From Corallococcus coralloides DSM 2259 (GTDB lineage: Bacteria > Myxococcota > Myxococcia > Myxococcales > Myxococcaceae), in contig NC_017030.1 in NCBI RefSeq assembly GCF_000255295.1, positions 7,352,328-7,416,327 of the forward strand: a stretch of DNA of 64,000 nt, given 5' to 3'. This document shows, in pieces, positions 1 through 64,000 of this stretch (the first letter of the stretch is position 1; each line of letters begins with the position of its first letter). Under the pieces are notes generated by a model. That model was not told where the DNA came from, searched no databases, and saw only the letters and a list, made by a program, of their open reading frames with translations. A program made the position numbers and the translations under genes.

Positions 1-738
1 GTTCATGCTCGCGGAGTCGCCGTAGAAGTCGTCGAACACCGCGTCGCTGCGCTGCCCCTGCCCCAGTGACGCGGACGCGAACGCGCTCAGGCCCGGCGCG
101 CTCTCGAAGACCTTGCGGCCGGACACCGTGAGGCTGCGCCGGCCCAGGCCGTGCGTCAGCTGTCCGTACGTGCCCACCACCAGCGCGTCCGTGCTGCCCT
201 GGATGCCCCGGGTGATGACGTTGATGACGGCCAGCTCCGCGTTGCCGCCATAGATGACGGAGCCGGGGCCGCGCACGACCTCGATGCGCTCGATCAGCTC
301 CACCGGGAACTCGTGGCCCAGCTGCATGGTGGAGTAGAGCTGCTCGTTCATCTCCTTGCCGTCGATGATGAGCAGCACCTTGCCTTCCTGGCCCCACAGG
401 CCCCGGAAGCCCGGTCCCACCGTGCCCTGCACGTCCACGCCGAAGAAGAAGCCGGGCACCTGCAACAGCACGTCCATCAGGTCCCGCGCACCGGAGGCGC
501 GAATCTCATCCGCGGTGATGGCCGTCACCACGGCTGGCGAGTCATGCAGCTTCGTGATGGCGAACGACGCCACCTGGCTGTGCACCTCCGGCTCCTCCTC
601 CAACTGCTCCTGGGCGGAGGGCGTCTCCGGTGGACCCGGGTTCAGGGTGGGCTCCGGCGCCGTCTGCGCGAAGCCCGTGCCCGCGCCCAGCAGCGCAAGC
701 CATACACACACACGACGCCCGTGCCTGGTGAAACCCAT
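1..738 (-). CDS. TonB-dependent receptor, N-terminal part (runs off the left edge)
   Basis: Outer-membrane receptor for energised uptake of a siderophore, cofactor or oligomer. The 246 visible codons have no stop and continue beyond base 1. An N-terminal signal peptide ends near GTGFAQ and a short proline-rich linker follows. Then comes a plug domain with the usual signatures: VTAITADEIRASGARDLMDVL, VPGFFFGVDVQG, RIEVVRGPGSVIYGGNA and INVITR. The ATG at 738 has AGAAGG about 9 bases upstream. The gene follows the PEGA gene by 79 bases on the same strand, so it may be the last gene of a kinase-PEGA-receptor unit. The barrel is missing, so the ligand cannot be predicted. The family call is secure. 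Confidence 0.85.
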   Translation of the reverse strand, partial: MGFTRHGRRVCVWLALLGAGTGFAQTAPEPTLNPGPPETPSAQEQLEEEPEVHSQVASFAITKLHDSPAVVTAITADEIRASGARDLMDVLLQVPGFFFGVDVQGTVGPGFRGLWGQEGKVLLIIDGKEMNEQLYSTMQLGHEFPVELIERIEVVRGPGSVIYGGNAELAVINVITRGIQGSTDALVVGTYGQLTHGLGRRSLTVSGRKVFESAPGLSAFASASLGQGQRSDAVFDDFYGDSASMN

Positions 739-817
739 ACGAAACAACCTTCTCGAAGTTGGGGGGGTAGCTTCTGGGACTACGAATGCTGCGTCGAATG
801 CGGGGGTGAGCCTTGCT

Positions 818-1909
818 TCACTTCACGCGCACGCGGGTGCTGCGGCCCGGTTCGACCTCCACCGTCATGCGCCGCTTCACCTCGCCGTTGACGCGAACTT
901 CGACCTTCGCGGGTCCGGACGGCAGGGCCTGCGCGGAGATGGGCGGAAAGCCGTACGGCCGGCCGTTGATCCACACCTCGCCGTAGAGCCCCGGAGACGT
1001 CACCTCCAGGTCGCCTCGCTGCGCCGCCACGGCGGCCTTGGCCACGGAGGGCTCCGGCGGCTTCGTGGGCTCCGGGTCGCGAGGGGACGCCACGGTTCCA
1101 TCCGCCGCCGGGGGCGAGGCCGGGGTAACAGCCGCCACCGGCGCCACGGCCGGCTTCTGCGCGGGCGGCGCCAATTCCCCGGTGAGGTCGCGGTTGAGCG
1201 AGCGCACCGAGTCCGCGTCCACCTCCACCGTCTCCTCGTACAGGCGGCGGTCGCCCTGCGCGAGCACCACGCGGTGCGTGCCCGCGGACACCGGCAGCCG
1301 CGCAGGCGTCAGGTCCACCGCCCTGCCATCCACCATCACCACCAGCCCCGGCGGCGTGGACGTCACCAGCAGGAGCCCACCCTTCGCATCCTCCTGCGCG
1401 GCGGCCGGAGTGGCCTGCTGCTCGCGGGCGGCCCGCGCGGCGGCGAGCTTCGCGGCGCGCGTGCGGGGCGGCGCGCGGGTGTGCGCCGGCTCACGCGGCG
1501 TGGGCGCCTGCGCGGTCTTCGACTGCTCACGCGAGCGCAGGTCGGTGGCGATGCCCAACAGCCGCGTCAGGTCGCTGTCCCTGTCATCCGGACGCAGCTT
1601 GAGCGCTTCCGTGAACTGCTCGACCGCGCGCTCGTAGTCTCGGTCCTCCAGCGCGGCCAGGCCCGACGCGCGCAGCGCCCGCACCAGCCCCGCGTTCGCG
1701 TCCTCCTTGGGCGGGGCCACGGCCGCCACGGTCGGAGGCGGGGCCACGGCGGGCGTGGGTTCGGGAGGCCGCGCGGCGACGGGCTCGGGCTGCGCGGCCT
1801 TGCGCGAGCGGACCACCAGGTACGCCCCGGCGTTCACGGCCACGGTGCCCAGCAGGATGACGGCGACCCAGGTCTTCTGATTCTTCACGTTCAAAGTCCC
1901 ACTTCCCAC
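818..1909 (-). CDS. PEGA domain protein with TPR-like segment and N-terminal membrane anchor
   Basis: The 363-residue protein has a single hydrophobic segment at about residues 14-32 (WVAVILLGTVAVNAGAYLVV). A Pro/Ala-rich linker follows, then a short TPR-like helical pair (about 75-115, ALEDRDYERAVEQFTEALKLRPDD). A PEGA-type beta-sandwich (about 175-245, LLVTSTPPGLVVMVDGRAV) comes next, and a second, weaker PEGA-like repeat (about 295-363) ends in basic residues. PEGA domains are common in myxobacterial surface and kinase-linked proteins; no enzymatic motif is visible. It starts 22 bases after the kinase stop, suggesting one transcript. The start is GTG; an in-frame GTG at 1888 is also possible. 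The precise role is unknown. Confidence 0.8.
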   Translation of the reverse strand: MGSGTLNVKNQKTWVAVILLGTVAVNAGAYLVVRSRKAAQPEPVAARPPEPTPAVAPPPTVAAVAPPKEDANAGLVRALRASGLAALEDRDYERAVEQFTEALKLRPDDRDSDLTRLLGIATDLRSREQSKTAQAPTPREPAHTRAPPRTRAAKLAAARAAREQQATPAAAQEDAKGGLLLVTSTPPGLVVMVDGRAVDLTPARLPVSAGTHRVVLAQGDRRLYEETVEVDADSVRSLNRDLTGELAPPAQKPAVAPVAAVTPASPPAADGTVASPRDPEPTKPPEPSVAKAAVAAQRGDLEVTSPGLYGEVWINGRPYGFPPISAQALPSGPAKVEVRVNGEVKRRMTVEVEPGRSTRVRVK

Positions 1910-1931
1910 GACGACACGGTGCGCCCGCGCT

Positions 1932-3236
1932 TCACGCGATGAACAGCCAGAACACCGCGCTGCCCACCAGCGCGACGCCCGCCGCCGCGGCCAGTCCCCA
2001 GGGGAACGCCCCGTCCGCGGCCGCCTGCTCCGGCGGCGGGATGACGCCCGTGGTGGAGCCCGTCCCGGTGCTCCGGGGCATCATGCCCGTGGGCACCAGC
2101 GCGCTCGGCTCGCGCAGGTCCACCGCGTGCTCCGGTGGCGCGAAGGGCGACGGGCCGGAGATGCCGGTGGGCGTGCGCGTGGAGCCCATGCCCGAAGCGT
2201 CCGCGGACGCTCCCGGCGACGAGCCTGGCATGGACCCCGGCACCGCCAGCGCGGTGGACACGCGGCCGGAGGCATCCGGCGGAAAGAGCGTGGCCATCAG
2301 CGACGCCAGCTCCCGGCCGCCGGACGTCCAGTGCTGCGCCGTGCGGTAGCGCTCCAGGTCGTCGTGCAGCTCGCGCGCCGTCTGGTAGCGCTGCGCGGGG
2401 TCCTTCGCCAGGCACTTGAGCAGGATGCGCTCCAGGTCCGGCGGGAAGCCCGGGGCCACGTGCGACGGCGGCGGCACGTCCCCCGCCGACGCGGCCATGA
2501 TGGTGGCCTCCATCGAGTCGCGCTTGAACAGCCGGCGCCCGGTGGACGCCTCGTAGAGCACGATGCCCAGCGAATACAGGTCCGAGCGGTGATCCAGCTC
2601 CCGGTTCGTTATCTGCTCCGGGGACATGTACGCGTACTTGCCCTTCACCACCCCCGCCACCGTGCGCTCCAGGTTCACGGAGCTCTTCACGATGCCGAAG
2701 TCCGCCAGCTTCACGATGCCGTCGCGCGACACCAGCACGTTGCCCGGCGTGATGTCCCGGTGCACCAGCTTCAGCGGCGTCCCGTCCGACAGCGTCTTCG
2801 CGTGCGCGTACGTGAGCGCGTCCGACATGGCCAGGCCCACGTCCACCGTCACCCGAGGGCCCAGCGGGATGTTGGCCGCCGCCGCGTGCCGCATGATTCG
2901 GTCCAGCGACTGGCCCTGGATCCACTCCATCGCCAGGTAGTACTGACCGTCGATCTTCCCGAAGTCGAACACCTGCACGATGTTCGGGTGCGTCAGCAGC
3001 GCCGCCACCTTCGCCTCGTCCGCGAACATCCGCGCGAAGGGCTCCAGGTTCGCGTACTCCGGCAGGATGCGCTTGATGACGCACGCCTTGGAGAAGCCGT
3101 CCGGCCCGTCGATGGTCGCCAGGAACAGATGCGCCATCCCGCCCGTGGCGAGCCGCTGCACCATTCGGTACTTCCCGAAGAGGATGTCCACCCCGGGTGC
3201 GGCCGGCGAAGGCGTCGCGGTATCAACCCTGTTCAA
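1932..3236 (-). CDS. Membrane-anchored Hanks-type Ser/Thr protein kinase
   Basis: Eukaryotic-like protein kinase. Seen directly: a glycine loop LATGGMAHLFLA, the ATP-binding lysine in VIKRI (about residue 55), the catalytic loop HRDITPGNV, the DFG motif and the SPE version of APE. A Pro/Ser-rich linker follows the kinase domain, and a C-terminal transmembrane segment (WGLAAAAGVALVGSAVFWLF) ends the protein, placing the kinase on the cytoplasmic face. The start chosen is TTG at 3236, preceded by GGGAG at a 6-base spacing. A longer frame opens with GTG at 3308, but it has no ribosome site and poor codon bias. A lone TTGACA at 3313-3318 has no matching -10 box. The neighbouring PEGA protein is a plausible partner or substrate by context only. 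Confidence 0.9.
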   Translation of the reverse strand: MNRVDTATPSPAAPGVDILFGKYRMVQRLATGGMAHLFLATIDGPDGFSKACVIKRILPEYANLEPFARMFADEAKVAALLTHPNIVQVFDFGKIDGQYYLAMEWIQGQSLDRIMRHAAAANIPLGPRVTVDVGLAMSDALTYAHAKTLSDGTPLKLVHRDITPGNVLVSRDGIVKLADFGIVKSSVNLERTVAGVVKGKYAYMSPEQITNRELDHRSDLYSLGIVLYEASTGRRLFKRDSMEATIMAASAGDVPPPSHVAPGFPPDLERILLKCLAKDPAQRYQTARELHDDLERYRTAQHWTSGGRELASLMATLFPPDASGRVSTALAVPGSMPGSSPGASADASGMGSTRTPTGISGPSPFAPPEHAVDLREPSALVPTGMMPRSTGTGSTTGVIPPPEQAAADGAFPWGLAAAAGVALVGSAVFWLFIA

Positions 3237-3402
3237 ATTGTACTCCCGGGACGGAACTCGCAATTCCCGGAAGATACCTATGCCGAGACCTCCCCACAAG
3301 TTTCGCACAACGTGTCAACAGGTTTTACAGAGAATACACTTTAACAACGTGATGGATCGCTGACACACGGGGCGTCCGGCATATCCTCGCGGTCCTCCGC
3401 GC

Positions 3403-4743
3403 ATGGCGACCTCCCCTTCCGACGCCCCGTCCCCGCTGGCCGCTCCCCGTCCGCTGTCCGCCCGGGATATCCGAACCCTGGGGCTGGCGGCGCTGGGGGG
3501 CGCGCTGGAGTTCTATGACTTCATCATCTTCGTGTTCTTCACGGCGGTGATGGGGAAGCTGTTCTTCCCTCCGGAGACAGCGGACTGGCTGCGGCAATTG
3601 CAGACGTTCGGCCTGTTCGCGGCGGGGTACCTGGCGCGTCCGTTGGGCGGCATCGTGATGGCGCACTTCGGGGACCGGACCGGGCGCAAGCGGATGTTCA
3701 CGTTGAGCGTCTTCCTGATGTCGGTGCCCACGCTGTGCATGGGCCTGTTGCCCACGTTCGCCACGGCCGGGTACGCGGCGCCGCTGCTGCTGCTCACGCT
3801 GCGGCTGCTCCAGGGCGCGGCGGTGGGCGGCGAGGTGCCGGGCGCGTGGGTCTTCGTCTCCGAGCACGTGCCGGAGCGCCGCGTGGGCCTGGCGTGCGGG
3901 ACGCTCACCTCCGGGCTCACGCTGGGCATCCTGTTGGGCTCGCTGGTGGCCACGGCGGTCAACACCGCCTTCACGCCGGAGCAGGTGCTGGCGTACGGCT
4001 GGCGATTTCCCTTCGTGGTGGGCGGCGTGTTCGGCTTCTTCGCCGTGTTCCTGCGCCGCTGGCTCCAGGAGACGCCCGTCTTCGAGGAGATGCGCCAGAA
4101 GAAGGCGCTCGTGCGCGAGCTGCCGCTCAAGGCCGCGCTCCAGGGCCACGCGCCCGCCGTCGTCGTGTCCATGCTGTTCACCTGGGTGCTCACCGCGGGC
4201 ATCGTGGTGGTCATCCTGATGACGCCCACGCTGATGCAGCAGCTGCACGGCATCCCGCCCGCGAAGGCGCTGGCGGCCAACAGCGTGGCCACGCTCACGC
4301 TCACGGTGGGCTGCATCTGCTACGGGCTGCTCGCGGACCGGCTGGGGCCCACGCGGGCCATGGCCATCGGCTCGGGGATGCTGCTCGTCGCCGCGCAGCT
4401 GTTCTACCGGGGCGTGGCGAGCGCGCCGGAGCACCTGGTGCCGCTCTACGCGGGCGTGGGGTTCTGCGTGGGCGTGGCCGGCGTGGTGCCCGCGGTGATG
4501 GTGCAGGCCTTCCCTCCGGCGGTGCGCTTCTCCGGCCTGTCGTTCTCCTACAACGTGGCGTACGCGCTGTTCGGTGGCCTCACGCCGCTCGCCGTCACGC
4601 TGGCCTTGAAGCAGAGCCCGCTCGCGCCCGCGCACTACGTCTCCGCGGTGTGCGCGGTGGGACTCGTGGTGTCTCTCCTGCTCTTCCGGGGCTTCAGCGC
4701 CCGCACCGGCATTCCGGACGAACATCCCGCGCCGTCGCGCTGA
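3403..4743 (+). CDS. MFS transporter of the metabolite:H+ symporter (MHS) type
   Basis: A 446-residue polytopic membrane protein with about twelve hydrophobic segments. It resembles ProP/citrate/dicarboxylate symporters. Residues near 35-50 (GGALEFYDFIIFVFF) match the MHS N-terminal signature. GDRTGRKRMF, near residue 90, is the MFS loop 2-3 motif, and RLLQGAAVGGEVPGA is the TM4-5 motif. Substrates in this group are small organic acids or osmolytes such as proline and betaine; the sequence does not decide which. It is divergent from the kinase gene across a short AT-richer gap and monocistronic, followed by a hairpin at 4768-4788. The ATG at 3403 is the first in frame. Confidence 0.88.
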   Translation: MATSPSDAPSPLAAPRPLSARDIRTLGLAALGGALEFYDFIIFVFFTAVMGKLFFPPETADWLRQLQTFGLFAAGYLARPLGGIVMAHFGDRTGRKRMFTLSVFLMSVPTLCMGLLPTFATAGYAAPLLLLTLRLLQGAAVGGEVPGAWVFVSEHVPERRVGLACGTLTSGLTLGILLGSLVATAVNTAFTPEQVLAYGWRFPFVVGGVFGFFAVFLRRWLQETPVFEEMRQKKALVRELPLKAALQGHAPAVVVSMLFTWVLTAGIVVVILMTPTLMQQLHGIPPAKALAANSVATLTLTVGCICYGLLADRLGPTRAMAIGSGMLLVAAQLFYRGVASAPEHLVPLYAGVGFCVGVAGVVPAVMVQAFPPAVRFSGLSFSYNVAYALFGGLTPLAVTLALKQSPLAPAHYVSAVCAVGLVVSLLLFRGFSARTGIPDEHPAPSR

Positions 4744-4767
4744 CGCCCGGTGGGACGGCTGCCAGGC

Positions 4768-4788
4768 GGCCGGTGGTGTTGACCGGTC
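4768..4788 (+). terminator. Terminator-like hairpin after the MHS transporter
   Basis: The arms GGCCGGT and ACCGGTC pair over 7 bp (one G:T) around a 7-base loop, 24 bases past the transporter stop. There is no T-tract. The rest of 4744-4974 (231 bases) shows no gene. Confidence 0.3.
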
Positions 4789-4974
4789 GCCGATCCGCCC
4801 GGGGCGTGGAATCACCAGACTGGCTCCCTCTGGGGGTGTCGGCTATGCCACGCAGCCAACACAGGGCGCTTCGGGCATGCCCTGCTCGGCCCTCGTGCCC
4901 ACCTTGTCCCGGCGCGTTCTTCCGAACGGCGGAAGCCCCGCGCGCTTTGCCCTCGCCGTCCGACGGACTCCGGA

Positions 4975-6444
4975 ATGCCCAGCAGCAAGACTCCTCTCTT
5001 CCAGAGCGGCATCCCCAGCTTCGACGTCCTCCTGGGCGGTGGCATTCCTCCGCGCCAGTCCTTCATCGTCACCGGCACGCCGGGGTCGGGGAAGACCGTG
5101 CTGTGCAGCCAGGTGGCCTTCGCGGCCGCGGCGCGCGGCGTGCCCGTGGTCGTGGTCACCGTCACCTCGGAGCCCCACGACAAGCTGATGGAGGCGCTGG
5201 CCACCTTCTCCTTCTTCCAGCCGGAGCTGCTGGGCGAGAAGCTCTTCCTCATCAGCGCCTACTCCGCGCTCAAACGGGGCCCCAAGGAGGCCCGGGAGCT
5301 GATCCTCCAGACGGTGCGCGAGCGCGGCGCGGCCATGCTCTTCATCGACGGGCTGCGCTCCATCCGGGACCTCTGGCAGGACGAGGCCCGGCTGCGCGAG
5401 TTCCTCTACGAGCTGGGCATTGGCCTTGCCGCATGCAACTGCATTGGCCTGTTCACCACGGAGTACCCGCTGGGGCGCTTGATGGAGCTGCCGGAGGCCA
5501 CCACGGTGGACGGCATCGTGGCGCTGTCCGTCCAGCCTCACGGCTCCCGCCGGGTGCGCCGGGTGGAGGTGGTGAAGCTGCGCGGCCGGCCCCACCTCGT
5601 GGGTGAACACCCCATGCTCATGCGCAAGAGCGGCGTGGAGTTCATCCCGCGCCTGGAGGCCGTCCCCATGGAGCTCCGGGACGAGCCGCCCACGCTCAAG
5701 CGCATGGGGTTCGGGCTTCCAGAGCTGGATGCGCTGATGCACGGGGGGCTTCCGGAGCTCAGCACCACGATGCTCGCGGGGAGCATGGGCATTGGAAAGA
5801 CGCTGGTGGCCCTGCACTTCGCCGCGGATGGCGCGCGCAACGGGCAGAAGTCGCTCTTCGTCTCCTTCTTCGATGCTCCGGCCATGCTCCGGGCCCGCGC
5901 CCAGCGCGTGGGACTGGACGTGGCCCCGCTCCTGGACGACGGACGGCTGATGCTGCGCTACCTGCCGCCCATGGAGTTGGAGGCGGACGAGATCATCCGG
6001 GACCTGTTGGATCAGGTGGACGCGCTCGGCGTCCGGCGGCTGGTGCTGGACGGGCTCACGGAGCTGGAGCTGTCCATCCTGGACCCCATGCGGCGGCGCA
6101 CCTTCCTGGCGTCGCTGGCGATGCGGCTGCGCATGCGGGGGGTCACCACCGTGTTCACCCGCGAGGTGTCGAAGATCGTGGGCACGGAGCTGGACTTCAA
6201 CGACGCGCCTGTCGCCAGCCTGGGAGAGAACCTGCTGCTCCTGCGCTACGTGGAGCTGCACGGCCAGATGCACCGCCTGCTGTCCGTGCTCAAGATGCGC
6301 GACAGCGAATACACCGCGGACCTGCGCGAGTTCCAGATCAACAACACGGGCTTGAAGGTGCTCGCCCCGCTGAGCTCCGCCATGGGCCTGCTCACCGGAC
6401 AGGCCCGCCCCCTGGGCACTACCATTGGAGGAGTGGGTGAATGA
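4975..6444 (+). CDS. Two-domain KaiC-like RecA-fold ATPase
   Basis: This 489-residue protein consists of two tandem KaiC/RAD55-type ATPase domains. Domain 1 (about 1-235) opens with SGIPSFDVLLGGGIP and carries Walker A GTPGSGKT (34-41) and a Walker B region (AMLFIDGLRSI). Domain 2 (about 240-470) opens with GFGLPELDALMHGGLP. Its P-loop, GSMGIGKT, is variant, and its Walker B region is RRLVLDGLTELE. The architecture matches KaiC family members outside cyanobacteria; no KaiA or KaiB gene is nearby. The stop overlaps the start of a receiver-histidine kinase gene by ATGA, so the two are translationally coupled and probably work together as a signalling unit. Output and partner are unknown. Confidence 0.85.
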   Translation: MPSSKTPLFQSGIPSFDVLLGGGIPPRQSFIVTGTPGSGKTVLCSQVAFAAAARGVPVVVVTVTSEPHDKLMEALATFSFFQPELLGEKLFLISAYSALKRGPKEARELILQTVRERGAAMLFIDGLRSIRDLWQDEARLREFLYELGIGLAACNCIGLFTTEYPLGRLMELPEATTVDGIVALSVQPHGSRRVRRVEVVKLRGRPHLVGEHPMLMRKSGVEFIPRLEAVPMELRDEPPTLKRMGFGLPELDALMHGGLPELSTTMLAGSMGIGKTLVALHFAADGARNGQKSLFVSFFDAPAMLRARAQRVGLDVAPLLDDGRLMLRYLPPMELEADEIIRDLLDQVDALGVRRLVLDGLTELELSILDPMRRRTFLASLAMRLRMRGVTTVFTREVSKIVGTELDFNDAPVASLGENLLLLRYVELHGQMHRLLSVLKMRDSEYTADLREFQINNTGLKVLAPLSSAMGLLTGQARPLGTTIGGVGE

Positions 6445-7517
6445 GCCTGGTCCTCATCGCGGAGGATGAAGAGGCGCTCCTGGAGGTCTTCTCCGAAGTG
6501 GTGGAGGACCTGGGCCACCGCGTGGTGCGCGCGCACAACGGCGAGGAGGCCCTGCTGCTCGCCCGCACGGAGACGCCGGACCTGGTGGTCAGCGACCACA
6601 TGATGCCGCGCAAGACGGGCATGCAGCTCTTGCACGCCATGCGCTCGGAGCCCACCTTGTCGGACGTGCCCTTCCTGCTCCTGAGCGCGGCGCGGCCGCA
6701 GGGGCGTGAGGCCGCGCAGACGTTCCTCGCGAAGCCGGTGGACCTGTCCACCTTCGAGCAGGCGGTGAGCCAGGCGCTCCAGCACCACCAGGCCGCCCAC
6801 CAGGAGGCGCCCCCCGCCGCGCGCGAGGCCCCCAACGCCCTGAGCCTGGCCCGCGAGGAGATGCTCAACTGGGTGGCGCACGAGCTGAAGACGCCGCTCA
6901 GCTCCGCGCGGCTCAACACGCAGCTGCTCCTGCGCAAGGTGCAGAAGCGAGGCATCGACGACGAGCGCCGCTCCGCGGAGGCCATCCTGCGCCAGCTGGA
7001 CCGGATGAACGGGCTGGTGACGTCCATCCTGGACGCCTCGCGGCTGGCGGATGGGAAGCTGGAGCTGAAGCTTTCGCCCACGGAGCTGACGCCGTTCCTC
7101 CAGGAGTTCGTCCAGGAGTGGCGCGAGCTGCAGCCGGACTTCGACTTCTCCTTCCACGCCCTGGATCCGGTGGAGCCGCTGATGCTGGACGCGGAGCGGC
7201 TGCGCCAGGTGCTCAACAACCTGGTGTCCAACGCGGTGAAGTACAGCGGCACGTCGCGCCACGTCGAAATGGGCCTGACGCTCAACCCGGGCCTCGTCCT
7301 CATCCACGTGCGCGACTGGGGCGTGGGCATTCCCGCCAACGCCCTGCCCCACGTCTTCGACCGCTTCCAGCGCGCGGACGAGGACCGCGGACGAGGCCAC
7401 GGCCTGGGCCTCTTCATCGCCGCCGCGCTCGCGAAGCTGCACGGAGGTTCGCTCTCCGCACGCTCCACCCTGGGTGAAGGCTCCACCTTCACGCTGCGCC
7501 TGCCCCGGAGGAACTGA
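6441..7517 (+). CDS. Hybrid response regulator-histidine kinase (REC-HisKA-HATPase)
   Basis: A soluble 358-residue signalling protein. The N-terminal receiver domain (1-115) has acidic residues E8/D9, phosphoacceptor D52 (VVSDHMMP) and K98. The dimerisation domain carries the H-box WVAHELKTPL with H147. The C-terminal ATPase domain shows the N-box LNNLVSNAVKY, G1 DWGVGIP, F-box VFDRF and G2 GHGLGLF. There is no transmembrane or PAS sensor domain, so the input is probably phosphotransfer to the receiver or contact with the KaiC-like protein encoded by the overlapping upstream gene. No cognate DNA-binding regulator lies next to it. Confidence 0.9.
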   Translation: MSLVLIAEDEEALLEVFSEVVEDLGHRVVRAHNGEEALLLARTETPDLVVSDHMMPRKTGMQLLHAMRSEPTLSDVPFLLLSAARPQGREAAQTFLAKPVDLSTFEQAVSQALQHHQAAHQEAPPAAREAPNALSLAREEMLNWVAHELKTPLSSARLNTQLLLRKVQKRGIDDERRSAEAILRQLDRMNGLVTSILDASRLADGKLELKLSPTELTPFLQEFVQEWRELQPDFDFSFHALDPVEPLMLDAERLRQVLNNLVSNAVKYSGTSRHVEMGLTLNPGLVLIHVRDWGVGIPANALPHVFDRFQRADEDRGRGHGLGLFIAAALAKLHGGSLSARSTLGEGSTFTLRLPRRN

Positions 7518-7611
7518 AGCAGGACTGCACGTTTCCGCCGGAACTCCATCTAAACCAAACAGCTTGGAAGTCCGTGAACACCCGGCGCTCTCGGTGAATT
7601 AGAAAGCGAGT

Positions 7612-8847
7612 GTGTCCACGCCTCCTCCGTCCCGCCTGTCCTCGCTGCGCGTGCTCAGGCACCGCGACTTCGCCCTGCTGTGGAGCGGGGCGGCGCTGTC
7701 CAACATCGGCACGTGGATGGAGGTGCTGGCGCTGGGCGTGTACGTGACGAAGGTCACGGGCCGGGCGGAGTGGACGGGGGGCGTGGCGGCGCTGACGTTC
7801 CTGCCGGCCATCGTGCTGTCGCCGTTGGGTGGCGCGCTGGGGGACCGGTTCGACCGGCGCCGGGCGGTGGGCGTGGGTGCGCTGGTGCAGATGGTGCTCG
7901 CGGGCACGCTGGCGGCGCTGGCCTTCAGCGGAAGGCTGACCGTGCAGTGGGTGGCGGTCATCTCCTTCCTCAACGGCTGCGCGGTGACGCTCTTCACGCC
8001 CGCGTACTCCGCGATGATCGCCGTGTCGGTGCCGAAGGAGGACCTGCACAGCGCGCTCAGCCTCAACGCCGCGCAGAACAACCTGGGCCGCATCTGCGGG
8101 CCCGCGCTGGGGGCGCTCGTCATCGCGCACGCGGACGTGGCCTGGGCGCTGCTCCTCAACACGCTGTCCTTTGGCGCGGTGCTGCTGTCGCTCACGCGGG
8201 TGCGGGCCACCGCCGCGGGGAAGACGGCGGACTTCGGCGGCCTGTGGGCGGGCATCCTGCAGGGCTTCCGCGTGGCGCTCGCGGACGAGGCCCTGGTGGT
8301 GGCGCTGGGCGGCACGCTGGCCATCGCGGTGTGCATCGCGCCCTTCACGGCGCTGGCGCCGGTGATGGCCATCCAGGTGTTCCAGCTGGACGCGGGCGCG
8401 ACGTCGGTGCTCGTCACGTGTCAGGGCGTGGGCTCGCTCCTGGCGGCGCTGAGCGCGGGGGCGCTCGCGGACCGGCTCGGCAAGGGGCGGCTCCTGGAAG
8501 TGGGCCTGCTGCTGATTGGCCCCACGGCGGCGGCGTACTGGCTGTCACCGTCGCTGGCGGTCGCGGCGGTCGCGGTGATGGCCTTGGGCGCGCTGTACAT
8601 GCTGACGCTCACGGGGCTGTCCGCGCTGTGCCTGGCGCGCGTGTCCAACGAGCTCCAGGCGCGCATCGCCAGCCTCAGCGCGATGCTGCTCTTCGTGGGC
8701 TTCACGTTGGGCGTGTGGTTGCAGGGCGCGCTGGGGGACCGCTGGGGCATCCGGTGGGTCACCGCGAGCGCGGCCCTGGGGTTCTTCGTCCTCGCCGTGC
8801 TGTTGCGCGCCTTGCGCTCGCGCGGCTTCGCCGCCTTCGAAGTGTAA
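7612..8847 (+). CDS. MFS exporter, probable efflux partner of the NRPS product
   Basis: A 411-residue permease of the MFS_3/EntS-like group with about twelve hydrophobic segments. The N-terminus is LRHRDFALLWSGAALSNIGTWME, and loop 2-3 carries GDRFDRRRAV. This subfamily exports small molecules, including NRPS-made siderophores and peptides. It lies 12 bases before the NRPS start on the same strand, so export of that peptide or self-resistance is the natural inference. The start is GTG at 7612, the first start in a well-conserved frame. Confidence 0.85.
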   Translation: MSTPPPSRLSSLRVLRHRDFALLWSGAALSNIGTWMEVLALGVYVTKVTGRAEWTGGVAALTFLPAIVLSPLGGALGDRFDRRRAVGVGALVQMVLAGTLAALAFSGRLTVQWVAVISFLNGCAVTLFTPAYSAMIAVSVPKEDLHSALSLNAAQNNLGRICGPALGALVIAHADVAWALLLNTLSFGAVLLSLTRVRATAAGKTADFGGLWAGILQGFRVALADEALVVALGGTLAIAVCIAPFTALAPVMAIQVFQLDAGATSVLVTCQGVGSLLAALSAGALADRLGKGRLLEVGLLLIGPTAAAYWLSPSLAVAAVAVMALGALYMLTLTGLSALCLARVSNELQARIASLSAMLLFVGFTLGVWLQGALGDRWGIRWVTASAALGFFVLAVLLRALRSRGFAAFEV

Positions 8848-8859
8848 CGGAGCCTTCCG

Positions 8860-11800
8860 ATGACGACCTCCTCGCCGGCCACGCCGGGGAAGAAGCGCGC
8901 CCCGCTGCCCCTCGTCTCCCGCGCGCAGGCGCTCCCACTGTCCTTCATGCAGCAGCGCCTGTGGTTCCTGGCGCAGCTGGAGGGCACGAGCGCCACGTAC
9001 AACGTCTACTTCTTCGTGCGGCTGCAAGGGGCGCTGGACGCGGGTGCGCTGGAGCGGGCGCTCCAGGCCGTGGTGGCCCGGCATGAATCGCTGCGCACCA
9101 CGTTCGCCTCCGTGGATGGACAGCCGGTGCAGCGAATCGCTCCAGCGCTGGATGTGCCCCTGCGCGGGGTGGACCTGTCCACGCATGGGGATGCGCGTGA
9201 GCGCGCCCTTCGCGAGCATGCGGAAGCCGAGGCCCGCGGCCCCTTCGACCTGGAGCGCGGGCCGCTGGTGCGGACCACGCTGGCGCGGCTCGCTCCGGAC
9301 GAGCACGCGCTGCTCTTCGTCACGCACCACATCGTCTGCGACGCGGTGTCGCTGGGGTGGATGGCGAACGAGCTGAGCGCGCTCTACACCGCCTTCACGC
9401 GCAGCGAGCCGCCCCGCCTGCCGGAGCTGCCCGCGCAGTACGCGGACTTCGCGCACTGGCAGCGCCAGACGCTCACGGGCGACTTCCTGGAGGCCGAGCG
9501 CGCGTGGTGGAAGGAGCGGCTTTCGGGGGCGCCGCCCGCGCTGGAGCTGCCCACGGACCGGCCCCGCCCGCCGCGCCAGACGTCCCGGGGCGCGGTGTAC
9601 CGCCTGCCCATGTCTCCGGCCCTGGCCACGGGCATCCGCGAGCTGAGCCGCAAGGCGGCCGTCACGCCGTACATGGCGCTGCTTGCGGCGTTCCAGGTGC
9701 TGCTCTTGCGCTACAGCGGGCAGGAGGACCTGGTGGTGGGCACGCCCGTGGCGGGGCGCGGCCGTCGCGAGGTGGAGCGGCTCATCGGCTTCTTCGCCAA
9801 CACGCTGGCACTGCGGCTGGACGCGTCCGGCGACCCGACGTTCCTGGCGCTGCTCGCCCGCGTGCGCGACGTGTGCCTGGGCGCGTACGCGCACCCGGAC
9901 ATGCCCTTCGAACAGCTGGTGGACCTGCTGGTGCCCCAGCGCGACCCCAGCCGCTCGCCGTTGTTCCAGGCGATGTTCGTGCACGTGAACTCGCCGTGGG
10001 CCGCGCTCAAGTGGCCCGGCCTCACCGTGACGGAGGTGGACTTCGAGCCCGGCGTCGCGCGCTTCGACATCACCCTCTTCCTCTACGAGGACCCCAGCGG
10101 CATGGAGGCCCGCTGGGAGTACAACGCGGACCTCTTCGACGAGGCGACGGTGGCGCGCATGGCCGCGCACTACGCGCGCCTGCTGGAGGGCGCCGTCGCC
10201 CGGCCGGAGGCTCCTGTCTCCGCGCTCCCCCTGCTGACGCCGCGCGAGCGGGAGCGCGCGGTGGTGGACTGGAACGACACCTTCGCGGAGGTGCCGGTGC
10301 GCTCCGGCGTGCACGCCCTCTTCGAGGACAGCGTGCGCAGGAGCCCGGACGCGGTGGCGGTGCGCTTCGGGGATGCGCACCTGACGTACGCGGAGCTGGA
10401 GGCCCGGGCGAACCGGGTGGCCCATGCGCTGAGGGCGCGCGGCGTGACACCGGACACGGCGGTGGGGCTGTGCGTGGACCGCTCGCTGGAGCTGGCGGTG
10501 GGGGTGCTGGGCATCCTCAAGTCGGGGGCGGCCTACTGCCCGTTGGATCCGGCCTATCCGCCAGAGCGGCTGGCGCTGATGCTCCAGACGTCGCGCGCGA
10601 AGGTGCTCGTCACGCGGCGCTCGCTGGCGTCCGGCCTGCCGGAGGACGGCGTGGAGCGGCTGTTCCTGGAGGACGACCCTGGCACGCCCGCGACAGCGCC
10701 CGAGCCCGTGGGAGGGCCGGACACGCTGGCCTACGTCATCTTCACGTCCGGCTCCACGGGCGTGCCCAAGGGCGTGGCGATGCCGCACCGCCCGCTGCTC
10801 AACCTCATCCAGTGGCAGGTGCGCCGCTCCGCCGCGCCCCGGGGGCGCACGCTCCAGTTCTCCGCGCTGAGCTTCGACGTGTGCTTCCAGGAGATGCTGC
10901 CCACCTTCGCCGCGGGCGGAGAGCTGGTGCTCATGCCGGAGGACACGCGGCGCGACGGCCGGGCCCTGCTCACGCTGATGCGCGCGTATGGCGTGGAGCG
11001 CATCTTCCTGCCCTTCGTGGCGCTCCAGCACCTGGCGGAGGTGGCGGACGCGGAAGGGCTGGTGCCCACGTCACTGCGGGAGATCAACACCGCCGGCGAG
11101 CAACTGCGGATGACGCCCGCGCTGCGCAGGCTGCTCCACGCGCTGGACGGGTGCGTGCTGGACAACCACTACGGCCCCACGGAGACCCACGCGGCCTCGG
11201 CGCACGTGCTCAAGGGAAACCCGGATGCATGGCCGGACCTGCCGCCCATCGGCCGCACCATCACCAACGCGCGGACGTACCTGCTGGACGCGCGCGGCGA
11301 GCCGGTGCCGGTGGGCGTCGCGGGCGAGCTGTTCATCGGCGGGGCGGGGCTGGCGCGAGGCTACCTGCACAGGCCGGACCTGACGGCGGAGCGCTTCGTG
11401 CCGGATCCGCTGAGCCCGCACCCGGGCGCGCGGATGTACCGCACCGGTGACTTCGCCCGGTACCTGCCGGACGGCACGCTGGAGTTCCTGGGCCGGCGCG
11501 ACGCGCAGGTGAAGCTGCGCGGCTACCGCATCGAGCTGCCGGAGGTGGAGGCGGCGGTGGCGAAGCTGCCGGGCGTGAAGGACGTGGCGGTGGTGGCCCG
11601 TGAGGACTCGGCCCGGGGCAAGCACCTGGTGGCCTACGTGGTGACGCAGCCAGGGGCGGCAGTGGATGGAGGGGAACTCAAGGCGGCGCTTCGCGAGCGG
11701 CTGCCGGAGTACATGGTGCCTGCGGCCTTCGTGCTGCTGGAGGCGTTCCCGCTCACGCCCAGCGGCAAGCTGGACCGCCGCGCCCTGCCGGCCCCGGACG

Positions 11801-14800
11801 ACGACGCGGAAGCAGCCCGGGACTTCGTGGCCCCGCGCACGCCGATGGAGACGGAGGTGGCGGCCGTCTTCGCCTCGCTGCTGCAACTGCCGCGCGTGGG
11901 CGCGCACGGCCACTTCTTCGAGCTCGGAGGCCACTCGCTCCTGGCGACGCAGGTGACGTCGCGGCTGCGCGACCGGCTCCAGGTGGACCTGCCCGTGCGC
12001 GCGCTGTTCGCCTTCCCCACCGTGGAGGAATTGGCGGAGCACCTCGCCTCGCTGAAGCCGGAGGTGGGTCAGGGCGCGGAGCCGCCGCTCCTGCCGCGCC
12101 CACTTGGAGAGACCCCGCCCCTGTCCTTCGCGCAGGCGCGCCTGTGGTTCCTCACCCGGATGGATCCGGACGGGTTCTCGTACAACCTGCCCTGGTTCAC
12201 GCGCTGGACGGGCCCCCTGGACGCGGACGCGTTGCAGCGGAGTCTTCAGCGTCTGGTCCAGCGTCACGAGGCGCTGCGCACGACCTTCGTGGAGCACCAG
12301 GGCCAGCCGGTGCAGCGCATTGCTCCGGCGCTGGACCTGCCCCTGCGCCGCGAACAGGTGACCTCGCCGGAGGCACTTACGCTCCGGACAGAAGACATTG
12401 CTTCGCCGCTGTTCGTACCTCTCCATCGCGAGCAGGTGACCTCGTCAGAAGCGCTCATGCGTCGGGCGGAGGCGGAGGTGCGCCGTCCGTTCGACCTCGC
12501 CGAAGGTCCCCTGCTGCGCGCGACGCTGGTGCGCGTGGGTGACGGGGACCATGCCCTGCTCATCACGCTGCACCACATCATCTGCGACGGCTGGTCGCTG
12601 GGTGTGATGGAGCGCGAGCTGACGGCGCTCTACCGCGAGGAAACGGGTGGATCCGCGGCGGAGCTTCCCGCGCTGCCCCTCCAGCCTGCGGACTTCGCGC
12701 GCTGGCAGCGCCTGGCGTGGGTCGGATCGACGGTGGATGAGCGGCTCGGATGGTGGAAGGCCCGACTCCAGGATGCGCCTCCTGCCCTGATGCTGCCCAC
12801 GGACCTGCCGCGTCCGGCGGTGCAGACCTTCGAGGGCGCGCACCTCGCATGGAAGGCCTCGCCCGCGCTGTCCCGGGCCGTGGAGGCCCTGGGCCAGCGC
12901 CACGGCGTGACGCCCTTCATGTTGCTGCTGGCGGGCTTCCACGCCCTGCTCTCCCGCTACAGCGGGCAGGACGACCTCGTCATCGGCGCGCCGCTCGCGG
13001 GCCGTCAGCGGCAGGAACTGGAGGGGCTCGTCGGCTTCTTCATCAACACGGTGCCCTTGCGGCTCACCGCGACCCGGGACACGAGCTTCCACGACCTGGT
13101 GGTGCTCGCGCGCGACGTGACGCTGGAGTCGTTCGCCCACCAGGACCTGCCCTTCGAGCAGCTGGTGAACGCGCTCCAGCCCGAGCGCGACTCCAGCCGC
13201 GCGCCGCTGTTCCAGGTGATGTTCGTCCTGCAGAACGCCGGAGGTGCTCCAGCGCGGGCCCTGCCGGATCTGGCCGTGGAGCCGCTGGATGTGGAGACGG
13301 GGATGTCGAAGTTCGACCTCACCCTCTTCGCGCAGGAAGCCCAGGAGGGCCTGGGCTTCCTCTGGGAGTACAACACCGCCCTCTTCGAGGAGGCGACGGT
13401 GGCGCGCATGGCCGCGCACTACACGCGCCTGCTGGAGGCCGCCGTCTCCGACTTCGAACGGCCCCTCTCCCGCATCCCGCTGCTCTCCGAGGACGAGCGC
13501 CAGCAGTTGCTGGTGTCCTGGAATGACACCCAAGCGGATTATCCGCGCGATGCGTCCCTGCCCTCCCTCTTCGAAGCGCAGGCCGCGCGCGCGCCGCACG
13601 CCATCGCGGTGGCGTTTGAAGGCAGTCACCTGACGTACGCGGAGCTGGACGCACGCGCGAACCAGCTCGCGCATCACCTGCGGGGGCTGGGCGTGGGCGC
13701 AGGCACCCCGGTGGGCCTGTGCACCGGCCGCTCGCTGGAGATGGTGGTGGCCACGCTGGCCATCCTCAAGGCCGGTGGCGCCTACGTCCCGTTGGACCCG
13801 TCCTACCCTGCAGAGCGCCTCCTCTTCATGGCCCGGGACACGCGGCTGCCGGTGCTGCTCGTGCAGCCGGGGCAGGAAGAGAAGCTCGCGGCCTTGGAGG
13901 CGCGGGTGGTGGTACTGGAGCCGTCGTGGCATCCGTTCGCGCGGGAGTCCACGCAGGCGCCGCGCATCCACGTGCCTCCCGAGGCGCTGGCCTACGTCAT
14001 GTACACGTCCGGCAGCACCGGCCGTCCCAAGGGCGTGTGCATCCCGCATCGGGGCGTGGTGCGGCTGGTGACGGGCGCGAACTACGCCCGGTTCGGGCCG
14101 GAGGAGGTGCTCCTCCAACTGGCGCCCATCTCCTTCGACGCGGCGACGCTGGAGCTGTGGGGCGCGCTGCTGCACGGCGCGAAGCTGGTCGTCTTCCCGG
14201 CGCACCCGCCGGCACTGGAGGAACTGGGTGCGACGCTGGAGCGCGAGGGCATCACCACGCTGTTCCTCACCACGGCGCTGTTCGAGCAGATGGTGATGGC
14301 GCAGCCCCGCGCGCTCGCGAGCGTGCGGCAGGTGTTGACGGGCGGAGACGTGATGTCCCCGGTGGCCGCGCGGAGACTTCTGGAAGAGGGCCAGCTCATC
14401 GTCAACGCCTACGGCCCCACGGAGAACACGACCCTCTCCACCGCGCACCGGCTGACCGTCCCCGCGGATGCGCGAGCCCCCATTCCCATTGGCCAGCCCA
14501 TCGCCAACTCGCAGGCCTACGTGCTGGACGCGCTGGGCGCCCCGGCCCCCGTGGGTGTGGCGGGTGAGCTGTACGTGGGAGGTGCTGGTCTGGCGTGGGG
14601 ATACCTGCACCAGCCCGCGCTGACGGCGGAGCGCTTCGTTCCGCATCCGTTCAGCACCACGCCAGGAGCGCGGCTGTATCGCACGGGAGACCGCGCGAGG
14701 TGGCGCGCGGACGGCGTGCTCGATTTCCTCGGCCGGAACGATTCGCAGGTGAAGGTGCGCGGCTTCCGCATCGAGCCGGGAGAAATCGAAACCGCCCTCA

Positions 14801-17800
14801 AGGACTCGGAGGGCGTCACGGACGCGGTCATCGTCGTGCGCGAGGACGTCCCAGGCGACAAGCGCCTGGTGGCCTACGTCGTCGGCGCGGAGGTGGAGCA
14901 AGTCGCGCTGCGCACCCGCCTCGTCGCGAAGCTGCCGGGGCACATGGTGCCCTCCGCCATCGTGAAGCTGGAGCGGCTGCCGCTCACGCCTTCGGGCAAG
15001 GTGGACCGCAAGGCACTGCCCGCACCCGACGCGAGCGGGCGCAAGGACACCTACGTCGCGCCGAGAGAGGGCTGGGAGTCCCTGGTCGCGGAGCTGTGGG
15101 CGCCCCTCTTGAACGTGAGCCGCGTGGGCGCGCACGACAACTTCTTCGAGCTGGGAGGCCACTCGCTCCTGGCCACGCGCGTGGTGTCGCGCCTGCGGGA
15201 CGTGCTCCAGCAGGACGTCCCCGTGCGCCTGCTCTTCGAAGCACCCACGGTGGCAAGGTTCGCCGAGCGCCTGGATGCATTGAAGAAGGGAGGGCATGGG
15301 CCGCCGACGCCCCCCATCGTCGAGGTGTCGCGCGAGCAGCCGCTGCCGCTGTCCTTCGCGCAGCAGCGGCTGTGGTTCCTCGCGCGGCTGGATCCGGAAG
15401 GGTACGCGTACAACGTGCCCTTCTTCTTCCAGTTGGAGGGGCCACTGGATGCCCGCGCGCTGGAGGCCGCGCTGGAGGCGCTCGTCCAGCGCCACGAAGC
15501 CCTGCGCACCACCTTCTCCGAAGCGCACGGCCAGCCCGTGCAGCACATCCGTGTGCATCAGCCCCTGACGCTCGCGCTGGAGGAGGCCTCGGAGGATGCG
15601 CTCCGTCAGCGTGCGGAAGCGGAGGTGCGCAAGCCCTTCGACCTGGAGCATGGCCCTCTCGTGCGTGCCACGCTGGTGCGCACCGCGCCGGAGCGTCACA
15701 CGCTGCTGCTGGTCATGCACCACATCGTCTGTGACTTCTGGTCCATCGACATCCTGGTGCGTGAGCTCAAGGCCCTCTATGCCGCCAGCCTGCGGCACGA
15801 CTCCCCGGCCCTGCCCCAGCTTCCCGTGCAGTACCCGGACTTCGCTGCCTGGCAGCGGCAGGTGATGCAGGGGGAAACCCTGGAGGCGCAGCGCGCGTGG
15901 TGGAAGCAGCACCTGGACGGCGCGCCGCCCACATTGGACCTGCCCACGGACCGGCCGCGTCCGCCCGTGCAGTCCTTCAAGGGCCTCCAGTTCTCACGCC
16001 CACTGCCTGCATCCCTCCCCGCCGCCCTCCAGTCGCTGGCACGCGATGCGGGCGTCACGCCCTTCATGCTGCTGCTCGCGGGCTTCCACGCGCTGCTCGC
16101 CCGTCACAGCGGACAGGAGGACATCGTCGTCGGAACGCCCATCGCCGGGCGTGGCCGTCGCGAAGTGGAGAACCTCATCGGCTTCTTCACCAACACCCTC
16201 GCCCTTCGCGTGGACGCCTCCGGCGCGGAGAGCTTCCGCGCGCTGCTGGGCCGCGTTCGCGAGGCCTGCCTCGGTGCCTACGCCCACCAGGACATGCCCT
16301 TCGAACAGCTCGTCGATGCGCTCGTCCCCTCGCGCGACCTGAGCCGTTCGCCGCTGTTCCAGGTGATGTTCGTCTTCCAGAACGCCGGAGCCCCCTGGGA
16401 GCTGCCCGGTGTCTCCGTGCGGGCACTGACCTTCGAGCCCGGCATGGCCAAGTTCGACCTCACCCTCTTCGTGCGCGAGTCGCCCGAAGGCTGGTCGAGC
16501 GCCTGGGAGTACAACACCGCCCTCTTCGACGAGGACACGGTCGCGCGCTTCGCGGACCACTACACCCAGCTCCTCGAAAGCGCGCTCGCGGCACCGGATG
16601 CCCCGCTGGCCACGCTGCCCCTGCTCACCGCAGCGGAGCAACGGCAGCTCGCGCAATGGACGCTCCAGTCAGTGCCCTACCCCGCCGTGCCTGACGTCCA
16701 TGCCTTCTTCGAGGCCACGGCCACGCGCACGCCGGACGCCATCGCGGTGCGCTTCGGTGAGCAGGCACTCACCTACGGGGAGCTGGAGCGCCGCTCCAAC
16801 CAGCTCGCGCACCACCTGCGCCGGCACGGTGTGACCGCTGACGTCCGCGTGGGCATCCATCTGCACCGCTCGCTGGAGCTGGCCGTGGCCGTGCTGGGAA
16901 CGCTCAAGGCAGGGGGCGCCTACGTCCCGCTGGATCCGGCCTATCCACCGGAGCGGCTCACCGCGATGCTCCAGGCGTCGGGGGCGGCGGTGCTGCTCAC
17001 GTCGCGTGCGCTGCGCGGCGTCCTGGCCAGCGGCACCGCGCTGTCGCTGGAGCTCGACACGCAGGCGGACCTCCTCGCCCGTGAGTCCGACGCGCGTCCA
17101 GACCCCGTGGGCAACGCACAGGCGCTCGCCTACGTCATCTTCACCTCCGGCTCCACTGGCACGCCCAAGGGCATCGCCATGCACCGCGAGGCGCTGGTGA
17201 ACCTGCTCCACTGGCAGCTGGGGGACTCGGTAGCGCCCGGGGCGCGCACGCTCCAGTTCTCCGCGCTGAGCTTCGACGTGTCCTTCCAGGAGCTGTTCGC
17301 GACCTGGGCCGCGGGCGGCGAGCTGGTGCTGCTCACCGACGAGGTCCGCCGCGATGCAAGTCAGCTCCTCGCGCTGCTGGAGGGCGCGGGCATCGAGCGG
17401 TTCTTCATGCCCTTCGTCGCGCTCCAGAACCTGGCGGAAGTGGCCGAGCGCGAGGGCACCTTCCCCACGCGCGTCCGGGAGATCATGGTCGCGGGCGAGC
17501 AGCTGCGCATGACACCCGCGCTCCGCCGCTTCATGAAGCGCACGGGCGCCGTGCTGCACAACCACTACGGGCCCTCCGAAGCCCACGCGGTGACGTCGCT
17601 GTCGCTGAAGGGCGACCCGGCGGCGTGGCCGGACCTGCCCTCCATTGGTAAGCCCCTGAGCAACGTGGCCATCCACGTGCTGGACGCGCACCTGCGCCCG
17701 GTGCCACGAGGCGTGACGGGTGAGCTGTACGTGGGCGGCGTCCAGGTCTGCCGCGGCTACCTGGAACAGCCCGGCCTCACCGCCGACCGCTTCATCCCCG

Positions 17801-19245
17801 ACCCGAACAGCCCCACGCCGGGAGGCCGGCTGTACCGCACGGGCGACTGGGCCCGGTTCCTGCCGGACGGCACGCTGGAGTACCTCGGCCGGCGCGACGC
17901 GCAGGTGAAGGTGCGTGGCTTCCGCATCGAGCTGGGAGAAATCGAAGCGGCGCTGGCGCAGCACCCGTCGGTGCGGGACTGCATCGTCGACGCGAGGGAC
18001 GACGGCAGCGGCCAGAAGCGGTTGGTGGCCTGGGTGGTGGGCGCCGCCGGGAAGTCACTGGACGTCGGCGCGCTGCGGAGCTTCCTCCAGCAGCGGCTGC
18101 CGGAATACATGGTGCCCGCGCGCTGGGTCCCGCTGGAGCAGTTCCCACTGACGCCCTCGGGCAAGGTGAACCGCAAGGCATTGCCCGCGCCCGAAGGAGG
18201 CCGTGAAGCCACGCGGGCCCTGGTGGCGCCCCGGACGCCGCTGGAGCTGCGGCTCGTGCGCATCTGGGAGGAGGTGCTGGGCGTGCATCCCATTGGCGTG
18301 CGCGACAACTTCTTCGAACTGGGTGGGCACTCGCTGCTGACCTTGCGGTTGCAGTCCGCCATCCGAGCCGGGCTGGGCCGGCCGCTGCCCGTGGCGGCGC
18401 TCTTCCAGAACGCGACCGTGGAGCACCTGGCGGGCCTGCTCCGTGACGACGCCGCGCCGTGGACGCCCCTCGTCGCGATCCAGGAGGGACAGGAAGGCGT
18501 GCGTCCCTTCTTCTGCGTCCACGCGGTGGGAGGCAACGTCGCGCCCTACGCGGAGCTGGCACGTGCGTTGGGGCCGAAGCAGCCCTTCTACGGACTCCAG
18601 GCCCGCGGCCTGGACGGCGCGGAGCCCCCCTGCGAATCCATTCCGCAGATGGCGGCCCTCTACGTGCGCGCGATACGCGAGGTCCAACCGCACGGCCCCT
18701 ATCTGCTGGGCGGCTGGTCCATGGGCGGCAGCGTCGCGTGGGAGATGGCCCACCAGCTGCGGCGCGAAGGCGAGACGGTGGCGCTGCTCGCGCTGCTGGA
18801 CACCTCCGCGAGCCTGCACTCGGGCAACCCGGAGGACGCGAACGCGAAGGCGCGTTTGAGCGCGATGTTCCTGGAGGATCTGCTGCGCGCCTCGGGCCAG
18901 CCGCTGCCGCCGAGCGAAGGGCTCTCCCCCCACCAGTGGATGGAGGCGCTGGAGCAGGCCAGCCAGCCCCTGCTCGCGGCGGATCAGCCGCTGCGCGAGA
19001 TGCGCCACGCATTCGAGGTCCACCTGCACGCGGCCTGGGTCTACGCACCGCCTCCGGCCAGCGGCCCCTTCACCGTGTTCGAAGCGGAGGACTCACGCTG
19101 GGACCACGGCTGGGCCGCCTACGCGCCCGGCGGGCTGGACGCGCACCCGGTGCCCGGCGACCACTACTCCTTCCTGAAGCCACCCCACGTCCAGGTGCTG
19201 GCCGACAGGCTGCGCGACGCGCTCGCGAAGGCCCAGGAGCCCTGA
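8860..19245 (+). CDS. Three-module non-ribosomal peptide synthetase with terminal thioesterase
   Basis: A 3461-residue assembly line, C-A-T-C-A-T-C-A-T-TE. Condensation motifs: HHIVCDA (H156, C1), HHIICDG (about 1238, C2) and HHIVCDF (about 2287, C3). Adenylation cores begin near 508, 1590 and 2637, each with TSGSTG. The phosphopantetheine serines (GGHSL) lie near 1026, 2105 and 3158. The thioesterase (about 3200-3461) has GWSMGG (S3287), LLDTS and GDHYS (about H3434). Reading the specificity pocket by eye gives D-V-Q-F-N-A-H-A-A for A1 and D-V-Q-F-M-A-H-A-V for A3, both close to proline codes, and D-A-L-F-L-G-A-T-L for A2, a hydrophobic residue. There is no epimerisation or methylation domain and no MbtH gene. 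An N-terminal C domain implies acylation of the first residue or an upstream synthetase elsewhere. The product is unknown. Confidence 0.95.
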   Translation: MTTSSPATPGKKRAPLPLVSRAQALPLSFMQQRLWFLAQLEGTSATYNVYFFVRLQGALDAGALERALQAVVARHESLRTTFASVDGQPVQRIAPALDVPLRGVDLSTHGDARERALREHAEAEARGPFDLERGPLVRTTLARLAPDEHALLFVTHHIVCDAVSLGWMANELSALYTAFTRSEPPRLPELPAQYADFAHWQRQTLTGDFLEAERAWWKERLSGAPPALELPTDRPRPPRQTSRGAVYRLPMSPALATGIRELSRKAAVTPYMALLAAFQVLLLRYSGQEDLVVGTPVAGRGRREVERLIGFFANTLALRLDASGDPTFLALLARVRDVCLGAYAHPDMPFEQLVDLLVPQRDPSRSPLFQAMFVHVNSPWAALKWPGLTVTEVDFEPGVARFDITLFLYEDPSGMEARWEYNADLFDEATVARMAAHYARLLEGAVARPEAPVSALPLLTPRERERAVVDWNDTFAEVPVRSGVHALFEDSVRRSPDAVAVRFGDAHLTYAELEARANRVAHALRARGVTPDTAVGLCVDRSLELAVGVLGILKSGAAYCPLDPAYPPERLALMLQTSRAKVLVTRRSLASGLPEDGVERLFLEDDPGTPATAPEPVGGPDTLAYVIFTSGSTGVPKGVAMPHRPLLNLIQWQVRRSAAPRGRTLQFSALSFDVCFQEMLPTFAAGGELVLMPEDTRRDGRALLTLMRAYGVERIFLPFVALQHLAEVADAEGLVPTSLREINTAGEQLRMTPALRRLLHALDGCVLDNHYGPTETHAASAHVLKGNPDAWPDLPPIGRTITNARTYLLDARGEPVPVGVAGELFIGGAGLARGYLHRPDLTAERFVPDPLSPHPGARMYRTGDFARYLPDGTLEFLGRRDAQVKLRGYRIELPEVEAAVAKLPGVKDVAVVAREDSARGKHLVAYVVTQPGAAVDGGELKAALRERLPEYMVPAAFVLLEAFPLTPSGKLDRRALPAPDDDAEAARDFVAPRTPMETEVAAVFASLLQLPRVGAHGHFFELGGHSLLATQVTSRLRDRLQVDLPVRALFAFPTVEELAEHLASLKPEVGQGAEPPLLPRPLGETPPLSFAQARLWFLTRMDPDGFSYNLPWFTRWTGPLDADALQRSLQRLVQRHEALRTTFVEHQGQPVQRIAPALDLPLRREQVTSPEALTLRTEDIASPLFVPLHREQVTSSEALMRRAEAEVRRPFDLAEGPLLRATLVRVGDGDHALLITLHHIICDGWSLGVMERELTALYREETGGSAAELPALPLQPADFARWQRLAWVGSTVDERLGWWKARLQDAPPALMLPTDLPRPAVQTFEGAHLAWKASPALSRAVEALGQRHGVTPFMLLLAGFHALLSRYSGQDDLVIGAPLAGRQRQELEGLVGFFINTVPLRLTATRDTSFHDLVVLARDVTLESFAHQDLPFEQLVNALQPERDSSRAPLFQVMFVLQNAGGAPARALPDLAVEPLDVETGMSKFDLTLFAQEAQEGLGFLWEYNTALFEEATVARMAAHYTRLLEAAVSDFERPLSRIPLLSEDERQQLLVSWNDTQADYPRDASLPSLFEAQAARAPHAIAVAFEGSHLTYAELDARANQLAHHLRGLGVGAGTPVGLCTGRSLEMVVATLAILKAGGAYVPLDPSYPAERLLFMARDTRLPVLLVQPGQEEKLAALEARVVVLEPSWHPFARESTQAPRIHVPPEALAYVMYTSGSTGRPKGVCIPHRGVVRLVTGANYARFGPEEVLLQLAPISFDAATLELWGALLHGAKLVVFPAHPPALEELGATLEREGITTLFLTTALFEQMVMAQPRALASVRQVLTGGDVMSPVAARRLLEEGQLIVNAYGPTENTTLSTAHRLTVPADARAPIPIGQPIANSQAYVLDALGAPAPVGVAGELYVGGAGLAWGYLHQPALTAERFVPHPFSTTPGARLYRTGDRARWRADGVLDFLGRNDSQVKVRGFRIEPGEIETALKDSEGVTDAVIVVREDVPGDKRLVAYVVGAEVEQVALRTRLVAKLPGHMVPSAIVKLERLPLTPSGKVDRKALPAPDASGRKDTYVAPREGWESLVAELWAPLLNVSRVGAHDNFFELGGHSLLATRVVSRLRDVLQQDVPVRLLFEAPTVARFAERLDALKKGGHGPPTPPIVEVSREQPLPLSFAQQRLWFLARLDPEGYAYNVPFFFQLEGPLDARALEAALEALVQRHEALRTTFSEAHGQPVQHIRVHQPLTLALEEASEDALRQRAEAEVRKPFDLEHGPLVRATLVRTAPERHTLLLVMHHIVCDFWSIDILVRELKALYAASLRHDSPALPQLPVQYPDFAAWQRQVMQGETLEAQRAWWKQHLDGAPPTLDLPTDRPRPPVQSFKGLQFSRPLPASLPAALQSLARDAGVTPFMLLLAGFHALLARHSGQEDIVVGTPIAGRGRREVENLIGFFTNTLALRVDASGAESFRALLGRVREACLGAYAHQDMPFEQLVDALVPSRDLSRSPLFQVMFVFQNAGAPWELPGVSVRALTFEPGMAKFDLTLFVRESPEGWSSAWEYNTALFDEDTVARFADHYTQLLESALAAPDAPLATLPLLTAAEQRQLAQWTLQSVPYPAVPDVHAFFEATATRTPDAIAVRFGEQALTYGELERRSNQLAHHLRRHGVTADVRVGIHLHRSLELAVAVLGTLKAGGAYVPLDPAYPPERLTAMLQASGAAVLLTSRALRGVLASGTALSLELDTQADLLARESDARPDPVGNAQALAYVIFTSGSTGTPKGIAMHREALVNLLHWQLGDSVAPGARTLQFSALSFDVSFQELFATWAAGGELVLLTDEVRRDASQLLALLEGAGIERFFMPFVALQNLAEVAEREGTFPTRVREIMVAGEQLRMTPALRRFMKRTGAVLHNHYGPSEAHAVTSLSLKGDPAAWPDLPSIGKPLSNVAIHVLDAHLRPVPRGVTGELYVGGVQVCRGYLEQPGLTADRFIPDPNSPTPGGRLYRTGDWARFLPDGTLEYLGRRDAQVKVRGFRIELGEIEAALAQHPSVRDCIVDARDDGSGQKRLVAWVVGAAGKSLDVGALRSFLQQRLPEYMVPARWVPLEQFPLTPSGKVNRKALPAPEGGREATRALVAPRTPLELRLVRIWEEVLGVHPIGVRDNFFELGGHSLLTLRLQSAIRAGLGRPLPVAALFQNATVEHLAGLLRDDAAPWTPLVAIQEGQEGVRPFFCVHAVGGNVAPYAELARALGPKQPFYGLQARGLDGAEPPCESIPQMAALYVRAIREVQPHGPYLLGGWSMGGSVAWEMAHQLRREGETVALLALLDTSASLHSGNPEDANAKARLSAMFLEDLLRASGQPLPPSEGLSPHQWMEALEQASQPLLAADQPLREMRHAFEVHLHAAWVYAPPPASGPFTVFEAEDSRWDHGWAAYAPGGLDAHPVPGDHYSFLKPPHVQVLADRLRDALAKAQEP
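12349..12465 (+). repeat. In-frame 26-codon duplication inside NRPS domain C2
   Basis: Two imperfect copies of about 39 bases lie 78 bases apart (12349-12387 and 12427-12465). They encode REQVTSPEALTLR and REQVTSSEALMRR. C1 and C3 have only one equivalent segment before the PFDLxxGPL motif, so C2 carries about 26 extra residues between the N-terminal core and HHIICDG. The first copy and spacer have lower GC than their surroundings. Confidence 0.7.
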
Positions 19246-19251
19246 CAGCGG

Positions 19252-20583
19252 TCACGGGCGCGGGGCGCCTCGAACAAAGACGGACCACCCGATGGGATTG
19301 ATGGGCACGTAGGCTTCCGCGCCCGGTGTCTCGCGGGTCACGCGGATGAGGTGGGCGCTCCGGGCCCAGTCGCGCTCGGGGCCCCACGACTCGAAGGCCC
19401 ACCGTGGATAGGCCAGCACCATCACGGCGACGCACAGGCCCGCGGCGAAGAGGGTCCGGAACCTCGCCAGCGCCGCCACCCAGAGGACGACGCCCGCTGG
19501 GAGCGCGAACAGCATGTAGCGGTCCTCCACCACGCCTGGATCCCAGAACCTGCCGAACGTGGGGTACTCGGCGGATCCGGAGCGCACGTACCAGGTGAGG
19601 GGGATCAACAGGAAGACGCACGCGCAAGCGGCCAGCAGCAACACACGTGGACGCGCGGGCACCCGGCGAAGGCCCAGGACGAGCACGGCGATGAACCCGC
19701 ACGCCACCAGAATCCGGACCACGAGCGGCCGGCGGAAATAGGACAGCGTCCCTCCGTCGCCCAGCACCGGGTGCAGCACGTAGCGGACGTTGAACGTGTT
19801 CCAGAGGTGCTCGGCCATGCGGGAGAGCGGCCAGTGGGCGAAGTCCGAAGCGGGCATGCCGGACTGACGGAAGAGCACCATGTTCACCCCCGCCGGCACC
19901 GTCAGCACCACCACGGCCAGCCCCTCCCAGAGCACCTCGCGCAAAGGCCGGCCGTCACGCCACCGCATCACGCCACGCAGGAGGAAGACCGGCGCGAGCA
20001 ACACGCTCTCGCCCGCGCTCGAAGCCGCCGAGAGCAGCACCACGCCGTCGGCGATTCCCAGCGGCCGTTCCAGGTCCTGGAGCGCCACGAACATGGCCGC
20101 GTAGAAGAGGATGGAGTGGAGGTTGGCGAGGTTGCCCGTCACCTCCCAGGTCCCCGGCAGGAAGCAGAACGCCATGGCGGCGAGCACGCGGACGCCGTCA
20201 TGGGGCACCAGCCAGCGGAAGCGGATCCGCGCGATGAGCGCGAACACCGCCGCGTCGATGGCCAGGATGACGAACGCCAGCCCGAGCGCGAACGCCTCGA
20301 TGGGCAGGAGCGACAGGCCCCAGGCCAGCAACCGGGGAACGATGTGCAGATAGCCCGCGTAGGGGATGAGCGTGGCGTCCAAGCCGTGCACGAGCGCATC
20401 CGACAGGAACACCGCTCCATCCTCCGCCCACAGGTGCGCCTGGAAGAGCCGCGCATGCGAGCGCAGCACCAGCACCGCGAAGCACCACCCCAGCGCCGTC
20501 GCATACGGGGCGCGCAGGCGCTCCCATCCCAGGTCGATGGGACGACGGAGCAGCTGTCCCCACCGGGAGAATGAATCAGTCAT
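19252..20583 (-). CDS. Polytopic membrane protein, GT-C glycosyltransferase-like
   Basis: A 443-residue integral membrane protein with about ten hydrophobic segments. An acidic motif, WAEDGAVFLSDAL, follows the first membrane segment. This resembles the first-loop acidic motif of GT-C (lipid-linked sugar donor) enzymes, but no close family is recognised. The ATG at 20583 is preceded by AGGGGCG; a longer frame reaching 20748 has no support and overlaps the chitinase. It converges on the NRPS with 6 bases between stops and lies downstream of the chitinase on the same strand. A role in NRPS product or polysaccharide glycosylation cannot be shown. Confidence 0.75.
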   Translation of the reverse strand: MTDSFSRWGQLLRRPIDLGWERLRAPYATALGWCFAVLVLRSHARLFQAHLWAEDGAVFLSDALVHGLDATLIPYAGYLHIVPRLLAWGLSLLPIEAFALGLAFVILAIDAAVFALIARIRFRWLVPHDGVRVLAAMAFCFLPGTWEVTGNLANLHSILFYAAMFVALQDLERPLGIADGVVLLSAASSAGESVLLAPVFLLRGVMRWRDGRPLREVLWEGLAVVVLTVPAGVNMVLFRQSGMPASDFAHWPLSRMAEHLWNTFNVRYVLHPVLGDGGTLSYFRRPLVVRILVACGFIAVLVLGLRRVPARPRVLLLAACACVFLLIPLTWYVRSGSAEYPTFGRFWDPGVVEDRYMLFALPAGVVLWVAALARFRTLFAAGLCVAVMVLAYPRWAFESWGPERDWARSAHLIRVTRETPGAEAYVPINPIGWSVFVRGAPRP

Positions 20584-20674
20584 CGCGGACGCCCCTATAC
20601 CATCCGCACCGCGCCTGGGACGGCTCCCGGGGCACGGGTCCGGCACCGCGCCGGTCCCGCCTCCCTCGAAGGGG

Positions 20675-22093
20675 CTACAGCGCTTCCAGCCGGAACTGCT
20701 GGCAGTCGTTGTTGGACCAGGTCCACTGCTGGAGCAGCGTGCCGTCACCGCTGCCCTGCTGGCAGCCCGTCACGTCCAGCACCTTGCCGCTGTGGCGCGC
20801 CTCCAGCCGGTGGTAGCCGTTGCCCAGCGCCACCGGCTTGAACTGCTGGTTGCTCCCGCCGCCGTAGGACCACTGCTGGAGCCCCGCGCCGTCCGCCGTG
20901 CTCACGTCCCGCACGTCCAGCGCCTTGCCGCTGTAGCGCGACACGAAGCGGTAGTAGCCGCTGTCCGTCGCCTCCATCGACCACTGCTGGCTGGTGCCCG
21001 TGTGGCAGGCCCACTGGTGGATGGTGGCGCCGTCCGCCGTGCTGGGGCCGTTGATGTCCACGCACCGGCCGGAGGCCTTGTTCACCAGCCGGTACGCCCC
21101 CGCGCCGCCCGTGCCCTGCGCCACGGAGTAGATGGCGTTGAGCAGCGACGTGCTCCCGGACGTGTCCTGGGACAGCTCCCAGATCATCACGCCGCCGTTC
21201 TGCTTCCCCAGCTGCGTCTTCGCCTGGATGGTCGCGATGCCGTTGTAATAGACGTCCCCCACGTTGTCCTTGTAGGGCGCCTGCGAGTCGCGAGCGACGA
21301 GCTCCGAATAGCCCACGTAGCTCGACGGCGAGCGCCCGTAGAACGGCACGCCCAGCACCGCCTTGGACGCCGGCAGCCCGCGCCCCTTCCAGTAGTTCAG
21401 CGACTGGACCGCCAGGTCATACGTCGAATGCGGCTGCCCGCCGTCGTACGCCATGATGTTGAGGAAATCGACGTCGCTGAACACGGATGCCTGCACGCCG
21501 CCGCCCGTGTAGCCGTTGGCCACCACCGCCGCAGTGAGCAGCTTGCCCCGGCTGTGCATGGCCGTGCCCAGCTCGCGCATCAGCGCCGCGTAGTTGTTCC
21601 CCGACGTGCCGGGGTCCGGGTACTCCCAGTCGATGTCCACGCCGTCCAGCCCGGCCGCGTTGACGAAGTTCACCACCGTGTTCACGAACGCCGTGCGCGT
21701 GCCCGCGTTGGCCGCCATCTGCTCGAAGGCGCTGTCGTTGCCGTCGTTCCAGCCGCCTACGGCGATGAGCACCTTCACGCCCTGCGCGTGCGCCTGCGTC
21801 ACCAGCGAGCGCAGCCGCGCGTCAGAGCTGCTCACTCCCGTGAGCCCGCCGGACGCCGTGGGCAGCGCGAACGCGTAGTTGATGTGAGACAGCTTCGAGT
21901 ACTGCAGCGCATTCACATCCCCCGCCCACGTCGGCAGGTAGCCCACCACCCGCGTCGACAGCGCGGCGGACTCCACCTTCCCCACCGGCTCCCCGGCGAC
22001 AGGCGCGTCCTCCGGGCCCAAGCAGCCTCCCAACGATGCGAGAAACATGGCGCCCAGCGCCCACGTCCGGATCGGCGTCGAGGTACGAGACAC
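20675..22093 (-). CDS. Secreted GH18 chitinase with C-terminal ricin-type lectin domain
   Basis: This enzyme hydrolyses beta-1,4-GlcNAc polymers and probably acts on fungal wall or insect chitin as part of predation or nutrition. The 472-residue product starts at GTG 22093, with GGAG 6 bases upstream. It has a lipoprotein signal peptide (lipobox LGGC), so surface anchoring is likely. The GH18 barrel spans about 45-335, with substrate strand VLIAVGGWNDG and catalytic DGVDIDWEYP (acid E157). A ricin/CBM13-type trefoil (about 340-472) shows repeated QQW motifs (HTGTSQQW, GGGSNQQF, NNDCQQF). Cleavage probably follows the GH18 substrate-assisted retaining mechanism. Confidence 0.93.
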   Translation of the reverse strand: MSRTSTPIRTWALGAMFLASLGGCLGPEDAPVAGEPVGKVESAALSTRVVGYLPTWAGDVNALQYSKLSHINYAFALPTASGGLTGVSSSDARLRSLVTQAHAQGVKVLIAVGGWNDGNDSAFEQMAANAGTRTAFVNTVVNFVNAAGLDGVDIDWEYPDPGTSGNNYAALMRELGTAMHSRGKLLTAAVVANGYTGGGVQASVFSDVDFLNIMAYDGGQPHSTYDLAVQSLNYWKGRGLPASKAVLGVPFYGRSPSSYVGYSELVARDSQAPYKDNVGDVYYNGIATIQAKTQLGKQNGGVMIWELSQDTSGSTSLLNAIYSVAQGTGGAGAYRLVNKASGRCVDINGPSTADGATIHQWACHTGTSQQWSMEATDSGYYRFVSRYSGKALDVRDVSTADGAGLQQWSYGGGSNQQFKPVALGNGYHRLEARHSGKVLDVTGCQQGSGDGTLLQQWTWSNNDCQQFRLEAL

Positions 22094-22138
22094 GGCAGAC
22101 TCCTGCGAAGGGGTTGAACGGGCTTGACCCGTAAAACC

Positions 22139-22167
22139 CACTAAGCAGCTTTGTCCGGAAGACTCAA
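22139..22167 (-). promoter_or_regulatory. Possible sigma70-like promoter for the chitinase
   Basis: On the minus strand TTGAGT (22167-22162) is followed after 17 bases by TTAGTG (22144-22139), about 45 bases before the GTG. A small inverted repeat (ACGGG-5-CCCGT, 22118-22132) lies between promoter and ribosome site. The -10 match is poor. Confidence 0.25.
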
Positions 22168-22179
22168 CGCCTCATCCGC

Positions 22180-22383
22180 TCAGCAGCACCGTCCGCCACC
22201 GCCGCGGTAGCGGGCCTGGAGGCGGTCGTTGAAAAACTCCGCGTAGGTCATCACCGGCCTGTCCGGATGGTGACGGCGCATGTGGGCGACGTAGGTGTCG
22301 TAATCCGGCACGCCAATCATCGACCGCGCGGTGCGCACGGCCTGCCGCCAGCCGTGCTGGAGCGCCTGAACGAAGCCACGCAT
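22180..22383 (-). CDS. YbdD/YjiX family small protein
   Basis: A 67-residue protein with the family's features: an N-terminal amphipathic segment (LQHGWRQAVRTARSMIGVPDYDTYVAHM), a HHPDRPVMTYAEFFNDR core and a C-terminal cysteine pair. YbdD/YjiX proteins are almost always encoded directly after CstA or BtsT and are thought to accompany that transporter; their biochemical role is not settled. Its ATG overlaps the CstA stop (TGATG), so the pair is translationally coupled. Confidence 0.85.
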   Translation of the reverse strand: MRGFVQALQHGWRQAVRTARSMIGVPDYDTYVAHMRRHHPDRPVMTYAEFFNDRLQARYRGGGGRCC

Positions 22384-24452
22384 CACGGCTTCACCGGGAC
22401 GGCAGCGGCGGCCACGTAGGGTGTCTCGTGCGACGTGGGCACCGGTGAGCGGCGCGCCAGGAGCGCGGAGCGCAGGCCGAAGAGGACCGTCGCCACCACC
22501 ACCACCATGAAGAACAGGGTGAGGCCGGCATCCAGGTAGTCGTTGCGGATGATGGCCTCCATCTCCTCCACGGACTTCGCGGGGGCGATGAGACGCCCTT
22601 CGGCCACCGCCTGGGAGAAGGCCCGCGCGTGGGCCACGAAGCTCACGCGCACGTCGCCGCCGAACACCTTCTGGAAGCCGGCGGTGAGCGTGCACAGCAC
22701 CAGCCACGCGGCGGGGATGCCGGGCACCCAGACGTAGCGCTCGCGCTTCATCTTCACCAGCGTCACGCAGCCCAGCGTGAGCGCCACCGCGGCGAGCATC
22801 TGGTTGGCGATGCCGAACAGCGGCCACAGCGTGTTGATGCCACCCAGCGGATCCACCACGCCCTGGTAGAGGAAGTAGCCCCAGGCGGCCACGCACAGCC
22901 CGGTGGCCAGCAGGTTCGCGCCCCAGGACTCCGTGCGCTTGAGCGGCGCGTACACCAGGCCCGCCAGCTCTTGAATCATGAAGCGCCCCACGCGCGTGCC
23001 GGCGTCCACGGTGGTGAGGATGAAGAGGGCCTCGAAGAGGATGGCGTAGTGGTACCAGAAGGCCATCATCCCCTTGCCGGACACCAGCCCGTGGAGGATC
23101 TGCGCCATGCCCACCGCCAGCGTGGGCGCGCCCCCCGCGCGGGACAGGATGGTCGTCTCACCGATGTCGCGCGCCGTCTGCTCCAGCACCTCCGGGGTGA
23201 TGACGAAGCCCCACTGGCTGATCGTCGCCGCCGCCTGCGCCGCTTCGGTGCCGATGAGCGCCGCGGGCGAGTTCATGGCGAAGTAGACGCCCGGCTCCAG
23301 CACCGACGCGGCGATGAGCGCCATGATGGCCACGAAGGCCTCCATCAGCATGGCGCCGTAACCCACGAGCTTCGCGTCGCCCTCCGTGGCGAGCATCTTC
23401 GGCGTGGTGCCGGACGCGATGAGCGAGTGCCATCCGGACACCGCGCCGCACGCGATGGTGATGAAGAGGAACGGGAAGAGGCTGCCGGAGAACACCGGCC
23501 CGGAGCCGTCCACGAACCGCGTCACCGCCGGCATCTTCATGTGCGGCGCCGCCAGCACGATGCCCACCGCCAAGAGCAGCACGGTGCCAATCTTCAGGAA
23601 GGTGGACAGGTAGTCGCGCGGCGCGAGCAAGAGCCACACCGGCAGCACCGCCGCGCAGAACCCATAGCCGATGAGCAGCCACGCCAGCGTGCGGCTGTCG
23701 AAGGTGAACCAGGGGCCCCAGGTGGCGGACTCGGAGACCTGACCGCCCAGCCAGATGCTGAGCATCAGGAGCACGAAGCCGACGATGGACACCTCCAGCA
23801 CCTTGCCGGGCCGCACGTAGCGCAGGTACAGGCCCATGGCCACCGCGATGGGGATGGTCATCGCCACGGTGAAGGTGCCCCAGGGGCTGTGCGTCAGCGC
23901 CTTCACCACGACCAGCGCCAGCACCGCGAGGATGATCATCATGATCATCAGCACGCCCACCATGGCCGTCACGCCGGCCGCGGGCCCCAGCTCCATGCGC
24001 ACCATGTCGCCCAGCGACTTGCCGTCGCGGCGCACGGACAGGAACAGCGTCACGAAGTCCTGCACCGCGCCAGCCACCACCACGCCCGCGAGAATCCAGA
24101 GCGTGCCGGGCAGATAGCCCATCTGCGCCGCCAGCACCGGGCCCACCAGCGGCCCCGCGCCCGCGATGGCCGCGAAGTGGTGGCCGAACACGACCCACCG
24201 GTCCGTGGGCACGTAGTCCAGGCCGTCGTTGCGGCGCTCGGCGGGGGTGGCGCGCGAGGGGTCCACCTGGAGCGCTTTTTCGGCAATGAAGCGGCCGTAG
24301 AAACGATATCCCAGCATGAAGACCGCGACCGAGGCGACCACCAGCCAGATGGCACTGATGGACTCTCCCCGGTGCAGCGCCACCACGCCCAGACAGAAGG
24401 CCCCTGCCAACGCCAGGGCCACCCATCCCAACTTCCGAGCGACTCCACCCAT
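22383..24452 (-). CDS. cstA: CstA-family pyruvate/peptide transporter
   Basis: A 689-residue inner-membrane transporter of the CstA/BtsT family (carbon starvation protein; family members take up pyruvate or peptides). Recognisable blocks are LDYVPTDRWVVFGHHFAAIAGAGPLVGPVLA, GTLWILAGVVVAGAVQDF, ACGAVSGWHSLIASGTTPK and TTVDAGTRVGRFMIQE. About sixteen or more hydrophobic segments are present. The start is the ATG at 24452, with GGGAG 5 bases upstream; the longer reading to 24485 lacks such a site. It is coupled to the YbdD-like gene. It is divergent from the S41 peptidase gene with an 88-base gap, so both promoters must lie there. Substrate is not decided by sequence. Confidence 0.93.
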   Translation of the reverse strand: MGGVARKLGWVALALAGAFCLGVVALHRGESISAIWLVVASVAVFMLGYRFYGRFIAEKALQVDPSRATPAERRNDGLDYVPTDRWVVFGHHFAAIAGAGPLVGPVLAAQMGYLPGTLWILAGVVVAGAVQDFVTLFLSVRRDGKSLGDMVRMELGPAAGVTAMVGVLMIMMIILAVLALVVVKALTHSPWGTFTVAMTIPIAVAMGLYLRYVRPGKVLEVSIVGFVLLMLSIWLGGQVSESATWGPWFTFDSRTLAWLLIGYGFCAAVLPVWLLLAPRDYLSTFLKIGTVLLLAVGIVLAAPHMKMPAVTRFVDGSGPVFSGSLFPFLFITIACGAVSGWHSLIASGTTPKMLATEGDAKLVGYGAMLMEAFVAIMALIAASVLEPGVYFAMNSPAALIGTEAAQAAATISQWGFVITPEVLEQTARDIGETTILSRAGGAPTLAVGMAQILHGLVSGKGMMAFWYHYAILFEALFILTTVDAGTRVGRFMIQELAGLVYAPLKRTESWGANLLATGLCVAAWGYFLYQGVVDPLGGINTLWPLFGIANQMLAAVALTLGCVTLVKMKRERYVWVPGIPAAWLVLCTLTAGFQKVFGGDVRVSFVAHARAFSQAVAEGRLIAPAKSVEEMEAIIRNDYLDAGLTLFFMVVVVATVLFGLRSALLARRSPVPTSHETPYVAAAAVPVKP

Positions 24453-24540
24453 GATGTCTCCCATCAGCGGGCAGGCCACCCCCACCCCGCGCGAGGTTTA
24501 TAGCGCACGCCCCGCATCCCCCCGTCCCGCTCGCGGCCGG

Positions 24541-25968
24541 GTGTCGGGTGGTGGAGGAAGTTGGCGCGATGCCGTTCTCCTCGTCCTCTCGGGCCTGCTT
24601 GCCGCGTGCGCCACGCCGCACGCCACGCCGAAGGCCAGCGCCTCGGACGCATATGGCGTGTGGCGCTCGCGCGGGTATGGCTGGCTGCTCTCGGTGACGC
24701 CGGAGGGCCTGCGCCTGCATCACGAGACGGCGGCGGGGTGCTATCCGGATCCGGCTTCGTCGGCGGAGCTCATGGAGATGTTCGGGGTGCGGGAGCCGGG
24801 ACCCTCGGCGGACGTCCGGGACTTCCTCGCCGGGCCTGGGGAGACGCGCTACCGCTTCGACCGGCTGGCCGCCCTGCCCGCCCGCTGCGACACGCCGCAT
24901 GTGTGGAGCGCGCTGGAGCTGTTCGACGTGTTCCGGGCGACCTTCGCGGAGCACTACGCCTCCTTCCCCCAGCGCGACCCGGACTGGCTGGCCCGCCTGG
25001 ACGCGCAGCGCTCGCGGGTGACGCCGGGCATGGACGGCCGCGCGCTGTTCACCCTCTTCGCGGACGCGCTCCGTTCGTTGAACGATGCGCACGTGGAGCT
25101 GATCGCGGGCGACGCGGACTCGGACGCGTTGACGTACGAGCCCCGCCCCACGGGCACCTTCGCCATGCTGGAGCAGGCAGCCGCCGCGACGGCTCGTCCC
25201 GAGCGCGAGGTGCAGCGCGAATGGATGCGCGCCTACCGCGACGGCATCCTCCAGACCGTGCTGCGCGGCGAGGGACACCACGTCGGAAACCAGCGCGCCC
25301 TCTGGGGCTTCGCCGCGCCCCGCGTCGGCTACCTCAACCTCCTGACGATGGGCGGCTTCGTCGCCGGGGAGGAAGGCAAGACGCCCACGCTGGCCCAGGA
25401 GCTGGCCGCGCTGGAGCCGGTGCTGGACGAGGCGCTGACAACCTTCGCGGGTGCGAACGCGGTCATCCTGGACGTGAGCAACAACCGGGGCGGCTACGAC
25501 GCCATGGCTCGTGCCGTCGCGGAGCGCTTCACGGCTCGACCCCGGCGCGCGTATTCCAAGTGGGCGACGGGCGCGAAGGACGTTCCGCCGCAGGAGTTCA
25601 CGCTCCAGCCCTCGTCGCGTCCGTCCTTCCACGGGCCCGTGTACGTGGTGACCAGCGACATCACGGTGAGCGCGGGCGAGGTCCTCACGCTGGCCCTGCG
25701 AGCGCTGCCGAACGTCGTCCACGTGGGCACGGCCACGCGAGGCGCGTTCTCCGACATGCTCGTCAAGCCACTGCCCAACGGATGGACGGTGCACCTGTCG
25801 AACGAGCACTACGCCGACGCGCAGGGCCAGGACCACGAGGCCCGGGGCCTGCCACCCCAGCGTCCGCTGGACGTCTTCAACGGCGAAGGCATGTGGCACT
25901 CGCACGCGCGCGCCATCCGTGCGCTGGCGGACTCGCTGGTGCCCCCGGAGGCGAAGCCCACGCCGTAG
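24541..25968 (+). CDS. S41-family serine peptidase-like lipoprotein
   Basis: A 475-residue exported protein. The N-terminal signal peptide ends in a lipobox (GLLAAC), so it is probably a lipoprotein. The C-terminal half is an S41 (C-terminal processing/tricorn-like) fold, with AVILDVSNNRGGYDAMA and the nucleophile region SDITVSAGE (Ser), followed by GTATRGAFSDML. The N-terminal domain has conserved helices (FATFAEHYASF, LFTLFADALRSLNDAH) typical of related peptidases. No PDZ domain is obvious. The GTG at 24541 was chosen because it gives a correct signal peptide; its ribosome site is weak. Target proteins are unknown. Confidence 0.82.
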   Translation: MSGGGGSWRDAVLLVLSGLLAACATPHATPKASASDAYGVWRSRGYGWLLSVTPEGLRLHHETAAGCYPDPASSAELMEMFGVREPGPSADVRDFLAGPGETRYRFDRLAALPARCDTPHVWSALELFDVFRATFAEHYASFPQRDPDWLARLDAQRSRVTPGMDGRALFTLFADALRSLNDAHVELIAGDADSDALTYEPRPTGTFAMLEQAAAATARPEREVQREWMRAYRDGILQTVLRGEGHHVGNQRALWGFAAPRVGYLNLLTMGGFVAGEEGKTPTLAQELAALEPVLDEALTTFAGANAVILDVSNNRGGYDAMARAVAERFTARPRRAYSKWATGAKDVPPQEFTLQPSSRPSFHGPVYVVTSDITVSAGEVLTLALRALPNVVHVGTATRGAFSDMLVKPLPNGWTVHLSNEHYADAQGQDHEARGLPPQRPLDVFNGEGMWHSHARAIRALADSLVPPEAKPTP

Positions 25969-26062
25969 GAAGCAGGCAGCCTGTCACGTCGTGCCTGCAG
26001 GGACGGGACGACCTACCTCTCATGCGGAAGCCTTCACCGCCGTTCCAAGAGGAGCACGTCCG

Positions 26063-26557
26063 ATGCCGACCCGTTCCCCCACTCGCAAGAGCGTCACGCG
26101 CACGCGGCGCCTGAAGGACCCGAAGGGCGGCCTCACCGCCGCGGGCCGCGAGTGGTTCCACGAGAAGGAGGGCGCGAACCTCAAGCCCGGCGTGAAGGGC
26201 AAGGCGGACACGCCGGAGAAGATGCGCCGCAAAGGCAGCTTCCTGCGCCGCCACTTCGCGCACCCTCGCGGACCCATGGTGGATGACCAGGGGAAGCCCA
26301 CGCGCCTCGCCCTGTCCGCCCGAGCCTGGGGTGAGCCCGTGCCGAAGGACAACGCTGGCGCGAAGCGGCTCGCCACCAAGGGCACGAAGCTCCTGGAGCG
26401 CTACCACGCGTCGCAGGAGCGCGCGAAGCCCGCCGCCAAACGCTCCGGCGCCAAGAAGACGCGGACCGCCGTGGCGGCCCGCCGTGCCACGGCGAAGAAG
26501 CGCGCGCCTGTCACCGCGAGGAAGACCGCGACCCGGAAGCGCGCGAAGAAGTCCTGA
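26063..26557 (+). CDS. Small basic protein, DUF6321-like, with histone-like Lys/Arg/Ala tail
   Basis: A 164-residue protein. The N-terminal 100 residues carry a conserved block (LKDPKGGLTAAGREWF, EGANLKPGVKG, TPEKMRRKGSFLRRHFAHPRGPM) that I recognise from proteins annotated DUF6321. The C-terminal 60 residues are low-complexity Lys/Arg/Ala/Thr repeats like bacterial histone H1-type tails, so nucleic-acid binding is a reasonable inference. AAGAGGAG precedes the ATG. It converges on the monooxygenase gene with 15 bases between them. The function has not been established. Confidence 0.8.
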   Translation: MPTRSPTRKSVTRTRRLKDPKGGLTAAGREWFHEKEGANLKPGVKGKADTPEKMRRKGSFLRRHFAHPRGPMVDDQGKPTRLALSARAWGEPVPKDNAGAKRLATKGTKLLERYHASQERAKPAAKRSGAKKTRTAVAARRATAKKRAPVTARKTATRKRAKKS

Positions 26558-26572
26558 GCCTCGCGATTCACC

Positions 26573-28069
26573 TCAAGGCCGAAGCGTGAGTGGCGCGACC
26601 GTCCGGGGAAGCGTGACGTAGTCCGACGGTTCGAAGTGCTCCACCCGGTGGCGGAAGGCCGTGCTGGAGCCGGGCCAGAGGGCGGAGTTGCGCCCCGAGG
26701 CATCCATGTACCAGCTCCGGCACCCGCCCTGGTTCCATACGGAGCGGGACAGCCGCGCCTCCAGGTCGCGCATGAAGGCGTCCTGGGCTCGTGGATCCGG
26801 CTCCACGGCGACGGCGCCCCGGGCCTCCAGGTAGCGCAGCGCGCCCAGCACGTGCTCCACCTGGGCCTCCATCATCAACAGCACGGAGGTGTGGCCCAGG
26901 GTGGTGTGGGGCCCCTCCAGGAGGAAGAGGTTGGGGAAGCCGCTCACGGTGGTGCCCAGGAAGGCCCGGGGACTGCCCGCCCACACCTGAGAGAGCGTCC
27001 GGCCGTCCCAGCCCTGGATGTGGTGCCCCAGGGGCATGTCCGTCGCCTGGAAGCCGGTGCCGAAGATGAGCGTGTCCACCGGATGGACGGCGCCATCTCC
27101 GGTGACGACCGCGTCCTCGCGCACCTCGCGGATGGACGCGGTGACGACCTCCACGTTCGGGCGCGTGAGGGCCGGCAGGTAGTCGTCGGAGACGAGGATG
27201 CGCTTGCACCCCATCGTGTACCGGGGCGTGAGCCGGTCACGGAGCGACGGGTCCTTCACCCCCTTCAGCATGTGCCAGAGCACCCATCGCTGGGCGAGCC
27301 GGAAGATCCACGGGTGCTGGAAGCCCAGGGCCAGGCTGTCGCGCAGGATGCGCAGCGCCTCACGCAGAAGCCACCGCGCGCCCGGCACCCACCGGTACAG
27401 GGCCTTTCGCAGGGGGCTGTTGGGCTTGTCGCCCCGGGGCAACACCCACGCGGGCGTGCGCTGGAAGAGGACGAGCCGGCCCACCTCCGGCTGGATGGCC
27501 GGCACGATCTGCGCCGCCGACGCGCCCGTGCCCACCACGCCCACCTGACGTCCGGCCAGCGCGTAGCTCACATCCCACCGCGCCGAGTGCATCACCTTGC
27601 CCCGGAAGCGCTCCAGGCCGGGCAGGGGTGGAATCACGGGCTCGCTCAAGGTGCCTACCGCGACCACGAGCGCGTCCGCGGTGAGGACGCCGTGGGACGT
27701 CTCCAGCACCCAGCGCCGCGTCGTCACGTCCCACTTCGCGCAGAGGACCGCGTGCCCGAAGCGCAGGAAGGACTCCAACCGGAACCGCCGCACGCAGTCA
27801 CGCAGGTACGCCTGGATCTCCCAGCCCGGTGAGTAGACGCGCGACCAGCCGAGGTTCGGCGCGAAGGAGAACGAATAGAGCAGCGACTGCACGTCGCACG
27901 CGCAGCCGGGATAGACGTTGTCCCGCCAGACGCCGCCCACGTCGCCCGCGCGCTCCAGGATGACGAAGTCGTCGATGCCTTCCTGCCTCAGCCGGATGGC
28001 CATGCCCAGCCCGGCGAAGCCCGCGCCCACGATGGCGATGCGCACGTGCCGCGGAAGACGGGAAGACAC
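26573..28069 (-). CDS. Flavin-containing monooxygenase, Baeyer-Villiger type
   Basis: A 498-residue FAD/NADPH monooxygenase. The FAD Rossmann motif is GAGFAGLG (15-22), the BVMO fingerprint F-x-G-x-x-x-H-x-x-x-W-D is FRGKVMHSARWD (about 155-166), and the NADPH Rossmann motif is GTGASA. ATG-like motif FGTGFQATD appears near residue 330. These enzymes convert ketones to esters or oxidise heteroatoms; the substrate is unknown. The start is GTG at 28069, with AGGAGG 8 bases upstream, which beats the upstream ATGs at 28126 and 28117. It is transcribed in the same direction as the WYL regulator 120 bases upstream and may share control. Confidence 0.88.
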   Translation of the reverse strand: MSSRLPRHVRIAIVGAGFAGLGMAIRLRQEGIDDFVILERAGDVGGVWRDNVYPGCACDVQSLLYSFSFAPNLGWSRVYSPGWEIQAYLRDCVRRFRLESFLRFGHAVLCAKWDVTTRRWVLETSHGVLTADALVVAVGTLSEPVIPPLPGLERFRGKVMHSARWDVSYALAGRQVGVVGTGASAAQIVPAIQPEVGRLVLFQRTPAWVLPRGDKPNSPLRKALYRWVPGARWLLREALRILRDSLALGFQHPWIFRLAQRWVLWHMLKGVKDPSLRDRLTPRYTMGCKRILVSDDYLPALTRPNVEVVTASIREVREDAVVTGDGAVHPVDTLIFGTGFQATDMPLGHHIQGWDGRTLSQVWAGSPRAFLGTTVSGFPNLFLLEGPHTTLGHTSVLLMMEAQVEHVLGALRYLEARGAVAVEPDPRAQDAFMRDLEARLSRSVWNQGGCRSWYMDASGRNSALWPGSSTAFRHRVEHFEPSDYVTLPRTVAPLTLRP

Positions 28070-28189
28070 CGGACGGACCTCCTGGAAGCGCCAGGGCACG
28101 GAGCCCCTGACCTTCATGCTGTGCACATTCCACCCGGCTCAGCCCGCCGGGTCGAGGGGCCGGCCCTCGCGCGTCCCCTGCCTCGCGCG

Positions 28190-28825
28190 TCAGGCCCCCA
28201 CCACTTCCGCGCGGGTGATGCGGTCCAGCCGGAAGTGGCGCCGCTCTCCGGACGCGAGGTCCACCGCGTCCAGCCGCGTCTCGTGCCGGTCCATCACCAC
28301 GGACTCGATGCGCACCTCGCGCACCGTCTCCAGGAAGTTGCCGTCCACGTAGGTGATGCGCAGCGGCTGCCGCTCGAACCACGCGCGCTCCAGGGCCTCG
28401 CGCACGGGCTTGCGCGTGGGCAGCGACGGCACGCCCAGGAACGTCAGCTCGCGCAGCCGGTCCAGGAGTTCCCGCTGCGCGGACGTGGACAGCGCCGAGC
28501 GCACCTTGTCGAGCGCCGACTCCAGCGTCCCCGTGAAGGGCAACAGCCGCATGCCGATGGCGAAGCGCCCCAGCGCCACCACGAGCGCCGCCTCGCGCGC
28601 CGTGAAGTTCACCGGGGGCAGGCTGTAGCCCCGGTCCAGCGCATAGCCGCCGCCCCGGCCCCGCTCCGCGCCCACCGGCAGCGCCGCGGCGCGCAACGCG
28701 TCCAGGTCCCGGTAGATGGTCCGCACCGTCACGCTGAAGCGCTCCGCCAGCACCTCCGCGGTGACGCCGGTGCGGCGGCCCCTGAGGTATTCGGCGAGGG
28801 CGAAGAGTCGCTCGGTGCGCTGCAT
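28190..28825 (-). CDS. YafY-type transcriptional regulator (HTH-WYL)
   Basis: A 211-residue regulator. The N-terminal winged helix (QRTERLFALAEYLRGRRTGVTAEVLAERFSVTVRTIYRDLDAL) is of the HTH_11/DeoR-like kind. The C-terminal WYL domain includes ALERAWFERQPLRITYVDG, and the final VDLASGERRHFRLDRITRAEVV. WYL domains sense nucleic acid or small ligands; ligand and targets are unknown. The ATG at 28825 is preferred because AGGA lies 9 bases upstream and a palindrome covers the alternative ATG at 28843. It is divergent from the DNA polymerase gene and upstream of the monooxygenase on the same strand. Confidence 0.88.
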   Translation of the reverse strand: MQRTERLFALAEYLRGRRTGVTAEVLAERFSVTVRTIYRDLDALRAAALPVGAERGRGGGYALDRGYSLPPVNFTAREAALVVALGRFAIGMRLLPFTGTLESALDKVRSALSTSAQRELLDRLRELTFLGVPSLPTRKPVREALERAWFERQPLRITYVDGNFLETVREVRIESVVMDRHETRLDAVDLASGERRHFRLDRITRAEVVGA

Positions 28826-28836
28826 GACGGTGAATC

Positions 28837-28854
28837 CTGACATACCGCTGTCAG
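28837..28854. promoter_or_regulatory. Perfect palindrome, probable operator of the WYL regulator
   Basis: The perfect inverted repeat CTGACA-N6-TGTCAG sits 12 bases upstream of the chosen start of the WYL gene, in the gap facing the polymerase gene. Position and symmetry suggest autoregulation by this dimeric helix-turn-helix protein. Binding is inferred. Confidence 0.5.
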
Positions 28855-28960
28855 CCGGGGGCCTCAAGCTGGCGCAAGAGCACCCGCGATGCGAAGCCCT
28901 TCCGACAGCGCCACGCCGCTCCTGTCCGCCCACCCTTGCGAAGCGGGCCCCCGCGCGCCT

Positions 28961-31510
28961 ATGAGCGCCAGGAGCAGCGCCCGCGCGCCGCGCCTTCCGT
29001 CCCCCGAGTCCCCGCCCATGGTCCCGCCACCCCATCCGCTGGAGGACGAGTGGTTGTGGGGATGGGACCCCACGCCGGGCATCGTGTCCGTGTGGGCGGA
29101 GCCGGACGGGCGCGCCTTCATCTGGAAGCGGCAGCCGGGCACGCACGCGCGGCTGCGCGAGGACGCGAGGTACCGGCCCTGGGTGCTGCTCGCGTCGCTC
29201 CAGGACCTGGAGCACCTGGGGGACGCGCTCCGCCCGGAAGGCCTGCCGCCGGTACCGCCCGTGCCAGGAGCCGTGACGTACCGGGAGCTGGAGGGGCCCG
29301 GCGCGCTGCGCTTCCTCGTCAGCGCGGAGGACGGCCGCGCGCTGGCGTCCGCGGTGCTCAAGGGCGCATCGAAGCGGTTGGACCAACGCGTGGGCCACCT
29401 GCGCGACCTGGGCCCGGCCGCGGCGCTGGCGCTGCCTCCGGAGGAGCAGTACCTGGTGGCCACCGGCCGCACGTACTTCCGCGACCTGGTCTTCGACGAC
29501 CTGCGAAGGCTCCAGTTCGACCTGGAGACCACCGGCCTGGATCCATCCCGGGACCGCATCTTCCTCGTGGCGCTGAGGGACCCGGACGGCCGCTCGGAGA
29601 CGCTGGAGGTGACGGCGGACGGCGACGCGGGCGAGGCGGACCTCCTGCGCCGGCTGGTCGCGCGCATCCGCGAGGCCGACCCCGACGTGGTGGAGAACCA
29701 CAACCTGCACGGCTTCGACCTGCCCTTCCTGGACCAGCGCGCGAAGCGGCTGAACGTGCCGCTGGCGCTGGGCCGCGCGGGGCTGCCGGGCCTGCGCCAC
29801 CGCCCCTCCGCGAGGGGCGCCGCGCTGAACCGGGGGCCCGGAGGCCGTGACGCGGACGCCATGCGCCGCGCGCGCTACACCGTCCCCGGCCGCGAGTTCA
29901 TCGACACGCTGGACGCCGTGCGCCGCCACGACTTCGCCGCCCGCGACCTGCCCGGCCACGGACTCAAGGCGGTGGCGCGGCACCTGGGCCTGTCCGGGCC
30001 GGACCGCGAGCTCATCCCCGGCGCGCGCATCCACGAGGTCTTCCTGAAGGACCCGGAGCGCGTGCGCCGCTACGCGCGAGAGGACGTGACGGAGGCCGCG
30101 GGGCTGGCGCACCTCTTGGGCGGCGCGGCGTTCGCGCTCGCGCGCATGGCCCCCCGGCGCTACGAGCGGCTGGCGGACGCGGGCCCGGCGACGGGCGTGT
30201 TGGATCCGCTGATGGTGCGCGCCTACGTGCGCTCGGGCGCGGCGCTGCCGGCGCACGAATCCGGCGACGGCACGTCCCACAGCGGCGCGGCGCTGCACCT
30301 GTTCGCCACCGGCGTCGCGCGCCACATCGTGAAGGCGGACGTGGCCAGCCTCTACCCGTCGCTGATGCGCCAGTACCGCATCGGGCCGAAGCGCGACCGG
30401 CTGAACGCGCTGCTCGCGATGGTGGACCGGCTGGTGGATCAGCGCCTGGACGCGAAGGCCCGGGCGAAGAAGGCCCCGCCCGGCTCCGCGGAGCGCCACA
30501 CGCACGAAGCCATCTCCGCGGCGATGAAGATCCTGATCAACTCCGCCTACGGCTACCTGGGCGCGGTGGGCCTCACCCGCTTCTCGGACGTGCACGCCGC
30601 CAACGAGGTGACGCGGCGCGGACGCGAGCTCCTGGGCCTGATGTGCCGCGAGCTGGCGCACCGGGGCGTGACGCTGCTGGAGGCCGACACGGACGGCGTC
30701 TACTTCGCGGTGCCGGAGGCCTGGACGGAGACCGACGAGCGCCGCGTGGTGTCGGAGGTCGCGGCCCTGCTGCCGCCGCGCGTGAAGCTGGAGTTCGACG
30801 GGCGCTACGCCGCCATGCTGTCGCACGAACCAAAGAACTACGCGCTCCAGCCCTACGCCGGGCCGCTGCTCCTGCGCGGCGTGGCCTTCCGCTCCAGCCG
30901 CGCGGAGCCCTATGGCGAGGACTTCCTGCGCCGCGCCCTCCAGCACCTCCTGGCCGGCGACGTGCGCGCCGTACGCGACACGTACGTGGACGCGGTGATG
31001 GCGCTCCGGCGGCGGCAGGTGCCCACCTTCGAGGTCTCCGCGCAGGTGCGGCTGACCAAGTCCCCCTCTCAGTACCTGGCCACGCGCAAGCAGCGCCGGG
31101 AGCTGCCCTACGAAGCACTGCTCACGAACGGCCGCGAGCACTGGTCCCTGGGCGAGCGTGTACGCATCTACCGCGCCACCGGCGGCCGCGCGGGCCTGCT
31201 CCCGGAAGCGCTCACCGAGGACGGAGAGCCCGCCCCGCGCCCCGCTCCGGGCGAGCCCACGGGCGACGACGCGCGCGACTACGACGTCGAGTACTACGTG
31301 CGCCTGCTCAAGGACTCGTTCGCGGCCCGGCTCGCGCGGGGCCTGGCCCCGGAGGACTTCGCGACGGTGTTCGCGGACCCCGACCAGCCCTCCCTCTTCA
31401 CCCCGTCCCTCGCGGACGCGCGGCCCGTGCTCACCGTCGTGAGAGCGCCCCGGGGCCCGGAGTTCGGTGAGGACGCGCAGGTGGTTGGAGCCCCGCCCTT
31501 CTCACCGTGA
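28961..31510 (+). CDS. Family B DNA polymerase
   Basis: An 849-residue polymerase. The 3'-5' exonuclease domain has Exo I FDLETTGL (D187/E189), Exo II-like VENHNLHGFDLPFL and a late RRYAREDV (Exo III-type). Polymerase motif A is ADVASLYPSLM (D460), motif B is KILINSAYGYLG and motif C is DTDGVY (D576/D578). It is Pol II-like and somewhat longer than the archaeal-type minimum. No sliding-clamp loader, primase or helicase lies nearby, so a repair or translesion role is more likely than main replication. The start is uncertain: ATG at 28961 is used, with ATGs at 28889 and 29018 in frame and no clear ribosome site at any. Confidence 0.88.
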   Translation: MSARSSARAPRLPSPESPPMVPPPHPLEDEWLWGWDPTPGIVSVWAEPDGRAFIWKRQPGTHARLREDARYRPWVLLASLQDLEHLGDALRPEGLPPVPPVPGAVTYRELEGPGALRFLVSAEDGRALASAVLKGASKRLDQRVGHLRDLGPAAALALPPEEQYLVATGRTYFRDLVFDDLRRLQFDLETTGLDPSRDRIFLVALRDPDGRSETLEVTADGDAGEADLLRRLVARIREADPDVVENHNLHGFDLPFLDQRAKRLNVPLALGRAGLPGLRHRPSARGAALNRGPGGRDADAMRRARYTVPGREFIDTLDAVRRHDFAARDLPGHGLKAVARHLGLSGPDRELIPGARIHEVFLKDPERVRRYAREDVTEAAGLAHLLGGAAFALARMAPRRYERLADAGPATGVLDPLMVRAYVRSGAALPAHESGDGTSHSGAALHLFATGVARHIVKADVASLYPSLMRQYRIGPKRDRLNALLAMVDRLVDQRLDAKARAKKAPPGSAERHTHEAISAAMKILINSAYGYLGAVGLTRFSDVHAANEVTRRGRELLGLMCRELAHRGVTLLEADTDGVYFAVPEAWTETDERRVVSEVAALLPPRVKLEFDGRYAAMLSHEPKNYALQPYAGPLLLRGVAFRSSRAEPYGEDFLRRALQHLLAGDVRAVRDTYVDAVMALRRRQVPTFEVSAQVRLTKSPSQYLATRKQRRELPYEALLTNGREHWSLGERVRIYRATGGRAGLLPEALTEDGEPAPRPAPGEPTGDDARDYDVEYYVRLLKDSFAARLARGLAPEDFATVFADPDQPSLFTPSLADARPVLTVVRAPRGPEFGEDAQVVGAPPFSP

Positions 31511-31525
31511 CTGGAACCCTGCCGT

Positions 31526-31542
31526 GTCCCGGTTCGTCCGGG
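31526..31542 (+). terminator. Terminator-like hairpin after the DNA polymerase gene
   Basis: TCCCGG-TTCGT-CCGGGA, a 6-bp GC stem 15 bases past the stop, with no T-tract. Confidence 0.3.
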
Positions 31543-31580
31543 AGTCAGTGGGAGGCTTCTGCTACGTTGCGTCAACTTCG

Positions 31581-33134
31581 ATGGTCTTCTCGTTGATGAA
31601 GCGTCTCCCGCCGCGCGCGCTGGTGGTTCCCGGCACCGTGGCCCTGCTGCTCCTGCTTCCCTGGCTCATCTACTGGAGCGCGGTCATCCACCGGTATGGC
31701 CTGCGTGACGACTACGCCATCCTGCGCGAGGCGCGCGAGGAGCCGGGGAAGATCCTCCGCGTCTGTGCGTCTCAGGGCCGCCCGCTCTACGGCTGGATGT
31801 TGGAGCTGTCCGCGAAGGCGGCCGGCGGCATCGACGGGCTGATGGGGCTGCGCCTCATGGGCGTGGCGGGCCTGGGGGTGCTCGCGGCGGCGGTGTTCCT
31901 GCTCTTGCGCAAGGAGGGCTGGAGGCCGGGCTCCGCCGCGCTGCTGGCGGGGTTCCTCACGGTGACGCCATCCGCGCAGGTCATCGCCAACTGGAGCATC
32001 TGCTGGCCGCAGGCCCTGGCGCTGATGCTGGGCCTGGGCGCGTTCGCCTTCGCCCGCCGCGCCATCGGTCCGCCGGGCGCGGAGGCACAGGTCCGGTGGC
32101 CGTACGCGCTGGCGGCGGTGGGCACCATGGCCAGCGCGACGCTCATCTATCAGGTGAGCGGCCTGTTCTCCGCGGTGCTGCTGGCGGCCTCGCTGGTGGT
32201 GCACCGCGACGTGTCACTGAAGGACACCGCGCGCTGGATGCTCAAGCACCTGCTGGTGATGGGCGCGGGCCTGGCGCTCGCGTACGCCGTCACCCAGGTG
32301 CTGTTCAAGACGGGCGTCTTTCCGCCTTCACCCCGGCTCAGCTTCGAGAAGCACTGGGTGGACAAGACCGTCTGGGCGCTCACCCACGTGTTCCCCAACG
32401 CGCTCGCGCTGTCCGCGCTCAACGAGGCGCCGGTGGGCGACATGGACGGCTACCGGGCCATGGTGGTGCTGACGCTGACGCTCCTGGGCATGGGCATCGC
32501 GGTGGAGGGGCGCCGCTCGGGGCTTGGGGGCGTGGGGCGCTGGCTGCTGGCGCTGGTGACGCTGTCGGGCGCGGCGTACTCGGTGAGCTTCCTCGCCGGG
32601 GAGCGGTGGCCCACCTACCGCACGCTCAACGCGCTCACGGGCGTCTGGGCCGTGTTCTTCGCCGCGTCGCTGGTGAACCTGGGCACCATCTGGCCCAGGC
32701 ATGGCCCGCGCATGGCCACGGGCCTGCTCACCGCGTTCGTGGCCTTCAGCGCCCTGCTCGCGCACGAGCAGTCGCTGGAGCTGTTCGCCCTGCCCCAGGG
32801 CCGGGAGCTGGCGGTGATGGAGCAGGGCGCGAGCCTCGTCGTCCCGGACAGGCAGCCGCGCGTCTTCGTCCTCACCGCGAAGCAGTCGGACTCCACCGCG
32901 CCCTTCCACTACCTGGACGAGTTCGGCTCCGTCTCCGTGGACGCGGAGTGGGTGGCCAAGGAGATGCTCAAGGCCCTGGTGAAGGAGCGCTTCCCCCGCG
33001 AGCGCGACGTGAGCGGCCTCTACCGCTTCGCCGCCGGCCCCGTCGCCCCGGAGCCGCGCAACTACGACATCCTCATCGACATGCGCCGCCAGCACGTGAG
33101 CGCCGTGAGCCCCATCCTCCAGAAGCCCCGCTAG
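31581..33134 (+). CDS. Polytopic membrane protein, GtrII-like glycosyltransferase candidate
   Basis: A 517-residue protein with about ten hydrophobic segments and a soluble C-terminal tail of about 100 residues. After the first membrane segment come YGLRDDYAILREA and, 30 residues on, GRPLYGWMLEL. That pairing of an acidic DD motif with GRPL is typical of GtrII-type lipid-linked glucosyltransferases, which decorate cell-surface polysaccharide. The match is to a motif pattern only. The start is ATG at 31581; ATG 31596 is also possible. It stands alone between the polymerase gene and the MdcG-like gene. Confidence 0.7.
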   Translation: MVFSLMKRLPPRALVVPGTVALLLLLPWLIYWSAVIHRYGLRDDYAILREAREEPGKILRVCASQGRPLYGWMLELSAKAAGGIDGLMGLRLMGVAGLGVLAAAVFLLLRKEGWRPGSAALLAGFLTVTPSAQVIANWSICWPQALALMLGLGAFAFARRAIGPPGAEAQVRWPYALAAVGTMASATLIYQVSGLFSAVLLAASLVVHRDVSLKDTARWMLKHLLVMGAGLALAYAVTQVLFKTGVFPPSPRLSFEKHWVDKTVWALTHVFPNALALSALNEAPVGDMDGYRAMVVLTLTLLGMGIAVEGRRSGLGGVGRWLLALVTLSGAAYSVSFLAGERWPTYRTLNALTGVWAVFFAASLVNLGTIWPRHGPRMATGLLTAFVAFSALLAHEQSLELFALPQGRELAVMEQGASLVVPDRQPRVFVLTAKQSDSTAPFHYLDEFGSVSVDAEWVAKEMLKALVKERFPRERDVSGLYRFAAGPVAPEPRNYDILIDMRRQHVSAVSPILQKPR

Positions 33135-33156
33135 CGCCCCGCGCGGCAGGGGAATC

Positions 33157-33172
33157 TCAGGGAAATCCCTGA
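33157..33172 (+). terminator. Short hairpin after the GtrII-like gene
   Basis: TCAGGG-AAAT-CCCTGA is a perfect 6-bp inverted repeat 22 bases after the stop. It could be a weak terminator or a protein site. The rest of 33135-33392 shows no gene. Confidence 0.3.
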
Positions 33173-33392
33173 TGCGTGCGCTCGGCTCCCACCCGGATTT
33201 CCGGGGAGATTCACGCGTCCGCGAGCAACCGGCACGGGCCGGTGCAGGATCGCTCCCACCGGCGGCGTGAATCCGGGTAATGAATCGAGGAGTGAGCTCC
33301 ACCGCTTCCGCTTCCGCATGTCCCGGGGGCAGCCCCGTCCCGCGTCGCGGAAGCGAGCCCGGCGTCCCGCTGGCGGCAGGAGATGGCCGCTG

Positions 33393-34052
33393 ATGGGCGG
33401 TGAACGTCCGGTGCGGCATGACTGGGTGTACCTGGGCGACCACTGGGCGGAAGCCCTGCGCTCTCCCTTGATCCCGGACGTCCTCGTGCACGTCACGGCG
33501 TGGCGGGCTCAAGGCCGGCCCTTCGCCGTCGCCCGCCAGGACCTGCCGGACCGGGAGGACGACCTGCGGCTGGGGCTCACCCTGCCCGACCGCCGCCACC
33601 TGTCGCTGCACGTGGCGCTGTCCGCCGTGGAGCGCCACCTGCCGCCGCCCACGGTGCAGGAGGTACGCGCCACGGCCCCCGCGGCCTGGGGCCCCGCCCT
33701 GGACGACGTCATCGCCCTGGGCAGCGCGCTGGATTTGACGGTGGGTGTGTTCGGTTCGCTGGCCTGGCAGCACCGCTCGGGCGTGCCCTTCTTGCGGCCG
33801 CTGTCGGACGTGGACCTGCTGTTCTCCCCCGCGCGCTGGTCGGACGTGGAGCGGCTGCTGTTCGGGCTGGAAGCAGTGTCCCGGCGCCACTCGGTGGTGC
33901 GCCTGGACGGCGAGGTGCTGATGCCAGACGGCGGCGCCGTGTCCTGGCGCGAGCTCGCGCTGGAGCCCGAGCGCATCTGGGTCACCGGCCCCCGCGGCGC
34001 CAGCCCCCGCACGCTCCGCGAGCTGCGCGGCCTCTTCCCCTCCGAGTCCTGA
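33393..34052 (+). CDS. mdcG: MdcG-like phosphoribosyl-dephospho-CoA transferase
   Basis: A 219-residue protein resembling malonate decarboxylase holo-ACP synthase. MdcG attaches the 2'-(5''-phosphoribosyl)-3'-dephospho-CoA group to the decarboxylase's acyl carrier protein. The N-terminal RHDWVYL matches the family start. The nucleotidyltransferase site is GVFGSLAWQ followed by PLSDVDLLF (G-S and D-x-D). Length fits the family. The ATG at 33393 has AGGAG about 10 bases upstream; longer in-frame starts give a non-conserved, arginine-rich extension. No malonate decarboxylase gene is in the window. It lies just upstream of the aryl polyene operon on the same strand, separated by 346 bases. Confidence 0.75.
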   Translation: MGGERPVRHDWVYLGDHWAEALRSPLIPDVLVHVTAWRAQGRPFAVARQDLPDREDDLRLGLTLPDRRHLSLHVALSAVERHLPPPTVQEVRATAPAAWGPALDDVIALGSALDLTVGVFGSLAWQHRSGVPFLRPLSDVDLLFSPARWSDVERLLFGLEAVSRRHSVVRLDGEVLMPDGGAVSWRELALEPERIWVTGPRGASPRTLRELRGLFPSES

Positions 34053-34334
34053 AACGCGCGGGGGAAGCACGCGCCGCGTGAATATGCGCGCCCGCCGCCA
34101 CGTCACGCAGGCCACCGTCACAACCCGTTTCCACCGCCCATTTCGAATGACTCGCGGGGCCTTTCACGCACCGCGCGACACACGGGCGCGCCCTCTCCCT
34201 GGACAAACCCGGAAGAACGTGAAGGTCGAGGCCCCCTTGCGTCTTTCATCAACAAGAACGTGGGCTTGCAACGAACGCAGGGCAGGCGGCGGGGCGGGCT
34301 CCTGGCGCCCGGCCCGCTCGGGCCAGACGCCCAA

Positions 34335-34363
34335 TTGTCACCCTGTGAATGGTTTGGTAAAGG
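34335..34363 (+). promoter_or_regulatory. Candidate promoter of the aryl polyene operon
   Basis: TTGTCA (34335-34340), a 17-base spacer and TAAAGG (34358-34363) lie 35 bases before the first ATG of the cluster. The 346-base gap 34053-34398 is AT-richer than its surroundings near this site and holds no convincing gene; reading frames through it have poor codon bias. A second, unseen promoter or regulator site is possible. Confidence 0.45.
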
Positions 34364-34398
34364 TTGTCTTTGGGGGCGATTGGGGCCTCTCCGTCACA

Positions 34399-35139
34399 AT
34401 GATGGGATTCTCCGTACAGCGCTGGGCCGCCTGGGCCCCCGGACTCGTCAATCCTGCTTCCTGGGAAACGTGGCTCGCGACCCCGCATCCGCTCCCCGCG
34501 GAAGGCACGCCAGCGCTCGCGGCGATGCCCGCGATGATGCGCCGCCGGGTGGATCGGCTGGGCCGCATCGCGTTGCAGGCGGCCTATGACGCGCACGTGG
34601 ACGCGCCGGACGCGCCCGTCATCTTCGCATCGCGTTATGGGGACCTGGGCCGCTCGGTGGAGCTGCTCACGCAGCTGGCGCGCTCGGAGCCGCTGTCGCC
34701 CACCTCCTTCAGCCTGTCGGTGCACAACGCCATCGGCGCGCTCTACTCCATCGCGCGCGGGGACACGTCCGCCTACGCCGCCATCGCCGCGGGCGAAGAG
34801 ACGGTGGAGGCCGCGTTCACGGAGGCCTGTGGCCTGCTGTCCGACGGAGTCCCCCGGGTGCTGGTCGTCGTCTATGACGAGCCCGTGCCCACGCCGTGGG
34901 AACACTTCTCCCGGGACGTGGCGTTTCCCCACGCATGGGCCTGCCTCCTCTCCGCCAGCACCGGCGCGGACGCCATCCACCTGGACTGCGCGGACAGCGC
35001 CCCAGACTCGCCCGTCGCGGCGGCGGAACCGACGGACCTCCCGGCGGACCTGCGTGCCCTGCGCTTCCTCGTTTCCGGCGCCTCGCGGTGGGAGCACGCG
35101 GCGGGCGGCCGGTGTTGGCGGTGGGCGCGCCATGCTTGA
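34399..35139 (+). CDS. Ketosynthase-like chain-length factor of the aryl polyene pathway (ApeC-like)
   Basis: A 246-residue truncated ketosynthase homologue of the Ketoacyl-synt_2 type. It starts MMGFSVQRWAAWAPGL and carries the family block FASRYGDLGRSVELL, PLSPTSFSLSVHNAIGALYSI. There is no active-site cysteine in the TxCSSS position, as expected for a chain-length factor. In characterised APE systems (E. coli ApeO:ApeC) this subunit pairs with an active ketosynthase to elongate the polyene. It is the first gene of the operon, and its 3' end overlaps the next start. The start is ATG 34399 or 34402, with a weak ribosome site. Confidence 0.85.
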   Translation: MMGFSVQRWAAWAPGLVNPASWETWLATPHPLPAEGTPALAAMPAMMRRRVDRLGRIALQAAYDAHVDAPDAPVIFASRYGDLGRSVELLTQLARSEPLSPTSFSLSVHNAIGALYSIARGDTSAYAAIAAGEETVEAAFTEACGLLSDGVPRVLVVVYDEPVPTPWEHFSRDVAFPHAWACLLSASTGADAIHLDCADSAPDSPVAAAEPTDLPADLRALRFLVSGASRWEHAAGGRCWRWARHA

Positions 35140-35911
35140 GAAGCTCGACCGGCCGTGGCGCATCTTCGCCACCGGGTTGTCCTTCGCCACCTTCGGGCTG
35201 GGGGGGCTGGCGCTGCGGCTCCTCTACTTCCCGCTGCTCATGCTCTTCGTGCGCGAACCGAAGCGGCAGCAGCGGCTGGCGCGGCTCGCGGTGCACTACA
35301 CGTTCCGCTTCTTCATCGGCTACATGCGCGCCCTGGGCGTGCTGCGCTACGAGCTGCAAGGCGTGGAGAAGCTGTCGCGCTCCGGGCTGCTCATCCTGGC
35401 CAACCACCCGTCGCTCATCGACGTGGTGTTCCTCGTCTCGCTGGTCCCCAACGCGGACTGCGTGGTGAAGGCGAGCCTGGCGAACAACCCGTTCATGCGC
35501 GGCCCCATCCGGGCGACGCGCTACCTGTGCAACGACTCCGGGCCCGGGCTCATCCAGGACTGCATCGCGTCCGTGAAGGCCGGCAACAACCTCATCATCT
35601 TCCCGGAGGGCTCGCGCACGCCGCTCGACGGGACCATGCAGCTGCAGCGCGGCGCCGCCAACATCGCGGTGCGCGGCCCCTGCGACATCACGCCCGTCAT
35701 CATCCATTGCGCGCCGCGGGGCCTCACCAAGGGCATGCCCTGGTGGAAGGTGCCGGAGCGGCCCATGCACTACGTCATCCGCGTGGAGGACGACATCCAC
35801 GTGCCGGCCCAGGACGCGGACGCGGGCGAGGCGGCGAAGGCCGCGCGCCAGCTCACCACCCGTTTGCACGACCATTTCTCCAGGGGGAGCCAGGAACATG
35901 TTGGAGCTTGA
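35132..35911 (+). CDS. PlsC-like 1-acyl-glycerol-3-phosphate-type acyltransferase
   Basis: A 259-residue membrane-associated acyltransferase. It has a hydrophobic N-terminal segment (about 12-38), the catalytic motif NHPSLID (the NHx4D type of the LPLAT family), and FPEGSRT and VIIHCAPRG downstream. In aryl polyene clusters an acyltransferase of this kind (ApeD-like) is thought to join the polyene chain to the glycerolipid or sugar anchor. Its ATG lies within the last codons of the chain-length factor, and its end overlaps the first ACP gene by 14 bases. Confidence 0.85.
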   Translation: MLEKLDRPWRIFATGLSFATFGLGGLALRLLYFPLLMLFVREPKRQQRLARLAVHYTFRFFIGYMRALGVLRYELQGVEKLSRSGLLILANHPSLIDVVFLVSLVPNADCVVKASLANNPFMRGPIRATRYLCNDSGPGLIQDCIASVKAGNNLIIFPEGSRTPLDGTMQLQRGAANIAVRGPCDITPVIIHCAPRGLTKGMPWWKVPERPMHYVIRVEDDIHVPAQDADAGEAAKAARQLTTRLHDHFSRGSQEHVGA

Positions 35912-36161
35912 GCAGGAAATAAAGCGGCTGGTCATCGACACGTTGAACCTCGAGGACCTCAAGCCGGACGACATCGATCCGGCGGCGCCGCTGTTCGTCG
36001 AAGGGCTGGGGCTGGACTCCATCGACGCCCTCGAGCTCGGCCTCGCGTTGCAGAAGTCCTATGGCGTCGTGCTGGCGAGCGACTCCAAGGAGAATCGCCG
36101 CCACTTCGCAAGTGTTCGGGCGCTCGCGGACTTCGTCAGCACCCACCGCACCCGTTCCTAA
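35898..36161 (+). CDS. Acyl carrier protein 1 of the aryl polyene pathway
   Basis: An 87-residue ACP with the phosphopantetheine site LGLDSIDALEL (S41). In characterised systems two ACPs (ApeE and ApeF types) carry starter and growing chain. The start overlaps the acyltransferase 3' end. The protein is acidic and helical, as usual, with a slightly unusual insertion SDSKENRRHF in the third helix region. Confidence 0.9.
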   Translation: MLELEQEIKRLVIDTLNLEDLKPDDIDPAAPLFVEGLGLDSIDALELGLALQKSYGVVLASDSKENRRHFASVRALADFVSTHRTRS

Positions 36162-36197
36162 GCAGCCCCGTTCAAAACCAAAGCGAGGACTCACCCC

Positions 36198-36458
36198 ATG
36201 ACCAAGCACGAGCTGTTCGAGCGCCTGAGCGCCATCCTCCAGGAAACCTTCGACATCGAGCCGGCCCGCATCGTCCCGGAGGCGCGGCTGCACGACGACC
36301 TCGACATCGACAGCATTGACGCCATCGACCTGCTGGTGCGCCTGAAGCCGGTGACGGGCCAGCGCGTTCCGCCGGAAGTCTTCCGCTCCGTGCGCACCAT
36401 CCAGGACGTGGTGGACGCGCTGTACGGTCTGCTCGGCAGCGACTCCGCCGCGGCGTGA
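36198..36458 (+). CDS. Acyl carrier protein 2 of the aryl polyene pathway
   Basis: An 86-residue ACP with phosphopantetheine site LDIDSIDAIDLL (S39). It is separated from ACP 1 by 36 bases and overlaps the membrane protein gene downstream. Both ACPs need a phosphopantetheinyl transferase, but none is encoded in the window. Confidence 0.9.
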   Translation: MTKHELFERLSAILQETFDIEPARIVPEARLHDDLDIDSIDAIDLLVRLKPVTGQRVPPEVFRSVRTIQDVVDALYGLLGSDSAAA

Positions 36459-37006
36459 AGCGTCTGCGTCCGGTGCTGTTGGGGCTCTTGAGCCTCGCCT
36501 ACCCGCCGCTCGTCTATCTGGGCCTGGGCCACTTCGAGCCCCGCTGGATGGCGCTGCCCCTGGCGGCCATGGCGGTGGTGCGCGCGGTGGCCACGCGGGA
36601 GAAGATGTGGCTCGCGGCCGCGGTGGGCGCGCTGGTGCTCGCGGGCTCCAGCATGCTGGGCAACAACGCCCTGCCCCTGAAGCTCTACCCGGTGCTGGTG
36701 AACGGGGTGCTCCTCGCCGTCTTCGCCACCAGCCTGGCCTATCCGCCCAGCGTGATTGAGCGGCTGGCGCGGCTTCGGGAGAAGGACCTGCCGCCGTCGG
36801 GCGTGGCCTACACGCGCCGGGTGACGCAGGTGTGGTGCGGCTTCTTCGTCTTCAACGGCGCGCTCGCGCTCTCCACGGCGCTCTTCGCGAGCGACGCGAC
36901 CTGGGCGCTCTACAACGGCCTCATCGCCTACGGCCTCATGGGCCTGCTGTTCGCGGGCGAGTGGGTGGTGCGGCAGCGGGTGCGCGCACGGCACGCCCAT
37001 GGTTGA
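36455..37006 (+). CDS. COG4648-type membrane protein (ApeG-like)
   Basis: A 183-residue integral membrane protein with about six hydrophobic segments. It has the family blocks LGNNALPLKLYPVLVNGVLLAVFATSL and PPSGVAYTRRVTQVWCGFFVFNG. Homologues occur almost only in aryl polyene and related clusters. Their role is not known, but location suggests assembly or transport of the pigment. The start is GTG, overlapping the ACP 2 stop (GTGA). Confidence 0.85.
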   Translation: MKRLRPVLLGLLSLAYPPLVYLGLGHFEPRWMALPLAAMAVVRAVATREKMWLAAAVGALVLAGSSMLGNNALPLKLYPVLVNGVLLAVFATSLAYPPSVIERLARLREKDLPPSGVAYTRRVTQVWCGFFVFNGALALSTALFASDATWALYNGLIAYGLMGLLFAGEWVVRQRVRARHAHG

Positions 37007-38708
37007 GCCGCTCGCGCTCGAAACCCTCCTCGTCCACGGCCGTCCCGCCGGGCACCCCGTGGCCCGGAGCGAGGACGGCGTGCGGGACTTCGGTGCGTTC
37101 CGCGCCCGGGTCGCCGGCTGGCGCTCGGCGTTCGCGGCGCACGGCGGCCGGCGCTACGCCCTCTTCACCGAGGACACCTTCGAGTTCGCCGCCGCGCTGC
37201 TGGGCGCCTGGCACGCGGGCGTGTGCATCTACCTGCCCGCGGACGCGCGCCCCGCCACGCTGGACGCGCTGAAGGCCCACGTGGACGGCTTCGCGGGCCG
37301 GGCCCCCCAGGGCCAGGGGCCGCTCGCGCCCGCGGTGAACGAGGACGGGACCGCCGCCGCGTTCCAGCCGCTGTCGCCCCGGCTCGCCGCGCTGGTCGTC
37401 TACACGTCCGGCTCCAGCGGGGAGCCCACCGCCATCCCCAAGCGCCTGTCGCAGCTGTCCAGCGAGGTGGCCACGCTGGGCCGGCTGTTCGACGAGGCCG
37501 TGGGGGACGTGCCGGTGCGGGCCACCGTGTCGCACCAGCACATCTACGGCCTGCTGTTCCGGGTGTTGTGGCCGCTGACGTCCGGCCGCCCGTTCGACGC
37601 GCACGCCCTGCCCTATCCGGAGGACATCCTGGCCTCGCTCCAGGCCGGCCCCGCCTTGCTGGTGGCGAGCCCCGCGCACCTGAAGCGGCTTCCGGCGACG
37701 CTGGACTGGGCGGCCGTGCGCGGGAACCTGCGCGGGCTGTTCTCCTCCGGCGGACCGCTCACCCCCGAAGCGCTCCAGGCCTGCCGCGACCTGCTGGGCC
37801 GGGCGCCGGTGGAGGTCTACGGCAGCTCGGAGACAGGCGGCGTCGCGTGGCGCCGGCGCGACACGGACGACAGCGCTTCATGGCGCACGATGCCGGGCGT
37901 GGAGGTCCGCGCGGACGAGGACGCGCTCTCCGTCCGCTCCCCCCACCTGGACCTGGCCCCGGGCGGGTGGTTCACCACGGAGGACCGCGCGCGGCCCGTG
38001 CCCGGCGGCTTCGAACTGTTGGGGCGCCGCGACCGGCTGCTCAAGCTGGAGGAGAAGCGCGTGTCGCTCTCCGCCATGGAGCGCACGCTGGTGGCCGGAG
38101 GCCTGTTGCGCGAGGCCCGGGTGCTGCCCCTCACGGAAGGCCACCGGGTCATCCTGGCGGTGGTGGGGGTGCCGGACGCGGAAGGCTGGCGGCTCCAGGA
38201 GTCGGGGGGCAGGCGGTCCCTGAGTCAGGCGCTGCGCGAGAAGCTGGCCCCGCATTTCGAGTCCAGTGCCTTGCCGCGCCGGTTCCGGTATCTGGAGGCC
38301 ATGCCGGTCAACTCCCAGGGCAAATCCACCGAGGCGGCGCTCGCCGCGCTCTTCGACCCGAAGCGTCCCCCGTTCCGCGTGCTGGAGCGCTCCGACGAGC
38401 GCGTGCTGCTGGCGGTGGAGGTCCCCGCGAACTCGCCCTACTTCGAGGGGCACTTCCCGGGCTCGCCCATCCTGCCCGGCGTCGTGCAGGTGGAGTGGTC
38501 GCTGCTGCTGGGCCGCGAGCACTTCGCGCTGCCGCCGGACTTCCTCCGGCTGGAGACGCTGAAGTTCCAGCAGGTCATTCCGCCCGGCACGCTGCTGACG
38601 CTGGAGCTCACCTGGGCGAAGGAGTCCGGGCGGCTGGGGTTCAAGTTGACGTCGGCCGCGGGCGCTCACGCCAGTGGCCGCATCGTGTTGGGGGGAGGGG
38701 CAGGATGA
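36999..38708 (+). CDS. Aryl-acid AMP-ligase fused to a hotdog dehydratase (ApeH-ApeI-like)
   Basis: A 569-residue fusion. The N-terminal part (about 1-455) is an ANL-superfamily ligase: P-loop VVYTSGSSGEPTAIPK, A5-type YGSSETGG, A7/A8-type GWFTTEDRA and GRRDRLLKLEEKR, and the C-terminal lysine region PVNSQGKST. The C-terminal part (about 460-569) is a FabA/FabZ-like hotdog dehydratase. Its motif FEGHFPGSPILPGVVQVE has His485 and Glu499 at the 14-residue spacing used by FabZ. In E. coli the ligase ApeH and dehydratase ApeI are separate proteins, so this fusion couples starter loading with a dehydratase on one chain. The ATG overlaps the previous gene. Confidence 0.85.
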   Translation: MVEPLALETLLVHGRPAGHPVARSEDGVRDFGAFRARVAGWRSAFAAHGGRRYALFTEDTFEFAAALLGAWHAGVCIYLPADARPATLDALKAHVDGFAGRAPQGQGPLAPAVNEDGTAAAFQPLSPRLAALVVYTSGSSGEPTAIPKRLSQLSSEVATLGRLFDEAVGDVPVRATVSHQHIYGLLFRVLWPLTSGRPFDAHALPYPEDILASLQAGPALLVASPAHLKRLPATLDWAAVRGNLRGLFSSGGPLTPEALQACRDLLGRAPVEVYGSSETGGVAWRRRDTDDSASWRTMPGVEVRADEDALSVRSPHLDLAPGGWFTTEDRARPVPGGFELLGRRDRLLKLEEKRVSLSAMERTLVAGGLLREARVLPLTEGHRVILAVVGVPDAEGWRLQESGGRRSLSQALREKLAPHFESSALPRRFRYLEAMPVNSQGKSTEAALAALFDPKRPPFRVLERSDERVLLAVEVPANSPYFEGHFPGSPILPGVVQVEWSLLLGREHFALPPDFLRLETLKFQQVIPPGTLLTLELTWAKESGRLGFKLTSAAGAHASGRIVLGGGAG

Positions 38709-39442
38709 AGGTCTGCGCGGTGATTCCGGTCTACAACCACGGCGAGGCCGTGGGCGCGGTGGTGAAGGCCGTCCGAAGCCACGGGCTGCCCTGCGTGCTG
38801 GTGGATGACGGCAGCGAGCCCGGCTGCGCGGCGGTGCTGGACGGCCTGGCGCGCGAGGACAGCGAGCACGTGGAGGTGGTCCGCCTGCCCCAGAACGAGG
38901 GCAAGGGCGGCGCGATGATGGCGGGCCTGCGCGCGGCCCTCTCCCGGGGCTACAGCCACGCGCTGCAAATCGACGCGGATGGCCAGCACAACGCTGGCGA
39001 CATCCCGCGCTTCCTGGCGCTGGCGAAGGCGCAGCCGGACATGCTGGTGTGCGGCACGCCCGTCTATGACGAGTCCGTGCCCAAGGGCCGGCTGTACGGC
39101 CGCTACGCCACGCACATCTGGGTGTGGATCAACACGCTGTCGTTCGCCATCCGCGATTCCATGTGCGGCTTCCGCGTGTATCCGCTGCAGCCCACCGTGG
39201 CGCTCATCGACTCGGTGAAGATTGGCAAGCGGATGGACTTCGACGTGGAGGTGCTGGTGCGCCTGTTCTGGCGCGGCATGCGCATCCTCAACCAGCCCAC
39301 CCAGGTGCGCTACCCCACCGACGGCATCTCCCACTTCGACGTGCTCTGGGACAACGTGCGCATCTCCGGCATGCACGCCCGGCTCTTCTTCGGGATGTTG
39401 GGACGGCTGCCGGTGCTGCTCTGGCGCAAGGTGGCGAAATGA
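38705..39442 (+). CDS. Family 2 glycosyltransferase
   Basis: A 245-residue GT-A enzyme with a nucleotide-sugar binding start, VCAVIPVYNHGEAV, VDDGS near residue 38, and the D-x-D region QIDADGQHN. A conserved MCGFRVYPL segment is typical of the aryl polyene/flexirubin subfamily. There is no C-terminal membrane helix pair, unlike dolichyl-phosphate mannose synthases. It probably glycosylates the lipid anchor or pigment. The ATGA overlap with the ligase-dehydratase gene shows coupling. The sugar is not predictable. Confidence 0.88.
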   Translation: MKVCAVIPVYNHGEAVGAVVKAVRSHGLPCVLVDDGSEPGCAAVLDGLAREDSEHVEVVRLPQNEGKGGAMMAGLRAALSRGYSHALQIDADGQHNAGDIPRFLALAKAQPDMLVCGTPVYDESVPKGRLYGRYATHIWVWINTLSFAIRDSMCGFRVYPLQPTVALIDSVKIGKRMDFDVEVLVRLFWRGMRILNQPTQVRYPTDGISHFDVLWDNVRISGMHARLFFGMLGRLPVLLWRKVAK

Positions 39443-40386
39443 AGTCCCGCCACTGGGCGGAGATGGGGGAGACCACCTTCGTGGCCGGCATCTGGATCCT
39501 CTACTGGATCCACCGCTTGCTGGGGCGTTGGCCCTTCCGCGTCTGCCTCTACCCGGTGGTGCTGGTGAACTGGCTGCGGCGGCCGGCGCTGCGTCACGCG
39601 TCGCGCCAGTACCTGGAGCGGATGCAGACCGCCACGGGGGCCCTGGGGCACACGCCCCACTGGCGCGACAGCGTGCGGCACGTGCTGATGTTCGCGGAGA
39701 CCATGCTGGACAAGCTGCTCGCGGTGAGCGGGCGCTACCGCTTCGAGAGCGTCCGCACCGAGGGCCGCGAGGAGTTCTACGAGGTCGCGAAGTCCGGCAA
39801 GGGCGGCGTCATCGTCACCGCGCACATGGGCTGCCTGGAGCTGTGCCGCACCATGGCGGAGCGCCGGGGCGAGGTGAAGCTCAACATCCTGGTGCACACG
39901 CGGCACGCGGAGCAGTTCAACCGCCTGCTCAAGCGGCTCAACCCGGAGAACGACTTCCGGCTGATGGAAGTCACGGACATGGGCCCGGCCACCGCGGTCG
40001 CGCTGAACGAGCGCGTGGAGGCCGGTGAGTTCGTGGTCATCGCGGGCGACCGCATTCCCGTGAATGCCAGCCAGACCGTGCGCGTCGACTTCCTCGGCCA
40101 CCCGGCGCCATTTCCGGTGGGCCCCTACGTGCTGGCGGCGCTGCTCAAGTGTCCGCTCTACCTGCTGGGCTGCATCCATGAGGGCGACAGCTACACCATC
40201 CACTTCGAGCGCCTCTTCGAGCGCGTCGTGCTGCCCCGGGGCAAGCGCGAGCAGGCGCTCACCGACTGCGCCCAGCACTACGCAGGCCGGGTGACGGCGC
40301 TCCTCCAGCGCGCACCCTACGACTGGTTCAACTTCTTTCCCTTCTGGGATCAGGTGAATGTCTCCGCGAAGCCCCCAACTTTCTGA
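39439..40386 (+). CDS. LpxL/HtrB-like acyltransferase (lipid A acyltransferase family)
   Basis: A 315-residue inner-membrane acyltransferase. It has one N-terminal hydrophobic segment and AHMGCLELC in place of the usual HxxxxE catalytic pair (H..E: AHMGCLE). Then come IAGDRIPV and the C-terminal YDWFNFFPFW. This family transfers acyl groups from ACP to a lipid or sugar head group; the APE operon provides the ACP-bound polyene, so it may transfer the aryl polyene to its anchor. It overlaps the glycosyltransferase and aromatic amino acid lyase genes. Confidence 0.88.
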   Translation: MKSRHWAEMGETTFVAGIWILYWIHRLLGRWPFRVCLYPVVLVNWLRRPALRHASRQYLERMQTATGALGHTPHWRDSVRHVLMFAETMLDKLLAVSGRYRFESVRTEGREEFYEVAKSGKGGVIVTAHMGCLELCRTMAERRGEVKLNILVHTRHAEQFNRLLKRLNPENDFRLMEVTDMGPATAVALNERVEAGEFVVIAGDRIPVNASQTVRVDFLGHPAPFPVGPYVLAALLKCPLYLLGCIHEGDSYTIHFERLFERVVLPRGKREQALTDCAQHYAGRVTALLQRAPYDWFNFFPFWDQVNVSAKPPTF

Positions 40387-41917
40387 CACCCCGGTCCGCT
40401 TCGACGGCGGGCGGCTGACGCTCGAGGATGTGGGCGCCCTGTCGCGCCGCGAGCGCCCCGCGGAGCTGGGCACGGCCCCCGCCTTCCGCCAGCGCATCGC
40501 CAAGGGCGCCGCGTTCCTGGACCGGCTGCTGGCGGAGGACGGCGTCATCTACGGCGTCACCACCGGCTACGGCGACTCCGTGACGGTGTCCATCCCGCCC
40601 GCGCTCATCGCGGAGCTGCCGCACCACCTCTACACGTACCACGGCATCGGCGCGGGCCGGTTCCTCACCCCGGAGGAGACGCGCGCGGTGCTGGCCACGC
40701 GGCTGGCGTCACTGTCGCAGGGCTTCTCCGGCGTGGGCGTGCCGCTGCTCACCCAGCTGGAGCTGCTGCTCAAGCACGACGTGCTGCCCCTGATTCCCGC
40801 GGAAGGCTCCGTGGGCGCGTCCGGTGACCTGACGCCCCTGTCCTACGTGGCGGCGGTGCTCTGCGGCGAGCGCGACGTGTGGCACCGGGGCGAGCGCAAG
40901 CCCGCGGCGCAGGTGCTGAAGGAGCTGGGCATCGCGCCCCTCAAGCTGCGGCCGAAGGAAGGCCTGGCCATCATGAACGGCACCGCCGTGATGACGGCCC
41001 TGGCATGTCTGGCGTGGGAGCGGGCGGAGTACCTGTCGCGGCTCGCCACGCGGCTCACGGCGTTCAACGTGCTGGCGAGCGCCGGCAACGCGCACCACTT
41101 CGACGAGACGCTCTTCGCGGCGAAGCCCCACGCGGGCCAGCAGCGCGTCGCGGCCCGTCTGCGCGCGGACCTGGTCACGGACCGGCCTCCTCGCAACGAG
41201 CAGCGGCTCCAGGACCGGTACTCGCTGCGGTGCGCGCCGCACGTCATCGGGGTGTTGGAGGACGCGCTGCCGTACTTCCGCACGCTCATCGAGAACGAGC
41301 TGAACAGCGCCAACGACAACCCGCTCATCGACCCGGACGGCGAGCGGGTCCTGCACGGCGGCCACTTCTACGGCGGCCACATCGCCTTCGCGATGGACGG
41401 GCTGAAGAACGCGGTCGCCAACGTGGCGGACCTCTTGGACCGCCAGCTGGCGCTGCTGGTGGACCCGCGCTTCAACCACGGGCTTCCCGCGAACCTCTCC
41501 GCGTCCACCGGCGCCCGCGCGGCCATCAACCACGGCCTCAAGGCGGCGCAGATCAGCGTCTCCGCGTGGACCGCGGAAGCGCTGAAGCAGACCATGCCCG
41601 CGTCCGTCTTCTCCCGCTCCACCGAGTGCCACAACCAGGACAAGGTGAGCATGGGCACCATCGCCGCGCGCGACTGCCTGCGCGTGCTGGAGCTGACGGA
41701 GCAGGTGGCCGCGGCCATGCTCATCGCCGCGCGCCAGGGCGTCACCCTGCGTCAGCGGCTGGACGCGGACGCGAAGCCCGGCCCCGCGATGGCCGCCATG
41801 CACGCGGATCTGGAAGCGCGCATCCCCTTGCTGGTGGAGGACCGGGCGCTGGACGGCGAGCTGCAGGGCCTCATCACCGCCATCCGCCGTCGGGAGTGGA
41901 GGCTGCATGAAGCCTGA
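40358..41917 (+). CDS. MIO-type aromatic amino acid lyase (HAL/TAL family)
   Basis: A 519-residue aromatic amino acid ammonia-lyase. The MIO cofactor-forming triad ASG is at 154-156 in GSVGASGDLTPLSY. Other family motifs are TTGYGDS, GLAIMNGTAVMT, NSANDNPL and STECHNQDKVSMGT. Genomic context argues against histidine catabolism: it lies inside the pigment operon with no urocanase. It probably makes an aryl acrylic acid (cinnamic or 4-coumaric) as chain starter, as in flexirubin-type clusters. The selectivity loop (HLYTYHGIGAG) does not show the His-Leu pair of bacterial TAL. Start ATG lies inside the preceding gene. Confidence 0.9.
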   Translation: MSPRSPQLSDTPVRFDGGRLTLEDVGALSRRERPAELGTAPAFRQRIAKGAAFLDRLLAEDGVIYGVTTGYGDSVTVSIPPALIAELPHHLYTYHGIGAGRFLTPEETRAVLATRLASLSQGFSGVGVPLLTQLELLLKHDVLPLIPAEGSVGASGDLTPLSYVAAVLCGERDVWHRGERKPAAQVLKELGIAPLKLRPKEGLAIMNGTAVMTALACLAWERAEYLSRLATRLTAFNVLASAGNAHHFDETLFAAKPHAGQQRVAARLRADLVTDRPPRNEQRLQDRYSLRCAPHVIGVLEDALPYFRTLIENELNSANDNPLIDPDGERVLHGGHFYGGHIAFAMDGLKNAVANVADLLDRQLALLVDPRFNHGLPANLSASTGARAAINHGLKAAQISVSAWTAEALKQTMPASVFSRSTECHNQDKVSMGTIAARDCLRVLELTEQVAAAMLIAARQGVTLRQRLDADAKPGPAMAAMHADLEARIPLLVEDRALDGELQGLITAIRRREWRLHEA

Positions 41918-42326
41918 CCTGAGCTGCGAGCTGGAGATCGACCCGGCGTTCCACGACCTCGACATGATGGAGATCGTCTGGCACGGGCACTACGTGAAGT
42001 ACCTGGAGCTGGCGCGCGCCGTCATCCTGCGCAAGCACGACTACGACTGGCCGCAGATGCGCGAGTCCGGCTACGGCTGGCCCGTGGTGGAGATGAAGCT
42101 CAAGTACGTCTCCCCCATCCACTACAAGCAGCGCATCATCGTGCGCGCCGAAATCACCGAGTGGGAGAACCGGCTGCGCTTCGACTACCTGCTGCGCGAC
42201 GCGGACACCGGCCGCAAGGTGAACCAGGCCCACACCATCCAGGTCGCGGTCTCTTTGAAGACAGGCGAGATGGAATACGTCTGCCCGGAAGTCCTCTGGA
42301 AGAAGCTGGGAGTGTGGCCGGGATGA
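41907..42326 (+). CDS. 4HBT-type acyl thioesterase (ApeK-like)
   Basis: A 139-residue hotdog thioesterase. The N-terminal block FHDLDMMEIVWHGHYVKYLE is the 4-hydroxybenzoyl-CoA thioesterase pattern with an atypical start (usual F.D.D..GHV.N..Y). In APE systems this enzyme (ApeK type) releases or edits chains. It overlaps the lyase gene by 11 bases and the LolA-like gene by ATGA. Confidence 0.88.
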   Translation: MKPDLSCELEIDPAFHDLDMMEIVWHGHYVKYLELARAVILRKHDYDWPQMRESGYGWPVVEMKLKYVSPIHYKQRIIVRAEITEWENRLRFDYLLRDADTGRKVNQAHTIQVAVSLKTGEMEYVCPEVLWKKLGVWPG

Positions 42327-42931
42327 AGCCCTTCCTCGTGTTGATGCTGTCGCTGCTCTCCGTGAGCGCCCATGCCGCGGACCTGGTGAAGGACGTGCGC
42401 GCGCGCCTGGTGGACGCGCCGCTGGTGCGCGGTCAGTTCGAACAGAAGAAGACCGTGCAGGGCTTCAAGAAGCCGCTGGTGTCCAAGGGGGACTTCCTCC
42501 TCGCCCGCGACCAGGGCGTGCTGTGGAACACGCGTACGCCGTTCGCCTCCACGCTGACGCTCACGCGCAAGTCGCTGAGCGCGCAGCAGGCCACGGGCGG
42601 CGCGGCGTACCACCTGGACTCCACCAAGGAGCCCGCGCTGGCGGCGGTGAACGAGCTGCTCTTCGCGCTCCTGTCGGGCGACGTCGCGGCGCTCCAGAAG
42701 CGCTTCAAGGTGGAGGGCGAGCTCGTCGGCACCGCCGGCTGGAAGCTGGAGCTGACGCCAACGGACGCGGGGCTCGCGCGCGTCTTCAAGCACATCCACC
42801 TGGAGGGTGACGGGTACGTGCGCCAGGTGCAGCTGGACGAGACGCGCGGCGACAGCAGCGTCATCACGTTCGAGCAGCTCGCGCAGACGCCTCCTCCCGA
42901 CGCCAAGGAAGCGGAACGCCTTGGCAAATAA
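42323..42931 (+). CDS. LolA-like periplasmic carrier protein (ApeL-like)
   Basis: A 202-residue exported protein. The signal peptide is MKPFLVLMLSLLSVSAHA. The mature part has the LolA fold pattern: APLVRGQFEQKKTVQGFKKPLVSKG, GVLWNTRTPFASTLTL, and a C-terminal IHLEGDGYVRQVQLDE region. It is expected to ferry the lipid-linked aryl polyene across the periplasm to the outer membrane, working with the MMPL exporter and DUF3261 lipoprotein encoded next to it. The start overlaps the thioesterase stop. Confidence 0.88.
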   Translation: MKPFLVLMLSLLSVSAHAADLVKDVRARLVDAPLVRGQFEQKKTVQGFKKPLVSKGDFLLARDQGVLWNTRTPFASTLTLTRKSLSAQQATGGAAYHLDSTKEPALAAVNELLFALLSGDVAALQKRFKVEGELVGTAGWKLELTPTDAGLARVFKHIHLEGDGYVRQVQLDETRGDSSVITFEQLAQTPPPDAKEAERLGK

Positions 42932-45218
42932 GCTGGCCATCCTGTGGGCGCTGGTGGTGCTCGCCGTGGGTGTGCACCAGGTCCAGTTCTGGCGCTCCGC
43001 GAGCCTGGACACGGACGTGCTCGCGCTCCTGCCGGAGGACGAGCAGGCGCCGGAGGTGGACGCCGCCACGCGCAAGCTCGCCGACGAGGCTGGCCGGCAG
43101 GTGGTGCTGCTGGTGGGCGCCAGGGATTGGCCGTCCGCGCAGAAGGCCGCGGACGAGGCCACGCGCGTGCTCTCGGAGGCCTCGGACCTGCTGGAGCCGG
43201 CGGTGGTGGACACCTCCGCGCTGGAGCAGGCGGTGGACTTCTACCGCCCCTATCGCGACCGGCTGCTCACGCCCGCGCAGCGCCAGTGGCTCTCGCGCGC
43301 GACGCCAGAGGAACTGGGCGGCACGGCGTTGATGAAGCTGTACCAGCCCGCGGGCGCGCGGCTCACGGACTGGAACGCGGATCCGCTGGGTCTGTGGCAG
43401 GACTGGTGGCAGGCCCGCGCGGCGGAGACGTCCGCCCGGCCCCGCGACGGACGCATGTGGCTGTCCGGCGAGGAGCGCGAGTGGGTGCTCCTCATGTGGA
43501 AGAGCAAGGTGTCCGCCTTCGCGCTGGGGGACGGCTCGCGCGTCACCGCCACGGTGGAGCGGGCTCGCTCACAGGTGGAGGCGGCGGTGCCCGGCGGACG
43601 ACTGGTGGCCGCGGGCGTGCCGCTGTACGCGGAGGCCGCCGCCGCGCAGGCGAGCTGGGAGATGTCCACCATCGGCTTCGGGTCGCTGGCGGCGGTGCTC
43701 CTCCTCGTCTGGCTCACCTTCCGCTCGCTGCGGCCCATCGTCCTCGTGGGCGTGTCGCTCACGCTGGGATGCGCGGTGGCGCTCTCCGTCACCGCGCTCG
43801 TGTTCGACCGGGTGCACCTGCTCACGCTCGTCTTCGGCTCCAGCCTGGTGGGCGTGGCGGAGGACTACGGCTTCCACTACTTCGCCGCGCGCCAGGGCAA
43901 GGCTCCGTCGGAGCGCGGTCCGGTGATGCGCGCGCTGTTGCCCGGCATGGCGCTCGCGCTCGTCACCAGCGTGGTGGCGTACCTGGCGCTGGGCGTCGCG
44001 CCCTTCCCGGGCCTGCGGCAGATGGCGGTGTTCTCCGCCGCGGGACTGACCGCCGCGTTCCTCACCGTGGTGTGCTGGTTCCCCTCGCTGGACACCGGCG
44101 CCCTGCCCGTCACGTCCTTCGCGGAGCGCTTCTCCGCGTCCATCACCCGCTGGCCGCGCATCGCGTCCACGCCAGCGTGGTGGATTTCCGGCGCGGTCCT
44201 CACGGTGCTCGTGGCCGTGGGCATCTGGAAGCTGGAGCCCCGGGACGACCTGCGCCAGTTGCAGGGCGCGCCCGCGAACCTCATCGCGGATCAGCGGGAA
44301 CTGGGACGTCTGCTGGGGTTGCCCAGCCCGGCGCAGTTCTTCCTGGTGCAGGGCGACAGCGACGACCAGGTGCTCGCGCGCGAGGCCGCGCTGAAGACGA
44401 AGCTGGACGCGCTGGTTTCGGAGAAGGTGTTCGCGGGCTACCGCGCCGTGTCCGACTGGCTCCCGTCCGAAGCGCAGCAGCGCGAGGACGCGGCCCTGAG
44501 CGCCCGCGCGGAGGCCCAGGCGGTCGCCGCCGTCAGCGAATCCACGGGTGAAGCCCCCACGCGCGCCGAGTTCTCCCCGGACCCGCTCACCCTCAAGCAC
44601 TTCCTGTCCGGCCCCGCCGCGGCGGCCATCCGGCAGCAGTGGCTGGGGACGCTAGGCCAGGCGCAATACAGCGTCCTCATGCTGCGCGGCCTCAACGACC
44701 CCAAGGTGCTGCCCCGGCTGGAAGAGGTGGCCCAGGGCCTGGAGGGCGTCCGCTGGGTGGACAAGACGGCGGAGATTTCAGGCCTGCTCAGCCGCTACCG
44801 CCGCATCATGGGCGGGCTCATCGTCGCGGGTTACGTCGCGGTGCTGCTCACCCTGGTGGCGCGCTTCGGGCGTCAGGCGTGGCGCGCGTGGATTCCCTCC
44901 GTGCTGGGCACGCTGCTGACGCTCGCCATCTTCGGATGGGTGGGCGCGCCGCTTCAGCTCTTCACCGTGCTCGGGCTGGTGCTGCTGCTGGGCATGGGCG
45001 TGGACTACGGCATCTTCCTGCTGGAGCACCCCGGTGACGGCTCCGCGTGGCTCGCGGTGGCGCTGGCCGGCGTGAGCACGCTCCTCTCCTTCGGGCTGCT
45101 GGGCCTGTCCGCCACGCCCGCGCTGCGCTCCTTCGGCCTCGCCATGCTTCTGGGCGAGGTGACCATCTGGCTCCTCACCCCCTGTTTTCGACTTCCACCT
45201 GGGAAAGACACACATTGA
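42921..45218 (+). CDS. MMPL-family exporter (ApeM-like)
   Basis: A 765-residue RND-type permease of the MMPL family: two copies of a module with about six membrane segments each, separated by a large periplasmic loop. TM1 starts immediately (LAILWALVVLAVGV). Two sets of membrane helices include SSLVGVAEDYGFHYF and LGMGVDYGIFLL, the two acidic-residue motifs expected for proton-driven transport. It probably flips the lipid-linked aryl polyene out of the inner membrane. The start is TTG at 42921, overlapping the LolA-like gene; its stop overlaps the next gene's TTG (TTGA). Confidence 0.88.
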   Translation: MANKLAILWALVVLAVGVHQVQFWRSASLDTDVLALLPEDEQAPEVDAATRKLADEAGRQVVLLVGARDWPSAQKAADEATRVLSEASDLLEPAVVDTSALEQAVDFYRPYRDRLLTPAQRQWLSRATPEELGGTALMKLYQPAGARLTDWNADPLGLWQDWWQARAAETSARPRDGRMWLSGEEREWVLLMWKSKVSAFALGDGSRVTATVERARSQVEAAVPGGRLVAAGVPLYAEAAAAQASWEMSTIGFGSLAAVLLLVWLTFRSLRPIVLVGVSLTLGCAVALSVTALVFDRVHLLTLVFGSSLVGVAEDYGFHYFAARQGKAPSERGPVMRALLPGMALALVTSVVAYLALGVAPFPGLRQMAVFSAAGLTAAFLTVVCWFPSLDTGALPVTSFAERFSASITRWPRIASTPAWWISGAVLTVLVAVGIWKLEPRDDLRQLQGAPANLIADQRELGRLLGLPSPAQFFLVQGDSDDQVLAREAALKTKLDALVSEKVFAGYRAVSDWLPSEAQQREDAALSARAEAQAVAAVSESTGEAPTRAEFSPDPLTLKHFLSGPAAAAIRQQWLGTLGQAQYSVLMLRGLNDPKVLPRLEEVAQGLEGVRWVDKTAEISGLLSRYRRIMGGLIVAGYVAVLLTLVARFGRQAWRAWIPSVLGTLLTLAIFGWVGAPLQLFTVLGLVLLLGMGVDYGIFLLEHPGDGSAWLAVALAGVSTLLSFGLLGLSATPALRSFGLAMLLGEVTIWLLTPCFRLPPGKDTH

Positions 45219-46444
45219 AAACTGAATCAGCGGACATCCTCATCATCGGCGCGGGCCCCGCGGGCTCCGTCGCGGCGGGCCTCCTTCGCAAGCAGGGCCG
45301 TGACGTCCTCGTGCTGGAGCGTGAGCAGTTCCCGCGCTTCTCCATTGGCGAGAGCCTGCTGCCGCAGAGCATGGAGTACATCCAGGAGGCCGGCTTCCTC
45401 CAGGACGTGGTGGAGGCGGGCTTCCAGTTCAAGAACGGCGCGGCCTTCGAGCGCGCCGGCAGGTACACGGACTTCGACTTCCGCGACAAGTTCAGCCCCG
45501 GCTGGGGCACCACCTACCAGGTGCAGCGCGCCCGCTTCGACCAGATCCTGGCCCAGGCCGCGGAGAAGAAGGGCGCCACCGTGCGCTTCCGCCACGAGGT
45601 GCTGTCCGTGGACTTCACCAGCGGGCAGCCGGTGGTGACGGCGCGCTCCCCTGAAGGCGAGACGTACCAGGTGAAGGCGCGCTTCCTCCTGGACGCGAGC
45701 GGCTTCGGCCGCGTGCTGCCGCGCCTGTTGAACCTGGAGACCCCGTCCAACTTCCCCGTGCGCGGCGCCATCTTCACGCACGTGGTGGACAACATTCCGC
45801 TCGGCACCTTCGACCGGAACAAGATCCGCGTCACGACGCACCCGGAGCACGTGCACGTCTGGTACTGGACCATCCCCTTCTCCGACGGCCGCTGCTCGCT
45901 GGGCGTGGTCGCGAAGAAGGAGTTCCTGGACCAGTTCACCGGCACGGACACGGAGCGGCTCCAGGCCATCGTGAAGGAGGCCCCGTCGCTGCAGAACCTC
46001 CTGAAGGACGCCGTCTGGGACACGCCCGCGCGCAAGCTCACCGGCTACGCGGCCAACGTGAAGTCGCTGTGGGGCCCGGGCTTCGCGCTGCTGGGCAACG
46101 CGGGCGAGTTCCTGGACCCCGTGTTCTCCTCGGGCGTCACCATCGCCTTCAAGTCCGCGAGCCTCGCCTCGGCCTGTATCGCCCGGGAGTTCGCGGGGGA
46201 GAAGGTGGACTGGGAGAAGGACTACGCGAAGCCGCTCAAGGCGGGCGTGGACACCTTCCGCACCTTCGTGGAGTCCTGGTACGAGGGCGGCTTCCAGAAG
46301 GTCATCTTCCATCCGAACCCCTCGGATGACGTGCGCCGGATGATCTCCGCCATCCTCGCGGGCTACGCGTGGGACAAGAACAACCCCTACGTCGCGGACA
46401 GCAAGCGGCGCCTGACCGTCCTCGAGGGACTGTGCGCGGCGTAG
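45215..46444 (+). CDS. FAD-dependent oxidoreductase with flavin halogenase signatures
   Basis: A 409-residue flavoprotein. It shows the FAD motif GAGPAGSVAAG, the family block FPRFSIGESLLPQSMEYIQEAG, then FQFKNGAAF (candidate catalytic lysine). WYWTIP (216-221) matches the W-x-W-x-I-P fingerprint of flavin-dependent halogenases, and FLDPVFSSG matches an additional motif of phenolic halogenases. Such genes occur in xanthomonadin-like clusters, where they halogenate the aryl head. Related reductases share part of this pattern, so halogenation remains an inference. The TTG start overlaps the MMPL stop. A partner flavin reductase is not nearby. Confidence 0.85.
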   Translation: MKTESADILIIGAGPAGSVAAGLLRKQGRDVLVLEREQFPRFSIGESLLPQSMEYIQEAGFLQDVVEAGFQFKNGAAFERAGRYTDFDFRDKFSPGWGTTYQVQRARFDQILAQAAEKKGATVRFRHEVLSVDFTSGQPVVTARSPEGETYQVKARFLLDASGFGRVLPRLLNLETPSNFPVRGAIFTHVVDNIPLGTFDRNKIRVTTHPEHVHVWYWTIPFSDGRCSLGVVAKKEFLDQFTGTDTERLQAIVKEAPSLQNLLKDAVWDTPARKLTGYAANVKSLWGPGFALLGNAGEFLDPVFSSGVTIAFKSASLASACIAREFAGEKVDWEKDYAKPLKAGVDTFRTFVESWYEGGFQKVIFHPNPSDDVRRMISAILAGYAWDKNNPYVADSKRRLTVLEGLCAA

Positions 46445-47001
46445 TCACCGCCCTGCTCGTCGCGGGGCTGGTGGCCTGCACCACCCCGCCCCGGCCCCGG
46501 CCCGCCGCGCCTGGCGAGCCGTTGCCGGAGCTGCGCCTGGCGCCCGCCGCCCTCGGGGCGTCCGTGAGCCTGGCGCAGCAGCTGGTCTTCGCGCACGAGC
46601 AGGACCCTGGAGGCCCCCGCTCCCTGGAGGCCCTCCTGGAGGTGGACCCGGCCCAGATGCAGCTGGCCGGGCTGGCCATGGGGCACCGCATCCTCACCCT
46701 GCGCTGGGATGGCAGCCGCCTGGACGAGGAGCGGGACCCCCGCCTGCCCGCCCAGTTCAACTCCGCGCTGGTCGTGCGGGACGTGCAGCTCGTCTACTGG
46801 CCGGCCGACGCCGTGCGCGCCGCCCTGCCCGCGGGCTGGACGCTGGAGGATGGCCCCACCCAGCGGACCCTGTCGAAGAACGGCAGGGAATGGGTGACGG
46901 TGCGCTACGATGGCACCCCGCGCTGGGAAGGGCGCACGCAGCTCACCAACCACTCCGAGCACTACCAGCTCACCATCGAATCGCACGTCGCGGACGAGTG
47001 A
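46432..47001 (+). CDS. DUF3261 family lipoprotein (ApeN-like)
   Basis: A 189-residue exported lipoprotein; the signal peptide ends at a lipobox (AGLVAC), and Pro/Ala-rich residues follow. DUF3261 proteins are regularly found in aryl polyene clusters and are predicted to act as outer-membrane assembly or anchoring factors. The C-terminal domain has short beta strands (QLVYWPADAVRAALP, VTVRYDG, YQLTIESHVA). The start GTG at 46432 overlaps the oxidoreductase gene. Confidence 0.82.
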   Translation: MRGVVTALLVAGLVACTTPPRPRPAAPGEPLPELRLAPAALGASVSLAQQLVFAHEQDPGGPRSLEALLEVDPAQMQLAGLAMGHRILTLRWDGSRLDEERDPRLPAQFNSALVVRDVQLVYWPADAVRAALPAGWTLEDGPTQRTLSKNGREWVTVRYDGTPRWEGRTQLTNHSEHYQLTIESHVADE

Positions 47002-47007
47002 CACCCC

Positions 47008-48189
47008 ATGCCTCCTCCTGTCTTCCTCAACCAGCTGGGCCTCGTCTGCGCATTGGGCTCCGGGAAGCAGGAGGTGGCCCGGGCGCTGTTCGCGGACACC
47101 GTCTCCGGCGTCGCTTCGCATGCCGGATACGCGGACCGTCCGCTGCACCTGGGCGTCGTCACCGCGAAGCTCGCGGCGCAGGACGCCCTGCCCCCTTCGC
47201 AGCACAGCCGCAACAACGCGCTCCTGCTCACCGCGCTGGAGCAGGTGCGCGCCGAGGTTGACGCGGCCGTGGCCCGCTTCGGTCCCTCGCGCGTGGCGGT
47301 GGTGCTGGGCACCAGCACGTCCGGCGTCGGTGAGGGAGAGGCGGCCATCGCCGGCCACCTCGCCACGGGCGAGCTACCCGCCCGCTTCCATCTGCAGCAG
47401 CAGGAGCTGGGCTCTCCGGCGCTGGCGCTCGCGCACGTGCTGGGAACGCGGGGCCCCGCCTACGTCATCTCCACCGCGTGCTCCTCCAGCGCCAAGGCCC
47501 TGGCCAGCGCGGCGCGGATGCTGCGCTCGGGCAGCGTGGACGCGGTGCTGACGGGCGGCGTGGATTCGCTGTGCGGCTTCACCGTGGCGGGCTTCCGCTC
47601 GCTGGACTCCGTGAGCGAGGAGCGCTGCAACCCGATGAGCGCCCACCGCCACGGCATCAACATCGGCGAAGCGGCGGCGCTGTTCCTGATGACGCGCGAG
47701 CCGGGGCCGGTGCGCCTGTCCGGCTGGGGCGAGTCCTCCGACGCACACCACATCTCCGCGCCGGAGCCCGGCGGCAAGGGCGCCATGGCCGCCATCCAGG
47801 AAGCCCTGAAGCGCGCGGGCCTTTCGCCGGAGCAGGTGGACTACGTGAACCTGCACGGCACCGCCACGCCGCAGAACGACGCCATGGAGACCCGCGCGGT
47901 GCACGCGCTGCTGGGGCCGGGCGTGAAGGCCAGCTCCACCAAGCCGCTCACCGGCCACACGCTGGGGGCCGCGGGCGCGCTGGAGGCGGCCTTCGCGTTC
48001 CTCACGCTGGTGGACAACCCGCACGGCAAGCTGCCCGGGCACTTCTGGGACGGGGCCGTGGACTCGACGCTGCCGGCGCTGTCGCTGGTGAAGCCGGGCG
48101 AGGCGCTGGGGCGCCCGGTGAAGAGCGTGCTGAGCAATTCGTTCGCCTTCGGGGGCAGCAACGCCGCCCTCGTGCTGGAGCGCGCATGA
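47008..48189 (+). CDS. Active beta-ketoacyl-ACP synthase (ApeO-like)
   Basis: A 393-residue ketosynthase with a full C-H-H triad: C158 (ISTACSSSAK), H283 (NLHGTATPQND) and H317 (KPLTGHTLGAAG). It is a shorter FabF-like enzyme of the APE subgroup. By analogy with E. coli ApeO it should form a heterodimer with the chain-length factor encoded at 34399 and extend the polyene. It overlaps the dehydratase gene downstream by 4 bases. Confidence 0.9.
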   Translation: MPPPVFLNQLGLVCALGSGKQEVARALFADTVSGVASHAGYADRPLHLGVVTAKLAAQDALPPSQHSRNNALLLTALEQVRAEVDAAVARFGPSRVAVVLGTSTSGVGEGEAAIAGHLATGELPARFHLQQQELGSPALALAHVLGTRGPAYVISTACSSSAKALASAARMLRSGSVDAVLTGGVDSLCGFTVAGFRSLDSVSEERCNPMSAHRHGINIGEAAALFLMTREPGPVRLSGWGESSDAHHISAPEPGGKGAMAAIQEALKRAGLSPEQVDYVNLHGTATPQNDAMETRAVHALLGPGVKASSTKPLTGHTLGAAGALEAAFAFLTLVDNPHGKLPGHFWDGAVDSTLPALSLVKPGEALGRPVKSVLSNSFAFGGSNAALVLERA

Positions 48190-48653
48190 TGCGCATCGTG
48201 ATTGATCAGCCCGTCGAGGAGCTGGTGCCCCATCAGGGGCGCATGCGGCTGCTCGACCGCGTCCTGGAGGGCGACGCGGACTCGCTGCTCGCGGAGGTCA
48301 CCGTGCGCGAGGACAGCCTCTTCTACGCGGACGGCGTCGTGGGCGGCTGGGTGGGCATCGAGTACATGGCGCAGGCCGTGGCCGCGTGGGCCGGGTGGCA
48401 TGCGCGCAAGCGCGGCGGCACGCCCCGGGTGGGCTTCCTGTTGGGCACCCGCCGCTACGAATGCAGCCGCCCCACCTTCAAGCTGGGCGAGACCCTGCGC
48501 ATCGAGGTCCACCGCCAGTTCTCCGCGGACAACGGGCTGGGCCAGTTCGACTGCACCTTGCGAATCGGGACGGAGCAGGTGGCCACGGCGGCGCTGACGG
48601 TCTACGAGCCGCAACCGGGGCAGGACCTGGGAAGGGGCAACACAGATGGGTGA
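48186..48653 (+). CDS. 3-hydroxyacyl-ACP dehydratase (ApeP-like hotdog)
   Basis: A 155-residue hotdog dehydratase. Visible blocks are LVPHQGRMRLLDRVLEGD (motif with His at the substrate tunnel), GWVGIEYMAQAVAAWAGW and GFLLGTRRYE. In APE systems ApeP pairs with ApeI as a heterodimeric dehydratase; here the ApeI part is fused to the ligase. The start ATG overlaps the ketosynthase stop, with a second ATG three bases later. Confidence 0.87.
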   Translation: MMRIVIDQPVEELVPHQGRMRLLDRVLEGDADSLLAEVTVREDSLFYADGVVGGWVGIEYMAQAVAAWAGWHARKRGGTPRVGFLLGTRRYECSRPTFKLGETLRIEVHRQFSADNGLGQFDCTLRIGTEQVATAALTVYEPQPGQDLGRGNTDG

Positions 48654-49377
48654 CAAGACGGTGCTGGTGACGGGCTCCAGCCGGGGCATCGGCCGCGCCA
48701 TCGCGCTGCGCCTGGCCCGCGACGGCTACGACGTCGTGGTGCACTGCCGCAGCAAGCGCGAGGAGGCGGACGCGGTGGCCGCCCGGGTCCGTGAGGCGGG
48801 CCGTGAAGCGCGCGTGCTCCAGTTCGACGTGTCGGACCGCGCCGCCACGCAAGGAGCGCTGCTCCAGGACGTGGAGGCCCACGGCTGCTACTACGGCGTG
48901 GTGTGCAACGCGGGCATCGCTCGCGACAACGCCTTCCCCGCGATGACGGCGGAAGAGTGGGACGGCGTCATCCACACCAACCTGGACGCCTTCTACAACG
49001 TGCTCAACCCGCTCACGATGCCCCTGGTGCGCCGCAGGAAGCCGGGCCGCATCGTCACGCTGTCGTCCGTGTCCGGCCTCATGGGCAACCGGGGCCAGGT
49101 GAACTACAGCGCCGCCAAGGCGGGCATCATCGGCGCGACGAAGGCGCTGGCGGTGGAGCTGGCCAAGCGCGACATCACCGTCAACTGCGTGGCGCCGGGC
49201 CTCATCGACACGGAGATGGTGCCTCCAGAGGTCCTGGAGGAGGCGCTGAAGATCATTCCTGCCCGCCGGATGGGTAAGCCCGAGGAGGTCGCCGCCGCGG
49301 TGGCCTTCCTCATGTCGGAAGAAGCAGGCTACATCACGCGGCAGGTGATTTCGGTGAACGGGGGGATGATCGGATGA
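48646..49377 (+). CDS. 3-ketoacyl-ACP reductase, FabG-like (ApeQ-like)
   Basis: A 243-residue short-chain dehydrogenase with the NADPH motif TGSSRGIG, NAG, active site S in SSVSGLMG and YSAAK, and C-terminal GGMIG. It reduces the beta-keto intermediate in each elongation cycle. It overlaps the dehydratase upstream and the second ketosynthase downstream (ATGA), consistent with equal synthesis of the cycle enzymes. Confidence 0.92.
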   Translation: MGDKTVLVTGSSRGIGRAIALRLARDGYDVVVHCRSKREEADAVAARVREAGREARVLQFDVSDRAATQGALLQDVEAHGCYYGVVCNAGIARDNAFPAMTAEEWDGVIHTNLDAFYNVLNPLTMPLVRRRKPGRIVTLSSVSGLMGNRGQVNYSAAKAGIIGATKALAVELAKRDITVNCVAPGLIDTEMVPPEVLEEALKIIPARRMGKPEEVAAAVAFLMSEEAGYITRQVISVNGGMIG

Positions 49378-50612
49378 AGCGCGTAGTCGTCACCGGAGTC
49401 GGTGCGCTGAGCCCCCTGGGCCATGATTGGAAGACGGTCGAGGCGGCGCTGCGTGCGCGCCAGAACGCCGTCCAGGTGATGGAGCCCTGGAAGGCCTATG
49501 AGGGTCTGAACACGCGGCTGGGCGCGCCCGCCCTGCCCTTCGAGCTGCCGCCATCCGCGTACTCGCGCAAGACGACGCGCACCATGGGCCGCGTGGCGCT
49601 GATGGCGACGCGGGCCAGCGAGCTGGCGCTCCAGGACGCGGGCCTTTTGGGCAGCCCCCTGGTGAAGAGCGGGAAGATGGGCATCGCCTACGGCTCCTCC
49701 GCGGGGACGCCGGAGAACATGGGCGACTTCGGGAAGATGATCACCCACAAGACGACGGAGGGCATCACCGCGACGACGTACCTGCGGATGATGTCCCATA
49801 CGGCGGCGGTGAACATCGGCGTCTTCTTCGGCGTCACCGGGCGCATCATCACCACGTCCAGCGCGTGCACCTCCGGCAGCCAGGGCATCGGCTACGCGTA
49901 CGAGGCCATCAAGCTGGGCCGCCAGGTGGCGATGCTCGCGGGCGGCGCGGAGGAGCTGGACGCCACGGGCGCGGCGGTGTTCGACACCCTCTTCGCCACC
50001 AGCACGAAGCACAACGAAGCGCCGCACCAGTCCCCCCGCCCCTTCCACGCCGAGCGCGACGGGCTGGTGCTGGGCGAAGGCGCGTGCACGCTGGTGCTGG
50101 AGGAACTGGAGCACGCGAAGGCGCGCGGCGCCACCATCCACGCGGAGCTTTTGGGGTACGGCACCAACAGCGACGGCCGCCACGTGACGCAGCCCAACGC
50201 GGACACCATGGCGGAGGCCATGCGGCTGGCGCTGGAGGACGCGGGCGTGCCGGCGTCCGCCATCCCCTACGTCAACGCGCACGGCACGGCGACGGACACG
50301 GGCGACGTGGCGGAGAGCGCCGCGACGAGGACCGTCTTCGGGGAGAAGGTCGCCATCTCCAGCCTCAAGAGCTACATGGGCCACACGCTGGGGGCCTGCG
50401 GCGCGCTGGAGGCGTGGATGACCATCCAGATGATGCGCTCGGACTGGTTCGCGCCCACGCTGCACCTGACGGCGGACTCCGTGGACCCCAAGTGCGCGCC
50501 CCTGGACTATGTCGTGGGTGAGGGACGTGCGTTGCAGACGGACCTGGTGATGAGCAACAACTTCGCCTTCGGCGGCATCAACACGTCGTTGATCTTCCGC
50601 CGCTGGCCTTGA
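49374..50612 (+). CDS. Second beta-ketoacyl-ACP synthase (ApeR-like)
   Basis: A 412-residue ketosynthase with intact triad: C165 (TTSSACTSG), H303 (NAHGTATDTGD) and H337 (KSYMGHTLGACG). It is longer than the ApeO-like enzyme and belongs to the ApeR-type group, which is homodimeric in E. coli and thought to start or support elongation. It closes the core enzymatic part of the operon, and its stop is close to the small exported protein gene. Confidence 0.9.
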   Translation: MKRVVVTGVGALSPLGHDWKTVEAALRARQNAVQVMEPWKAYEGLNTRLGAPALPFELPPSAYSRKTTRTMGRVALMATRASELALQDAGLLGSPLVKSGKMGIAYGSSAGTPENMGDFGKMITHKTTEGITATTYLRMMSHTAAVNIGVFFGVTGRIITTSSACTSGSQGIGYAYEAIKLGRQVAMLAGGAEELDATGAAVFDTLFATSTKHNEAPHQSPRPFHAERDGLVLGEGACTLVLEELEHAKARGATIHAELLGYGTNSDGRHVTQPNADTMAEAMRLALEDAGVPASAIPYVNAHGTATDTGDVAESAATRTVFGEKVAISSLKSYMGHTLGACGALEAWMTIQMMRSDWFAPTLHLTADSVDPKCAPLDYVVGEGRALQTDLVMSNNFAFGGINTSLIFRRWP

Positions 50613-50629
50613 TGCCTGGAGACACCGCC

Positions 50630-51061
50630 ATGAAGAAAGCCCTCCTGTTGCTGGCCCTGACCGCCGCGAGCCCCGCCCTGGCGCGCGACACCGTGACGAA
50701 GGTGAAGCTGGCGGACGTGATGGCCCTCCCCGAGGCCAAGGAGAAGCTGGACGGCTCGGTGAAGTTCTTCATGGACGGCGCGAAGACGCCCAAGGTGCTC
50801 AAGACGCTGGGCACCGACACCACGAACAAGAAGACCAACGGCGTGGGCAAGTCGGACGACTACGCCTGCAAGTGGGCCGCCCTCTCCGCGCTCATCGCCC
50901 TGCAGGAGGGCGCGAAGAAGAACGGCGCCAACGCGGTGGTCAACATCGTCAGCTATTACAAGAAGGTGGAGTTCAAGAGCGCCACCGAGATCGAGTGCCA
51001 CGCCGGCAGCTTCGTCACCGGCGTCGCGCTCAAGGGCGACTACGCCACCATCGCGAAGTAG
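50630..51061 (+). CDS. Small exported protein of aryl polyene clusters (often mislabelled excinuclease)
   Basis: A 143-residue protein with a clear signal peptide (MKKALLLLALTAASPALA). The mature region has VTKVKLADVMALPEAKEKLDG, then a domain resembling YbjQ-like folds (DYACKWAALSALIALQEGAKKNGANAVVNIVSYYKK). Similar small proteins close many APE clusters and are often labelled excinuclease; there is no ATP-binding site, so that label is wrong. Role unknown, periplasmic. The ATG at 50630 has GGAG 8 bases upstream and is preferred over the frame opening at 50609. Confidence 0.75.
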   Translation: MKKALLLLALTAASPALARDTVTKVKLADVMALPEAKEKLDGSVKFFMDGAKTPKVLKTLGTDTTNKKTNGVGKSDDYACKWAALSALIALQEGAKKNGANAVVNIVSYYKKVEFKSATEIECHAGSFVTGVALKGDYATIAK

Positions 51062-51078
51062 TCCCGGAGGCTGCTTCC

Positions 51079-51103
51079 GCGCGGCGGGCCCCTACCGCCG
51101 CGC
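51079..51103. terminator. GC-rich hairpin between convergent genes, end of the aryl polyene operon
   Basis: A perfect 9-bp stem GCGCGGCGG / CCGCCGCGC with a 7-base loop, 17 bases after the last aryl polyene gene and overlapping the final codons of the opposing gene. There is no T-tract in either direction. It may act as a bidirectional terminator or a transcript 3' stabiliser. Confidence 0.5.
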
Positions 51104-52699
51104 AGGCACCTCGATGCGGCAGACGCTCTCGGGCGCCAGGTTCCGCGAGCGCATCCAGGCCTCCAGGTCGCGGTCGATTCGCGCCGAGGCCTCCGCGTCG
51201 AAGCGGCGGTTGTCCTGGAGCTTCCACCCTTGCGGGTAGTTGCCCGAATAGCCGTTCACCGTGGGCACGCCGTGCTCGCCGGACGCCCACACGGCGTCCA
51301 GCTGATACTTCCACTCCTGGGCCTCGCCGGACGTCGGCGCGTAGAAGAAGGTCGCGCAGCCGGGTGCGATGCGCGCGGCCACCGCCTCCACGTCCGCGCG
51401 GGCTTCGTGCCGGTCATAGGCGGGACTGTTGAGCCCCTGCTCCAGCAGACACAGCGCGCCCAGGCCCACCGCCAGCGCCGCGCGTCCGGACTCCCACTGC
51501 CGCTGGAGGTACAGGGCCAGTCCCACGGCCGCGGGCACCAGCAGCCACATGCCGATGCGGGCCAGGGCCCGGATGGCCGCCGCGCCGGGCACGCCGTGGA
51601 AGACGAGCCACCACGGCGTGTGGCCGCCGGTGTAGCGCGACGCGAGCAGCACGGTGGCCACCGCCACGACGAGCAACAGCCGCACCGCGGGCCGTGAGCG
51701 CGCCTGCCACAGGCCAATGCCCGCCAGCACCGGGGTGACGAAGCCGAAGCCCAGGCGGTGCTCCCACGACACGGGCATGCGCTGGAACTTGGAGAAGCTG
51801 TTCGTCCATCCGTACAGCCAGCTGTCCTGGCCCACGAAGAACCAGCTCCAGAAGCGCGGCACCATGGGTGAGACTTCCGAGAAGGTGCGCAGCCCCACCG
51901 TGCCAATGGCCTGACGCGAGTGCAGGACGAGCGGCGCGAGCAGCGCCAGCCCCAACACGCCGAAGCCCGCGAGCGCCGGGAGGTGGCGGCGCAGCGCCGT
52001 CAGCAGCGGACCGCGCGTGTCCCGGAAGGCGAGCCCGGCGATGAACGCCAGCAGCAGGAAGAAGAAGAGGAACCAGCCCCAGTAGAAGCCCGCGTAGAGC
52101 TGGGCCACGAACGCGCCCACCAGCAGCGCGGACCAGGCCATCCCCCGCCGCCGGTCCGTCTCCGGCCGCGTCAGCGCGATGACGGCGCCCACGGCGAGGA
52201 GCGCGAAGAACTGTCCTTCCAGCTGCGGGTGGTTGAGCTGGTTGATGCGCGGCGCGCCAGCCGTGAAGAGCACCGCGCCCACCACCGCGGGAAAGACGCG
52301 CAGGCCAAACCCGCGCCGCAGCAGCCACACCGCCGCGGCGTAGTTGAGCGCCGCCATGGTGAGCGACCACGCCTGCCACGACAGGTCCGCGCCCAGGCCC
52401 AGCGCGCGCCACAGCCAGTAGAACGGGGCCACGCCCAGGAGCACGTCGGAGTACGCGGCGACGTTGGGCTCGGGGAAGAACATCGGCGGGTCCCAGAAGC
52501 GCGCGTGCGCCGGGTCGCCGGTCACGAAGCGCCAGCTGTGCTCCAGGACGTAGTGGTTGAAGCGCACGTCGCCCTCGTCGCCCTGCACCAGGCGCAGCCC
52601 GGACAGGATGGCGGGATGGTGCGACAGCAACAGGGCCAGCACGCCGCCAGCGAGGACGAGCAGGACGGCGCGGGTGCGTTCCGAGGCGGCGGTTCCCAT
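51092..52699 (-). CDS. Polytopic membrane protein of unknown function (GT-C-like)
   Basis: A 535-residue protein with about eleven hydrophobic segments and a soluble C-terminal domain of about 130 residues. After the first membrane segment an acidic loop, VQGDEGDVRFNHYVLEHSWRF, is followed by ARFWDPPMFFPEPN. This resembles the catalytic loop of GT-C enzymes and O-antigen/lipid-linked glycosyltransferases, but no specific family is recognised. The ATG at 52699 was chosen since it precedes the first membrane segment directly; GTG at 52729 is an alternative. It is convergent with the aryl polyene operon. Confidence 0.75.
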   Translation of the reverse strand: MGTAASERTRAVLLVLAGGVLALLLSHHPAILSGLRLVQGDEGDVRFNHYVLEHSWRFVTGDPAHARFWDPPMFFPEPNVAAYSDVLLGVAPFYWLWRALGLGADLSWQAWSLTMAALNYAAAVWLLRRGFGLRVFPAVVGAVLFTAGAPRINQLNHPQLEGQFFALLAVGAVIALTRPETDRRRGMAWSALLVGAFVAQLYAGFYWGWFLFFFLLLAFIAGLAFRDTRGPLLTALRRHLPALAGFGVLGLALLAPLVLHSRQAIGTVGLRTFSEVSPMVPRFWSWFFVGQDSWLYGWTNSFSKFQRMPVSWEHRLGFGFVTPVLAGIGLWQARSRPAVRLLLVVAVATVLLASRYTGGHTPWWLVFHGVPGAAAIRALARIGMWLLVPAAVGLALYLQRQWESGRAALAVGLGALCLLEQGLNSPAYDRHEARADVEAVAARIAPGCATFFYAPTSGEAQEWKYQLDAVWASGEHGVPTVNGYSGNYPQGWKLQDNRRFDAEASARIDRDLEAWMRSRNLAPESVCRIEVPARR

Positions 52700-52789
52700 G
52701 GACGCCGGGAGCGTTAACACACCGGGCACGCCCGCTGGAACGACGGAGGGCGCCCGACCCGCGCCCTTCCGTCCCCGTCACGCGGAGCT

Positions 52790-54355
52790 TCAGCGCGTCG
52801 GCAGGTCCAACCAGGACGGCCCGCCCAGCGACAGCGTCGCGCCGGTGGTGTTGGCGTCCAGGTAGAGCGGGTCCTCCGTGTCCACGACGAGCGCCACCCG
52901 GTGCAGCACGGGGACGTCATACGCCGTGGCGGGGAACGCCAGGTCCAGGTCCAACGGCACGCCCGGCGTCGCGTTCTTCCACGTGAGGGGCACGTGGGTG
53001 ATGAGCCCGCCGTAGTCGCCCAGGAGGTCGTACAGGTACGCGACGACCGTGCCCGACGAGGTGGACGGCGTGACACGCAGGCGCAGCGTGGCCGAGCCCC
53101 GGATGGCGATGCCGCTCGTGGAGAGGGGCGACGTCCAGACGCCCGCGTTGAGGCGGTTGACGCCCGGCAGCCAGACCACGGGCGGAATGCCGGTCAGCGC
53201 CTGGAGCCCGTTGGTCAGGAGCGCCACGCCCGCGTCGGCGTTCGTGTCGAAGCCGGACCAGACGGTCCGCGAGCCACTGGAGGACGGCGTGCCGCCCAGG
53301 GTGCCGGTGCCATCCAGGACGCGGATGGCGCCCAACCCCAGGCGCTGCGTGCCCGTGGCCACCTGGGCCCAGGACGCATAGCCCTCCGTGTCGCCGTCAT
53401 AGGTGCGCAGCACGACGGGCGCCTCGCGGGAGATGCCGGTGTCCACGCCCGCGACGTACTGGTCCATCCAGCGCGTCACGCTGGTCCAGACACCGTTGGG
53501 CAGGCCCAACAGGCCCGTGGCCTCCACGACGGCGTGGTCGCCCGGCGCGAACTCCAGCCGCTTGGGGCCCGCGAGCTGGCCGTAGAACGACACGAGCTGG
53601 TTGGGCGGAAAGAGGCTGTCGCCATACGCATTGGCCATCAGGATGGCGGGCTTGTTGGCGTTGATGCGCTGGATGTACGTGGCCGCCGAGCGCACGCGGC
53701 CCCAGGCCTTGATGGACTCGATGTTCCGGTTGGCGAAGTAATCGTTGATGGTGGTGCTCAGCTCGGGGCTCGGCCGGCCCAGCAGGGTCGCGGCGAGGTT
53801 CAAGAGCGCCACCGCCTGGGGACGCCGCGTCTCTCCGCCGAACAGCGACGCCACCAGGTCCGACCAGCCGGAGAGCGCCGCCACCGCCTTCACGCGCGAG
53901 TCGAAGCCGGAGGCGATGAGCGAGATGCCCGCGCCATACGAAACACCCGCGAGCCCGATGCGCGAGGGATTCGCGGTCGTGTTGGCGAGCATCCAATCAA
54001 TGACGCGCGAGGTGTCCGCGATGTCCGCCGGCCCGGCCGTATCAATGCCACCGCCGGACGCCCAGAAGCCACGCGGCGTATAGGACAGCGCCACGTAGCC
54101 CTTCTGTGCCAGCGCATTGGCCTGGGCCAGGTACTCCAGATCGTTGAGGCCCCAGCTCGAGATGAAGACCACGGCCGGATGCGGCCCCGGCGTCGTGGGC
54201 GCGATGTAGTTGGCCTTGAGGACGGTGCCGTCACTGCCGGGGATGTCGACGAACCGGATGCCGGTGGTCGGCAGGGCAAAACCCGTGAGCGGCAGCAACA
54301 GGAACAACAGGACCACGGGCAAACGCTTGCACCACGCAGGGAGTTTCAACGTCAT
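52790..54355 (-). CDS. Secreted S15/CocE-like alpha/beta hydrolase (X-Pro dipeptidyl-peptidase type)
   Basis: A 521-residue exported hydrolase. The signal peptide ends at LTGFALP. The catalytic domain has IPGSDGTVLKANYIAP, the oxyanion region FISSWGLND, nucleophile GVSYGAG, D in AYGDSLFPPNQ and H in APGDHAVVEA. A C-terminal beta-rich domain (about 340-521, with SATLRLRVTPSTSSGTVVAYLYD) matches the X-Pro dipeptidyl-peptidase C-terminal domain. It could cleave peptides or esters; specificity unknown. The ATG at 54355 has GAGGTG at a 6-base spacing, and a strong promoter lies upstream at 54395-54423. Confidence 0.88.
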   Translation of the reverse strand: MTLKLPAWCKRLPVVLLFLLLPLTGFALPTTGIRFVDIPGSDGTVLKANYIAPTTPGPHPAVVFISSWGLNDLEYLAQANALAQKGYVALSYTPRGFWASGGGIDTAGPADIADTSRVIDWMLANTTANPSRIGLAGVSYGAGISLIASGFDSRVKAVAALSGWSDLVASLFGGETRRPQAVALLNLAATLLGRPSPELSTTINDYFANRNIESIKAWGRVRSAATYIQRINANKPAILMANAYGDSLFPPNQLVSFYGQLAGPKRLEFAPGDHAVVEATGLLGLPNGVWTSVTRWMDQYVAGVDTGISREAPVVLRTYDGDTEGYASWAQVATGTQRLGLGAIRVLDGTGTLGGTPSSSGSRTVWSGFDTNADAGVALLTNGLQALTGIPPVVWLPGVNRLNAGVWTSPLSTSGIAIRGSATLRLRVTPSTSSGTVVAYLYDLLGDYGGLITHVPLTWKNATPGVPLDLDLAFPATAYDVPVLHRVALVVDTEDPLYLDANTTGATLSLGGPSWLDLPTR

Positions 54356-54394
54356 CGAGACACCTCGGGGGCGGCGGGTAATTGACGCTCCGCC

Positions 54395-54423
54395 AATATG
54401 AAACCCGTTGACTCCCGAGTCAA
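54395..54423 (-). promoter_or_regulatory. Sigma70-like promoter with palindrome over the -35, for the S15-like gene
   Basis: On the minus strand TTGACT (54423-54418) and CATATT (54400-54395) are 17 bases apart, about 40 bases before the ATG of the S15-like hydrolase gene. The -35 is one end of a perfect palindrome, TTGACTCCCGAGTCAA on the plus strand (54408-54423: 7-bp arms, 2-base gap), as expected for a repressor operator. Local GC is lower than in the flanks. Confidence 0.6.
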
Positions 54424-54474
54424 TACACAGACGAGGATTGGCCGGATTCCAAACCAAGCGCGATGTTTGCTGTC

Positions 54475-55104
54475 TCAGAGCAGCTTCTGTCCCAGCACGT
54501 CGAAGGCCTCGGTGACGGTCGCGGCGGCGGGGCTCGCGGGGTACTCCTCGGAGAGCAGGGTCCAGCTCATCGTGTCCCTGAGAGTGCCGTCGGGGGCGAC
54601 GAGCCGCTGTCTCAACGTGCCTTCATGAACAAACCCCAGTCTCCGGGCCACCGCCGCGCTGCGGACGTTGCGCGGGTCGCAATGGATCTCCACCCGGCGC
54701 ACGCCCTCCACTTCGAAGGCCACGCGGGTGAGCGCCCCGGCGATCTCCGTCGCCAGCCCCCGGCCCGTGTGACTCGCCGAGATCCAGTAGCCGATCTCCA
54801 GGGCCCCCTCGCCCACCCGGGGATGCAGGCCCGTGCCTCCGAGGACCTCCGAGCCGTCGCGGCTGAACACGCCGTAGGCGAAGTCCTGTCCCAGGTCGAA
54901 CAGCCCGCGCATCCGGCGCAGCTGCCCGGCCTGCTGCGTGACGTTCATTGGATAGCGCTTGGCCCACTCCATCCATGGACGCAGGTGTTCGAGGTTGGCT
55001 TCGATGGCGCGCAGTGCCAGCGGCGCATCGGCCGGAGACCAGCAGCGGAGCACGGTGTGCGCGGTCTGGACTGTGTATGCAGGACGAAACGCGGTGGGAG
55101 TCAT
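54475..55104 (-). CDS. GNAT family N-acetyltransferase (RimJ/RimL type)
   Basis: A 209-residue acetyltransferase of the RimJ/RimL group. It shows an N-terminal LRCWSPADAPLALRAIEANLEHLRPWM block, ALEIGYWISASHTGRGLATEIAGAL (acetyl-CoA binding loop with R-G-L-A) and VEIHCDPRNVRSAAVARRLGF. The substrate may be a protein N-terminus or an antibiotic. GAGGGA precedes the ATG at 55104. It is divergent from the small CETC protein with only 19 bases between start codons, so at least one promoter must lie inside a coding region. Confidence 0.88.
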   Translation of the reverse strand: MTPTAFRPAYTVQTAHTVLRCWSPADAPLALRAIEANLEHLRPWMEWAKRYPMNVTQQAGQLRRMRGLFDLGQDFAYGVFSRDGSEVLGGTGLHPRVGEGALEIGYWISASHTGRGLATEIAGALTRVAFEVEGVRRVEIHCDPRNVRSAAVARRLGFVHEGTLRQRLVAPDGTLRDTMSWTLLSEEYPASPAAATVTEAFDVLGQKLL

Positions 55105-55123
55105 ACGTCCCTCGGAGCATCGC

Positions 55124-55324
55124 ATGCGACGGTTCAACGCGCTCACCTTCACCGGCGCACTGTTTGTGAACAGCACGGCGTTCGCCTGTGAGACCTGCCG
55201 GCCGGCGGTGGAGGCGGGCATCTTCGACGAACATTTCTGGGGCCGGCTGGCCATCGCCCTGCTGCCCTTCGCCGTGGTCCTGTGCGTCGTGGTGCCGCTG
55301 CACTTCCTGGAGCGTGAGCGATGA
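55124..55324 (+). CDS. Small exported membrane protein with CxxC motif
   Basis: A 66-residue protein with an N-terminal signal-like segment (ALTFTGALFVNSTAFA), the pair CETC just after it, and one hydrophobic helix (LAIALLPFAVVLCVVVPLHFL). GGAG lies 8 bases before the ATG. It overlaps the DUF2243 gene by ATGA and probably works with it. The two cysteines could bind a metal or form a disulfide. I do not recognise a named family. Confidence 0.7.
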   Translation: MRRFNALTFTGALFVNSTAFACETCRPAVEAGIFDEHFWGRLAIALLPFAVVLCVVVPLHFLERER

Positions 55325-55806
55325 ACCGGGGGCCACTGCTCTGCGCGGGCGTGATGCTGGGCGTGGGCCTGGGCGGCTTCGTCGACGGCATCCTCCTGCA
55401 CCAGCTGCTGCAATGGCACAACATGCTCTCCAGCCACCTGCCGCCGGACACGCTGGTGAACGCCAAGGTGAACATGTTCTGGGATGGCCTCTTCCACGCC
55501 TTCACCTGGCTCATGACGTTCAGCGGCCTGATGCTGCTCTGGCGCGCGGGCCTCCGGACGGACGTGCCGTGGTCCTCGCGCACCTTCGCGGGCTGCCTGC
55601 TGGGAGGCTGGGGCCTCTTCAACGTCGTCGAAGGGCTCATCGACCACCAGCTCCTCGGCGTGCACCACGTGCGCACCGGCCCGTCCCAAATCGCCTGGGA
55701 CGTGGGCTTCCTCCTCTTCGGTCTGGCGCTGCTGCTCTCGGGTGGGGCGCTCATTCGCGCGGGCCGTGAGGACGTCACGCCCCGGGGCGGCGTTGCCACG
55801 CCTTGA
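55321..55806 (+). CDS. DUF2243 family membrane protein
   Basis: A 161-residue protein with four hydrophobic segments. It carries the family histidines: GGFVDGILLHQLLQWHNMLS, KVNMFWDGLFHAFTWL and EGLIDHQLLGVHHV. Homologues often lie near cytochrome oxidase or copper genes; a metal-binding membrane role is a plausible guess only. It is translated together with the preceding small protein. Confidence 0.85.
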   Translation: MNRGPLLCAGVMLGVGLGGFVDGILLHQLLQWHNMLSSHLPPDTLVNAKVNMFWDGLFHAFTWLMTFSGLMLLWRAGLRTDVPWSSRTFAGCLLGGWGLFNVVEGLIDHQLLGVHHVRTGPSQIAWDVGFLLFGLALLLSGGALIRAGREDVTPRGGVATP

Positions 55807-55966
55807 GACGGAGGGACACCGCACCGCGCCATCGTCCCTGCGTCCCATGGGTGCTCCGGACGTCCAGAACGCAATGGCTGGGATGAAACCGCCGTTTGCG
55901 CTGTTGGGGACGCGCCCGCGTGCGCCAGAGTGCGCCACCCCGTACGGGCAACATCCAGGAGCCTCC

Positions 55967-58120
55967 ATGTCGTTCCGTTCCAGACCGCCGTTTGGCGCCG
56001 CGCGCATGACGCTGGGCGTCTGCGCTTCCGCGCTCATCACCGCGTGCGCCTCCACCACGCCCGCGGAGAAGTCCCCGCCGGCCCAGGCCGCCGCCACCCC
56101 GGCCCCGGCTCCGGCAGCCCCCGCCGCTCCCAAGCCGTACTTCGGGAGCTTTGGCGTCGACACGCCGGGCATGGACACCTCCGTCGCCCCGGGCGATGAC
56201 TTCTACCGCTACGTCAACGGCAAGTGGGCGGACGGCGCGGTGATTCCGCCGGACCGCTCCTCCTTCGGCATGTTCACGCGCCTGGCCGAGGACGCCACGA
56301 AGCAGACGCGCGACATCCTGGAGGCCGCCGCGAAGTCGGACGCCCCCGCCGGCAGCGAGGAGCGCAAGCTGGGTGACTTCTACGCCAGCTTCATGGACGA
56401 GGCCGCCATCGAGGCCAGGGGCGCCACGCCGCTCAAGCCGGAGCTGGACCGCATCGCCGCCGTCGCCAACCGCAAGGGCCTGGCCTCGCTCCTGGGCACC
56501 ACGCTGCGCAGCGACGTGGATCCGCTCAACACCGGGCAGGCCACCACGGACCGCCTCCTGGGCCTCTGGGTGGCGGAGGACCTGAACGACCCCAGCCGCT
56601 ACGCCGCGTACATCCTCCAGGGCGGCCTGGGCCTGCCGGACCGCGACTTCTATCTGAAGGACACGCCGCGCTTCAAAGAGGTGCGGGAGAAGTATCAGCA
56701 GCACATCGCGACCCAGCTGAAGAACGCCGGCATCCCCGACGCGGAAGCGAAGGCCCGCGCCATCTTCGGGCTGGAGACGAAGATCGCCCAGGCCCACTGG
56801 TCCGCGCAGGACACGCAGGACGTGGAGAAGGTGAACAACCCCTGGAAGCAGACGGACTTCGCGAAGAAGGCGCCCGGCATGGACTGGGCCGCGTACTTCG
56901 CGAGCGCCGGGCTTGGGTCCCAGAAGGACTTCATCGTCTGGCAGCCGTCCGCCATCACCGGCATCGCGAAGCTGGTGGGCAGCGAGCCCCTCCAGACGTG
57001 GAAGGACTACCTGGCCTTCCACGCCATCATGCAGGGCACCCCGTACCTGTCGAAGGCCTTCGTGGACGCGGGCTTCGACTTCAGCGGGAAGACGCTCTCC
57101 GGCGCGCAGCAGCTGAGCGACCGCTGGAAGCGCGGCGTGAACTTCTCCAACCTCGCCATGGGCGAGGCCGTGGGCAAGCGCTACGTGGAGAAGCACTTCC
57201 CGCCCGCCGCCAAGGCCGAGGCGGACCTGATGGTGCGCAACATCCTGGCCGCGCTGGGCCGCCACATCGACGCGCTCGCGTGGATGTCTCCGGAGACCAA
57301 GGCCCGCGCCAAGGAGAAGCTGGGCACGGTGCAGGTGGGCATTGGCCACCCGGACACCTGGCGTGACTACTCCGGCCTGGAAATCGTGAAGGGAGACGCC
57401 TTCGGCAACGCGGAGCGCGCGGAGCTCTTCGAGCACCAGCGCAACCTGGCCAAGCTGGGCAAGCCCGTGAACCGCATGGAGTGGTTCATGACGCCCCAGG
57501 AGGTCAACGCGCTCAACTCGCCGCAGCAGAACTCCATCATCTTCCCGGCCGCCATCCTCCAGCCCCCGTTCTTCGACCCGAACGCCGACCCGGCCGTGAA
57601 CTACGGCGGCATCGGCTCCGTCATCGGGCACGAAATCGTCCACAGCTTCGACGACGTGGGCGCGCAGTTCGACGCGCAGGGCAAGCTGTCCAACTGGTGG
57701 ACGCCCAAGGACCTGGAGCAGTTCAAGGCCGCGGGCAAGGCGCTGGCCGCGCAGTACGACGCGTACAAGCCCCTGCCGGACATGAACCTGAACGGCGAGC
57801 TGACGCTGGGCGAGAACATCGCCGACGTGGCGGGCGTCTCCATTGCCCATGACGGCTACCTGATGTCCCTGGAGGGCAAGCCCGCGCCCGTGCTGGACGG
57901 CTTCACGGGCGAGCAGCGCTTCTTCCTGGGCTTCGCGCAGGTGTGGCGCAACAAGTTCCGGGAACCGCTGCTGCGCCGGCTGCTCGTGACGGATGGGCAC
58001 TCGCCCGGCATGTTCCGCGCGGCCACCGTGCGCAACCTGGACGCGTGGTACCCGGCGTTCGACGTGAAGCCCGGCCAGGGCCTCTACCTGACGCCGGAGC
58101 AGCGCGTGAAGGTCTGGTAG
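55967..58120 (+). CDS. M13-family zinc metallopeptidase lipoprotein (PepO/neprilysin type)
   Basis: A 717-residue exported endopeptidase. A lipoprotein signal peptide (lipobox LITAC) precedes a Pro/Ala linker. The M13 N-domain begins DTSVAPGDDFYRYVNGKW. The zinc site is HEIVH (H555, E556, H559) with third ligand E616 in GENIADVAG. Substrate-binding NA-F/Y region NSPQQNSIIFPAAILQPPFFDPNAD and the C-terminal VRNLDAWYPAFDV are typical. It cleaves peptides on the outside of the cell. AGGAG is 6 bases before the ATG, and a strong hairpin follows the stop. Confidence 0.95.
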   Translation: MSFRSRPPFGAARMTLGVCASALITACASTTPAEKSPPAQAAATPAPAPAAPAAPKPYFGSFGVDTPGMDTSVAPGDDFYRYVNGKWADGAVIPPDRSSFGMFTRLAEDATKQTRDILEAAAKSDAPAGSEERKLGDFYASFMDEAAIEARGATPLKPELDRIAAVANRKGLASLLGTTLRSDVDPLNTGQATTDRLLGLWVAEDLNDPSRYAAYILQGGLGLPDRDFYLKDTPRFKEVREKYQQHIATQLKNAGIPDAEAKARAIFGLETKIAQAHWSAQDTQDVEKVNNPWKQTDFAKKAPGMDWAAYFASAGLGSQKDFIVWQPSAITGIAKLVGSEPLQTWKDYLAFHAIMQGTPYLSKAFVDAGFDFSGKTLSGAQQLSDRWKRGVNFSNLAMGEAVGKRYVEKHFPPAAKAEADLMVRNILAALGRHIDALAWMSPETKARAKEKLGTVQVGIGHPDTWRDYSGLEIVKGDAFGNAERAELFEHQRNLAKLGKPVNRMEWFMTPQEVNALNSPQQNSIIFPAAILQPPFFDPNADPAVNYGGIGSVIGHEIVHSFDDVGAQFDAQGKLSNWWTPKDLEQFKAAGKALAAQYDAYKPLPDMNLNGELTLGENIADVAGVSIAHDGYLMSLEGKPAPVLDGFTGEQRFFLGFAQVWRNKFREPLLRRLLVTDGHSPGMFRAATVRNLDAWYPAFDVKPGQGLYLTPEQRVKVW

Positions 58121-58132
58121 TCCCGCTCCACC

Positions 58133-58167
58133 TGCACCGGGCGCACGAAGACCGTGCGTCCGGTGCA
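58133..58167 (+). terminator. Long perfect-type hairpin after the M13 peptidase gene
   Basis: The 15-base arms at 58133-58147 and 58153-58167 are complementary except for one G:T pair, with a 5-base loop AAGAC. It lies 12 bases after the peptidase stop and 36 bases before the methyltransferase start. There is no T-tract. Terminator, transcript stabiliser or attenuator are all possible. Confidence 0.55.
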
Positions 58168-58203
58168 CTGGTGCCAGAAGCAGCGCGGGCGCACGGTGGG
58201 GGC

Positions 58204-58875
58204 ATGACCACGACCCTTCATTCGCCCCCTGTCGCTTCGCTGCTCACCCAACTCTTCGCGGACGCGCGCAAGACGGATGCCACCGTGCTCGCGCCCTTCA
58301 GCGCCCTCCCCGCGGAAGAACGCAGGGCCCGGCTGGACCGCGACCCGCGCGCCTTCTATGCGAGCGTCGCGCAGGCCTACCTGCCGGTATCGGAGGAACT
58401 GGGCCGGCTGCTCTATGCGCTCGCCCGCGCACGGCGCGCCCGCACGGTGGTGGAGTTCGGCACGTCCTTCGGCATCTCCACGGTGCACCTGGCGGCGGCG
58501 CTGCGGGACAACGGCGGCGGCAAGCTCATCACCACGGAGTACGAGGCCTCCAAGGTCCACCGGGCGAAGGAGCACCTCGCGAAGGCGGGGCTCGTGGACC
58601 TGGTGGAGTTCCGCGTGGGCGACGCGCTGGAGACGCTGCGCGCGGACGTGCCGGACGGCATCGACCTGGTGCTCCTCGATGGCGCGAAGCCGCTCTACCT
58701 GCCCCTCCTACGGATGCTGGAGCCGAAGCTCGGGCCAGGAGCCATCCTGGTCGCGGACAACGTGAAGATGAGCCCGGAGTTCGCGGCGCACCTGTCTCGG
58801 CCGGAGCACGGCTACGTCACCATCCCCCTTCCCTGGGAGGACGACGACTGCCTCTTCGCCGTGCGCGCCGCGTAA
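58204..58875 (+). CDS. O-methyltransferase, class I SAM-dependent (family 3 type)
   Basis: A 223-residue enzyme of the catechol/caffeoyl-CoA O-methyltransferase type. SAM motif I VVEFGTSFGIST, acidic TTEYEASK, VGDALETL and the metal-binding DLVLLDGAKPLYLPLL and VADNVK motifs are present. The N-terminal extension (about 1-75) has FYASVAQAYLPVSEELGRLLYAL. It methylates a hydroxyl on an unknown aromatic substrate. It lies 23 bases upstream of the LysR gene on the same strand, so the regulator may be cotranscribed. A degraded homologue lies at 59814-59946. Confidence 0.9.
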   Translation: MTTTLHSPPVASLLTQLFADARKTDATVLAPFSALPAEERRARLDRDPRAFYASVAQAYLPVSEELGRLLYALARARRARTVVEFGTSFGISTVHLAAALRDNGGGKLITTEYEASKVHRAKEHLAKAGLVDLVEFRVGDALETLRADVPDGIDLVLLDGAKPLYLPLLRMLEPKLGPGAILVADNVKMSPEFAAHLSRPEHGYVTIPLPWEDDDCLFAVRAA

Positions 58876-58898
58876 CGGCCGGCGGATAGGATGGCCGG

Positions 58899-59813
58899 AT
58901 GGCGGACCTGGACCTGAACCTGCTCGTGGCGCTTGACGCCCTCCTGCGCGAGGGCAGCGTGGCGCGCGCCGCGGACCGGCTGGGTTTGAGCGCGCCGGCC
59001 ATGAGCCGCACGCTCACCCGCATCCGGACCGCGTTGGGAGATCCGGTGCTGGTGCGCGCGGGACGCGGCCTGGTCCCCACGCCCCGGGCCCTGGCGCTCC
59101 AGGAGCAGGTGCGCGCCGTGGTGCGGGATGCCACCGCGCTGCTCGCGCCCGGCACGCCCACCGCGCCAGAGCAACTGACGCGCACGCTGACGCTGCGGGT
59201 GAACGACGGCGTCATTCCATTGCTGGGCACCGCGCTCCACCAGCGCGCGCGCGCCGAGGCGCCCGGCCTGACGCTGCGCTTCGTGGCGGAGGGGCTGGAG
59301 GACGTGGAGTCCCTGCGCGACGGAGAGGTGGACCTGGACATCGGCGTGCAGGGTGCGCTGGGGCCGGAGATCCGCGTGCAGCGGCTGGGCGAGGAGTCAT
59401 TCATGTGCCTCGTGGGCCGTGCGTCGCCGCTCGCTCGGGGACGGCTGACGCTGGAGCGCTTCGCCCTCGCCGAGCACATCGGCGTCTCGCGGCGGGGGAA
59501 GCTGCGCACGCCGCTGGACGACGTGCTGGAGCAGCACGGCCATTCGCGCCGGGTGACGGCGGTGGTGCCCAACATGCTTGCCGCGGCGGCGCTCGTCGCG
59601 GGGGCGGACGCCGTCACGACGGTGAACGGCGCCTTCGCGCGCGCGGCGGCTCAACTGATGCCCGTCAAGGCGCGCCCCGTGCCGCTGCCCCTGCCCCGCG
59701 TCACCGTGGCGCAGGCATGGCATCCCCGCTTCGACCGCGACCCCGCTCACGTCTGGCTGCGGCGCACGGTGAAGGCGCTCTGCGACGCGCCCGTCTTCGG
59801 CGCCACCCCGTGA
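58899..59813 (+). CDS. LysR family transcriptional regulator
   Basis: A 304-residue LysR regulator. The N-terminal winged helix (about 5-63) is LDLNLLVALDALLREGSVARAADRLGLSAPAMSRTLTRIR. The C-terminal effector domain includes LTLRVNDGVIPLLG, VEGLEDVESL-like sequence, DLDIGVQG and VAGADAVTTVNG. The start is ATG 58899; ATG 58891 is out of frame. It follows the O-methyltransferase gene closely and probably controls it or its neighbours. The effector is unknown. Confidence 0.92.
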   Translation: MADLDLNLLVALDALLREGSVARAADRLGLSAPAMSRTLTRIRTALGDPVLVRAGRGLVPTPRALALQEQVRAVVRDATALLAPGTPTAPEQLTRTLTLRVNDGVIPLLGTALHQRARAEAPGLTLRFVAEGLEDVESLRDGEVDLDIGVQGALGPEIRVQRLGEESFMCLVGRASPLARGRLTLERFALAEHIGVSRRGKLRTPLDDVLEQHGHSRRVTAVVPNMLAAAALVAGADAVTTVNGAFARAAAQLMPVKARPVPLPLPRVTVAQAWHPRFDRDPAHVWLRRTVKALCDAPVFGATP

Positions 59814-59946
59814 CGAGCACGACCTGGATGTTCGCGTCCGTGCTGTCCGCGTCCACGATGCCGCCCTTGCGCGACAGCTTGAGCGCCCGCGCCAGCCACA
59901 GCGTGCTGTAGCCGCCCAGGGTGCCCACCTCGGAAGTGGACCTGTC
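59814..59946 (-). pseudogene. Degraded O-methyltransferase remnant
   Basis: On the minus strand an open reading segment encodes SAM motif I of family 3 O-methyltransferases (SEVGTLGGYSTLWLARAL). It is followed at once by a piece resembling the C-terminal end (ALKLSRKGGIVDADSTDANIQ and VVLV). The usual intervening 70-90 residues are missing, and no start codon or full-length frame exists. This looks like an internal deletion of an O-methyltransferase gene, distinct from the intact one at 58204-58875. Most of the segment has no coding role today. Confidence 0.55.
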
Positions 59947-60054
59947 CTGACGGCCTCGCCCGGCCAAAAAACCATTGGGGACGAAACTTAAAAAGGCGCG
60001 CTGCGACAATGTAGGAGTCAGTAGGCCGCTCCTCATCCCCCCAGGAGGAACACC

Positions 60055-61287
60055 ATGGAAATCAACCGCAAGTCGCCCGCCTCCATCGCCCCCACCGCCA
60101 ACACGGCCACCTCGCGAGCCCAGGCGCCCAAGGCGAAGCCTCTGACGGTGCGTGACGGTTTCGACTCCCAGGGTGCGCGTCCCTCCAACTTCGTGGACCG
60201 CCCGACGGGCCGTCCCTCGACTCCGGGCGCCAGCGTGCCGGCGTCGGCCTTTGCCTTCGGCGGCGCGAACGTCGCGGTGAAGCCGGGCGCGAACAAGGTC
60301 GCCGACACGAAGCCGGTGGACCCGTCGCAGCCCAAGCCCAAGCTGACGGGCGAGCCGGTCATCGCGGTCATCGACGGTGGCGTGGACTACAAGCACACCG
60401 ACCTGGATGACGCGATGTGGACGAACCCTGGTGAAGTCGAAGGGGACGGCATCGACAACGACGGCAACGGCATCGCGGACGACATCCACGGCTTCAACGT
60501 GGGCACCGGCAAGGGCGACCCGTTCAAGGGCGAGGGCACGGACCACGGCACGCACGTGGCGGGCATCATCGCGGCCGAGGACAACGGCGAGGGCAACACC
60601 GGCATCGCCGCGGGCAAGGCGAAGATTCTGAGCGTGGGCGGCCTGTACGACGGCGCGGACCTGCTCACCAACTTCGAGCGCTCGGTGGACTACCTGGTGA
60701 AGATGAAGACCGAGCACGGCGTGAACATCCGCGCCGCGAACGCGAGCTTCGGTGACTCCTACCGCGACGTTGCGTCCCAGAAGCGCTGGGAGGCCGCCAT
60801 CCAGAAGCTGGCGGACGCGGACATCCTGCTGCTCGCGGCCACGGCCAACGGCAACGGCAGCAACATGAACAACGTGCCGGACATGCCGGCCAACGTGGAC
60901 CTGCCCAACGTCCTCACCGTGGCATCCATGGACCGCAACAACGACAAGCTGGCCCGCTTCTCGTCGCACGGCGACAAGGTGGTGGACCTGGCCGCCGTGG
61001 GCGAGGACGTGTTCAGCACCGTGCCCGGCAATGACTGGGAGGAGATGAGCGGCACCTCCATGGCGACGCCGACCGTGGCCGCCACCGCCGCGCGCATGTT
61101 CGCGGAGAACCCGGACCTGACGGCCGTGCAGGTGCGCGACCTCATCCTCAAGACGGTGGACCCGGACGCGGACCTCAAGGGCAAGGTCATCACCGGCGGC
61201 AAGCTGAACATCCAGGCCGCCATCGACGCCGCCAAGGCCACCGTGGAGCCGAAGCCGGAGACGCAGCAGCCCGTCGCCTCGCGCTGA
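60055..61287 (+). CDS. Subtilisin-like S8 serine peptidase without a signal peptide
   Basis: A 410-residue protein. Residues 1-100 are Pro/Ala/Lys-rich with no hydrophobic signal. The S8 catalytic domain has D107 (IAVIDGGVDY), H164 (DHGTHVAG) and S335 (MSGTSMATP). A Ca-binding-like loop, DGIDNDGNGIADD, lies at about 128-140. AGGAGG lies 7 bases before the ATG. The absence of a signal peptide suggests a cytoplasmic enzyme or an unconventional export route. It is monocistronic and followed by a hairpin at 61320-61360. The upstream 60 bases are AT-richer, but I could not assign -35/-10 boxes with confidence. Confidence 0.92.
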   Translation: MEINRKSPASIAPTANTATSRAQAPKAKPLTVRDGFDSQGARPSNFVDRPTGRPSTPGASVPASAFAFGGANVAVKPGANKVADTKPVDPSQPKPKLTGEPVIAVIDGGVDYKHTDLDDAMWTNPGEVEGDGIDNDGNGIADDIHGFNVGTGKGDPFKGEGTDHGTHVAGIIAAEDNGEGNTGIAAGKAKILSVGGLYDGADLLTNFERSVDYLVKMKTEHGVNIRAANASFGDSYRDVASQKRWEAAIQKLADADILLLAATANGNGSNMNNVPDMPANVDLPNVLTVASMDRNNDKLARFSSHGDKVVDLAAVGEDVFSTVPGNDWEEMSGTSMATPTVAATAARMFAENPDLTAVQVRDLILKTVDPDADLKGKVITGGKLNIQAAIDAAKATVEPKPETQQPVASR

Positions 61288-61319
61288 AAAGCCCCTTCGC
61301 TGCGCCTCGCAGCCTCCCT

Positions 61320-61360
61320 CCGGGCCCCCCTCGCCATCTCCATGGCGGGTGTGGGCCCGG
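61320..61360 (+). terminator. Terminator-like hairpin after the S8 peptidase gene
   Basis: The outer stem CCGGGCCC (61320-61327) pairs with GGGCCCGG (61353-61360). An inner CGCCAT-CTCC-ATGGCG stem stacks on it. It lies 33 bases after the stop; there is no T-tract. Confidence 0.4.
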
Positions 61361-61425
61361 AAGCCGTTCCAGGCCCCCGGTCCTCGCGGCTACGGTGTGC
61401 ACATCATCCCTTTCGTGAGCCACCC

Positions 61426-62616
61426 ATGCGCGCGCCTTCCGTGATGCGTCTCGTCCTGCTGTCCGTGCCCCTCTGCTCCGCGCCCGCATGGGCCATCGAG
61501 CGCTGCTCGTTCCAGGGCAAGCCCATCAACCTGGACAACGGCAACTCCACCGCGAAGCTCACCGGCACCGTGCGCTGCGTGGACGAGGACACGAAGAAGG
61601 AGACGCACACCGTCTCGTTCAAGAACGGCAAGCAGGACGGCTGGGAGGTGCGCCGCTGGTCCGACGGCCGCGCCGTGGAGCAGGAGTACAAGGCCGGCAA
61701 GCGCCACGGCGGATTCAAGCGCTACGAGGACGGCCGGCTGGTGGAGACCAGCCATTACGTGGACGACAACGAGCAGGGCGAGTCGCTGCGCTACCACCCC
61801 AACGGCAAGGTGTCCCGGCGCGTGGACCGGCAGCCGGAGGACGAGAAGAGCACCTACGAGGACTACGACGAGACCGGGCGGCTCACCAAGGCGGGCTGCG
61901 GCCTGCGCTCGTCGTGGGAGGCGGGCCTGAAGGACTGTGTCTGGAAGGGGCCCTCGCCGCTGGTGTTCTTCCATCCCAACGGCCAGAAGCGCGCCGTCAT
62001 CCCGCTGAAGAACGGACGGCGCGACGGCGTGACGGAGCTCTTCGACAAGGACGGGCAGCGCACCGCGACCCACGCGTACGCCGCGGGCGTGCTCGACGGC
62101 GTGAGCACGCGGTACGCCGCCGGGAAGGCCCTCACCTCCACGACCTGGGTCCAGGGCCAGAGGGAGGGCGACGAGACGGAGTTCTTCAACGACGGCGGCA
62201 AGAAGCAGGTCGTCACCTGGAAGGACCGCCAGCAGGTGAAGCGCGTGGAGTACTTCCAGAACGGCGAGCGCAAGCATGAGCTCGTCGTGACCGGAGACCG
62301 CGCGGTGGAGTCCTACTTCGAGGACGACGGCTCACTGCGCGAGCGGCGGAATCTGCTCAAGGGTGACTTCCACAACGGCTTCGACCCCGATGGCGTGACG
62401 GAGGCCTTCTTCCCGGACGGCGGCACGGAGCGCCGCGAGCACTACGTGAAGGGCAAGGCGGAAGGCCGGCGCCAGGTGTGGGCGGAGAACGGCACCCTCG
62501 TCGAGGACTCGCAGTGGACGAAGGACCGCGTCACCACGCGCAAGCGCTGGAACCCCGACGGCGGACTCGTGGAGGACGAGGCCTTCCACGAGGACGGCTC
62601 GCGCAAGAAGAAGTAG
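61426..62616 (+). CDS. Exported repeat protein, MORN/YwqK-like
   Basis: A 396-residue protein with a signal peptide (MRLVLLSVPLCSAPAWA). The mature part contains many MORN-type repeats of about 22 residues, with the pattern YFxNGxRxGxxxxYxxxG (for example FKNGKQDGWEVRRW, YKAGKRHGGFKRYEDGR, LKNGRRDGVTELF). Databases often name this fold toxin-antitoxin YwqK antitoxin, but no toxin is adjacent and the protein is exported. A structural or cell-envelope role is more likely. The ATG at 61426 or 61444 is possible. Confidence 0.82.
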   Translation: MRAPSVMRLVLLSVPLCSAPAWAIERCSFQGKPINLDNGNSTAKLTGTVRCVDEDTKKETHTVSFKNGKQDGWEVRRWSDGRAVEQEYKAGKRHGGFKRYEDGRLVETSHYVDDNEQGESLRYHPNGKVSRRVDRQPEDEKSTYEDYDETGRLTKAGCGLRSSWEAGLKDCVWKGPSPLVFFHPNGQKRAVIPLKNGRRDGVTELFDKDGQRTATHAYAAGVLDGVSTRYAAGKALTSTTWVQGQREGDETEFFNDGGKKQVVTWKDRQQVKRVEYFQNGERKHELVVTGDRAVESYFEDDGSLRERRNLLKGDFHNGFDPDGVTEAFFPDGGTERREHYVKGKAEGRRQVWAENGTLVEDSQWTKDRVTTRKRWNPDGGLVEDEAFHEDGSRKKK

Positions 62617-62648
62617 CAGGCGCGCGAGGGAGCGCCGTCTTGACGGAG

Positions 62649-62675
62649 GATGACGGCAAGATTACTGCCATCATC
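62649..62675. promoter_or_regulatory. Near-perfect palindrome upstream of the TetR gene, probable operator
   Basis: GATGACGGCA (62649-62658), a 7-base gap and TGCCATCATC (62666-62675) form an inverted repeat with one mismatch in ten, 4 bases before the TetR start. A TTGACG -35-like hexamer is at 62640-62645. TetR regulators commonly bind their own promoter at sites of this kind. Binding by this TetR protein is inferred. Confidence 0.5.
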
Positions 62676-62679
62676 CATC

Positions 62680-63264
62680 ATGACCCAGAAGACGGAGCAG
62701 AAGCAGAAGTCGCATGACGCCATCCTCGCGTCCGCCGCCACGCTGCTCCTGGAGCGCGGCATCCAGGCCAGCTCCATCATGGACGTGATGAAGGGAGCCG
62801 GCCTCACGGTGGGCGGCTTCTACGGGCACTTCGACTCGAAGGAGCACCTGTTCACGGAGACCCTCCGGAGCACCGCCCGCACGGCGTGGAACGCGCTCCT
62901 GCGCAAGGCGAAGGAGGACGCGCCGGACGCGCCCGCGCTGAAGGTGCTGGAGCGCTACCTGTCGCGCAAGCACCGCGACGCCGCCACCCCCACCTGTCCC
63001 CTGCCCAGCATCACCGCGGAGGTGTCGCGCGCGGGGGAGCCCTACCGGGGCGGGCTGGAGGCGGAGCTGCAGGAGTTCGTCCGCTCGTACGCGGAGCTGC
63101 TGCCGTCCGGGGCGCGGCGCCGGGAGAAGGCGCTGGCCGCCATCGCGCTCATGTACGGCGCCCTGTCGCTGGCGCGCGCCGTGCGCGGCACGAAGCTGGG
63201 GGACGAGTTCCTGGACGCGGCCAGGAAGCTGGGCGCGGAGCTGCTGACGAAGGAGGGGACCTGA
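62680..63264 (+). CDS. TetR family transcriptional regulator
   Basis: A 194-residue repressor. The N-terminal HTH is DAILASAATLLLERGIQASSIMDVMKGAGLTVGGFYGHFDSKEHLF. The C-terminal ligand domain (about 60-194) contains CPLPSITAEVSR and ALAAIALMYGALSLARAV. It starts at ATG 62680, just after the palindrome, so the transcript has a very short leader. No target gene is adjacent; the next gene is convergent. It may act on a distant locus. Confidence 0.9.
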   Translation: MTQKTEQKQKSHDAILASAATLLLERGIQASSIMDVMKGAGLTVGGFYGHFDSKEHLFTETLRSTARTAWNALLRKAKEDAPDAPALKVLERYLSRKHRDAATPTCPLPSITAEVSRAGEPYRGGLEAELQEFVRSYAELLPSGARRREKALAAIALMYGALSLARAVRGTKLGDEFLDAARKLGAELLTKEGT

Positions 63265-63295
63265 AGCCCGACCCCCTCCCCGTCTCAGACCATCA

Positions 63296-64000
63296 TCAGT
63301 CGCGCTGGATGGCGCCCTTCGGGACCAGGATGACGACCTCCTTGCAGTCCGAATAGATGATGGAGTTCATGGACTGGTAGTTGTGGGTCGTCTTGCCGCC
63401 GTTGCGCACGATGCCCATGTCGTTGCCCTTGGAGCCGCCGCTGTAGTCCCAGCCGTGGCGCGACTGGAAGATGATGGCGCCGTCCGGCACCTTCCCGTCC
63501 GCGACGAGCTTGCGGTACTGGTCCGCGGTCACGACGTTCGCGGTGGCGTTGCCGTACGGGCTCTTGATGGCCTTCTGCTGGGCACCCGGGAACGGGATGG
63601 ACTCCCAGCCATTGCGCAGCATCTGCGCCATGCCGCCGCGGGGGTTGTTCGGGTCGTTGCCCGTCGCCGCCGGCGTGTTCGGGATGCCCAGCCGGGTCAT
63701 GTTGTCCAGCGTGGTGCGCACGCAGTAGCCCGTCTGGCCGTTGTTCAGGCGCGAGGTGGCCAGCTTCTGCAGCGTGGGGTCGTTGGTGTTGATGCGGACG
63801 CCGTTGCCCAGCACCGCGCCATTGTTGTTCGTGCCCTGGGTGTTCGTCGTGCCCTGGGTGTTCGTCGTGCCCTGGGTGTTCGTCGTGCCCTGGGTGTTCG
63901 TCGTGCCGCCGGGGCGGTTGCCCTGCAGCGCCCGGAGCGTGTCGGGGCCGACCTGGCCCGCGTTGTTGCCCGCCCTCACGCCGTTCGCCCGCTGGAAGTC
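63296..64000 (-). CDS. Peptidoglycan-binding protein with C-terminal CHAP/NlpC-like domain, partial at right edge
   Basis: The 234 visible residues run off the right edge. The first residues, DFQRANGVRAGNNAGQVGPDTLRALQG, are the C-terminal half of a PG_binding_1 domain. Then comes a linker with four TTNTQG repeats. The C-terminal domain has a conserved cysteine (NNGQTGYCVRTTLDNM), His (SRHGWDYSGG) and NDMGIVRNGG, a pattern seen in CHAP or NlpC/P60-like peptidases. Role: cell-wall binding and possibly cleavage. The start is outside the window. Confidence 0.7.
   Translation of the reverse strand, partial: DFQRANGVRAGNNAGQVGPDTLRALQGNRPGGTTNTQGTTNTQGTTNTQGTTNTQGTNNNGAVLGNGVRINTNDPTLQKLATSRLNNGQTGYCVRTTLDNMTRLGIPNTPAATGNDPNNPRGGMAQMLRNGWESIPFPGAQQKAIKSPYGNATANVVTADQYRKLVADGKVPDGAIIFQSRHGWDYSGGSKGNDMGIVRNGGKTTHNYQSMNSIIYSDCKEVVILVPKGAIQRD
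63833..63904. repeat. Four exact 18-bp tandem repeats encoding TTNTQG
   Basis: Four identical 18-bp units (GCCCTGGGTGTTCGTCGT on the plus strand) occur in frame within the peptidoglycan-binding gene, forming a flexible linker. Copy number is likely to vary between strains through slippage. Confidence 0.85.

Follow-up and report, generated by a model that had tools for sequence, protein, structure and literature searches.

A KaiC-like ATPase and a receiver-histidine kinase form a conserved two-gene signalling module in Myxococcaceae

The locus described here raises the question of what signalling task is served by a KaiC-like ATPase encoded immediately ahead of a histidine kinase, and which of the two proteins controls the other. 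It lies in a window of 64,000 nucleotides from Corallococcus coralloides DSM 2259 (the whole stretch of DNA that was analysed), and all its features are on the + strand. The kaiC-like double-domain ATPase gene, P0001 (4975..6444, an ORF of 489 aa), and the receiver-histidine kinase gene, P0002 (6441..7517, an ORF of 358 aa), share an ATGA start/stop overlap at 6441..6444. Reading of the ORFs confirmed this overlap, which had been noted in the preliminary description, and since 38 of 40 distinct orthologs have the same 4-nt overlap, it exceeds chance. A Shine-Dalgarno-like GGAGGAG inside the kaiC-like gene (6427..6433), 7 nt ahead of the P0002 ATG, may serve the second gene. A promoter and terminator scan of positions 4700-7700 found none.

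P0001 carries two PF06745 KaiC domains (Pfam), that is, the two fused KaiC-type ATPase domains of circadian KaiC are present. Its best PDB match in a sequence search was 8zn5 (E = 1.9e-52), and the best 50 matches listed for its predicted structure were all KaiC (best Foldseek E = 1.4e-31, TM about 0.65); residues 400-489 of this model have low confidence, and the A-loop region therefore falls outside the structural reading. The CI Walker A motif, GTPGSGKT (5074..5097), keeps its Lys and Thr in 40/40 orthologs and 101/101 paralogs, and the Lys and Thr of the CII Walker A motif, GSMGIGKT (5779..5802), are likewise kept in 40/40 orthologs. This second P-loop had been called altered; it is canonical, given that the P-loop consensus is GxxxxGK[ST], and the claim was dropped. 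The true alterations in P0001, as judged from alignment, lie outside the P-loop, in the catalytic glutamates and the phosphosites. Glu318, the catalytic glutamate of CII, is replaced in 40/40 orthologs (Phe in 35, His in 4, Ala in 1). In the alignment to T. elongatus KaiC, the positions of Ser431 and Thr432 read Ala-Ser (6214..6219), so P0001 retains a single Ser, where KaiC has Thr432. Among the orthologs, Ala occupies the Ser431 position in 37/40, and neither position is Ser/Thr in 30/40; both are in 1/40 orthologs and 7/101 paralogs. Arginine-finger and ATP-site residues are conserved in the P0001 family, according to the alignments of orthologs and paralogs.

These residues bear on the possibility that P0001 is a KaiC-type timer, a clock or hourglass driven by autophosphorylation of KaiC and read out by the kinase. 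The KaiC homology, the Ser at the Thr432 position and the few family members with both phosphosites are in its favor. In addition, the available part of PMC11832031 cites work in which the single site Ser431 can suffice for rhythm, reports expression of kaiC genes in myxobacteria, and gives a hypothesis that links kaiC genes to fruiting-body rings; an hourglass is also proposed for the kaiC-histidine kinase pair of Ramlibacter in the part of PMC3164672 at hand. However, P0001 scores far below the curated clock-KaiC equivalog cut-offs (133.1 of 546.25 bits for TIGR02655, and 210.2 of 408 bits for NF006799), and searches of the whole 10.08-Mb genome gave 0 matches to KaiA and 0 to KaiB, in agreement with what had been said of both proteins. 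The presence of both phosphosites in only 1/40 orthologs and the loss of Glu318 make a KaiC-type phospho-clock unlikely, and together with the cut-offs and the missing KaiA and KaiB they leave a clock or hourglass by autophosphorylation unsupported; we rejected this candidate and consider it very improbable. Caution is advisable before kaiC genes of myxobacteria are taken for clock genes, a role recently suggested for those of Myxococcus macrosporus in the same part of PMC11832031. For most of the receiver-partnered KaiC clade defined below, the residues at the two positions would also rule out a two-site phospho-cycle.

The product of the second gene has the hallmarks of a two-component histidine kinase, with a phospho-accepting His in HisKA and the N, G1, F and G2 boxes in HATPase_c. 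Pfam places Response_reg at residues 4-109 of P0002, HisKA at 137-204 and HATPase_c at 250-357. The receiver domain (6441..6791; phospho-Asp52 codon at 6594-6596) has its acidic pair, Asp, Ser and Lys in 40/40 orthologs. The HisKA domain (6849..7052; His147 codon at 6879-6881) retains the His, Glu and Thr of HELKTP in all 40, and the catalytic HATPase_c domain (7188..7511) shows the N and G1 boxes in 40/40 and the F and G2 boxes in 39/40, with one gap. Since Pfam finds only these three domains, the view that the kinase has a receiver and no sensor domain was upheld. The N-terminal domain is Response_reg (E = 8.6e-16), and a KaiB-like N-terminal domain of the SasA type is absent. The linker of 20-odd residues between receiver and HisKA has a mean identity of 0.30, compared with 0.82-0.83 for both flanking domains, and no extra domain was seen in the predicted structure of P0002, the mean pLDDT of which is only 64.

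Of 195 genomes of the phylum, 46 gave orthologs with at least 54% identity, all in the family to which the window belongs; 37 of these 46 genomes entered the reading, and three more did so by name only. The 55 loci obtained (20 + 18 + 17 new) correspond to 40 distinct genes once identical ones are merged. The receiver-kinase gene lies directly downstream of the kaiC-like gene in 40/40 of them, all Myxococcaceae. Thus, conservation of the pair across Myxococcota, named as a check in the preliminary description, holds within Myxococcaceae and fails for the rest of the phylum, where no orthologs at this identity or above were found. Among the eight best loci from other Myxococcota families, three had a receiver, one a fusion, one a kinase, and in three none was found; the KaiC-receiver pairing is loose there.

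At least four kinds of gene surroundings were distinguished among 18 named loci, and only the pair is common to all of them. The serine/threonine protein kinase (STPK) and MFS neighbours of the window are kept in 9/9 of the loci L057-L065 (eight Corallococcus and one Myxococcaceae assembly). A second MFS gene and the NRPS are kept in six of these; L063 and L064 are without them, and in L059 the contig ends before reaching them. In L066-L074, the only matches to the neighbours of the window were remote kinase-domain ones (33-36%, five loci); L067, L068, L070, L071 and L072 have flanks in common on both sides, L066, L073 and L074 have a common downstream flank, and L069 stands alone. General synteny as the sole reason for the pair was rejected on account of these different surroundings, and the link to the neighbouring NRPS is judged incidental, because the surroundings differ while the pair is constant. 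We conclude that these two genes make up a genuine signalling module, strongly conserved among soil-dwelling myxobacteria.

Within this module, the KaiC-like protein could be the sensor, as supposed in the preliminary description, which is the main rival to the reading that we favor: the ring would read the ATP/ADP state, dock on the receiver of P0002 and set its kinase/phosphatase balance, and P0002 would phosphorylate a response regulator encoded elsewhere. None of the results bears on redox state, the other signal named in the preliminary description. A complete kinase that showed no sensor domain, the kinase gene following the KaiC-like gene in 40/40 orthologs, and the action of cyanobacterial KaiC on kinases such as SasA argue for it. 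The paralogous KaiC-like genes of this bacterial family (all 101 search rows between 331 and 257 bits) tell against it: 100/101 have a receiver directly downstream, L136 being the one without, and 99 of these 100 have no kinase in that ORF for a KaiC sensor to control. On the comparison side, a receiver-bearing ORF ends just upstream in 14/101. All 140 partner receivers have an intact acidic pair, Asp, Ser/Thr and Lys. The sole paralog with a kinase in its receiver ORF, L041, has Gln in place of the phospho-accepting His and yet keeps KaiC and an intact receiver; the trees join it to the receiver-kinase clade, on a long branch in the KaiC tree. Moreover, no candidate target neighbour is common to all surroundings. 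The constant partner of the KaiC-like genes is therefore a receiver, not a kinase, so KaiC as sensor is a possibility that we hold with some doubt, and it is no more likely than control running from the receiver to KaiC.

Receiver-partnered KaiC copies are not confined to this locus. One to six paralogs occur in 31 of 59 family genomes searched, and they are found in Proteobacteria too, where a receiver lies directly downstream in 9/9 plasmid pairs read (13 of 221 records were sampled, hand-picked from the best 40 of 221). In another Myxococcota family, L239 is a natural KaiC-receiver fusion present in one genome; its receiver was probably recruited separately, given that a 63% identical relative in G082 is unfused and that a receiver 67% identical to it lies in a nearby long frame. 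Among distant KaiC-like genes (209 bits or less, selected rows, plus loci from the KaiB search), a receiver above 20 bits was directly downstream in 0/14. These 14 remain from 21 after three second copies and L053-L056, with at most 55 nt visible downstream, were dropped, and one of them, L184, has only 215 nt visible downstream. At L185, a 9-bit receiver-like match was seen 79 nt downstream, in the frame of a kinase.

KaiC-like proteins and their receivers are co-inherited. Within genomes, KaiC and receiver distances are correlated (r = 0.70, 0/2000 shuffles), as they are for the paralogs alone (r = 0.42, 1 of 2000 shuffles); when the nearest KaiC and the nearest receiver are sought in another genome, 37/120 pairs give discordant answers. 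Trees were built on hand-picked subsets (69 receivers; 58 and 50 KaiC). The KaiC trees place the receiver-partnered KaiC-like proteins in one clade, proteobacterial plasmid pairs included. In the receiver tree, the receivers of receiver-kinases are insecurely placed relative to single ones (deep support 15), and an AU test neither established nor rejected receiver-kinase and single receivers as one clade (p = 0.148). In its own genome, three of the six other receivers nearest to that of P0002, of 125 listed, are KaiC partners. With such weak deep forks and this AU value, P0002 may or may not have arisen as a kinase fused to an ancestral single KaiC-partner receiver. The co-inheritance also speaks against mere co-transcription, according to which the KaiC-like protein and the receiver-kinase serve one process without contact. 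Contact indeed cannot follow from gene order alone; nevertheless, the same neighbour recurs across phyla, and fusions exist in L239 and, as described in the part of PMC5847659 at hand, in archaea, making co-transcription alone an unlikely explanation. The functional coupling that had been supposed between the two proteins is strongly supported by the 40/40 orthologs and by co-inheritance.

The reading that we tentatively prefer is that the receiver docks on the KaiC-like ring and controls it, with its own kinase fused to it in the receiver-kinase clade. One signalling module would unite a receiver domain with a KaiC-like ATPase ring that does not act as a clock, and in it the receiver is the constant phospho-switch; both its docking on the KaiC-like protein and the direction of control are inferred. 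Fusion to a soluble, sensor-less histidine kinase would hold the switch-setting kinase at the ring. The intact residues suggest that P0002 autophosphorylates on His147 and transfers the phosphoryl group to Asp52. P0001, with two ATP sites kept, is a probable hexamer judging from its arginine fingers and KaiC homology, and may act by nucleotide-dependent conformation instead of a KaiC Ser/Thr phosphorylation cycle. The near-absolute pairing amid differing surroundings, the intact receiver sites, co-inheritance, the single KaiC clade with its plasmid pairs, the conserved ATP-site and arginine-finger residues, the L239 fusion and the kinase His-to-Gln change of L041 with KaiC and receiver kept were all counted as support, as were the archaeal KaiC-REC fusions, which the same part of PMC5847659 groups with response regulators whose output domains are enzymatic. 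Counted against this receiver-docking reading are the probable separate recruitment of the L239 receiver, the insecure placement in the receiver tree, the 37/120 discordant pairs, the loose pairing in other Myxococcota families, the absence of a receiver at L136 and the long branch of L041; nor does the reading name the input needed by a sensor-less kinase.

With slightly more reserve, we propose that the receiver-partnered KaiC clade serves two-component signalling as a general output machine unrelated to timekeeping, in which a receiver, once phosphorylated, switches a KaiC-like ATPase hexamer; in one clade, the loop would have been closed when the kinase became fused to the receiver. If true, KaiC rings would act not only as clocks but also as effectors of receivers. 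Many KaiC homologs exist outside cyanobacteria, most of them with no assigned function, and nearly every member of this family would gain a named, testable partner, the adjoining receiver.

Several known systems share features with the pair. AsgA-type kinases of Myxococcus combine receiver and kinase without a sensor domain, and P0002 resembles them by architecture alone; we know of no link between these kinases and KaiC. KaiC-SasA-RpaA is the cyanobacterial clock output and likewise joins the KaiC fold to a histidine kinase; unlike it, the N-terminus of P0002 is a receiver, and KaiA and KaiB were not found in the genome. SasA has a KaiB-like N-terminal domain according to the part of PMC3164672 at hand. 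There, the second (dark-blue) context comprises kaiC and Nt_HK (e.g., Ramlibacter Rta_04330/Rta_04340), and shares with our pair a kaiC gene followed by one kinase gene and the lack of KaiB. However, the N-terminal domain of the Nt_HK kinase is only remotely receiver-like (19% identity), whereas the receiver of P0002 is complete, and both phosphosite positions are phosphorylatable in almost all KaiC proteins of that group, in contrast to 1/40 here and Ala-Ser in P0001. In the third (black) context of the same part, kaiC is often followed by a receiver gene or lies near a signalling protein; by feature comparison, our pair belongs here: the KaiC-like protein mostly has a single phosphosite or none, KaiB is lacking, and a receiver lies directly downstream. 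It differs in the kinase fused to that receiver and in a pairing that, within Myxococcaceae, is near-absolute and not just frequent. The KaiC-REC fusions of six genera of Methanosarcinaceae, likened here by their description in the part of PMC5847659 at hand, also tie a KaiC-type ATPase to a receiver, but they are archaeal and a single polypeptide. A literature search found no paper joining "KaiC" and "single-domain response regulator", which is no proof of absence. As far as these parts of PMC3164672 and PMC5847659 go, KaiC-receiver and KaiC-kinase gene pairs are already known in outline; what is added here is the strictness of the pairing and the clade of receiver-kinases.

The KaiC-like gene (P0001, window 4975-6444, plus strand) encodes a protein of 489 residues with two KaiC-type ATPase domains and is followed by the receiver-kinase gene (P0002, 6441-7517, plus strand), which encodes a receiver-HisKA-HATPase protein of 358 residues; the contig that contains both is a single one of 10,080,619 bases. 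The ORF coordinates bear out the ATGA overlap of the two genes reported in the preliminary description. Because a GGAGGAG sequence is located inside the KaiC-like gene, 7 nt 5' of the start of the receiver-kinase gene, this arrangement fits translational coupling. Behind the pair, the MFS gene is followed by a single NRPS-like ORF of 3461 residues (8860-19245); of the 18 named loci, six, all Corallococcus, have this ORF beside the pair. The region 36455-51061, in which ligase, aromatic ammonia-lyase-like, thioesterase-like, exporter, ketosynthase and ketoreductase genes were recognized by eye from sequence starts only, has the look of an aryl-polyene-type cluster.

Orthologs of P0001 were searched for in 59 genomes of the family and in 195 genomes of the phylum, and the 55 loci that were read correspond to 40 distinct genes. 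A receiver-kinase ORF was present directly 3' of the KaiC-like gene in all 40, with a 4-nt overlap in 38 and spacings of −1 and +11 nt in one ortholog each. The conservation of the pair across Myxococcota therefore held for the pairing but not for its reach, since orthologs with at least 54% identity were detected in 46 of the 195 phylum genomes, every one in the window's own family. Among the named relatives of the pair, the nine with 79-92% identity comprised eight Corallococcus and one Myxococcaceae assembly. The 18 named loci revealed at least four surroundings: a Corallococcus type with the STPK and MFS neighbours of the window (L057-L065), one found in Pyxidicoccus, Myxococcus and a genome labelled Comamonas (L067, L068, L070, L071 and L072), one in Myxococcus (L066, L073 and L074), and one in Archangium (L069). 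The pair is present in a named Myxococcus xanthus strain (L070). At L072 (BNCN01000003.1, labelled Comamonas sp. KCTC 72670), a 68% ortholog lies in a Myxococcus-type neighbourhood, and the organism label looks wrong.

By sequence, the solved structures closest to P0001 are those of KaiC (8zn5, E = 1.9e-52; 7dy1, E = 5.8e-44), and its predicted model, confident at about residues 5-400, best matched KaiC crystal structures (TM about 0.65). Residue positions were assigned by alignment to T. elongatus KaiC and counted in the 40 distinct orthologs. All of them keep the Lys and Thr of Walker A in CI and in CII, the CI Walker B Asp, and the CI arginine-finger residues (Lys224 and Arg226 in S. elongatus numbering); the CII Walker B Asp and Lys457 are each kept in 39, and Arg459 in 40. 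Given this retention of Walker A/B and arginine-finger residues, proteins of the P0001 family likely bind ATP and assemble into rings. The second P-loop, previously considered altered, carries a canonical motif (GSMGIGKT). Regarding the catalytic glutamates, CI positions 77 and 78 are Ser and Glu, respectively, in all 40 orthologs, and in CII the residue is Phe (35), His (4) or Ala (1) at position 318 and Asp (27) or Glu (13) at position 319. The residues of the two-site phospho-clock are mostly lost: Ala (37) or Ser (3) occupies the Ser431 position, and Ile (23), Met (6), Ser (5), Thr (3), Leu (2) or Gly (1) the Thr432 position, leaving neither phosphorylatable in 30 orthologs, one in 9, and both (Ser-Thr) in 1. 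P0001 has Ala-Ser, i.e. one phosphorylatable residue; it scored 133 of 546 bits and 210 of 408 bits against two curated clock-KaiC models, and, as anticipated in the preliminary description, neither KaiA nor KaiB was matched in its genome. To judge from these residues and scores, P0001 is not a clock KaiC. At three other loci (L181, L182 and L184), KaiC-like proteins are encoded in frames of roughly 780-910 aa, about 700 aa of which are covered by the match, and these chains apparently hold three or more RecA-type domains.

The window's genome carries four further double-domain KaiC-like genes, and a stand-alone receiver comes directly after each of them. A paralog set was formed with all 101 matches at 331-257 bits in the search of the 59 family genomes (L015-L018, from the window's own genome, L039-L048, L092-L177 and L190). 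The pairing was near-absolute, with a receiver directly 3' of the KaiC-like gene in 100 of the 101 (gaps of −4 to +36 nt; L136 is the sole exception), and the receiver ORF included no kinase in 99 of these 100. As an upstream control, a receiver-bearing ORF ends just 5' of the KaiC-like gene in 14 of the 101 paralogs and 2 of the 40 orthologs. All 14 in the paralogs are receiver-kinases located 58-87 nt before the KaiC match, and the own-genome copy at 6.54 Mb has its receiver-kinase just upstream, like the others; the order receiver-kinase, KaiC, receiver was seen at L016 and 13 paralogous loci. No downstream receiver was found for the 14 distant KaiC-like genes with readable sequence (only 215 nt being visible for one), one of which showed a 9-bit receiver match 79 nt away. 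The acidic pair, phospho-Asp, Ser/Thr and Lys are conserved in every one of the 140 partner receivers. Receiver-partnered KaiC-like genes occur in 31 of the 59 family genomes, with one to six per genome and five in 13 of these 31. An orphan stand-alone receiver without a KaiC neighbour (L233:2801-3280, at about 0.293 Mb of the window's genome) clusters with the KaiC-partner receivers in the tree, and was perhaps left behind after KaiC loss.

Co-inheritance of the partners is indicated by the correlation of the KaiC and receiver distance matrices (0.89, 120 pairs). In a within-genome comparison, which takes the species tree out of this correlation, r was 0.70 for the 21 genomes that hold four or more pairs (196 comparisons), a value matched by none of 2000 within-genome shuffles; when the receiver-kinase clade was excluded, r was 0.42 (104 comparisons), matched by 1 of 2000. 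The nearest KaiC and the nearest receiver in another genome belonged to the same pair in 83 of 120 cases and disagreed in 37. In KaiC trees of chosen subsets, obtained with a quick method, rooted on cyanobacterial KaiC and evaluated by SH-aLRT support, the receiver-partnered proteins, L136 included, formed one clade (98) that splits into a receiver-kinase clade (99-100) and a single-receiver clade (95-99). Nine proteobacterial plasmid copies fall in the latter (two from Rhizobium, and one each from Geminicoccaceae, Sphingobium, Azospirillum, Caballeronia, Paraburkholderia, Agrobacterium and Cupriavidus), and in each of the nine a receiver either overlaps the KaiC-like gene or follows it within about 45 nt. 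Outside the clade, four plasmid copies are accompanied instead by a PAS kinase (Haloarcula) or a kinase-receiver hybrid (Variovorax, Caballeronia and Sphingobium).

The pairing is looser in other Myxococcota families, which were sampled in 25 genomes at 30 loci, of which two are halves of one gene and one is cut by a contig end. A receiver lies directly downstream, or overlaps in another frame, at four (L240, L241, L244 and L250), a receiver-bearing kinase frame lies 65 nt downstream at L263, and L239 is a KaiC-receiver fusion; at the remaining loci a kinase is in the vicinity, a receiver is more distant or upstream, or neither was found. Among the eight best loci (L238-L245), three have a receiver, one is the fusion and L238 has a kinase; no receiver, fusion or kinase was found at L242, L243 and L245. 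The fusion, a natural KaiC-receiver protein of 604 aa (L239:1477-3288) in one genome of another family, is absent from its 63%-identical relative in genome G082. Its receiver is 67% identical to that of a nearby long frame, and was probably recruited from this gene.

In the kinase part, all 40 P0002 orthologs retain the N box, the first G box and, from the HELKTP motif, its His, Glu and Thr; the F box and the second G box are retained by 39, with a gap in one. Conservation is poor in the linker, which is about 20 residues long. In the paralog L041, which is inside the receiver-kinase clade on a program-flagged long branch, Gln replaces the phospho-His. An orphan receiver-kinase of the window's genome (L232:3820-4824, at about 4.29 Mb), 44% identical to P0002 and with no KaiC adjoining, also has Gln at this position (pseudo-kinase), like the KaiC-paired L041.

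It is likely that the receiver docks directly on the KaiC-like protein. As to the direction of this link, the proposal that the KaiC-like protein is the sensor for the kinase agrees with the lack of any sensor found in the P0002-type kinase and with the position of the receiver-kinase gene, which lies 3' of its KaiC-like partner in every ortholog read; we consider it plausible and rank it second. Tentatively, we favour the receiver as a switch that would act on the KaiC-like ring, because no kinase or other output was seen in 99 partner receivers, because archaeal KaiC-REC fusions are classed, in the available text of a two-component survey (PMC5847659), under response regulators with enzymatic output, and because of L041. 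Since the L041 kinase cannot accept phosphate, yet KaiC and an intact receiver remain, this one case suggests that selection keeps the receiver-KaiC link rather than the kinase output.

Related kaiC contexts appear in the Ramlibacter genome paper of De Luca and others. The available text of that paper (PMC3164672) reports three of them: in one, a receiver gene is often next and KaiC mostly has one or no phosphosite; in another, the next gene is a kinase whose N-terminal domain is remotely receiver-like, and the Ramlibacter kaiC-kinase pair of this context was shown to be co-transcribed. KaiC-REC fusions are described in six Methanosarcinaceae genera in the consulted portion of the archaeal survey (PMC5847659). 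For myxobacteria, the accessible part of the Myxococcus macrosporus paper (PMC11832031) gives 1-7 kaiC genes per genome, most with one or no phosphosite, with KaiA absent and KaiB rare, and ties kaiC genes to a phytochrome via STRING; a receiver partner is not mentioned in that part. As these three papers, in the text available, cover KaiC pairs, fusions and myxobacterial kaiC, the pairing of KaiC with two-component proteins is, as a kind, already known. Within the literature searched, what is new here is the near-absolute pairing, its co-inheritance, and a receiver-kinase clade with lost phosphosites.
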